Shown: positions 1 to 33,125 of the stretch, piece after piece | How positions within the stretch are numbered: position 1 is the stretch's first letter | Layout: each line of letters begins with the position of its first letter | Source: Verrucomicrobiota bacterium | GTDB taxonomy: Bacteria; Verrucomicrobiota; Verrucomicrobiia; Opitutales; UBA953 | Assembly: GCA_026397955.1 (NCBI GenBank) | Contig: JAPLTV010000114.1 | Coordinates: forward strand, 1-33,125 | Reading direction: 5' to 3' | DNA: 33,125 nt | Notes under the pieces: model-generated | Told to the model about the DNA's origin: nothing | Database searches by the model: none | Seen by the model: the letters and a program-made list of their open reading frames with translations, nothing else | Translations under genes and position numbers: made by a program

Positions 1-198
1 GTAGTGGCCGGAGACCTTATCCCAGAGCGCATCCTGGTAGGCTCCGCTTTTTAAAATAGCCGCCACTTGCGCATTCTGGACCGGAACACCCTTGTCATCG
101 ACAAGCTTGACTTGGATTTTCTGCGCGCTTTGCGCACCTGAATAGCAGAACTGAAAAAGCAAAGCGCTGACAAGTACTGTCAATCTTTTGGGACTCAT
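1..198 (-). CDS. Secreted protein, 5' end only (partial)
   Basis: The frame opens with an ATG at 196-198 and stays open to the window edge, giving 66 residues; the C-terminal part lies outside. The start MSPKRLTVLVSALLF looks like a signal peptide: two basic residues, then a hydrophobic core ending near YSGAQSAQ. The mature part begins QKIQVKLVDDKGVPVQNAQV, a pattern common in carboxypeptidase-regulatory-like or Ig-like (CnaB/Big) beta-sandwich domains at the start of secreted Bacteroidota and Verrucomicrobiota proteins. The full function cannot be told from this fragment. A possible promoter lies just upstream (212-240). The gene is separated from the hemE stop by about 80 bp and reads in the same direction, so it could be co-transcribed with hemE or driven separately. 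Confidence 0.65.
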   Translation of the reverse strand, partial: MSPKRLTVLVSALLFQFCYSGAQSAQKIQVKLVDDKGVPVQNAQVAAILKSGAYQDALWDKVSGHY

Positions 199-211
199 TT
201 TGTGATAGGTT

Positions 212-240
212 CTAGTACTTATATTAAAAACATCCGTCAA
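212..240 (-). promoter_or_regulatory. Possible sigma-70 type promoter for the 1-198 gene
   Basis: On the minus strand TTGACG (235-240) is followed after 17 bases by TACTAG (212-217). The -35 box is good and the -10 box weak. An AT-rich stretch (TTTTTAATATAAG) fills the spacer, in contrast to the GC-rich surroundings. If real, transcription would start only a few bases before the ATG at 198. This is inferred from sequence match alone. Confidence 0.3.
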
Positions 241-280
241 TCGGCATCGGGCTTCAATCCTACCCCGACCCCTTTGCAAC

Positions 281-1351
281 TCAGCCCTTAACCACGGTGT
301 CGACGACGGCCTGGAAGGTCTCAATCCGGGCCTGGGGCGTGATACCGTGGCCGAGGTTGAAGATATGCCCGAGGTCCCCGGCGTTATCAGCCAGCACGGC
401 CTTGGTCGCGGCGGAGGCCGCGGCGGGCTCGCCGGTCATGAACTCGGGATCGAGGTTACCCTGCAGACAGATCGGGCGGCCAGCGAGCTGGCGCACCTGT
501 TTACCCTGCAGACAGATCGGGCGGCCAGCGAGCTGGCGCACCTGTGAGAGGGGCATGGTCCAATCAACGCCGAGGCACGGCACGCCGGTCTGGGCGAGCG
601 CGGCGGCCTGCGGGGACTTGCCCTTGGCGTAAAGGATGACGGGGGCACCGGCAGGGAGGCGTTCGAGCACCGCGCGGATGTAGCGCAGGGAGAATTCTTC
701 GTAGTCGGCGCCAGTGAGCGCGCCGGCCCAGCTGTCGAAAATCTGGATCGCGTCGGCGCCGGCGGCGAACTGGCGGGTGAGGTATTGGGCGACGGCGTCG
801 GTCAGGATCTCGAGGATGCGGTGCATCATCTTCGGGTCGGCCTTGATGAGCGCCTTGGTCTTCGGGAAGTCTTCGGAACCGCCGCCCTCGACGAGGTAGC
901 AGGCGAGCGTCCAGGGCGAACCGGCGAAACCGAGCAGGGTCTTATTCAGGCCGAGCTCTTTGCGGAGGATCGTCAACGCGTCGTAGACGTATTGCAGGCG
1001 GTCGGCGGCGCCGTCGAGCTTCAGCGTGGCGACGTCCGCCGGCGAAGCCAGCGCGCGCTCCATAGCGATGCCGCCTTCGTCGCGGAAACGGTAACCGACG
1101 CCCAGGGCTTCAGGAATGACTAGGATATCCGAGAACAGGATCGCGGCGTCGAGCTGCGGGAAACGACGGAGCGGCAGCAGCGTGACCTCGACCGCGAGCT
1201 CGGGCGTGCGGACCATCGTAACGAAGTCCGACTTCGCCTTGAGCGCGCGGTATTCGGGCAGGTAGCGACCGGCCTGGCGCATGATCCAGACCGGTGCCCG
1301 GTCATGGGGCTGGCGGCGGAGGGCGGCGAGAAAGCGGTCGCGGGAGTTCAT
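281..1351 (-). CDS. hemE: Uroporphyrinogen decarboxylase (HemE)
   Basis: HemE decarboxylates the four acetate side chains of uroporphyrinogen III to give coproporphyrinogen III, a cytoplasmic step of haem synthesis. Family marks are clear: RQAGRYLPEYR near the N-terminus (substrate-binding arginines), FSDILVIPEALG with the catalytic aspartate, GFAGSPWTLACYLVEGG, and a C-terminal LQGNLDP. The start is the ATG at 1349-1351 ([13 protein letters not shown]), giving 356 residues, close to the usual ~345-355. The frame is open another 73 codons upstream, but that part lies inside hemF. The hemF stop and this ATG overlap by one base (TGATG), so translation is probably coupled. Odd point: residues 270-284 (QVRQLAGRPICLQGK) are repeated at once as 285-299 by a perfect 45-bp tandem duplication, which inserts 15 residues beside the conserved NLDP loop. 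Confidence 0.95.
   Translation of the reverse strand: MNSRDRFLAALRRQPHDRAPVWIMRQAGRYLPEYRALKAKSDFVTMVRTPELAVEVTLLPLRRFPQLDAAILFSDILVIPEALGVGYRFRDEGGIAMERALASPADVATLKLDGAADRLQYVYDALTILRKELGLNKTLLGFAGSPWTLACYLVEGGGSEDFPKTKALIKADPKMMHRILEILTDAVAQYLTRQFAAGADAIQIFDSWAGALTGADYEEFSLRYIRAVLERLPAGAPVILYAKGKSPQAAALAQTGVPCLGVDWTMPLSQVRQLAGRPICLQGKQVRQLAGRPICLQGNLDPEFMTGEPAAASAATKAVLADNAGDLGHIFNLGHGITPQARIETFQAVVDTVVKG
456..545. repeat. Perfect 45-bp tandem duplication inside hemE
   Basis: Bases 456-500 and 501-545 are identical; the flanking bases (455 against 500, 546 against 501) end the match. The unit is a multiple of three, so the hemE frame is kept and 15 amino acids are added. Perfect identity suggests a recent event, or a sequencing or assembly artefact. 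Confidence 0.95.
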
Positions 1352-2241
1352 CAGGACCCCTTCAGCCAATCCTGCGGCTTTAGATAATGCGAGATTAGAC
1401 GTTCTTCCGGGGAGCCGGCGACGGGCTGGTGGCCGTAGTGCCACTGCACGCGGGGCGGGAGGGACATCAGGATCGATTCCGTCCGGCCGCCGGACTGCAG
1501 GCCGAAGATCGTCCCACGGTCGAAGACGAGGTTGAATTCGACGTAACGTCCGCGGCGGACTTCCTGCCAATTGCGCTCGCGCTCGCCATAGGGGGTGTCC
1601 TTGCGACGGCGCAGGATCTCGGCATAGGCCGGACCGTAAGCATCGCCCACCTTCTGCATCATCGCGAAGGCCGCCTCGAAGCCGCCCTCAGTGAAGTCGT
1701 CGAAGAACACGCCGCCGATACCGCGCTGCTCTTGGCGGTGCTTCAGCAGGAAGTAATCGTCGCACCAGCTCTTGAACTTCGGGAAGTGGGCGCCCGTAGC
1801 TTTCTCGCCAGCGCGGTGCCAGGAGACGGCGTCTTCATCGAAGCCGTAATAGGGCGTCAGGTCGAAGCCGCCACCGAACCACCAAACCGGATTGGGGCCA
1901 TCGGTGCAGAAGAAGCGCACATTCATGTGCGAGGTCGGGCAATAGGGATTGAGCGGATGCTGGACGACCGAGACGCCCATGGCGCGGAAGCCTTTGCCGG
2001 CGAGATCTGGGCGAGCAATAGTCGCGGACGGAGGCAGCGCGTGGCCGCGGACATCCGAGAAGGCTACCCCACCCTTCTCGATCACCGTGCCGCCAGCGAT
2101 GACGCGCGTTCGGCCGCCGCCGCCCTCGGCACGCTTCCACTCGTCGGTGATGAACTTGGCTTTGCCGTCCACTTCCTCGAGGGTCGCGCAGAGGCGATCC
2201 TGCAGGCTGGTCAGGTAATTTCTGACGAGGTCGGGGTTCAT
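1351..2241 (-). CDS. hemF: Oxygen-dependent coproporphyrinogen III oxidase (HemF)
   Basis: HemF uses O2 to decarboxylate two propionates of coproporphyrinogen III, giving protoporphyrinogen IX: the step after HemE. The protein is 296 residues from the ATG at 2239-2241 ([17 protein letters not shown]), close to the ~300 of E. coli HemF. Strong family motifs are seen in order: [31 protein letters not shown] followed by [52 protein letters not shown] and [10 protein letters not shown]. The frame can be extended 23 codons upstream (MDSCRGHRG...) but that part does not look like HemF. It is the first gene of a hemF-hemE pair with a one-base stop/start overlap. The O2-dependent enzyme suggests haem synthesis under oxic conditions. 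No strong ribosome binding site is visible. Confidence 0.95.
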
Positions 2242-2389
2242 GAGGTCCGTACTCAATCCGAGCCGGCGGGGCTGGTCAACGAAGCCTCGGTGGCCCCGGC
2301 AAGAATCCACCTCCGCTTATCGCCCTTAAGCCGGAACTACTAGGTAGACCTTGATGGGGGCCCGCAAATCGGCAGGGTCAGACCACGTC

Positions 2390-3061
2390 ATGAACCCGGA
2401 ATTCAAGCTCCTCCTGCTTTTCTGCCTGGCCGGCATCTTTGCCTTGGGACTGCCCTGGTTGGCTTGGCGAAGGGTGCTCAGCCTGGAAAAGAAGTACGGC
2501 CGGGTCCTCCTGGTACGCGGCGTCACCGGCGCGCAGGCCGCCCGCATCGTGCTCCTGCGCGGCGAGGTCCCGCAGGTCGACGTCGACGAGAGCACGCTCG
2601 CGGTGACGGATTTCTATTCGGCGTTCGAACCGGCCATCAAACTCTCCAGCGCCGTCTACTCCGGCAAGCGCCTCTTCGACGTCGCACGGGCGGCGCGCCT
2701 CGCAGGTCATGCGCTGCAACACCGCGACCGCAAGCTCGGCGGACTGGCGTCGTGGGATTCGTTCATGATCCTCTGGGGCAACGCCTGGCCGATCCTGCTG
2801 CCCCTCACGGTCTTCGCCAGCAAAGGCCGCCCGTGGGCCTTGATCGGTTTCGCCTTGGTCGCCGGCGCCATCGCCATCGTGCACCTGCTCAAGCACACGC
2901 ACGTCCAGGACGCAGCGCGGCGCGGCCGTCGCGAATTGGAGGGGGCCAAGCTGCTCGACGGACACCCTGACGAGGAAGTCGATGCCGCCTTCCTGGCCGC
3001 GCGCCTGGACCACATGGCCCTGCCCTACTCGAAAACGTGGCTGCGGCTGCTGTTTTCCTGA
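2390..3061 (+). CDS. Hypothetical membrane protein
   Basis: I do not recognise a family. From the ATG at 2390 (MNPEFKLLLLF) it has 223 residues; an upstream ATG at 2354 in the same frame would add 12 residues (MGARKSAGSDHV) that look uncoded. One transmembrane helix is at the very N-terminus (about 5-24). A soluble stretch follows, rich in charged residues, with VRGVTGAQAARIVLLRGEVPQVDVDES. Two more hydrophobic segments lie about 120-137 and 142-160 (ILWGNAWPILLPLTVF; ALIGFALVAGAIAIVHLL). A cytoplasmic-looking basic tail has KHTHVQDAARRGRRELEGAKLLDGHPDEE. It is divergent from hemF (148 bp between starts) and 133 bp upstream of another membrane protein gene in the same direction. Confidence 0.75.
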   Translation: MNPEFKLLLLFCLAGIFALGLPWLAWRRVLSLEKKYGRVLLVRGVTGAQAARIVLLRGEVPQVDVDESTLAVTDFYSAFEPAIKLSSAVYSGKRLFDVARAARLAGHALQHRDRKLGGLASWDSFMILWGNAWPILLPLTVFASKGRPWALIGFALVAGAIAIVHLLKHTHVQDAARRGRRELEGAKLLDGHPDEEVDAAFLAARLDHMALPYSKTWLRLLFS

Positions 3062-3194
3062 GCAGGCCGGCTACTGGCCCCCTACGCTAGGCCTAATGTC
3101 GCTCTGGCTGGGAAGTTCGTCCTTCCGACCGACCAAGGCCAAGACAGTATTCATATCCTAATAAGACCGGGCCAGCGACGGTCTCTTCGAACCC

Positions 3195-4511
3195 ATGAAC
3201 TCGAAACCCAGCCGCCTTCAGACCATCCTCCTGATGCTCCCGACCTGGGGCTTCGCCCACGCGGTGCTCATCTTCCGGGTGTTACCGCTGAACCCGAATG
3301 GCACCGCGCTGGTGACGAATAAGATTTTGCCCTTCGTTTTACTTTTGGGTCTCGCCGGAGGCTTCGCCTTACTCGCCTCTTACGTCGCCGCCCGCCGCGC
3401 TGCGGCCCTCGGATGGAGCCTGCCGCCCGTCATCGCCCTGCTCATCCACGTCCCCTTCCTTGGCGCCGGTATCGCCCTCTGGCTCGCCGCCACCGGCGAT
3501 GAGGAGGAAAGGAATTCCGCCGCTCCAATGGCCGTCGCTGGACGGCTCGTCGTGCCCTTCATCCTCGGCACCTTAGCCTGCTGGGCGCTGACCTGGGGAT
3601 GCCAGTATCTGATTGAACTCGGGAAGTTTCCGTTGGGATTGAAGCAGGCCGGCGGCTACTTCGGCCTGGCGATCTTCGCTGGCCTACCTTTCGCCACCGG
3701 CGTGAGCAGCGGCGTGATTCTGCGCCGGGCGGGCGGCACCTTCAGTCAGGCCATCGCCGCATCGATGACGCTCATTGGCACGATCATCCTCATCCTTTGC
3801 GCGATGGCCATGGAAGGCATTATCTGCGTCGTCATGGCCGCACCTATCGGCGCGGCCGTGGCCTTCTTCGGCGTGGTCGGTGGCTACTTCCTCGCCCGCA
3901 CGAAGGCCGCTGACGGCACCCTGCAATCCGCCGCCTGGCTGAGCATCGTCTTCATGGTTGGCCTCGAAGGCTGGAATCCGCCCGCCCCGCTGGAAGCCAC
4001 GACATCGAGCGAGGTCATCATCAACGCTCCCGCCGCGCGTGTCTGGGCGGAACTGCACGATATCCGCGACCTGCCCGCGACGGACAATTTCCTCTTCCAG
4101 TTCGGCATCGCTCACCCGATGGGTACCGTGACCGACGGACAAGGCGTCGGCGCCGCGAGGCTCTGCAAACTCAGCACCGGGGACATGCCCGAGATCGTCA
4201 CGGTCTGGAAGCCTGGCCAGGAGCTCCGCTTCAAGGTGCTCTCGACGCCGCCCTCGATGCGGGAGACCGGCTTCTTCGGGAAGACCATCGATACGACCCA
4301 TATCCATAGCGCTTACGCGAGCCTCGACGGAGGCTTCAAGCTAACCACCCTGCCCGATGGCCGCACCCGGCTCGTCGGCGAAAGCCATTACCTCCTGAAC
4401 ATCGCCCCAGCGTCCTACTGGAACCTGTGGACCGAGGAAATCGTCCACATGGTCCAGCGCCGGGTGCTGGAACACGTCAAAACCCGCGCGGAAGCAGGCC
4501 CCAAGGCCTGA
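3195..4511 (+). CDS. Multi-spanning membrane protein with C-terminal SRPBCC/START-like domain
   Basis: 438 residues from the ATG at 3195. The N-terminal two thirds holds about seven hydrophobic segments (for example FAHAVLIFRVLPL, LPFVLLLGLAGGFALLASYVA, VIALLIHVPFLGAGIALWLA, LVVPFILGTLACWALTWG, MTLIGTIILILCAMAM, GAAVAFFGVVGGYFLA). The last ~165 residues, from TSSEVIINAPAARVWAELHD, look like an SRPBCC (polyketide cyclase/START-type) ligand-binding fold: a first strand, a V/I-x-A-P-A-A-x-VW helix, a hydrophobic middle with a GFFGKTIDTTHIH segment, and a long C-terminal helix (EEIVHMVQRRVLEHVKTRAE). Such domains bind lipids or other hydrophobic ligands in a deep pocket; the ligand here is unknown. 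The membrane/SRPBCC combination occurs in uncharacterised bacterial proteins. The domain call is from sequence pattern only. Confidence 0.75.
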   Translation: MNSKPSRLQTILLMLPTWGFAHAVLIFRVLPLNPNGTALVTNKILPFVLLLGLAGGFALLASYVAARRAAALGWSLPPVIALLIHVPFLGAGIALWLAATGDEEERNSAAPMAVAGRLVVPFILGTLACWALTWGCQYLIELGKFPLGLKQAGGYFGLAIFAGLPFATGVSSGVILRRAGGTFSQAIAASMTLIGTIILILCAMAMEGIICVVMAAPIGAAVAFFGVVGGYFLARTKAADGTLQSAAWLSIVFMVGLEGWNPPAPLEATTSSEVIINAPAARVWAELHDIRDLPATDNFLFQFGIAHPMGTVTDGQGVGAARLCKLSTGDMPEIVTVWKPGQELRFKVLSTPPSMRETGFFGKTIDTTHIHSAYASLDGGFKLTTLPDGRTRLVGESHYLLNIAPASYWNLWTEEIVHMVQRRVLEHVKTRAEAGPKA

Positions 4512-4560
4512 AAGCGACCGCCTGGGGCGCCTGGCGGAAACTTCGCCTTGGTCGCGGAGT

Positions 4561-4566
4561 TATAAT
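4561..4566 (+). promoter_or_regulatory. Perfect -10 box (TATAAT) close to the start of the 4582 gene
   Basis: TATAAT stands in a GC-rich region only 15 bases before the ATG at 4582. No convincing -35 box is seen at the right distance. If used, the transcript would begin about 8-10 bases before the start codon with no room for a Shine-Dalgarno sequence, so the message would be nearly leaderless. Confidence 0.35.
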
Positions 4567-4581
4567 CCATACAAAGACCCC

Positions 4582-5223
4582 ATGAACTCGAACCGTCTCT
4601 TCGCGCTCTTCAGCCTCATCATCCTGGCCGGCGTCAGCTACGCCGTCTACCAGTGGGTGAAAACGGAGGACGTCTCCGTTGTCCGGAGCTCCGCCAAGAA
4701 GAGCGGATCTCCGGTCAGCAAGCTTGTCATGGAGAAAGGAACGGTCCGCACCGCCAAGACCCTGCACCTCAGCCGCAAGGATGACGTCGGCACCGACGTC
4801 GAAGAGAAGGATCTCGCGAAGCAGTCCAAGCCCGTGGCCGAACTCGATGCAAAATTCGCCACCTGGCGCGATGACGGTCGTAAGGCCGTCGAGGACATGT
4901 TTGGCGGCGACCGTCAGAAGATCGGCGATGCCATCCGTGCGGCCATGGCGAACGATGAATTCAAGGCCAACTACGGCCGCATGCGCGAATTGGAATCCCA
5001 GTATCACGCCGCCACCGACGACAAGAAGCAGGCCATCATGGATGAACTCGGTGAAGTCCGTTCCCGCGGCCTCGGCATGCTCAAGCAGGCCGGATCCGGG
5101 GCGCCTTCTACCGCCACCCCGACCGTCACAATCACCGGCGCCGGCGTCGTGAATCCTGGCAACGGTGCCGCGCCCGCCCCCGCTCCGGCCCCCGCTCCGG
5201 CGCCGCCCATCGTCTTCCAGTAA
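4582..5223 (+). CDS. Membrane-anchored small helical protein (secreted-family paralogue)
   Basis: 213 residues. One N-terminal transmembrane helix (RLFALFSLIILAGVSYAVYQW) is not followed by a cleavage-like site, so it is probably an anchor with the rest outside the cytoplasm. The middle (about 90-170) is a charged helical region with IRAAMANDEFKANYGRMREL, then a D-D-K-K turn and MDELGEVRSRGLGML. This spacing (R-A-A, N-D, K, E-L, then D-[DE]-K) matches part of the helical domain of the secreted proteins at 8119-9030 and 9834-10394. The C-terminal tail is a Pro/Ala repeat (APAPAPAPAPAP), perhaps a wall or envelope spacer. No enzyme motif is visible. A gene of the same kind follows after 33 bp, probably in one operon. 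Confidence 0.75.
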   Translation: MNSNRLFALFSLIILAGVSYAVYQWVKTEDVSVVRSSAKKSGSPVSKLVMEKGTVRTAKTLHLSRKDDVGTDVEEKDLAKQSKPVAELDAKFATWRDDGRKAVEDMFGGDRQKIGDAIRAAMANDEFKANYGRMRELESQYHAATDDKKQAIMDELGEVRSRGLGMLKQAGSGAPSTATPTVTITGAGVVNPGNGAAPAPAPAPAPAPPIVFQ

Positions 5224-5256
5224 GGTCGATGACGGCCTCACCGCCGTCCGCACCCC

Positions 5257-5784
5257 ATGAAAGATTTCCTCGTCCGCCGCCCGCTGCTCATCGGCTTGGT
5301 CATGTTCGCCTTGGTGTGGGCGGCATTCACCTGGCTCACCTCCGGCACGTCCGAAGGCAAAGCGCCTGGGCAGCCCGCCGTCGCTCGCGGCACAAACAAG
5401 CCTGGCGCGACCCGCCCTGCTGTCGGCACGCCTCGGTCCGCCAACGGCCTCGTTATCGATGCACAGCATGACATCTCTGCCGACGGCCGTCCGCCCGATG
5501 CCCGCCGCGAAAGCATCGTCCGTGCAGGCATTGGCGAATTGCAGGAGATCAAGCAGATGAACCTAGCGGTCTTTGACGACGCGGCCAAGCGCTGGAACGC
5601 GCAGCCGCGCGTGAAGGAACTCGTCGCCCAATGGCAGGCGACCGAAGCAGCCTGGAAGACGCAGGATGACGACGCCAAGGCGGCCGTGGTACCTCAAATG
5701 GAAGCGATGTGGAAGGAAGCGCTCGGCCTGCTCCGCGAAGAAGTTGAGAAGTCCGCCCGCGAAGCCGCTGCCGGCGTCAAGTAG
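5257..5784 (+). CDS. Membrane-anchored small helical protein
   Basis: 175 residues. MKDFLVRRPLLIGLVMFALVWAAFTWL gives a basic start and one transmembrane helix, followed by a low-complexity Gly/Ala/Pro linker (about 30-60). The C-terminal ~100 residues are predicted helical: AAKRWNAQPRVKELVAQWQA, then D-D-D-A-K and PQMEAMWKEALGLLREEVEK. The arrangement resembles the helix-D/E/K turn-helix unit of the paralogues downstream, though more loosely than the 4582 gene. It lies 33 bp after that gene in the same direction. Its 3' end overlaps the oppositely directed amidohydrolase gene by 8 bp (5777-5784), so no separate terminator is seen between them. Function unknown. Confidence 0.75.
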   Translation: MKDFLVRRPLLIGLVMFALVWAAFTWLTSGTSEGKAPGQPAVARGTNKPGATRPAVGTPRSANGLVIDAQHDISADGRPPDARRESIVRAGIGELQEIKQMNLAVFDDAAKRWNAQPRVKELVAQWQATEAAWKTQDDDAKAAVVPQMEAMWKEALGLLREEVEKSAREAAAGVK

Positions 5785-6547
5785 TCGCGAAACGCGCGAG
5801 CTCGGCGCGGAATTCCGTGAGCACCGCCTGGATGCGCGCAAAGCCATCGTGTCGCTCGCATATTCCCTGATCCATGTAAAGGTCGCGCCGTACCTCGATC
5901 ATCAGCGATTGCACCCGCGGCTCCTTCCCGAAGAAACGGTTGGGCACGATCGCGCCGCTGAATGGGATATCGACGCCGACCGTGAAGCCGTGGGCGCGAA
6001 AGAAATCCTCGGCCAACGCCCGTAGCTCAGGCGACGTATGGCCCGGCTGCGTGCCAATGCCGATTTCCAACGGCGCCGAGAAACCGACCTGCGTCGGCAA
6101 TTGTCCCGTTGGAAAAGAATGCGCGTCGAGGATCACGCAACGGCCGAAGCGCGCGAGCCGGTCCGCCGCGGCTTCGTCGAGCCGACGATGGTGCGGCCAG
6201 TAATAGCGGTCGAGCAACTCCGCGCGACGCGCCGCGGATAGCTCACGCAAGGGATTCCCGGCGCAGGTCTTTACATAGGTCGCGCCCATACCCACGGCGG
6301 CGCAGCGCTCGAGACGATCGTCGGCGAAACGCTCGACGTCGACGAGCAGGCGCGAGACTTCGGCGCGTACAATCTCATCGGCAGGCACCCCTTCAGCGTA
6401 GAGTGCCGCAGTATGCCAGTCGGTCAGCCGCATCAGCTCGCGCATGAGGGCTTCTTCCGAAACGACGAAATCCACGAGCTCCGCGGGCGGAATCACCGTC
6501 GAATCGTGGGGAATATGGATTAAAACAGGGGACAGTGGAGAAGGCAT
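5777..6547 (-). CDS. N-formylglutamate amidohydrolase family protein
   Basis: 256 residues from the ATG at 6545-6547. It matches the N-formylglutamate amidohydrolase (HutG2-type) family: an early LIHIPHDSTVIP, then TDWHTAALYA, SRLLVDVERFADD, DRYYWPHHRRLDEA, the conserved VILDAHSFPT, and a late GAIVPNRFFG with SLMIEVRRDLYMD. The His/Asp residues in HIPHDS, DAHSF and the R-x-Y-x-PHH block are likely metal and catalytic residues by analogy with metallo-carboxypeptidase-like folds. The family hydrolyses N-formyl-L-glutamate to glutamate and formate in histidine breakdown, but no other hut genes are seen here, so the real substrate may be another N-acyl amino acid. It is transcribed alone, convergent with the upstream small-protein gene (8-bp overlap). 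Confidence 0.85.
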   Translation of the reverse strand: MPSPLSPVLIHIPHDSTVIPPAELVDFVVSEEALMRELMRLTDWHTAALYAEGVPADEIVRAEVSRLLVDVERFADDRLERCAAVGMGATYVKTCAGNPLRELSAARRAELLDRYYWPHHRRLDEAAADRLARFGRCVILDAHSFPTGQLPTQVGFSAPLEIGIGTQPGHTSPELRALAEDFFRAHGFTVGVDIPFSGAIVPNRFFGKEPRVQSLMIEVRRDLYMDQGICERHDGFARIQAVLTEFRAELARFATT

Positions 6548-6670
6548 GCCAACATTAAGCCCAGATTAAGACTTAAAGCATTGATGAATAGTGTCATAAG
6601 TTGATTTCAATTCTTGCAACTGTTGCGGGAATGTGGGGTTTTAAAGGCGAACCCCCAATCCAACATACAC

Positions 6671-7120
6671 ATGAAACTGAAACTCGCATTCCTCCTGGCC
6701 CTGATCTCCTCGGCCGGTCTCATCGCTGCTGACGCTCCGAAGCCTGACGCCCCTAAGGGTGACGAACCGGCCAAGAAGGCCGAAGGCAAGAAGGGCGACA
6801 AGGGCGGCAAGAAGGGCGCCCAGAAGCCTGAGTCCGTCGACGAAGCCACCTGGAAGAAGTTCCAGGACGCCTCAAAGGCCGCTCAGAACGACGACGCCGT
6901 GAAGGCCGCCAAGGCCAAGGGCGCTGACGCCAAGACCGACGAAGAAAAGAAGGCCGCCGGCAAGGCTGTGATGGAAGCCACCAAGGCTGCCATCCTCAAG
7001 GCCGACGCCTCCCTCGAGTCCGTCTTCAAGGCCCTCGAAGAAGCTCGCGCCAAGGGCAAGGGCAAGGGCGAAGGTAAGGGCAAGGGCAAGGGCGAAGAAA
7101 AGAAGCCTGAAGCCAAGTAA
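6671..7120 (+). CDS. Small secreted Lys/Ala/Gly-rich protein (paralogue family)
   Basis: 149 residues from the ATG at 6671, chosen because it begins a clear signal peptide (MKLKLAFLLALISSAGLIAA). The mature start DAPKPDAPKGDEPAKK is nearly the same as that of the next gene. Residues about 52-127 form a short version of the family's helical domain: PESVDEATWKKFQDASKAAQ, NDDAVKAAKAKG, then KTDEEKK and KADASLESVFKALEEA. The tail is a Lys-Gly repeat (KGKGKGEGKGKGKGEEKK), strongly basic and perhaps binding anionic polymers. No Shine-Dalgarno sequence is visible before the ATG; a short inverted repeat (GGGGTT...AACCCC, 6637-6653) lies in the leader. A strong intrinsic terminator follows at 7143-7170. 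Function unknown. Confidence 0.85.
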   Translation: MKLKLAFLLALISSAGLIAADAPKPDAPKGDEPAKKAEGKKGDKGGKKGAQKPESVDEATWKKFQDASKAAQNDDAVKAAKAKGADAKTDEEKKAAGKAVMEATKAAILKADASLESVFKALEEARAKGKGKGEGKGKGKGEEKKPEAK

Positions 7121-7142
7121 TCTTCGGATTACCGGCCTGAAC

Positions 7143-7170
7143 AAGACCCCGGCTCGCCGGGGTCTTTTGT
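7143..7170 (+). terminator. Rho-independent terminator after the 6671 gene
   Basis: A perfect 10-bp stem (AAGACCCCGG / CCGGGGTCTT) with a CTCG loop runs into a T-rich run (TTTTGTTTG). It lies 22 bases after the stop codon at 7120. Confidence 0.93.
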
Positions 7171-7507
7171 TTGGGGATGAAAACAAGGTGATGGCGGTTA
7201 GCGGATAGCGGTTGGCGGTTGGGAACACAGTCGAGCAAAGGGAAACCGGAGACCGGATGATTAGCGGGGGATCCGCTTTCAGGTCTCGGGTCTCGGCCGT
7301 CGGGAACCTGGTCCAGGTGCTCAGGTTCAGGTACAGGTCCCGGGCCCGATTCCCGAACCTGACCCCGTACCCGTACCAGCAGCCGAGACCTGAGACCCGA
7401 GGATGACATCAGGTTCCCGGCCTCCCCATGCTTGGAATGACTTCCCATCCGCCAACCGCTAGCCGCTAACCGCTAAAACCTTCGGCCATTCCCGGTGTTC
7501 CCTTAGC
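7171..7507. other. Gene-free spacer with dispersed repeat modules
   Basis: No gene seen. It holds, in order: an inverted copy of the linker module found between elements B/C and F/G (AGCGGTTGGCGGTT near 7207-7220 and CAAAGGGAAACCGGAGAC at 7236-7253); a ~60-bp module starting CAGGTCTCGGGTCTCGG (7280-7296) that recurs at 9235-9295; an imperfect inverted partner of that module (about 7383-7422); and a further CCGCCAACCGCTAGCCGCTA segment (7449-7468) just before the next gene. The spacer is therefore a mosaic of repeats used elsewhere in the window. Confidence 0.7.
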
Positions 7508-7936
7508 ATGCGCCCCCCTGCCCTATTGCTCGCCCTGCTCGCTACCTCCACGCTCTTCGCCGCGGACGCGCCTAAGCCCGAAGCACCCAAAGGCGATACG
7601 CCGGCTGAAAAAGCCGCCCCCAAGGCCGCTCCGAAGAAGGCCAAGAAGCTCATGGGCATCCCCGAGATTCCCGAAGGCGTCTCCATTAGCGACGGCGTGA
7701 AGCTCCAAGCCGCCTGGGTGAAGGTGCAGGAAGACCCCTCCCTCAAGGCCGGCGAAGAGAAGCCGAAGGGCGAGGACGACAAGAAGAAGAAAGGCAACCC
7801 GCGCGCTGCTGCCGACGAAGCCCTGGCCAAGGCCATGATCAAGGCCGACCCTTCCCTTAAGCCCGAACTCGTCCGCACCTACCTCGAAGCCTCCCACCAG
7901 AAGGCGAAAGACGGGATGAAAGGTAAGAAGAAGTAA
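7508..7936 (+). CDS. Small secreted Lys/Ala-rich protein (paralogue family)
   Basis: 142 residues from the ATG at 7508. Signal peptide MRPPALLLALLATSTLFAA, then DAPKPEAPKGDTPAEKAAPK, almost the same mature N-terminus as the 6671 gene product. Residues 51-131 are the helical family domain: IPEIPEGVSISDGVKLQAAW, VKVQEDPSLKAGEE, an insert of charged residues, then AKAMIKADPSLKPELVRTYL and EASHQKAKDG. The phrase KADPSL-x-x-E-L is shared with the paralogue at 8119 (KLDPSINKDSL, KAAPSLSKETL). The C-terminus is basic (MKGKKK). REP-type element A begins 13 bp after the stop. Function unknown; very likely exported to the periplasm. Confidence 0.85.
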   Translation: MRPPALLLALLATSTLFAADAPKPEAPKGDTPAEKAAPKAAPKKAKKLMGIPEIPEGVSISDGVKLQAAWVKVQEDPSLKAGEEKPKGEDDKKKKGNPRAAADEALAKAMIKADPSLKPELVRTYLEASHQKAKDGMKGKKK

Positions 7937-7948
7937 GAGAGCGGAAAA

Positions 7949-8067
7949 GGTAGGGCGGCCATTGCCATGGCCGCCGTTCGCAGCGGCACGTGCAGAGAGC
8001 CGGGCAAAGCATTTAGACCATTCAACCTCCGTGCGCCCACGGACGTGATAGCAATCACGTCCCTACC
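7949..8067 (+). repeat. REP-pair (BIME-like) element A
   Basis: 119 bp, bounded by GGTAGGG and CCCTACC. Left hairpin: stem GGCGGCCAT/ATGGCCGCC with loop TGCC. Right hairpin: stem GGACGTGAT/ATCACGTCC with loop AGCA, one base away from the GGCA of other copies. The linker differs most from other copies (CGTGCGCCCACGG instead of CGTCCGCCCACGG). It lies between two paralogous secreted-protein genes. Confidence 0.88.
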
Positions 8068-8118
8068 CCTCAAATCGTGCAACTTCCCACGCAGTCTGCT
8101 GTTACAAAGGGATACCCC

Positions 8119-9030
8119 ATGCGCTCCGTCCTCTTCCTTTTCGCCGCCCTGCTTGCCCTAGCCGGCTTCGCCGCCGACGCTCCGGCTGACGCCCCGGCGG
8201 CCAAGAAGCCTGCCCGCCAGCCCAAAAGCCAGAACCAACTTCCCGACAGCGTCGAAGGCGTACCCGCCGAGGAATACGCCAAGATCCGCCGGGCGCTGCT
8301 GATGTCTTACGGCAACGAAACCATCTCGGTCGCCCGCAAGCGCCTGAACGAACTCAAGGAGCGCACGCGCTTCACCAACGGACGCCAGGAAGCCGAAGAC
8401 CTCCGTCTGGATTTCGAGAAAGCCCGCGACGAGATGGTGAAGGCGACGCTCGACTCCGTGCTGAAGCTCGATCCTTCGATCAATAAGGATTCCTTGGTGC
8501 TCACGCTCAACGCCGTCGAGGAAGCCACTAAGAAGCGCGGCCAGGAAGCGACCCAGCGGGCCCGCGAGAAAGAAGCCGCCGAAGCCAAGCTCGCCAAGAA
8601 GGACGCGCCGGCTGAAGCGCCTATCGCCAAGGCCGAAGAGGCCAAGCCGACGACTCCCGCGCAATTGCTCGCCGACGTCGAAGGCGTCTCGGCCGAAGAC
8701 ATGAAGAAATTCCGCGCCGCCGCGCTCGTCGCCCAGAAGGATCCGACGGTAAAGGAAATGAAGGCCAAGCAGAACGAACTGCGCAAGCAGGCCGAATTCG
8801 CCTCCCCCGACGAGAACAAGAATATGCGCAACGACTTCGAAGTCCTGATGGCCGACCTGCGCAAAGCCAACCTCGCCGCCGTCAGCAAGGCCGCCCCGTC
8901 ACTCTCCAAGGAAACCCTCGAGAAGATCATGGAAGCCGTCGAAGAGCGCTTGAAAGCCGCCGCGAAGAAAGCCCCCGGCAAGGCCACCAAGACCCCGCTC
9001 AAGCCTTTCCCGTTCGGGGAGAAGAAGTGA
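8119..9030 (+). CDS. Secreted protein with two tandem helical domains (paralogue family)
   Basis: 303 residues from the ATG at 8119; AAAGGGA just upstream is a plausible ribosome binding site and the start gives a good signal peptide (MRSVLFLFAALLALAGFAA, then DAPADAPAAKK). The frame is open 14 codons further upstream, but that part lacks a signal. The mature protein holds two copies of the family domain. Copy 1 is about 41-139: LPDSVEGVPAEEYAKIRRAL, then KLDPSINKDSLVLTLNAVEE. Copy 2 is about 184-281: LADVEGVSAEDMKKFRAAAL, then KAAPSLSKETLEKIMEAVEE. They are joined by an Ala/Lys/Glu-rich linker. Each copy looks like four helices with a D-E turn in the middle. This is the best example of the domain because it is internally duplicated. 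A GC-rich hairpin without a T-run follows the stop (9034-9054). Confidence 0.87.
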   Translation: MRSVLFLFAALLALAGFAADAPADAPAAKKPARQPKSQNQLPDSVEGVPAEEYAKIRRALLMSYGNETISVARKRLNELKERTRFTNGRQEAEDLRLDFEKARDEMVKATLDSVLKLDPSINKDSLVLTLNAVEEATKKRGQEATQRAREKEAAEAKLAKKDAPAEAPIAKAEEAKPTTPAQLLADVEGVSAEDMKKFRAAALVAQKDPTVKEMKAKQNELRKQAEFASPDENKNMRNDFEVLMADLRKANLAAVSKAAPSLSKETLEKIMEAVEERLKAAAKKAPGKATKTPLKPFPFGEKK

Positions 9031-9098
9031 GGCGCGGCGCCGAGCGCGCCGCGAGGGACAGAGGCAGGGACAGGGCTAGGGCTAATTGATTGCCTCAA

Positions 9099-9127
9099 GG
9101 TAGGGTCGGGACCGCGTCACGACATAG
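9099..9127 (+). repeat. Solo REP, type III
   Basis: GGTAGGG followed by TCGGG-ACCGCGT-CACGA, an imperfect hairpin with a GTAG foot, then CATAG. The same 29 bp occur at 10505-10533 and, inverted, at 10809-10837. No right-hand partner is seen here. The preceding GATTGCCTC is also shared with the 10505 copy. Confidence 0.75.
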
Positions 9128-9193
9128 TTGCCGCTCTGGGCTGTTCTTAGTTCTTGGTTCGTCGTTTTTCGTTATTTCAGGACGCTGACTTGA

Positions 9194-9219
9194 GGCAGGG
9201 ACAGCACCACGTGCTGTCC
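9194..9219 (+). repeat. Solo REP-like hairpin, type IV
   Basis: GGCAGGG (one change from the GGTAGGG foot) followed by a perfect stem ACAGC/GCTGT around ACCACGT. The loop follows the AC-NNN-GT pattern of type II (ACTGCGT) and type III (ACCGCGT), which suggests a further member of the same REP superfamily. Confidence 0.5.
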
Positions 9220-9234
9220 TAGTTGCCCCATTCT

Positions 9235-9295
9235 CAGGTCTCGGGTCTCGGCGATCGGGAATCTGGTTCAGGTGCAGGTCCCAAACCTGAATGCC
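9235..9295 (+). repeat. Dispersed ~60-bp module, second copy
   Basis: Starts CAGGTCTCGGGTCTCGG and continues with CGGGAA(T/C)CTGGT(T/C)CAGGT; the first copy is at 7280-7340. The two agree over most of their length with scattered changes. The inner part (CAGGTCCCAAACCTG) can fold on itself. Function unknown. Confidence 0.65.
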
Positions 9296-9302
9296 TGCCC
9301 TA

Positions 9303-9419
9303 GGTAGGGCGGCCATTGCCATGGCCGCCGTTCGCCGAGGCACGTGCTACCACCGGGCACTGTCTTCGGACCTTTCGAGCTCCGTCCGCCCACGGACGCC
9401 ACGCAGTGGCGCCCCTACC
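9303..9419 (+). repeat. REP-pair element B (chimeric loop types)
   Basis: 117 bp. The left arm has the type-I loop (ATTGCCAT) while the right arm has the type-II hairpin CGCCAC-GCA-GTGGCG. The first ~96 bp are identical to element C, and the right arm is the same as that of element E, so B looks like a recombinant or arm-converted element. Confidence 0.88.
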
Positions 9420-9438
9420 TCAGGCCTTACCTCATCAT

Positions 9439-9485
9439 CCGGTTTCCCTTTGCTGTTTTATCCTATCCGCTAACCGCCAACCGCT
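9439..9485 (+). repeat. Inter-element linker module (between B and C)
   Basis: CCGGTTTCCCTTTG (9439-9452) and CCGCTAACCGCCAACCGCT (9467-9485) occur in the same order and spacing type between F and G (16995-17036). The spacers B-C and F-G are nearly equal in length (79 and 78 bp). Inverted pieces lie at 7189-7253. Confidence 0.8.
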
Positions 9486-9498
9486 ACCACCTGCCCTA

Positions 9499-9616
9499 GG
9501 TAGGGCGGCCATTGCCATGGCCGCCGTTCGCCGAGGCACGTGCTACCACCGGGCACTGTCTTCGGACCTTTCGAGCTCCGTCCGCCCACGGACGTGATGG
9601 CAATCACGTCCCTACC
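9499..9616 (+). repeat. REP-pair element C
   Basis: 118 bp, type I in both arms (left ATTGCCAT, right ATGGCAAT, its reverse complement). It is identical to B up to the right hairpin. Followed by a small separate hairpin, CGCGGC-GTA-GCCGCG. Confidence 0.9.
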
Positions 9617-9699
9617 TGCGCGGCGTAGCCGCGAGGGGATATGCTGGCATGGTGACATGGGGGCACGGGGAGATGATGCCGGGGATTTGTCATCCGTCC

Positions 9700-9759
9700 T
9701 CAATTCAGCCCTCAATTCAGCCCTCTACGCTGTCCTCTATTCAGTCCTCCATTCAGACC
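9700..9759 (+). repeat. 12-bp tandem repeats, five units
   Basis: Five units of consensus TC(A/C/T)ATTCAG(C/T)CC: the first two are identical, the third is degenerate (TCTACGCTGTCC). The same 12-bp unit occurs four times at 11751-11798. They lie 75 bp upstream of a secreted-protein gene. Confidence 0.85.
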
Positions 9760-9798
9760 ACAACTTTCCCCTTACCCTGGGGTTTTCTAATTAGCCTA

Positions 9799-9826
9799 CC
9801 CCTACCCCCACCCCTAACCCAAACCC
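9799..9826 (-). promoter_or_regulatory. Possible G-quadruplex (minus strand) before the 9834 gene
   Basis: Five C-tracts (4, 5, 4, 3 and 3 C) separated by one to three bases lie on the plus strand and end 8 bases before the ATG at 9834. The minus (template) strand could form a G-quadruplex. No Shine-Dalgarno sequence is seen between the tract and the ATG. A regulatory role is inference only. Confidence 0.35.
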
Positions 9827-9833
9827 ACTTACA

Positions 9834-10394
9834 ATGAAAAAGCTCTTCCCCCTGCTCTTCGCCGCCGCCATCGGTTCCGCCGCGACCTATTTCGTCATGG
9901 ACGCCAGGCAGTCCGCTTCGGTCGCTCCGGCCGAGAAGATCGCTGCGCCGAAGTCGGCCAGTAAGTTCGCCGGCAAGTCCGCCACCGCCAGCGCTGACGC
10001 CCCAGCCTCCGAAGCCCCTCGCAAATCCGGCAACTCGAAATTCGGCGGCAAGGGTAGCTTCCTGCCTGAAGAGATCGACGGCGTGACACCTGAGCAGCTC
10101 AACCAGTGCAGGGCCGCATTGATGAAATCCATGCAGGACGATGACGTGAAGGCCGCGCGCGCCAAGCAAGGCGAACTCTTCAAGGAAGCCCAATACGCCT
10201 CGGATGACGAGAAGAAGGGCATGGCCAAGCAGTTCGAAGACATTCAGTTCGAGATCCGTAAGGCCACGAAGGCCGCGATGATGGCGGCGGATACCGAGAT
10301 TACCGACGACGTCGCCGACAAGGTTCTCGACGCCATCGAGGAGCGCATGAAGCAGCGTCGCCAGCAATTCCAGCAGAACGGCAAGAAGAAGTGA
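9834..10394 (+). CDS. Exported or anchored helical protein (paralogue family)
   Basis: 186 residues from the ATG at 9834. An N-terminal hydrophobic segment (KKLFPLLFAAAIGSAATYFVM) acts as signal peptide or anchor, then a low-complexity Ala/Ser/Lys linker to about residue 75. Residues 77-176 are the family domain: LPEEIDGVTPEQLNQCRAAL, MKSMQDDDVKAARAKQGELF, then YASDDEKKGMAKQFEDI and AADTEITDDVADKVLDAIEE. It aligns by eye with copy 2 of the 8119 protein: GV-[ST]-x-E, R-A-A, D-x-x-VK, EL, A-x-x-D-E-x-K, F-E, RKA, A-I/V-E-E-R. The GVTPEQ motif and helical pattern recall Spy/LTXXQ-type periplasmic proteins, but the match is too weak to call. The C-terminus is basic (QNGKKK). Confidence 0.85.
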   Translation: MKKLFPLLFAAAIGSAATYFVMDARQSASVAPAEKIAAPKSASKFAGKSATASADAPASEAPRKSGNSKFGGKGSFLPEEIDGVTPEQLNQCRAALMKSMQDDDVKAARAKQGELFKEAQYASDDEKKGMAKQFEDIQFEIRKATKAAMMAADTEITDDVADKVLDAIEERMKQRRQQFQQNGKKK

Positions 10395-10504
10395 CGCCGC
10401 AGCGGCGTAGATGACTGAGTCGATGGCAGAGGGCTGCATCGAGCACAGGATGGATTAGATGCATAGGGGCAATGGGTAGGGCTGGGACTAGTTTGATTGC
10501 CTCG

Positions 10505-10534
10505 GGTAGGGTCGGGACCGCGTCACGACATAGC
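10505..10534 (+). repeat. Type-III REP, left member of a perfect 30-bp inverted pair
   Basis: Identical to the inverted sequence at 10808-10837 over all 30 bp. It begins GGTAGGG and holds the ACCGCGT loop. The pair encloses elements D and E. Confidence 0.9.
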
Positions 10535-10543
10535 CGGCATCTA

Positions 10544-10662
10544 GGTAGGGCGGCCATTGCCATGGCCGCCGTACGCAGCGGTATGCGCGGACCACCGGGC
10601 AGTGTCTTTGACCATTCCAGCGTCCGTCCGCCCACGGACGTGATGGCAATCACGTCCCTACC
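10544..10662 (+). repeat. REP-pair element D
   Basis: 119 bp, type I in both arms. Its linker is the same as that of element E apart from one base (GGTATGCGCGG against GGCATGCGCGG), although E has different arms. Confidence 0.9.
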
Positions 10663-10682
10663 CCAAGGCAGCTGGCTTCCTT

Positions 10683-10799
10683 GGTAGGGGCGCGACTGCG
10701 TCGCGTCCGTACGCAGCGGCATGCGCGGACCACCGGGCAGTGTCTTTGACCATTCCAGCGTCCGTCCGCCCACGGACGCCACGCAGTGGCGCCCCTACC
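10683..10799 (+). repeat. REP-pair element E (type II in both arms)
   Basis: 117 bp. Left hairpin CGCGAC-TGC-GTCGCG, right hairpin CGCCAC-GCA-GTGGCG; the loop regions ACTGCGT and ACGCAGT are reverse complements. The GGTAGGG and CCCTACC feet are kept. It lies 20 bp after element D and shares its linker. Confidence 0.9.
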
Positions 10800-10807
10800 C
10801 CGAGGTA

Positions 10808-10837
10808 GCTATGTCGTGACGCGGTCCCGACCCTACC
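10808..10837 (-). repeat. Type-III REP, right member of the inverted pair
   Basis: Perfect reverse complement of 10505-10534. Its CCCTACC contains the stop codon (TAG on the minus strand, 10833-10835) of the LamG-like gene. Confidence 0.9.
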
Positions 10838-11633
10838 TTAGAATCTCAAATACCAACTTCAACTCCTCATCGGTGAGCGGGCGGTTCCAGAGGAGGAAGC
10901 GGGCGATTTCGCCGTCGAAAGATTCCTTGCCCGGATGCTGAATCGCGTCGCGCTCCTGTCCGACCGCAAGTTTCGACGCATCGGCCAGAGGGTTGATCGG
11001 AAAGCGCGCAGTCGCGCAGGCCTTGAGATCGTTCACGAAGAATTCGGCGAGAACCTCGCCCTGCCCCGCACCGAGGCGGCCAGCGAGCACATGGAAGCGT
11101 CCCTCCGCAAGTTTAGGCCCGACGAGCTTGGGATTATTCACGTCGAAACGCCCGAAGGTGAGTCCATTACGCGCGCCCCACCAGACGGTGTTATCGTCAT
11201 CGAGGCAGCCCCAGAGGCCTTCGTATTTCTGGCCGTTGCGCAGGTTGCCGAAGAACGAGTTCACGTCCTTCAGGCCGACGCGTTGCGGATAGACCTTCAA
11301 GACCGTGACCCAGGTGCAACCGTCGCCACGGATCAATCCGTCCAAGGCGTCTTCATCATGGCACACCAGTTCCTGCTGACGGAACGAAAGCGCCGCGGGC
11401 GAACCTTTCACCGGCGTCGGTAGGCCAGAGGATGCTTCGACCCGGCCCTTCGGCTGGCCCACGAACGAACGCAGAGAGGCTGGGCCGGCCTGATTGGTCC
11501 AAGTCGTCACACGACCCTCGGCGTCGAGCGTCGTACCCTTGGCGGCATCAAGATCGACCATCAGGCCGGCGCGCGGAAGTTCGGCGGAGGTCAGACTGAG
11601 GCAGGATAACGCGAGGAAGAGGCTGAACTTCAT
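10833..11633 (-). CDS. Secreted LamG/concanavalin A-like domain protein
   Basis: 266 residues from the ATG at 11631-11633 (MKFSLFLALSCLSLTSAELP), which begins a good signal peptide; a TTG six codons upstream is possible but less likely. The mature part reads as a jelly-roll of the LamG/concanavalin A-like lectin class: GLMVDLDAAKGTTLDAEGRV, TTWTNQAG, a middle WVTVLKVYPQ strand, GRFHVLAGRLGAGQGE, and the typical ending DGEIARFLLWNRPLTDEELK (in the family: G-x-IAE-x-x-x-YxRxLsdeE). Such domains bind glycans or proteins outside the cell; the ligand is unknown. The last codons and the TAG stop lie within a REP sequence (10808-10837), so the element may have set the present 3' end. It is 178 bp downstream of the operon at 11812-16800. 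Confidence 0.85.
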   Translation of the reverse strand: MKFSLFLALSCLSLTSAELPRAGLMVDLDAAKGTTLDAEGRVTTWTNQAGPASLRSFVGQPKGRVEASSGLPTPVKGSPAALSFRQQELVCHDEDALDGLIRGDGCTWVTVLKVYPQRVGLKDVNSFFGNLRNGQKYEGLWGCLDDDNTVWWGARNGLTFGRFDVNNPKLVGPKLAEGRFHVLAGRLGAGQGEVLAEFFVNDLKACATARFPINPLADASKLAVGQERDAIQHPGKESFDGEIARFLLWNRPLTDEELKLVFEILR

Positions 11634-11654
11634 GATGGAAAAAATGTTCAAATC

Positions 11655-11811
11655 GGAGGACTGAGTCGAGGGCTGTATTGAGGACTGCGTAAAGGACTGC
11701 GTGGATCAAAGACAACGGCAGATGACAGGTCGCCGGCGCATCGTGATTTCCACTCAGTCCTCCATTCAGCCCTCCACTCAGTCCTCCATTCAGTCCTCTC
11801 TCTCCTTCGCC
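11655..11811. repeat. Inverted repeat with 12-bp tandem units
   Basis: Bases 11655-11679 (GGAGGACTGAGT...) are a near-perfect reverse complement of 11764-11787. The right arm is part of four tandem 12-bp units (11751-11798: CACTCAGTCCTC, CATTCAGCCCTC, CACTCAGTCCTC, CATTCAGTCCTC). The whole fills the gap between the ApbE-fusion gene and the LamG-like gene and could form a long hairpin in the transcript, possibly acting as terminator or processing site. Confidence 0.8.
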
Positions 11812-14430
11812 TCACTTCCCGCTCTGCCAGACTTTCTTATCCGGGGTGACGAGGAGAACGTCGAGCTGCTCGCGCTGCGCGATGACCTTGGCCTGTTCGA
11901 AACCGGCGGCCATCAGCGCGGTGGACCAACCATCCGCCTGGAAGCAGCTGTCGTGATAGACCACGGCCATCTCGAGCGTGGGCTCGACGGGTCGTCCGGT
12001 CTTGGGCGAGAGGATGTGCGACACGGGCTTACCCGCGGCGAGTTTCTTGGCGCGGTAGAGCCCGGAGGTGCTCAGCGCCCGGTCCGTCAGCAGCACGGTC
12101 TTCAGCATCACGCGAGGATTAAAGGGATCTTCGATGCCCACGCGCCACGTGCCGGCGGCCAGGATCTCGCCGCCGACCTCGATGAGGGTGTCGTGCTGGC
12201 CTTGAGCGCGGAGGATCGCGGCGGCACGATCCGCGGCGTACCCTTGCAGCACGGAACCGAGGTCGAGGTTCACCCCTTCGTGGCTCTTGGCGAGAGTCAG
12301 GTTCTCTTTGTCGAGCTTAAGCTTCTGCCAGCCGACCTTCGCGAGCGCAGCCTTCAGCTGCTCCGGCGTCGGGTCGGCTAGCTTGCCCGCCGGACCGTAA
12401 CCCCAGAGGTTCGTCAAGGGCGCGACGGTGATGTCATACATGCCGCCCGAAGCGGCGCTGAGCTTGAGCGCGAACTCAACCGTATCGGCGAGCTCTTGGG
12501 TGATACCGAACGGCTGGACGGACTCGAGGTGATTGAAGTCGGCGGTCGCGGAGGACTCGCGCCAATGCGAGAGCGAGAACTCCACGCGATTGATCTCGGC
12601 TTCGAGCTCGCGCTTGAGGATCTCCGCATCGACGTCGCTGCCGCGCACCTTCACCGTCCAAGTCGTGCCGAACGCCGCGCCGTGCAGTTCGGTGACGGCA
12701 TGGCGGGCCGAACTTTCCGGGGTGTCTTCCGCGGCGAAGTCCGCATGAGGGAGGAAAGCCACCACCGCGCCCAGCGCCAGGATGACCGCCGCCCGCGTGT
12801 CGCGGCGGCCCCAGGTCTCGGCTTGGTTGGCGGAGCGCACGAACTTGAAGAGTGCGCCGGTCGGGCAGCCATATTTGCAATAAGCCTGCGGGACGACGAC
12901 CGAGGCCAGCAGCCCGACCACGGCCAAGGTCAGCGGGATGGCGACCCCGACCCCGAGGACCCAGGCGTCAAAGGGCTCGACCTGTCCGAGGCTCCAACGG
13001 GGCCAGGCCAGGGCGGCTAAAAAGGCCCCGGCAAGGGCGATGGCAGGCAGTTTGCCCAGCCAGAGGTGCCAGCGGGCGGGAACGGCCACATGCAGCCGCT
13101 TAAGGCCTCCCAGCAGCTCCTGGGCCGCCCCGTGAGGGCAGGCGTGGTGGCAGTAGAGCTGACGGCGGGACCCCCAAGGAACCAGGAGGGCGATCCCTCC
13201 GAGGATGAGCAGCGCCGGAGCCTGGGCCCAAGGGATCCCATGACGGGCCCAGCCGGCGAAGAGCGAGAGCGAAAGCAGCTGCCCGAGCCACAGACCGAGG
13301 CCGCCGACGAGGAGGATCTGCCAGACGGTCCGCACCACCGGTCGGCCATGCAGCGGCGTGAAGGTCATCAGCAACGCGCCGGCGAGAAAGCACCAGAGGG
13401 CTGCGGTCTGGAGCCGTTGCCGTGCGTCCTGTTTCTCGCGATGGCCGCCGTGCGCGTCGTCGGCGAAGCGTGACTGCAGGCCCTTGGCGATCGCGTAGCT
13501 CGTGAGCGTCGCGCCGGCGACGGTGTCGAGCTCACCTTTGCGGAAATCGAATTCGGCCCATTCGCGCGTGGTCCATTTCGTCAGGTCCTTGAAGTAGGTG
13601 CGGCCTTGCGGATCCGGTTCCTGGTCCTTGATACGGCTGACGTAATCGGCGGTGTCGTAGGTCGTGCGGAGCTTGACCTGGCGGAGCCGGAGGCCGTCCG
13701 ACTCGACGGCGATGAGCGTCTCGCTCGGGCCAGCGTAGCCGATGACTTCGTCCGCGGAAGGCGAGGAACGCACGACGTAGCCGAGGTGGGCGCGGTTAGG
13801 GCCGCGCACGAGATTCCAGCCGAGGCGCGGGACATTGGGCTCGAAACCGGTCGCGTCAGGGAAGCCGGCACCTTGGATTTCCTTGAGCGAAAGCGCAGTC
13901 GGGAAACGCAGGGAAACGTAATTACCCGACAGGCGCTTCTGGATCGATTCGGTGATCGCGTAGGCGGTGAGCGTCGAGCCCGCGTAGGCCTCGAGCTTCG
14001 GCGCCGGTTGCGTCGTGGGGCGCCAATCCTTGAAGGACTTCTCGAACGCCGGGTTACCGCGCAGTGTATCCACGTGCTCCGGCGTGTCTTCGCTCGAGAG
14101 GATACGGGTGCCGACGATCTTCTCTTGGTTATCGAGCGCCACGAGTACGTTGCTCGGGCCGGCGTAGCCGAGGATGCTGTCGGCGTCGGGCGAGGTCGTG
14201 ACCAATCGACCCAGACGGTTACCGTATTGATCTTGGACCAAGAGGGTTTGGTTGGGACCGGACTTCAGGCGCTTGGCGCCGGGGAAGAAGGCCTTGGCGT
14301 CGTCGAGCCCCAGGCGCGTCAGCGCCGACTCCGTGACGGGGGTCGTGCGCTGCAGCAGCAAGGCGGCCAGCAACAGCGCCGCGAGGCGCCAGCTCTTGAC
14401 CAGCCAGGCGCTGACGCGGGGTGATGGCAT
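11812..14430 (-). CDS. NosR-like FMN-binding membrane protein fused to ApbE flavin transferase
   Basis: 872 residues. Order: an N-terminal transmembrane helix (about 12-26); FMN-binding domain 1 ending in AGSTLT (150-155); FMN-binding domain 2 ending in AGATLT (305-310); a membrane core of about six helices (342-562) with two CxxxCP motifs (C427/C431 in CHHACP and C518/C522 in CKYGCP), as in NosR/NapH/RdxA-type ferredoxin-like membrane proteins; and an ApbE domain (about 574-872) with GAAFGTTWTVKV, SLSHWRESS, SGGMYDITVAPL, LDLGSVLQGYAADRA, EVGGEILAAG and HILSPKTGRP. ApbE proteins link FMN covalently to the last Thr of [S/A]G[A/S]TxT motifs, so the protein may flavinylate its own two domains. 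Likely role: passing electrons through the membrane to periplasmic acceptors. Its ATG is 3 bases after the stop of the FAD oxidoreductase gene, hence one operon. The usual IaKG of ApbE reads VLQG here. Confidence 0.88.
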   Translation of the reverse strand: MPSPRVSAWLVKSWRLAALLLAALLLQRTTPVTESALTRLGLDDAKAFFPGAKRLKSGPNQTLLVQDQYGNRLGRLVTTSPDADSILGYAGPSNVLVALDNQEKIVGTRILSSEDTPEHVDTLRGNPAFEKSFKDWRPTTQPAPKLEAYAGSTLTAYAITESIQKRLSGNYVSLRFPTALSLKEIQGAGFPDATGFEPNVPRLGWNLVRGPNRAHLGYVVRSSPSADEVIGYAGPSETLIAVESDGLRLRQVKLRTTYDTADYVSRIKDQEPDPQGRTYFKDLTKWTTREWAEFDFRKGELDTVAGATLTSYAIAKGLQSRFADDAHGGHREKQDARQRLQTAALWCFLAGALLMTFTPLHGRPVVRTVWQILLVGGLGLWLGQLLSLSLFAGWARHGIPWAQAPALLILGGIALLVPWGSRRQLYCHHACPHGAAQELLGGLKRLHVAVPARWHLWLGKLPAIALAGAFLAALAWPRWSLGQVEPFDAWVLGVGVAIPLTLAVVGLLASVVVPQAYCKYGCPTGALFKFVRSANQAETWGRRDTRAAVILALGAVVAFLPHADFAAEDTPESSARHAVTELHGAAFGTTWTVKVRGSDVDAEILKRELEAEINRVEFSLSHWRESSATADFNHLESVQPFGITQELADTVEFALKLSAASGGMYDITVAPLTNLWGYGPAGKLADPTPEQLKAALAKVGWQKLKLDKENLTLAKSHEGVNLDLGSVLQGYAADRAAAILRAQGQHDTLIEVGGEILAAGTWRVGIEDPFNPRVMLKTVLLTDRALSTSGLYRAKKLAAGKPVSHILSPKTGRPVEPTLEMAVVYHDSCFQADGWSTALMAAGFEQAKVIAQREQLDVLLVTPDKKVWQSGK

Positions 14431-14433
14431 CCG

Positions 14434-16800
14434 TTAGTCGGCGAGGATCAGCTGGAAGACGTCGGCCTGCACGCCGCCCTTGGCGCCGTCGGCCGAGAGG
14501 ACGAGGGTGTGCGTGCCGGCGGCGAACTGGAACTTGCCGAGCTTGTTGGCCTGCTCGATCTCGCCGACCTTCTGGTTGAGGCGGAGCGTGACGGTCTTTT
14601 CGCCGGCGCGGTTGATCGTCAGCACGGAGTTGGCCGAGCGGTTTTCGTGGCCCTGCCAGTAGCCGCGGAGCTCGTACTTGCCGGCGTCCTTGACCTCGAA
14701 GGTGTAGGTCGCGCGATTGCCGTTGCCGGAGGCGTAGTGGTAGCCCGCGCCGAGGTGGGCGAGGCCGTGGCCTTCGGTCCACTTGCCTTCGAACTTCGCC
14801 TGGGCGTCGTCGACGACGATGCCGCCCAGCTTGGCGAGTTCCTTGAGGTCATCAGGGGAGAGCTTGCTCGGGGTGCCTTTGGTGAGGTCGAGGTTCATCT
14901 TGCCGACGGGCAGTTCCTTGAAGTCGGCGATCGAGGTGTCGAGGAAGAGGTCGCTGCGGAGGTCGCTGCGGCGCATGCGGCCAGGCTGTTCCATGAGCTT
15001 GATGAGGTCGGGCAGGTGCTTCTGGTAGACGCCGCGCGGGTCGGTGTTCTCGCGGACGGCGAGGTAGGCCGCCTTGCCGACGACTTCGCCCATCATGCCG
15101 ATGGTGCGCATCACACGAATGGTGCCCAGGGCCTCGTGCGTGACGGAGATATGGCGGCCGGCCATGAAGAGATTGCCGATGTTCTGGGAGTAGAACAAGC
15201 GGTACGGTAGTGGGTAGCCGTTGCGACGGTCGACGGCCGCGATGTGCTTGCCGTCCGGGCCGACGTAGCCGAAGGCGGCGCGGGAGATGAACGGGTTCTC
15301 CGGGAACTTCTTGGCGTACTGTTCGCGGGCGTAGTGGAGGTCGATGTCCCAGGTGGTGGGCACGCAGCCGTCGTCGAACTCCTTGCGTTCGATGATGTCC
15401 TGCTTGTTCAGGACGATGTCGCCGGTGAACAGGCGCGACTCGCGCGGGCCGCCGACATGCGAGGCCCACTTGAGGTCAGACTGGGCGTACTTGGCGGCAT
15501 CGGGGCCGTTCTTGAGGGCGGAGAAGGCGCCGTAGATCGCGCGGAAGTTCCAGTCGCGGATGTATTCCAAGCCGTTGATCGGATCCTGGTCGAAACCGGA
15601 TTCCCAGAACCACTCGGCCTTCATGAAGGGCTTATCGTCGATTTTGGCCTTGGATTTCTGCAGGGGCGGGAAGTCGCCGAGTTCGAGCGGCAGCGCCCAC
15701 GGGGTCGCGGGCCAGGAGACCGCCTGGTCGGCGTCCTGGTAGAACCACATGTTGGACATGCCCATACGCTTGTCCTTTTCGATCTGATACTTCGCGCCCG
15801 CGTAGGCGCCGACCCAGCCGTGGCCGGTGGTGTCCGCCACGAACTTCGCGCGGAAGGTCTTCTCGCGGCCGGTCTTGACGTCGATGGCCTTCACGGCGGC
15901 AATGCGGTTGCCGTCCATGATGACGCCGGTGGCGAAGTGGCCGAGGAAGAGGGAGATGTTCTTCTCGTTGCGGACGACCTTTTCCTTGAGGTCGTCGCCA
16001 AAGCTATCGACGCGGCCGGGGCTGTCTGGCGAGCGGTCGCCGATCTCCTCGATGATCTCGCCGAGGTGCGGGTATTTACCGCGCGTGGTGCCGCCCATCG
16101 CCCAGACGCCGATCTCGGAGCTACCGTTGCCTCCGAGGACGAAACGATCCTGGATGAAAGCGACCTTCAAGGACTGACGAGCGCCGGAAAGAGCCGCGCC
16201 GAGGCCACCGTAGCCGCCGCCGACGACGACGAGATCGAACTCGCCTTGGTCTTCGGGGCCCTTGGGGCTATTCCACTGCGAGCGGGCGGCGACGAGCGCG
16301 GCCCCTTCGGGCGGGATAAAGGAGGCGTCCTTGCTGAAGAGGATGGCGTCGGCGCGACCGGCGAAACCGGTGAGGTCATGGAGCGCGAGTTTCACGTCGC
16401 CCGCAGGCAGCGTGACCTTACCGCCTTCTTGCCAATGCCACTCGGCGCCCTTGGTGCCAAACTCGGCGGCGACGGCCTGGCCGTTGACGATCAGCTGGAA
16501 GCGGCCGGGGGTGCCGGGGGCGTTCCAGTGGGCGACCCAATCTTTGGTGCGCACCCAGACGCGGTATTCGCCGGCGGTGGCGATGCGGACCGAGCCCGTG
16601 GCATCGGCGACGGGCTTACCGAGGCCGTGGGCGAGGAGATAGGGCGAGCCGACGATGTTCGTGAAGGAGGTGTCGAGCTTCCAGCCGCCATGGGAGGACA
16701 GCGATTCGGCTTCGACGAAGACCGTGTCAGAGGATTGGGCGCGGCCAGAGACGGCGGCCAGCAGGGACAATCCGAGGAGGGAAAGCACGCGAGGGGACAT
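14434..16800 (-). CDS. Secreted FAD-dependent oxidoreductase with carbohydrate-binding-like domains
   Basis: 788 residues from the ATG at 16798-16800 (MSPRVLSLLGLSLLAAVSGR, signal peptide). The open frame continues 61 codons upstream, but that stretch is a translation of REP element F and is rejected. Residues about 25-160 look like a beta-sandwich (EAESLSSHGGWKLD...). The FAD fold starts at 188 with FDLVVVGGGYGGLGAALSGA (GxGxxG type) followed by LGGNGSSEIGVWAMGG, and has a late GNLFMAGRHISVTHEALGTI that closes the FAD site, as in the FAD_oxidored family common in Planctomycetota and Verrucomicrobiota. The last ~120 residues (GYHYASGNGNRATYTFEV...) resemble the golvesin/xanthan-lyase-type binding domain. 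It probably oxidises or reduces a sugar or glycan outside the cytoplasm; the substrate is unknown. It is directly followed (3-bp gap) by the FMN/ApbE membrane protein gene, a plausible electron partner. Confidence 0.9.
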   Translation of the reverse strand: MSPRVLSLLGLSLLAAVSGRAQSSDTVFVEAESLSSHGGWKLDTSFTNIVGSPYLLAHGLGKPVADATGSVRIATAGEYRVWVRTKDWVAHWNAPGTPGRFQLIVNGQAVAAEFGTKGAEWHWQEGGKVTLPAGDVKLALHDLTGFAGRADAILFSKDASFIPPEGAALVAARSQWNSPKGPEDQGEFDLVVVGGGYGGLGAALSGARQSLKVAFIQDRFVLGGNGSSEIGVWAMGGTTRGKYPHLGEIIEEIGDRSPDSPGRVDSFGDDLKEKVVRNEKNISLFLGHFATGVIMDGNRIAAVKAIDVKTGREKTFRAKFVADTTGHGWVGAYAGAKYQIEKDKRMGMSNMWFYQDADQAVSWPATPWALPLELGDFPPLQKSKAKIDDKPFMKAEWFWESGFDQDPINGLEYIRDWNFRAIYGAFSALKNGPDAAKYAQSDLKWASHVGGPRESRLFTGDIVLNKQDIIERKEFDDGCVPTTWDIDLHYAREQYAKKFPENPFISRAAFGYVGPDGKHIAAVDRRNGYPLPYRLFYSQNIGNLFMAGRHISVTHEALGTIRVMRTIGMMGEVVGKAAYLAVRENTDPRGVYQKHLPDLIKLMEQPGRMRRSDLRSDLFLDTSIADFKELPVGKMNLDLTKGTPSKLSPDDLKELAKLGGIVVDDAQAKFEGKWTEGHGLAHLGAGYHYASGNGNRATYTFEVKDAGKYELRGYWQGHENRSANSVLTINRAGEKTVTLRLNQKVGEIEQANKLGKFQFAAGTHTLVLSADGAKGGVQADVFQLILAD

Positions 16801-16851
16801 AAGGGTATTAGATGCCAGCAGGCCCAGAGAGTTCCAGCCAGAATCGTCAAA

Positions 16852-16971
16852 GGTAGGGCGGCCATTGCCATGGCCGCCGTTCGCCACGGCAAGTGCGGAC
16901 CACCGGGCAGACTCTTTCGACCCTTCCAACCTCCGTCCGCCCACGGACGTGATGGCAATCACGTCCCTACC
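16852..16971 (+). repeat. REP-pair element F
   Basis: 120 bp, type I in both arms. It lies 51 bp before the start codon of the FAD oxidoreductase gene (which reads the other way), so it sits in that operon's upstream region. It is followed by the linker module and element G. Confidence 0.9.
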
Positions 16972-16994
16972 CAAGACAGCCAATCAACCCGTCT

Positions 16995-17036
16995 CCGGTT
17001 TCCCTTTGAGCGCCCAACCGCTAACCGCCAACCGCT
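16995..17036 (+). repeat. Inter-element linker module (between F and G)
   Basis: CCGGTTTCCCTTTG (16995-17008) and CCGCTAACCGCCAACCGCT (17018-17036), as between B and C. Its GTCTCCGGTTTCCCTTTG also matches, inverted, 7236-7253 over 18 bp. Confidence 0.8.
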
Positions 17037-17049
17037 GATACCTGTTATG

Positions 17050-17169
17050 GGTAGGGCGGCCATTGCCATGGCCGCCGTTCGCCACGGTACGTGCGGACTA
17101 CGGGGCAAAGTTTTTTTGACCGTTCAAGCTCCGTCCGCCCACGGACGTGATGGCAATCACGTCCCTACC
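17050..17169 (+). repeat. REP-pair element G (upstream of the RAYT gene)
   Basis: 120 bp, type I in both arms, with a more divergent linker (GGGGCAAAGTTTTTTTGACC). It ends 62 bp before the chosen RAYT start, or 11 bp before the alternative ATG at 17181. Confidence 0.9.
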
Positions 17170-17231
17170 CTATACCGGCTATGGGTAATCAATGGACTCG
17201 GGGAACGGCCTATGGGGCTAAAGATACCGAC

Positions 17232-17687
17232 ATGGCCTTACCTGACCGCGACAGACCTGGACATCATCGACCGTCGTGGGTATCCGCAAGCGACCCGATC
17301 TTCGTCACCCTCTGCGGGGCCGAGCGCAGGGTTAATCAATTCGCACGTGAGGTCCAATGGGAGGTTTTGGTCCAAGCAGCGAATCATGTCTACGTGGCGG
17401 GCCTCTGGCAGCCGCTGCTCATGCTCGCGATGCCCGACCACGTGCACCTGATCGTGCGGATACCGAGGGCCTCCGGCATCGCTTCGGCGATCAGAAGATT
17501 CAAGCGTGCCGCCAGCTACGGGAAGCAAATCCGGTGGCAACCGGCTGCTTTCGACCATCGCATCAGGTCTGACGACAGTTATCGCGAGAAGTGGCAATAT
17601 GTCCTGGCCAACCCCCGAAGAGGAGGACTCATCAAAGAAAGCGACGCGTGGCCTTACTTTAAGACGTGGAACATTAACGCGCCATAG
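17232..17687 (+). CDS. REP-associated tyrosine transposase (RAYT, Y1/HUH family)
   Basis: 151 residues from the ATG at 17232; an in-frame ATG at 17181 would add 17 residues with no family likeness. The N-terminus GHHRPSWVSASDPIFVTLCG fits the first strand of IS200/IS605-type Y1 transposases. The metal-binding HUH motif is seen as H70-V-H72 in MPDHVHLIVRIPRA. Helix IASAIRRFKRAASYG follows. The likely catalytic tyrosine is Y123 in REKWQYVLANPRRGGLI, which matches the RAYT pattern E-x-W-x-Y-[IV]-x-x-NP-x-[RK]-A/G-GL. RAYTs are single-copy, domesticated-looking transposases that cut and move REP sequences having a GTAG foot. Here the gene lies between REP-pair elements G and H, and the G of its TAG stop is the first base of H. 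This context strongly supports the call. No partner gene or transposon ends of its own are seen. Confidence 0.85.
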   Translation: MALPDRDRPGHHRPSWVSASDPIFVTLCGAERRVNQFAREVQWEVLVQAANHVYVAGLWQPLLMLAMPDHVHLIVRIPRASGIASAIRRFKRAASYGKQIRWQPAAFDHRIRSDDSYREKWQYVLANPRRGGLIKESDAWPYFKTWNINAP

Positions 17688-17805
17688 GTAGGGCGGCCAT
17701 TGCCATGGCCGCCGTTCGCCGAGGCGCGTGCTACCACCGGGCAGACTCTTTCGACCATCCCAACGTCCGTCCGCCCACGGACGTGATGGCAATCACGTCC
17801 CTACC
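17687..17805 (+). repeat. REP-pair element H (downstream of the RAYT gene)
   Basis: 119 bp, type I in both arms. Its first base is the last base of the RAYT stop codon (17685-17687). Confidence 0.9.
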
Positions 17806-17840
17806 CAAGGCAGACAATACACCATCAGTCGGCACGCTTA

Positions 17841-17959
17841 GGTAGGGCGGCCATTGCCATGGCCGCCGTTCGCAGAGGCACGTGCGGTGAGCCGGGCAAG
17901 GTCTTCGACCCTCCCATCGTCCGTCCGCCCACGGACGTGATGGCAATCACGTCCCTACC
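17841..17959 (+). repeat. REP-pair element I
   Basis: 119 bp, type I in both arms, 35 bp after H. It ends 17 bp before the terminator of the giant repeat-protein gene. Confidence 0.9.
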
Positions 17960-17976
17960 TCAAGAATTTCAGGCAC

Positions 17977-18002
17977 AAAAAAGGGCGGCCGAAGCCGCCC
18001 TT
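17977..18002 (-). terminator. Rho-independent terminator of the giant repeat-protein gene
   Basis: On the minus strand AAGGGCGGC-TTCG-GCCGCCCTT is followed by a T-run (TTTTTTGTG). It is a 7-bp GC stem extended by two A-T pairs, with a stable UUCG-type loop, 22 bases after the stop codon at 18025. Confidence 0.93.
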
Positions 18003-18024
18003 CCCTTTCGTCTCACCTGATCGC

Positions 18025-21000
18025 TCAGGCCTTCTTCGTCTGGCGGCGGCGACGGATCGCGGCGGCCGCGAGGGCCAGCGCACCGAGGCCGATGCCGTAG
18101 GTCGAGGGCTCAGGCACCGCGGTCAGCGTGATAGCGCCGTTCGTGGTGTTGAAGTCGATCGCCCAGAGGCTCGCCGCCGAGGCCGAGCCACCGGTGTAGG
18201 TGAACTGGCTGGTGTCGAAGGCGAACAGGTCGTTGACGTTGGTGTTCGTGCCGAGGTTCAGGCTGCCGGCGGTGAACGAACCGAAGCTGAAGTGCTGGAT
18301 ACCGGCCGCGCCTTGCAGGAGCGAGAGGTTGCCGGCCGCTCCGAGGGTCGTGGCATCGGACATCGAGACCAGCTTGATCACGACCTTGTTCGACAACGAG
18401 GCGCCGCTGAGGTCGAGACTACCGAAGGAGTACTGGTCATAACCGACGCCGGCGAGCTGGGTGTTGATATCCCAGATCTTGAACTCGAGACGCGCGCCGC
18501 CCGAGAGCGTCATGCTGGTCGTCGAGAAGCTGCCGATGGCGGTGCCGCGCGAGACGGTACCGTGGTCGCCCACGGAGACGTTACCGAGCGCGACCGGCGC
18601 CACGAGCGTGCCGCCGATGGTGCCGTTGCCGGTGACGTTGATGTTATTGGCGACGGACTGGTTGACCACCATCGTGCCGGTGTTGCTGACCGTGGCGGCG
18701 CCGGAGCCGAGGGCGCCCGCGTTGTTCACGGTGACCTTGCCTTCGGTGACGCTGAGGCCGCCCGAGAAGGTGTTAGCCGCGGCGAGGATGAGGTCGCCGG
18801 CGCCGGACTTCACGAGGGCACCGGTACCGAAGGACATCGCGCTGAACGAGGTCGCGGTGGAGGCGTTATCGAACTTGATCGTCGCGGTCGCGCCATCGGC
18901 CACCTTGAGGCGGGCGCCGAGGTCCTGGCTATTGGTCGATTCCCAGCGAAGGGTCGAGCCGTTGGCCAGGTTGATGTTGCCGGCGCTGGCGCTGTTACCC
19001 AGGGCGTTCAGGTAGAAGCCGAGGACACCGCCGTTGACGGAGACATCCGCATCCGGAGCCAGGATCGCGTTGCCGGAGCCGCCGATGATCCACTGGCCGA
19101 CGCCGTTCTTGACGACGGAGGAGAAGGCGCGCGCGGCATCCGCGTTGTCAAGCAGACCAGCGGAGAACGTATTGCCTTGGGTAGAGGTACCCGAGAGCGT
19201 GAGCGGACGGCCGGCAGCCGGAGCGGCGTTATCGAAGTCAATCTGGTCCGAGCTGCTGACGACGAACGGATTCGAGCCGCTGGTGGCGTGGAAGCCCGCA
19301 CCGCCGTCCTTGACGAGGAAGTTGCGGCCGAAACCGCCGCCGGTGAACTCGATCGCGCCGCCATTGAAGACGAGGTTCGCATGGACCGAGGCGGACGAGC
19401 CGCCAAGCTGGGCCGCGGCGGCGAACTTCAGCAAGCCGCCGGTGACCGTGTTCGTTCCCGTGTAGGTCTTGGCTGAGCCGCTCATGACGAGCGTGCCGGC
19501 ACCGGACTTCGCGAGGCTGGAGACACCCGTGACCGGAGCCGCGTCGGCGTAGGAACCCGAGAAGGTCAGCACCTTGCCGGCGGCGACGTTGAAGTCGCGC
19601 GAGGCGCTGGTGAGGCCGACGTTGATGTTCTGGGCGGAGATCGTGGCGTCGTCCGTGGCGGACACGTTGCCGAGCAGGATCCAGGAGCCGGCGACGTTGG
19701 GCGAACCATCGCTGGTCAGGTTGCCGCCGTTGAGCGTGACGTTGCCGAGGTAGCCCGTGTAGGTCGTGGCATCGGCGACACCCGTGCCGTTGAGGGTCAG
19801 CGGCACGCCGTAGGAGGAGGTGCCGAGGGCATCTGGGGCGGTGACCTTGAAGGTCGCGCCGGTCTCGGCGATGACCATGCCCGCGGCGGACAGGGCGCCG
19901 GTGGTGTAGGCTTCCATCGTGCCATGAGCGGCGATCGCCCGACCCGTGAAGTTCGGGTTGTCCGTGCCGATCCTCAGGATCGCGGAGCTCTGCTGGACGT
20001 AGTCGCCCGTGCCTTCGACACGCGTCATGTTGGTGAAGTCGGTCGTCAGGTTGAAGCGGATGACGCCCGGGGTGGCCGTCACGATCTTCGTGGCGTTACC
20101 GACATTGCCGGCGTTGCCCGCGATCGTGCCGTTGCCGACCTGGAGAATACCATCGGTGACGTAGAACTTGCCGCTGAAGGGGCCGTTGTCGGCCATGAGC
20201 GAGGTCATGCCCGTGCCGGTCTGGCGGAAGTCGCCGGTGTTCTGCAGCACATTCATGAACAGCAGGTCCAGCGAGCGGGCCACGTCGACCTTGGCGAGAG
20301 AGGCGATGTCGACGTTGCCGGAGCCGAAGACACCGTTGCCGGCGAGTTCGAGGATGCCCGCGGTGACGGTCGTCTGGCCGACGTTGCTATTGAGGCCCGT
20401 GAGGGTGAGCTTGCCCGAGCCGACCTTCGTGAGGCGAAGGTTGGCCATGCCGGCGCTGGCCACGGAGTTGTCGACAAACGAACCACCGAAGGTCGCATCC
20501 GTGATGCTACCGACGGTCAGCGTGCTGTTAGTGGTCAGCGAGGAGTTAGTCGCGAAACCGGCGCCGCCGATCGCCTCCAAGGTCTGGTCGAAGCCGTTAA
20601 GGTCATAACCGGCACCGGCCGACATCGAGAGGAGGCTACCCGAGGGGACCGCGTCCGTGATGCCGTTACGGAGCAGGCCGGCCGCGACGACGATGCCCGC
20701 GCCGCCAAAGTTGGCGTTGGTGTTGGCGGAGCCGAGGACCAGGATGCCGTTGCCGGCCTTGGTGAGACCGACGGTGCCCGCGACCGAGGCGGCCGCGGTG
20801 GTGGTCAGGAGTCCGTTGAAGGTCGCCGTGACGCCCGGGGTGCCGACGCTGATCGTGCGATTGAAGCCGCCGAGGGTGATCGGACCCGAGAGGATGACGC
20901 CTGCGCCAGCCGTGCGGCCGCCGAAGGAGAAGTCGCCGTTGACCGAGATGCCGTTGGCGATCGTGCGGATGGTGCCATCGCTCATGAGCGAGGTGCCGTT

Positions 21001-24000
21001 GCCGATGCTGAGCACGCCGGTGCCGATCGGACCGCTGGTGACCGCGCCGGAAATCGGCGTCGAGTTGGCGCCGAACATCAGCGAGCCCGCGTTGAGGTTC
21101 AGGCCCGTGGTGAAGGTGCTGGCGCCGCTGAGGGCGAGCATGCCGCCGCCGGCCTTGGTCAGCGACAGGTTGCCGCCGTTCGAGATGATCGCCGAGATCA
21201 GCAGGCCCGTGTCGGCCAGACCGGAATTGACGGTGATGACGGGGCTACCATTGCTGAACTGCAGGGCGCCGGTGATGGACTGGGTAGCCACCTGGGACTG
21301 GTTGACCGAGGTGATCGGGTTGGCGGACGAAAGGATGAGCAGCGTGCCCGGAGTGACCGTAGCGAGAGCCTGCGCGCCTTCGTTATTGATCGTCAGCGAG
21401 TTCAGCGTGTTCGTACCGACGAGGGTCAGCGTGCCGCCGCCGTTGATGGTGATGTTGGAGGTCGGCGCAATCTGGCCGGGGTTAGTCACCATGACCAGCG
21501 CGGTGTTCGTGCCGGAATTCACGCCATTGATGACGACGTCGCCGGGCAGGATGACCATGCCGGACTGGCCGTTCAGGTTCGTCGTGCCCTGATTGAGGAA
21601 CGTCGTACCGATGAACGTATTGCTGACCGCGCCAGCGGTCGGCGAGCCAAGGCCGACGGTGCCGCCACCACTGCGGACCAGGTTGAACGTGCCAGTCAGC
21701 GGCACGTTGATGTTCATCGTACCCTGATTCTGGTAGATATAGAGGTCAGGGCTGGTGGTGGTCAGCGAGCTCGTGTTGTCCGAGGCCTGCAGGGTGATCG
21801 TCTGATTGGCGTTCGTGATGATGCCGGTGACGAGCGTGACATTGGCGCCGCTGAAGGCGATCGTCTGCGCGGCCGACGGTGTGAAGCGCCAAGAATTGGC
21901 GGTCTTCGTGCCGGTCAGGGTACGGGCGAGCGTGCCGTCGCTATAATGACCCGAAGCGAGGGTCGTCAACGAGATATCCGGGCCGGTGAATTGGACGGTG
22001 GTCGAGCCGTAGTAGCTGACACCCATCTGGCTGAGACCCCACTGGTTGTTGTAGGTCGCGAAGGTCGAGCCATCCGCGACCGCCCAACCGCCGATGATAC
22101 CGTTGACCAGATTGGCCGACGTGAACGGGGTGCCGTTGATATTCTGGAGGAAGACGCGGCTCGAGGAGGTCAGGCCAGGGCTACCGAGGGTGTTGACGCC
22201 GGTGGAGTTGTTCGTCGCGGTCCAACCGTTGAAGTTGACCATGGAACGGGACTCCAAGGTGCGGACGAAGTTCGTGACGATGATCTTGTTGGAGCTGCCT
22301 TCATTGATGAACGGCTGGGTGTAGAAGTGCACATTACCCGAGTTCGCCGTGACGGTGCCGAGGGTGATGTCGGTGTCGACGCCGCCGCCGCCGCTGATGT
22401 TCAGCAGGCCGCCGTTGATCGTGATCGGGGTGGTCGGGCTGATGCGGGTCGGGTTGGCCGCGGCGTTGAAGCCGAAGTTATCCCAGCGCAGTTCGCCGTA
22501 GTTGATGGTGATCGCCGAGGTGTTGAGGATCGAGGCCTCGTCGCGCAGCTGGAGGATGCCGCCGCGGACGGTGGTCGTGCCGGTGTAGGTGCTCGGCGCG
22601 GTCAGAATCGTCGTGGTGTTGCCCGCACGCTGGAAGGACAGGCCTCCGGTGATGCTACCGGCGAACGTCGAGTTGTTGGTGGTCGTGAAGACCGCGCCGG
22701 CCAGGCCGGTGACGGTGCCGCCCATGCCCGGCAGCGGGTTGACACTGGTGAGGCCGTTGACGGTCTGGTTCTTGGCGCCGATATCGAGGGTCGCGCCGCC
22801 GTTGAGCGTCAGGAACATCAGGGTCGGGCTCGCCAAGGTGGCGATCACCGGGATGGTGTTGTCGTAGCCAGAGTTCAGGCGGAGCGTGCCGCCGTTGACG
22901 GTGACGACACCGTTGAGGCCGGTGATGGCGTTAAGGTTCATCACGCCGCCGTCGGACTTGATGAAGCCGACCGAGCTGCCCATGCCTAGGTAGGAGTCGA
23001 CATTGAGCGTGGCGCCCGCGAGGACGTGGAAGACCGGGGCCTGGGTCGAGGTGCCGACGAGACCGACGTCGATCTGGGCCGTGCCGCTCTTGACGAGGAC
23101 GGCCGAAGCATTGGCGAGCGAGAGGGTCAGGACCGTGCCGGCCGGACCGAACTTACCGAAGGTCGTGGCCGAGAGGCCGGAGGTGAGCGAGGTCGTAGCG
23201 CCGTCGAAGGTCAGCGTATTGACCGAGGTCGGGGAGCTCATCGTGACCGCACCGGTGACGCCAGCGTTCTGCTGGTTATTCCAACCCGAGACGGTGGCAT
23301 TGAGGTCGGCCGAGGCCAGCGCGCGCCAGGCCAAGGACATCGGATCCTGGGTAAGGAAGCCGTCACCGAGGCCGGTGCGGGAAGCCGAGACGAGGATGTC
23401 GCCGCGGACGGCTAGGCTCGTGCCGCCGAAGCCCTGCCCTGCCACGAAGTTGCCGTTGGTCAGCTGAAGGTCGGCCACGCCGGCGCCAGGAGTGAGCGTT
23501 CCGTCGAGACCCGCGATGACGAGAGAACCCGTGCCGGTGGCGGCGAGGGTCGTGACGACCAGCGAGAGCTGGTTGTTGGCGTCAGGGCTGAGTTCGAGAC
23601 GACCGTTACCGGTGCTGAGACCGAGGGTCGCGAAGCTTTCCGTCGTGGAGGCGGCGCTGTTGCCGTTGAGCGTCAGCTTACCACCCACGATGTTGACCGT
23701 ACCGCCGAGCGTCGCGCCGAGGCGATTGTTGACGTTCGTCGCGGTGTTATCGAGCGCGAGGACCGAGCCGGACTGGACGTTGAAGATGCTGTTGGCCGCG
23801 GCGGAGGAGACGAAGGCCTTGCCGTTGCCGGAGTAGGTCAGACCGCCACCGCTGACGGTGATGGCACCGAACGAACCGGTGGTGGGCTGGGCGGTATCGA
23901 ACGTCATCACGCCCGTGCCGACCTTCGTGAGGAGGCCGTAAGCCGCGTCATTGAAGCGCATCAGACGACCCGAGAAGGTCGAGGAGGTGTTGTCGAAGCC

Positions 24001-27000
24001 GACCGACAGGGTCGGGGTACCCGAGGAGCTGAAGACGTCGCCCGTTCCCGTGAGGGAACCCCAGGTGGTGTTGAGGCCGTTGAGATCGAAGCGGGTACCG
24101 GCGCCGAGGTTCAGGCGCGAGAGGCGCGAACCGGCGTTGGTGACGCCCGTCTTGATGGCGCCGGCGGCCACATTGAAGGCGCCGGTGGAGTAATACTGGG
24201 CGTTGAACTGCAGTACGCCGTTACCGGTCTTGGTGATACCGCCGGAAGAACCGACGATCGCCTGGATGCCGACGGTGGCGCGCAGGGAGTCGACGTCCGC
24301 GACGCCGTTGACGGAGATCGGCGCGACGTTGATGGTGTTCGGCGAGGTACCGAAGTCGAAGCGACCTTCGAGGTAGCTGACCGGGGAGATGTTCTGCGAG
24401 GTGGCGACGAGGCCGCCGGCGCCAATGGTGAGCACGCCACGGTCGCCGAGGACCCAGGTGCTACCATTCAGCCAGACATCATTGAACGAGCGGACGATCG
24501 ACTGCGTCGCCGAGCCGCTGTTGTTCATGGTCAGCTTCTTGACCGTATTATCGCCGAAGTAGCGGATCACGCCGCCGGCGTTGACGATGACTTCGTTGCC
24601 GGGGTTGATCGCGGCTTGAATCATGGTATGCAGGGTACTCTGGGTGACGACGACACCATTGGTCGGGTCAGTCGCGAGAGGAATACGTCCGCCGCCGCCC
24701 CACGGGCTGATGACAAGGGTACCTTGGTCGACGTAGGTACCACCGGTGTAGGTGCTGGTCCCTTCGAGCTGAATCGTGCCGCTACCCGTCTTCACGAAGG
24801 CCATGCCCGCGCCGACGATATTGGCACGAATCACGTGCCAGGCATTGCCCTGGGCTTCGACGATGAGCTCGTTCGTGCCCGAGGTCAGGTTACCGACGGT
24901 GGCCGACGTACCAATGACCTGCTGGTTCGTGCTCCACATGATGACACCCCCCGTACCGACGGTGAGCGTGGTACCGGCCGAGAAGTCGATCATCGACGAG
25001 CCGACGTTGTCGAAGCGCAACGAATTGATCGTCTTATCGGCCGTGAGCGGGATCGTCACGCCGCCGCCAGAGCTGATGTTGAGGTTCGAGGTGGCCGTGG
25101 CCGTATCGAGCGTCGTGGTATCGGTCGTCGTGTTGGAGTAACCGAGGAAACCGTCGGTGCCCATCGCGCCCACGCCGTAGATCGGCGAGTAGGTAGCGAA
25201 GTGGTGGGTGCCTGTGCCGATCGCGCCCATGACGGCCCAGCCGCCGATGATGCCGTTGGTGAGGTTGGCCGCGGAGAACGGCACGCCGTTGAGGTTCTCG
25301 ATCTTGACGCGATTATACAGGCCAGACGTGAAGTTGGCCGCCGTGCCGAGATTACGGACGAGGTTACTGATGGTCAGGGTCGTGGTCGCATCCGCACCGG
25401 CGCCGTTGGCGACATAGAACTGCGACTGGCCAAGCGCCAGGGTCGTCGTACCGATGCGCTCGGACGAATTGTTCTGGGCGCGTCCGCGGAGCTCGAGGTA
25501 GCCGCCGCGCATGGTGACAGGGGCCGCGTCGTTGAGGCGGTCCATGTTGTCGCTCCAGCTGTTATTGTTCTCGAGGTAGAGGTTACCGAAGTTCAGGTCG
25601 ATCGCCGAGGTCGCCGACAGACGGGCGTCCTGATACATGACCGTGAGGCCGCCGTTGATGAGGGTCGCGCCGGTATAGGTCAGGTCGGAGTAGAAGTTGA
25701 ACGTGCCGTTGCCGGACTTGGAGAACTTCACGTCGCCCGAGATGGTACCCGAGAACGTGCGGGTATCCGTCGTGATCATCAGGTGGCCCGTGCCGCCGGT
25801 GCTGGTGATGTTGGAACCGTTGCCCGGGACCGTGGAGTCGTTGAAGAAGCCGTAGGTCTGGAGCGAGGTGCCGTTGAGGTCCAACGTGCCGCCCATCGGC
25901 GCGAAGTAGTTATACGGCTGGATGGCGTTGTTGATGCCAGCGCCGAGCTTGAGCGTGCCCTGATTGAGGACGAGCTGGCCCGAGAGCGTATTGGTACCCG
26001 TCGCGGCGAGGCCGTTGATGGTCGAGGCGACCGGGGCAATCGTGAGCTTGCCTGGGCCGTTCTTAATCAGCGACATGCTGCCGTTCGAGACGCCGTTGCC
26101 GCCCGAGAGCGCAGAATTGATCGTCAGGTCACCGACCGTCCAGATGGTGAGCGGCGAGAAGTTATTCGGGAAGTAGAGGACGCCGCCCGAGATGGTCGAG
26201 TTGCTGCCAGCGCGGACCAGGATACCGCCCGAGCGCAGGTTGAACTGGGCGCCGTCGGCGATGGTGAGGTTCGCGTTGCCCTCCATCGTGAGGGAGTTGC
26301 GCGTGGCGTTGCCGATGACCGTCGCGCCCGTGTACGGGACGCCGTAGAAGGTTCCGCCGAGCAGCTGGAGGTTGGAAGTGGCTGCGGTGCCGGTCGTGGT
26401 GCCGAGGATTGAAGTCGGGTTGGTCTCGTATTCGGTCGAAGCGAGCGGGCGGAGGTAGCGCACGAGGGCGCCGTTGGCGATGACGCCGGTGGTGGCGAAG
26501 GACATGCCCTGCCCCGTCGTGGTCAGGTCGACGAGTGCCCACGGGAGCATCGCGCGGTTGGCGGTGCCGGCGGCACCGGTCTCGCCGGACCAGGCAGGAT
26601 CGACGACGAGCTGGACGCTCGCGCGGGCCGTGGCCGGGGTCTCACCGATGCCGCGGAAGAGATACGAGGCCCCGTTGGCGGCGGTGGTCTGGGCCGGAGT
26701 CGGGTTGGTCCAGGCCGTGCCGCTGCGGAAGGCGAGGATCGTCTGGGCGAAGGTGACGTTCTGCTGCGTGACGGTCAGGACGTTGGAACCGCGACTGCTC
26801 AGGACGAGCGTGTTGAAGTTCTCGTAGGACGGGTAGGCGCTGTTGAGGGCGCCGACGAGGTTGAAGTTACCCCCGCGCATCGTCAGGTCGTAATAGAGAC
26901 CGCTCTGGAGATTGGAGAAGCGGCCCTTGTCGAAATTGACGATCGAGTCGTCGACGGTGACGGTGGCGCCGTTCTCGATGAAGAGCTTGGAGCGCCAGGT

Positions 27001-30000
27001 ACCGTTGGAATCGATGATCAGCGTGCCCTGCTTGACGGTGAGCCCGTTACCGGTGGTGTCGGTGACGTTCGTGGTATTGCTCGACTTGATCCAGAAGGTG
27101 CCCGTGCCGTATTTCTCGATGGAGCTGAAGGTGGTGCCCGCAGCAACCGTGAGCTCGGTCGTGCTGAGGACGAAGTTGCCGTCGCCGACGAAGCGGAGCG
27201 CGGTGTTGCCGATGGTGCTGTTGATGCCGCCGTAAATGCCGCCCATGATATTGAGCGTGCTGCCCGCGGAGGATCCGATGACCGCGCCGTAGGGCATGGT
27301 GATCAGGCCCGTTAGGTAATTACTACCGGAGAGGCTCTGCAGCTGGCCGCCGAAGTTGACGCCGCCTTGGGTCTGAGCGCCCGTGGCCTGGAGGGTGATC
27401 GGATTGGACCAGGTGAAGCCGCCCGCGAGCTGGAGGGCCGTGCCCATGTTGGTCGAGAGGGGCGAGACCGAGAGCGTGCCGGAACCGGCCGCGGTGGCAG
27501 AAGTGAGGCGCAGGACACCCGCGTTGACCGTCAGGCCGCCGGTCCAAGTGCTATTATTGGCGGACAGGACGAGCGTACCGGCCTCGTTCTTGAACAGGTT
27601 GTTCGTCAGGGCGCCGAAGGCGAACGGCGAGGACAGCGTGAGCGTCTTGCCCGCGGTGACCGTGAAGGCGTTGTTGACGGCGTTCAGGTTGAACGTGCGA
27701 GCCGAGGCGAAGGATTCCGTCGCACGGAAGCCGGTGTTCTCGACGCCGTTGGCGGTGATCGTGACCGTGTTGGCGAGGTCGCCGAGCGCGGCGTCGGAGT
27801 TGACGCTCAGGAGACCGCCCTGGATGTCGAGGGTCTTGCCGGCGCCGCCGAAGGTGTTGATGCCGCCGAGAGCGAGGAAGCCGTCACCGGTCTTGGTGAG
27901 CGTGAGGCCCGCACCCGCGTCAGAGATGACGCCGTCGATCGAGTAGGTCGGGTAGGCGGTGAGGGTCTGATTGGTCGCCGTGGCGGTGGTGGCGCTGGTC
28001 AGCAGGAACGCAGAATTATTAGCAACGGTGGCGATCTTAGCTCCGAACGGGATGGACGTGCCGGCGACCGGCATGCCCGCCGATAGGACGGAAGTACTGC
28101 TGAGCGCCAGGGTGACCCTCACGTTCGAGTTGAAGGTGGCATCGGTGAAGCTGAGGGCGGCCGCGTTGATGGCGGCGTTGTCGGTAAGGGTGACCGCGCC
28201 GTTACCGAAGGACAAGTTGTTGCCGGAGACGGTGAAGCCCTGCTTCCAGACCATCGCATTGGAAGCGGCGAGCGTCACGGCCGCGCCGGCGACGTTGTTG
28301 ATCGTCACGCCGGTGCCGAGTTGGAAGAGGCCGCTGCCGACGGCGCTGGCGGAACCGAGGTTGAGCGTGCCGTCCGTGAAGTTCAGGCCGCCCGCACCGG
28401 TGTTGGCACCGGAAAGCGTGAGCGTGCCCGCGCCGATCTTGGTGATCGGGCCGGCGAAGGTGACGGGGCCGGTGAGGGCCAGCGAGGAGCCGTTCGTACC
28501 CGTGCCGACGACCTTCCAGGTCTGCGCACCGGCGGCGATGAGCGGAGCCGAGAGGGTGATCGCGCCGGCATCCGTGTTGACGGCGATGCCGTTGGCGGAG
28601 CTACCCGGGGTGAGCGTCAGGGTACCCGCGGTACCCTGGGCGATGGTGATCGAGGGCACGCCGGTGAGGGCATTGAAGATGAGGCTGTCGGCGGAGAGGT
28701 TGCCATCGAGGGTCAGGCTCTTGGCGCCGGCCGTGACATTGCTGGTACCGAACACGAGGGCGTCGGTGAGGGCCGGCAGCGCGGCGGTGTCGATGCCGCC
28801 ACCGACATCGGTGGCCCAGTTGGTGTCGCCCGCATTGTTCGCGAGGAGCGAGTTGCCCTGGTCGCCATTGAAGAAGGCGTAGGTGATCTGGCTCGCCTGG
28901 ATACGGAGGATCGTGCCGCCGCTCGCGGTCGTGATCTGGTAGTTGAGGGTCGTCGGCGCGTTACCGAGAATCCACGTGGCGCCGGCGAGGCTGCCGCTGG
29001 CGTCAGTGATTAGGTCGTAAGAACCGATGGCAAGGCCACCGAGGTTATTCAGATTGAGCGAGATGATGCCCGAGAGGGTCGGGGTGCCGGTGAGGACGAG
29101 CTTATCGTTCACGCCCGGGGCGTTGAGGTCGAAGCCGAGCGTGGCGCCATTGGCCATCGTGAGGGCCACGCCCGTGTTCGTGGTGGCGTTGGTATCGAAG
29201 AGATTCAGGGTCGCGCCGGAGCTGACGTTGATCGAGCCGAGGCCGGTGGCGAGGAAGCCGGCGTTGAGGACGCCCTGCGTGACGGCGACGCCGCCCGTGC
29301 CGAGGTCGGCGGTGTTATTGACGGTGACCGTGCCGGTACCGCTCTTGGTGAGGATGCCGGAGGTGCCAGTGAGGCCGCTGTTCAGGGTAAGTGTGCCAGT
29401 CTTATTGGCCGCTTCGATCGTACCGCCGGTCGAGCCGACGGCGAAGTTCTGGTTGGCCGCGGCCGCCGAGCCGCCGGTGTAGCGGAGCGTTCCGCCGTTG
29501 ACGGTGACCAGGTTGGAGCTGGTAGCGTCTCCGAGGTTCGGACCGCTGGCGAAGGAAAGGACACCCGCGTTGACGGACACCGCGCCCGAGAAGGTGTTAG
29601 CACCGGAGAGGATGACCGTACCGGAAGTGGTCTTGATCAGGCCGGAAGCGCCGGCGAGCTTACCCGAGATCGTGCCGCTGCGCACGTCGAAGTCATTGGT
29701 AGCGGACAGCGTACCACCGGAACCGATGATCGACCCGGAGGTGAGTCGGACAGTGTCGACGGCTTCGTCGAAGGTGCTGACGTTCAGGCTGCCGCCGTTG
29801 ACGTTGACGAGGGCGAAGTCCGAGAGGACGTTGACGCCGCCGATGGCGACGGTGCCCGTGTTGATCGTCGTCGCGCCACCGAAGGAGTTGTTGCCCGTGA
29901 GGGTCAGCGTGCCGGAGCCATTCTTGGTGAGCGCGGCGGACAGGCCGCCCGACATCACGCCGGTCAAGGTCGTATTGCTCGAGCCGGTGATGGTGAGCGT

Positions 30001-33000
30001 GCGGGTGCCGGCCGAGATATTACCGGCGATCGTCAGCGTACCCGCGTCGGACTGGACGGAGGTGTCGCCCGAAAGCGTGATCGGGCCGCCGAAGGTATTG
30101 CTGCCGGTAAGATTGCGGAGGGCGCCGAAGCCACCGAAGCCCGTACCCGTGAGGTCGAGGGGCTCAGAGGTGACGTTGACGTTGCCCTGGAGCTCGAGCG
30201 AAGCACCGGAAGCGACGACCGTGCCGCCGACCGCGTCGCCGAGGCCGTTGGCGCCATTGACGCTGACCGTACCGGCGTTGACGTTGACCGCACCCTGGAA
30301 GGTGCTGTTGCCGCCGAGCGTGAGCTTGCCGTTGCCGGTCTTCGTGAGGCCGGTCGTGGTGCCGGTGATGGCACCGGAGATGACCGTGTTGCCCGTGCCC
30401 GTGAAGGTGACGTCATTGACGTCCGCGACGATCGCGGTGGCGTTGTTGAGCGTCAGGGTACCCACGTCGGACTGGATGGTGGTCGCACCGCCGAGGGTGA
30501 CGGTGCCGCCGAAGGTATTCGCGCCGAAGTAATTGCGCAGGGCGCCGTTGGCGGCGTTACCCGTACCAGAGATTGCCAGCGCTTCCGCGCCGACGGTGAT
30601 GCCGCCCTGGAGTTCAAGGGAAGCGCCCGAGGCGACGCTCGTGCCCGTACCCACGGAGCCGAGGGCGTTGGAGTGGGCGAGACTGACAAGGCCGGAGGAG
30701 ACCGTGGTCGTGCCCGCGTAGCTGTTGTTACCCGAGAGCGTGATCGTGCCGGTGCCGCTCACCGCGAGGGTACCCGTGCCGGAGATCGCGTTGGCGACAG
30801 CGTAGGCGTTGGAGCGGTTGATGACCAGCGCGGCGTTGTTGATGACGGACGTGGTGCCCAGCGTGCCCGTGGTCGAACCCGTGCCCACCTGGACGGTGCC
30901 AGCGGAGATGGTGAAGTTGCCCGAGAAGGAGTTGATGCCTTCGAGGATGAGCGTGTTGTTCGCGGAGATGACGCCGGCGGACTTCGTGAAGCCCAGGCCG
31001 CCGTTGATTTCACCGACATTGCGGATCGTGCCGGAACGAAGGTTAAGATTGTTGATCGGACGGGCGCCCGCGCCGATGACGAAGCCGTTGAGGTTCAGCG
31101 TGGCGTTATCGAGCGTCAGGGTCGAGGTGACCGAGCCAGAACCGGCGCCGGTGCCCTTGGCGATATTGCCGCGGATATCGAACGTTCCGCCATTGATAAT
31201 CAGGGAAGAAGCGACCGGGCCGGCGGCGTTACTGGAGGCGCCGAGGGTGATCGGGCCGAGGATATTGACGGTCGGGGTACCGGAGATATTTACGCTGGCG
31301 ACGACATTGCTGCCATAGGTGCTGCTCGTGATCGTACTGTTGCCGATGGTCATGCCGGCGACGCCGACATTGAAGGTCAACGTACCCCCGATATTCAAGG
31401 TGCCAGTGGTGGTCTGGGAATTACCCGCGTTCGCCACGTTCGCAGGTGCATTGGACGCACGGCTTCCGATCAGCACCGTGCTGGCATCGAAGATGCCCGT
31501 GTCCATCGACAGGATCGCAGTCGTGGCGCAACCGGTCGTGCCGGTCTTGGCCGACAGGGTCAGCGTACTCACCAGCATGTCCGTCGCATGGCCCAGCAGG
31601 TCGAAAGTGATGACCGGCATATAATCCGTCGTACTGGCGATGTTGGCGATGTTCAGCGTCGAACGGCCCGTGCCGAGGCGATTGCGAAGCGTGAAGGAAC
31701 CTGTGCTCGTCAGGAAGCCAAGGTCGAGGCCGGCGCGGTCGCCGCCGAAGTTGACGGTATCGGTCCAGAACGTATTGGAGGTCGAGCCGAGGCGAACCTT
31801 CTCATCGACGCCGATCGGCGAGTTAGTCGAGATATCAGCCGCGATGACCGTGCTGATCGGAGCGAAGAGGATCGTGGAACCGCCGCCGCCCGTGCCGGCA
31901 CCGCCGTTGGTGGTCGAGGCATCGCCGACGCGGAACGTGCCGGTCGCGAGGTTGGCATAGAAGACCGCCAGGCCGGTGAGGTCGAGGTAGGCCTTATTGG
32001 AGAAACCGTCGGCGGCCGAGGTGTTACCGCCGATCTGGACGTTGTACTTGCTCGAGTTGCCGACGCCGCCGATGGACAGCGTGCCGCCGCCGGTGACGGT
32101 GAGGCGGGTGTCGGTGACCGCGCCGGAAGCATAACCAATGGTCATGTTGCCGCGGACGAGGAGCGTCTGGCCGGAGCCGATGGCGAGCGTGTTCGCAATC
32201 GCGCTCTTGGTACGGACGATGAGGCCGCCGACCGTGCCGGCGCCATTGGTGAGGTCGAGGCCGCTAACGACCGTCGCGGCATTGGCCGCGCCGTAGTAGA
32301 GGATACCCGAGGAATTAAGGGTATTCGGAGCGGCGGAGCTGACCGTGCCGGAGCTGGCGAGGACGATGGCGCCCGGGCCGCTGATGACGTTGGCCGCCGA
32401 GAGCGCGTAGGCGTCGGAGCGGGCGAAGATCAAGGAGCCCGAGTTGACGATCGCGCCGGTGCCGGCGGCGCCGGTCGTGGCGTAGTTGCCGATCTGGAGG
32501 TTCGCGGTCGCGCCGATGTTCGTCGCGCCGGAGTAGGTATTGACGCCCGTGAGGGTCACGGTGCCGACGCCGGAGAGGGTCAGGCTGGTCTTGCGGGTGC
32601 CGACCGAGGCGATGGCGTCCTGGATGGTGCTACCGAAGATCGTGGAGATGCCGGCGTAATTGAAGACACCGTCAGCCGAGGTGCTGGTGTTGCCGATGAT
32701 CTGGGCCGAGGGCGTGGCGCCGACGCCGGTGGCGAAGGAGCTGACCGTCTGATTGAAGCCGTTGAGGTCGAGGACGCCGACCGTCGCATTGCCACCGAGG
32801 GTCAGGGCGCCCGTCGAGAACGCGTTGTCCGCGCCGAGGCGCGCGGTGCCGTTGGCGATGACCGTGCCGCCGGTGTAGGTGTTCGTGTTGGCGAAGCTCA
32901 GGATGCCGCCGCCGGTGTAGGTGATGCCGATGCGGGTGTTGCCCGCGGCCTCGACAAAGCTGCCGCCGAAGCTGACCGTGCCGCCGCCCGAGAAGGTCAG

Positions 33001-33125
33001 AGCGGAAGTGCCGACCGCGCTATTGATAATCGTCTGGTTGGCGGCCGTACCGGCCGTCGCGAGGTTCGTGAAGGTCTTGTTGAAGCCGTTGAGCTCGAGC
33101 GTGGCGGAGTTGCCGACGCTGCCGA
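18025..33125 (-). CDS. Giant autotransporter-associated beta-strand repeat protein with PEP-CTERM tail (5' end outside window)
   Basis: The frame is open from the TGA at 18025 to the right edge, 5,032 visible residues with no start in sight. A GTG at 32557-32559 is only an internal codon: the same repeat pattern (for example NAFSTGALTLGGNATVGVLD, NQTVSSFATG) continues through it. More than 20 units resemble the PATR strand repeat, L-x-K-x-G-x-G-x-L-x-L-x-G-x-N-x-[FY]-x-G-x-[TL]-x-[IV]-x-x-G (LTKTGNGKLTLGGNSTFQG; LVKSGAGDLILAAANTFSG). Two or more larger segments contain the GIIGGWAV...FATY phrase. Composition is Gly/Thr/Asn/Ser-rich with almost no Cys, typical of beta-helical surface proteins. 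The end (VPEPSTYGIGLGALALAAAA then IRRRRQ) is a PEP-CTERM sorting signal, so the protein is probably processed by an exosortase and placed on the surface or in the matrix. No beta-barrel is present at the C-terminus, so it is not a classical autotransporter. Confidence 0.92.
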   Translation of the reverse strand, partial: GSVGNSATLELNGFNKTFTNLATAGTAANQTIINSAVGTSALTFSGGGTVSFGGSFVEAAGNTRIGITYTGGGILSFANTNTYTGGTVIANGTARLGADNAFSTGALTLGGNATVGVLDLNGFNQTVSSFATGVGATPSAQIIGNTSTSADGVFNYAGISTIFGSTIQDAIASVGTRKTSLTLSGVGTVTLTGVNTYSGATNIGATANLQIGNYATTGAAGTGAIVNSGSLIFARSDAYALSAANVISGPGAIVLASSGTVSSAAPNTLNSSGILYYGAANAATVVSGLDLTNGAGTVGGLIVRTKSAIANTLAIGSGQTLLVRGNMTIGYASGAVTDTRLTVTGGGTLSIGGVGNSSKYNVQIGGNTSAADGFSNKAYLDLTGLAVFYANLATGTFRVGDASTTNGGAGTGGGGSTILFAPISTVIAADISTNSPIGVDEKVRLGSTSNTFWTDTVNFGGDRAGLDLGFLTSTGSFTLRNRLGTGRSTLNIANIASTTDYMPVITFDLLGHATDMLVSTLTLSAKTGTTGCATTAILSMDTGIFDASTVLIGSRASNAPANVANAGNSQTTTGTLNIGGTLTFNVGVAGMTIGNSTITSSTYGSNVVASVNISGTPTVNILGPITLGASSNAAGPVASSLIINGGTFDIRGNIAKGTGAGSGSVTSTLTLDNATLNLNGFVIGAGARPINNLNLRSGTIRNVGEINGGLGFTKSAGVISANNTLILEGINSFSGNFTISAGTVQVGTGSTTGTLGTTSVINNAALVINRSNAYAVANAISGTGTLAVSGTGTITLSGNNSYAGTTTVSSGLVSLAHSNALGSVGTGTSVASGASLELQGGITVGAEALAISGTGNAANGALRNYFGANTFGGTVTLGGATTIQSDVGTLTLNNATAIVADVNDVTFTGTGNTVISGAITGTTTGLTKTGNGKLTLGGNSTFQGAVNVNAGTVSVNGANGLGDAVGGTVVASGASLELQGNVNVTSEPLDLTGTGFGGFGALRNLTGSNTFGGPITLSGDTSVQSDAGTLTIAGNISAGTRTLTITGSSNTTLTGVMSGGLSAALTKNGSGTLTLTGNNSFGGATTINTGTVAIGGVNVLSDFALVNVNGGSLNVSTFDEAVDTVRLTSGSIIGSGGTLSATNDFDVRSGTISGKLAGASGLIKTTSGTVILSGANTFSGAVSVNAGVLSFASGPNLGDATSSNLVTVNGGTLRYTGGSAAAANQNFAVGSTGGTIEAANKTGTLTLNSGLTGTSGILTKSGTGTVTVNNTADLGTGGVAVTQGVLNAGFLATGLGSINVSSGATLNLFDTNATTNTGVALTMANGATLGFDLNAPGVNDKLVLTGTPTLSGIISLNLNNLGGLAIGSYDLITDASGSLAGATWILGNAPTTLNYQITTASGGTILRIQASQITYAFFNGDQGNSLLANNAGDTNWATDVGGGIDTAALPALTDALVFGTSNVTAGAKSLTLDGNLSADSLIFNALTGVPSITIAQGTAGTLTLTPGSSANGIAVNTDAGAITLSAPLIAAGAQTWKVVGTGTNGSSLALTGPVTFAGPITKIGAGTLTLSGANTGAGGLNFTDGTLNLGSASAVGSGLFQLGTGVTINNVAGAAVTLAASNAMVWKQGFTVSGNNLSFGNGAVTLTDNAAINAAALSFTDATFNSNVRVTLALSSTSVLSAGMPVAGTSIPFGAKIATVANNSAFLLTSATTATATNQTLTAYPTYSIDGVISDAGAGLTLTKTGDGFLALGGINTFGGAGKTLDIQGGLLSVNSDAALGDLANTVTITANGVENTGFRATESFASARTFNLNAVNNAFTVTAGKTLTLSSPFAFGALTNNLFKNEAGTLVLSANNSTWTGGLTVNAGVLRLTSATAAGSGTLSVSPLSTNMGTALQLAGGFTWSNPITLQATGAQTQGGVNFGGQLQSLSGSNYLTGLITMPYGAVIGSSAGSTLNIMGGIYGGINSTIGNTALRFVGDGNFVLSTTELTVAAGTTFSSIEKYGTGTFWIKSSNTTNVTDTTGNGLTVKQGTLIIDSNGTWRSKLFIENGATVTVDDSIVNFDKGRFSNLQSGLYYDLTMRGGNFNLVGALNSAYPSYENFNTLVLSSRGSNVLTVTQQNVTFAQTILAFRSGTAWTNPTPAQTTAANGASYLFRGIGETPATARASVQLVVDPAWSGETGAAGTANRAMLPWALVDLTTTGQGMSFATTGVIANGALVRYLRPLASTEYETNPTSILGTTTGTAATSNLQLLGGTFYGVPYTGATVIGNATRNSLTMEGNANLTIADGAQFNLRSGGILVRAGSNSTISGGVLYFPNNFSPLTIWTVGDLTINSALSGGNGVSNGSMSLIKNGPGKLTIAPVASTINGLAATGTNTLSGQLVLNQGTLKLGAGINNAIQPYNYFAPMGGTLDLNGTSLQTYGFFNDSTVPGNGSNITSTGGTGHLMITTDTRTFSGTISGDVKFSKSGNGTFNFYSDLTYTGATLINGGLTVMYQDARLSATSAIDLNFGNLYLENNNSWSDNMDRLNDAAPVTMRGGYLELRGRAQNNSSERIGTTTLALGQSQFYVANGAGADATTTLTISNLVRNLGTAANFTSGLYNRVKIENLNGVPFSAANLTNGIIGGWAVMGAIGTGTHHFATYSPIYGVGAMGTDGFLGYSNTTTDTTTLDTATATSNLNISSGGGVTIPLTADKTINSLRFDNVGSSMIDFSAGTTLTVGTGGVIMWSTNQQVIGTSATVGNLTSGTNELIVEAQGNAWHVIRANIVGAGMAFVKTGSGTIQLEGTSTYTGGTYVDQGTLVISPWGGGGRIPLATDPTNGVVVTQSTLHTMIQAAINPGNEVIVNAGGVIRYFGDNTVKKLTMNNSGSATQSIVRSFNDVWLNGSTWVLGDRGVLTIGAGGLVATSQNISPVSYLEGRFDFGTSPNTINVAPISVNGVADVDSLRATVGIQAIVGSSGGITKTGNGVLQFNAQYYSTGAFNVAAGAIKTGVTNAGSRLSRLNLGAGTRFDLNGLNTTWGSLTGTGDVFSSSGTPTLSVGFDNTSSTFSGRLMRFNDAAYGLLTKVGTGVMTFDTAQPTTGSFGAITVSGGGLTYSGNGKAFVSSAAANSIFNVQSGSVLALDNTATNVNNRLGATLGGTVNIVGGKLTLNGNSAASTTESFATLGLSTGNGRLELSPDANNQLSLVVTTLAATGTGSLVIAGLDGTLTPGAGVADLQLTNGNFVAGQGFGGTSLAVRGDILVSASRTGLGDGFLTQDPMSLAWRALASADLNATVSGWNNQQNAGVTGAVTMSSPTSVNTLTFDGATTSLTSGLSATTFGKFGPAGTVLTLSLANASAVLVKSGTAQIDVGLVGTSTQAPVFHVLAGATLNVDSYLGMGSSVGFIKSDGGVMNLNAITGLNGVVTVNGGTLRLNSGYDNTIPVIATLASPTLMFLTLNGGATLDIGAKNQTVNGLTSVNPLPGMGGTVTGLAGAVFTTTNNSTFAGSITGGLSFQRAGNTTTILTAPSTYTGTTTVRGGILQLRDEASILNTSAITINYGELRWDNFGFNAAANPTRISPTTPITINGGLLNISGGGGVDTDITLGTVTANSGNVHFYTQPFINEGSSNKIIVTNFVRTLESRSMVNFNGWTATNNSTGVNTLGSPGLTSSSRVFLQNINGTPFTSANLVNGIIGGWAVADGSTFATYNNQWGLSQMGVSYYGSTTVQFTGPDISLTTLASGHYSDGTLARTLTGTKTANSWRFTPSAAQTIAFSGANVTLVTGIITNANQTITLQASDNTSSLTTTSPDLYIYQNQGTMNINVPLTGTFNLVRSGGGTVGLGSPTAGAVSNTFIGTTFLNQGTTNLNGQSGMVILPGDVVINGVNSGTNTALVMVTNPGQIAPTSNITINGGGTLTLVGTNTLNSLTINNEGAQALATVTPGTLLILSSANPITSVNQSQVATQSITGALQFSNGSPVITVNSGLADTGLLISAIISNGGNLSLTKAGGGMLALSGASTFTTGLNLNAGSLMFGANSTPISGAVTSGPIGTGVLSIGNGTSLMSDGTIRTIANGISVNGDFSFGGRTAGAGVILSGPITLGGFNRTISVGTPGVTATFNGLLTTTAAASVAGTVGLTKAGNGILVLGSANTNANFGGAGIVVAAGLLRNGITDAVPSGSLLSMSAGAGYDLNGFDQTLEAIGGAGFATNSSLTTNSTLTVGSITDATFGGSFVDNSVASAGMANLRLTKVGSGKLTLTGLNSNVGQTTVTAGILELAGNGVFGSGNVDIASLAKVDVARSLDLLFMNVLQNTGDFRQTGTGMTSLMADNGPFSGKFYVTDGILQVGNGTIAGNAGNVGNATKIVTATPGVIRFNLTTDFTNMTRVEGTGDYVQQSSAILRIGTDNPNFTGRAIAAHGTMEAYTTGALSAAGMVIAETGATFKVTAPDALGTSSYGVPLTLNGTGVADATTYTGYLGNVTLNGGNLTSDGSPNVAGSWILLGNVSATDDATISAQNINVGLTSASRDFNVAAGKVLTFSGSYADAAPVTGVSSLAKSGAGTLVMSGSAKTYTGTNTVTGGLLKFAAAAQLGGSSASVHANLVFNGGAIEFTGGGFGRNFLVKDGGAGFHATSGSNPFVVSSSDQIDFDNAAPAAGRPLTLSGTSTQGNTFSAGLLDNADAARAFSSVVKNGVGQWIIGGSGNAILAPDADVSVNGGVLGFYLNALGNSASAGNINLANGSTLRWESTNSQDLGARLKVADGATATIKFDNASTATSFSAMSFGTGALVKSGAGDLILAAANTFSGGLSVTEGKVTVNNAGALGSGAATVSNTGTMVVNQSVANNINVTGNGTIGGTLVAPVALGNVSVGDHGTVSRGTAIGSFSTTSMTLSGGARLEFKIWDINTQLAGVGYDQYSFGSLDLSGASLSNKVVIKLVSMSDATTLGAAGNLSLLQGAAGIQHFSFGSFTAGSLNLGTNTNVNDLFAFDTSQFTYTGGSASAASLWAIDFNTTNGAITLTAVPEPSTYGIGLGALALAAAAIRRRRQTKKA
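18028..18120 (-). other. PEP-CTERM sorting signal
   Basis: The last 31 residues: a V-PEP motif, a hydrophobic helix (YGIGLGALALAAAAI) and a basic end (RRRRQTKKA). This is the standard three-part exosortase recognition signal. No exosortase gene lies in this window. Confidence 0.9.

Follow-up and report, generated by a model that had tools for sequence, protein, structure and literature searches.

The window analysed here, the whole 33,125-nucleotide stretch of contig JAPLTV010000114.1, comes from a 2.45-Mb Verrucomicrobiota assembly (G000; 126 contigs, 4.3% contamination) and contains an intact gene for a REP-associated tyrosine transposase (RAYT) together with nine paired hairpin elements, A to I (Table 1). 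Each element consists of two facing hairpins, each behind a 5'-GGTAG foot, with the GGTAGGG feet turned outward, and all nine are intergenic. The initial annotation had located the elements, the gene and its HUH and Y..NP motifs correctly, and its description of outward feet and hairpins in all nine is supported by fold and pattern controls: when compared with 200 dinucleotide shuffles, eight elements had only 0-2 shuffles that folded as well, and B had 7. The element length, which it had taken as fixed at about 118 bp, actually ranges from 117 to 120 bp.

Most window elements have GGTAGGGCGGCCATTGCCATGGCCGCC as left arm and, on the other strand, GGTAGGGACGTGATTGCCATCACGTCC as right arm, the two enclosing a spacer of about 65 bp (class T1), whereas arms of class T2 carry a TGC loop in place of the TGCC of T1. 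The earlier proposal that the window RAYT made these elements agrees with 15 of the 18 arms, which are of its own class T1, but not with the other three, E's two arms and B's right arm, which are T2. The initial annotation had also overlooked four solo REPs. Three are of class F4, hairpins of which occur at RAYT loci of two relatives (L079 in G007 and L116 in G065), and one is of class K, a class with its own RAYT loci among relatives. Tandem 12-bp units of the TCCATTCAGCCC type lie beside REP-rich gaps at 9688-9771 and 11725-11808. Positions 18025-32559 on the minus strand hold a repeat-rich ORF of 4844 aa, whose C-terminus, as read from the sequence, resembles a PEP-CTERM-type sorting signal.

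Table 1. REP-related features of the window, numbered from its first nucleotide
Feature	Position	Strand	Remarks
REPIN A	7949..8067	+	arms T1/T1
Solo REP, class F4	9099..9127	+	imperfect hairpin; weak fold, 22/200 shuffles as good
Solo REP, class K	9194..9219	+	decayed foot GGCAGG
REPIN B	9303..9419	+	chimeric: left arm T1, right arm T2
REPIN C	9499..9616	+	arms T1/T1; spacer identical to that of B
Solo REP, class F4	10505..10533	+	3/200 shuffles fold as well
REPIN D	10544..10662	+	arms T1/T1
REPIN E	10683..10799	+	arms T2/T2; spacer 98% identical to that of D
Solo REP, class F4	10809..10837	-	judged by sequence
REPIN F	16852..16971	+	arms T1/T1
REPIN G	17050..17169	+	arms T1/T1; 62 bp upstream of RAYT ATG at 17232
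RAYT gene (protein P0001)	17232..17687	+	151 aa; in-frame start at 17181 also possible
REPIN H	17687..17805	+	arms T1/T1; foot overlaps last base of RAYT stop codon
REPIN I	17841..17959	+	arms T1/T1

The RAYT gene and its protein

The RAYT gene lies between G and H, and its product combines the HUH motif MPDHVH with a single tyrosine in the Y..NP signature YVLANP. Across 33 aligned RAYTs, H70, Y123, N127 and P128 are invariant, and H72 is conserved in at least 90%. P0001 scores under both curated family cut-offs, which are database thresholds and not biological features: 67.2 bits against 80 for NF047646, the NCBI model for REP-associated transposases, and 21.5 against 23 for PF01797. Matches above the NF047646 cut-off were obtained in 8 of 57 related genomes and 3 of 18 genomes searched later, and include same-genus RAYTs of other classes. 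Among PDB sequences, E. coli TnpAREP (4er8, E 7e-9) is the sole match up to E 0.01; the predicted structure (mean pLDDT 88) likewise places 4er8 first among PDB folds (TM 0.73/0.68), followed by the ISDra2 and IS608 transposases. The residues reported to contact the GTAG foot in TnpAREP, W94, Q95, E100 (E/D), H101 and R104 (PMC6006769), align with W102, Q103, D108, H109 and R112 of P0001, and among the 33 aligned RAYTs the W, Q, H and R equivalents are invariant, with D108 conserved in at least 90%. The identification of the window gene as a RAYT accompanied by GTAG-foot REP pairs of matching class is supported.

Several peculiarities of individual loci deserve mention. The RAYT stop codon (17685-17687 in the window) lies in or beside the downstream REP at 34 of 39 loci, often as the TAG of the foot or as a TGA within the hairpin. 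At one class R4 locus (L047, genome G028) the second HUH histidine is replaced by arginine (MPDHLR), yet cognate hairpins are present. A different Y1 transposase (L002; contig C11 of G000, 1263-1928) is situated between repeats starting GGGGTCAGGCCGTACC and resembles the TIR-flanked "TIRYT" genes with a GGGGWSAS motif reported by Di Nocera 2013 (PMC3733652).

Hairpin classes, RAYT relatedness and copy number

The genome-wide copy count bears out the initial annotation: the pattern GGTAGGGN{90,120}CCCTACC finds 108 long foot-to-foot pairs in G000 and a spacing of 24-54 a further 66 short ones, a minority of the pairs listed being not REPINs but G-rich repeats or feet of neighbouring units. The reversed-pattern control gives 0 matches in the 2.45 Mb, and a chance origin of the pairs is excluded. 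A control with scrambled five-mer feet and a loose hairpin test proved unspecific (763 GGTAG sites yielded 175 hairpins, seven control feet 17-103 each) and was replaced by a perfect-stem census of 443 kb of G000 in 22 stretches, where 94 of 202 hairpins with stems of at least 8 bp carry a GGTAG foot; among the 60 listed of the remaining 108, many are terminator-like. The T1-left arm has 31 copies in G000. T1 arms also enclose spacers of a second type, about 125 bp long, and the 44 long elements that were typed comprise 33 with the first spacer, 9 with the second and 2 with neither. In 28 T1/T1 elements of G000 the arms are 93-97% alike and the spacers 69%, the excess of arm over spacer conservation that characterizes REPINs. 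In the 65-bp spacer of T1/T2 elements both the ends and a core, CCGGGCA, are conserved, and this spacer may carry a function of its own.

Among 470 hairpins (148 distinct) from RAYT loci, each of the two outer stem pairs is G-C in 464, and variation in the middle pairs affects both partners; the innermost stem pairs together with the loop distinguish most classes, the middle of the stem being free as long as it is paired. Sixteen distinct T1-type hairpins, a set pre-filtered for pairing, are 100% paired. Of 500 shuffles, none attains their covariation score, though 287 attain their count of pairs with changes in both partners (4 of 9).

RAYTs were sought in 57 related genomes, the loci considered being those among the matches listed (one weak match in G034 lies outside), and then in 18 more genomes of the genus UBA953; 7 loci of the former search and 8 of the latter belong to a different type of transposase, mostly longer, and were excluded. 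The RAYTs of the genus fall into at least 15 classes, named after their flanking hairpins, which differ between classes behind one GGTAG foot common to all. An automated finder located GGTAG-foot hairpins no more than 700 nt from 37 of 38 same-genus REP-type loci, and an imperfect hairpin at the 38th (L079) was recognized on second inspection; some loci have hairpins on one side only, the other side showing a contig end or a decayed foot. In the 18 later genomes such hairpins accompany 15 of 15 REP-type loci: 10 are of the nearest relative's class, 2 (L109 and L119) share one arm with it and were given class X (from L052) by protein, their other arm differing, and 3 (L106, L110 and L113) belong to classes not seen before. 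Nearly all RAYTs inspected have flanking hairpins of a class that their closest relatives also have. In a tree built from 51 RAYTs (L042, L035, L106 and L110 lie outside it), the number of changes among the 15 class labels, a few of which lean on protein, is 14, the minimum. Beyond the genus, a GTAG- or GTGG-tagged hairpin occurs near 24 of 46 RAYT loci, including assemblies labelled Prosthecobacter, Kiritimatiellales and Chthoniobacterales; these loci were drawn from 80 fetched by name, with most genus members left out.

RAYTs also keep to fixed sites: of the 44 loci for which a class-mate exists, 37 have flanking DNA in common with one or more such class-mates. The window class is represented in two genomes only, and in both its RAYT occupies the same chromosomal place: the second T1 RAYT, in G068, is 75% identical and likewise set between T1 REPINs. 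It has on one side the two-gene block known from the window and on the other the 43 nt that come after the RAYT in the window as well. The block (11812-16800 in the window) is oriented there in the opposite sense to G068, and also to G004, G007, G012, G015, G016, G027 and G030. In G070 the class Q RAYT is not inverted, contrary to a first impression, the whole 2.3 kb matching on one strand. Nor does G013 offer a clean empty site; homology ends near the outer feet of F and I, with unrelated sequence between.

T2 hairpins flank a different RAYT, found at L056 (G010) and L062 (G023) and as a frameshifted copy on contig C107 of G000. The REPIN upstream of the frameshifted copy is T1/T1, whereas its counterparts in G010 and G023 are T2/T2. 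The right flank of C107 matches G023 closely and G010 partly, and the spacers of the upstream REPINs are loosely alike; the REPIN upstream on C107 may be a replaced element.

Copy number follows the cognate RAYT in statistics that ignore kinship and include genomes 61-99% complete. Across 55 genomes, class K arms reach 11.3 per Mb with a K RAYT (n=7) versus 4.0 without (n=48, p 6.5e-5), class M arms 13.7 with an M RAYT (n=6) versus 3.2 without (n=49, p 4.8e-4), and class T1, with only two genomes carrying its RAYT, 7.7 versus 0 (n=53, p 0.012); for non-cognate copies there is no clear increase (p 0.10 and 0.066). The question of whether the families are equally common without a RAYT, raised by the initial annotation, receives a mixed answer. 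The median density of all pairs in 37 genomes is 34.6 per Mb where a REP-type RAYT is present (n=20) versus 13.8 where none is (n=17, p 4.5e-4), but G012, G030 and G032 hold 38-44 pairs per Mb with no REP-type RAYT detected, and T1-left arms number 18, 16 and 15 in G008, G012 and G030, respectively, where no T1 RAYT was detected. RAYT loss or assembly gaps could lie behind such high-copy genomes.

Arms and spacers

Neighbouring elements of the window combine closely similar spacers with different arms: B and C, 79 bp apart, have identical spacers and different right arms, and D and E, 20 bp apart, differ in both arms around nearly identical spacers. On contig C47, a trio within 1.4 kb displays three arm combinations around related spacers (closest pairs 88-91%). 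In other species, the same gene gaps contain T1/T1, T1/T2 or T2/T2 elements, although in G007 and G027 the outer flanks have no clear match and separate insertions are possible. In one element of G010 (L318, contig C42) the left arm, CGGCCATTGCGTGGCCG, joins a T1 stem to a T2-like loop, a possible intermediate inside one hairpin.

An arm-blind test used a model of the spacer alone on 55 genomes and gave 150 places among the matches listed, corresponding to 149 elements (one place lay at a contig end), from which six with an unreadable arm were removed. The 143 elements kept, again among the matches listed, comprise 95 T1/T1, 22 T2/T2 and 26 mixed (18%), a few arms being classed by eye and T1 being possibly over-represented by a model built mostly from T1-rich loci; three regions of G025 stand outside these counts. 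Within genomes and among these matches, an element agrees in its arms with the one whose spacer is nearest in 77 of 139 cases, against 75.0 expected by permutation (p 0.38); arm class does not track spacer lineage at this level. Across genomes the matches listed show a modest link, with agreement in 83 of 143 cases where 69.4 would be expected (p 0.011), a result in line with ordinary descent. Same-arm pairs within genomes are in excess, 542 versus 424 expected (p 0.007, matches listed). The present test supersedes an earlier one whose elements had in part been picked near REPs (28/50 versus 25.3 expected, p 0.24). Hairpin ends appear to have been exchanged between element families, the middle of the element staying put.

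The observed anatomy, the matching of classes, the association with copy number and the decoupling of arms from spacers very probably reflect a REPtron with its REPIN population, in which exchange or homogenisation affects the arms independently of the spacer. By analogy with E. coli TnpAREP, for which recognition and cutting of single-stranded REPs are reported (PMC8266576), the window RAYT would bind the foot together with the loop end of a single-stranded hairpin, use its single tyrosine to cut at the foot, and thereby multiply or renew REPs of its own class; a foot common to all classes would be expected because the residues equivalent to its contacts are invariant or nearly so. With arms exchanged or homogenised apart from the spacer, an element could pass from one RAYT class to another through mixed forms such as B. 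The agent of exchange would be either the RAYT or host recombination.

For the exchange of arms alone, ordinary host recombination, in which RAYTs have no role in switching, comes close to an even chance. Neighbouring REPINs with similar spacers would undergo gene conversion or crossing-over, and the heterologous hairpins would stop the tract at the arm boundary. The proximity of B to C, of D to E and of the C47 trio agrees with this, as does the single g3-g4 element of G030, which joins the left flank of D to the right flank of E and has one T1 and one T2 arm, the outcome expected of a crossover inside the spacer; REP gene conversion was already proposed in 1988 (cited in PMC3116915). Recombination alone, however, does not explain the excess of same-arm pairs within genomes and leaves the stronger conservation of arms than of spacers in G000 to another cause, such as selection on the hairpin. 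A rather unlikely but conceivable course is that living RAYTs rewrite arms in place, copying a single foot-plus-hairpin arm and leaving the spacer; the intact T1 RAYT would then be overwriting the T2 arms, the T2 RAYT being frameshifted, and the T1/T1 REPIN on C107 may be a case in point. Host recombination is somewhat likelier than such rewriting because the clearest cases involve neighbouring elements.

Two further explanations would make the pattern an artefact or the RAYTs irrelevant. Arms are multi-copy repeats of 26-27 bp in a contaminated assembly of 126 contigs, and chimeric elements might be errors of short-read assembly; this is very improbable, given that arms are shorter than usual assembly words and that mixed-arm elements also occur in G016 (2 of 8), which has contigs of up to 481 kb whose "tig" names suggest long reads. 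That the hairpins are kept for a host role in transcription end or mRNA stability, with RAYTs as incidental passengers, would suit the position of the window elements between genes and the persistence of foot-to-foot pairs in genomes with no REP-type RAYT detected. It is nonetheless improbable, since RAYT clades correspond to the classes of their flanking hairpins and copy number is class-specific. The preferred reading remains the REPtron with separately exchanged or homogenised arms.

Relation to known REPtrons

The kind of system is already known, namely a REPtron with REPINs; REPtrons, cognate classes, hybrid dimers and GTAG REPs of Opitutus terrae are all in print (PMC3733652, PMC3686654, PMC8266576, PMC6006769, PMC3116915). 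In a literature search that covered few subscription papers and no preprints, RAYTs in Verrucomicrobiota were met only in PMC3733652, and a decoupling of arms from spacers was not found. The assertion of the initial annotation that such systems are little described in Verrucomicrobiota is half right, O. terrae being named in that paper as highly enriched in GTAG repeats. Its GTAG-17, GTAG-19 and GTAG-20 REPs (Di Nocera 2013, PMC3733652), compared here by description, belong to the same phylum and share GTAG feet and head-to-head dimers, some with spacers of 1-2 bp like the shortest pairs found here; they differ in that one species is described there and that most GTAG-20 elements are reported to have GTGG.

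The E. coli REPtron (TnpAREP with Y and Z REPs, 4er8) shares the HUH/Y1 fold, the inverted GTAG-foot REPs around the gene and the foot-contact residues. It differs in that the structural alignment shows only 25% identity and in that its REPs have long stems with mismatches, whereas the hairpins here are perfect 9-bp stems with loops of 3-4 nt. In foot and hairpin type the system resembles the Stenotrophomonas maltophilia REPtrons of group 3 / subclass 2.5 (Nunvar 2013, Di Nocera 2013, Corneloup 2021, Quentin 2018), for which a foot beside a perfect palindrome, several classes per genus and cognate copy number are described. The present system belongs to another phylum, has a single GGTAGGG foot for all classes found and shares spacers across classes, and its mixed elements (18% among the matches listed) compare with about 10% hybrid dimers reported there. 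The inverted REP doublet, with spacers less conserved than arms, is the unit also described for the REPINs of Pseudomonas fluorescens SBW25 (Bertels and Rainey 2011), where doublets are said to be "rarely mixed", as against 26 of 143 here among the matches listed.

How REP classes switch, the "orthoswitch", was left open by Nunvar 2013, and the window gives concrete cases of such switching. With at least 15 RAYT classes, one foot, differing hairpins and mixed-arm intermediates at known sites, the genus constitutes a natural data set both for the code by which RAYTs recognize hairpins and for deciding whether the arm or the whole REPIN is the copied unit.
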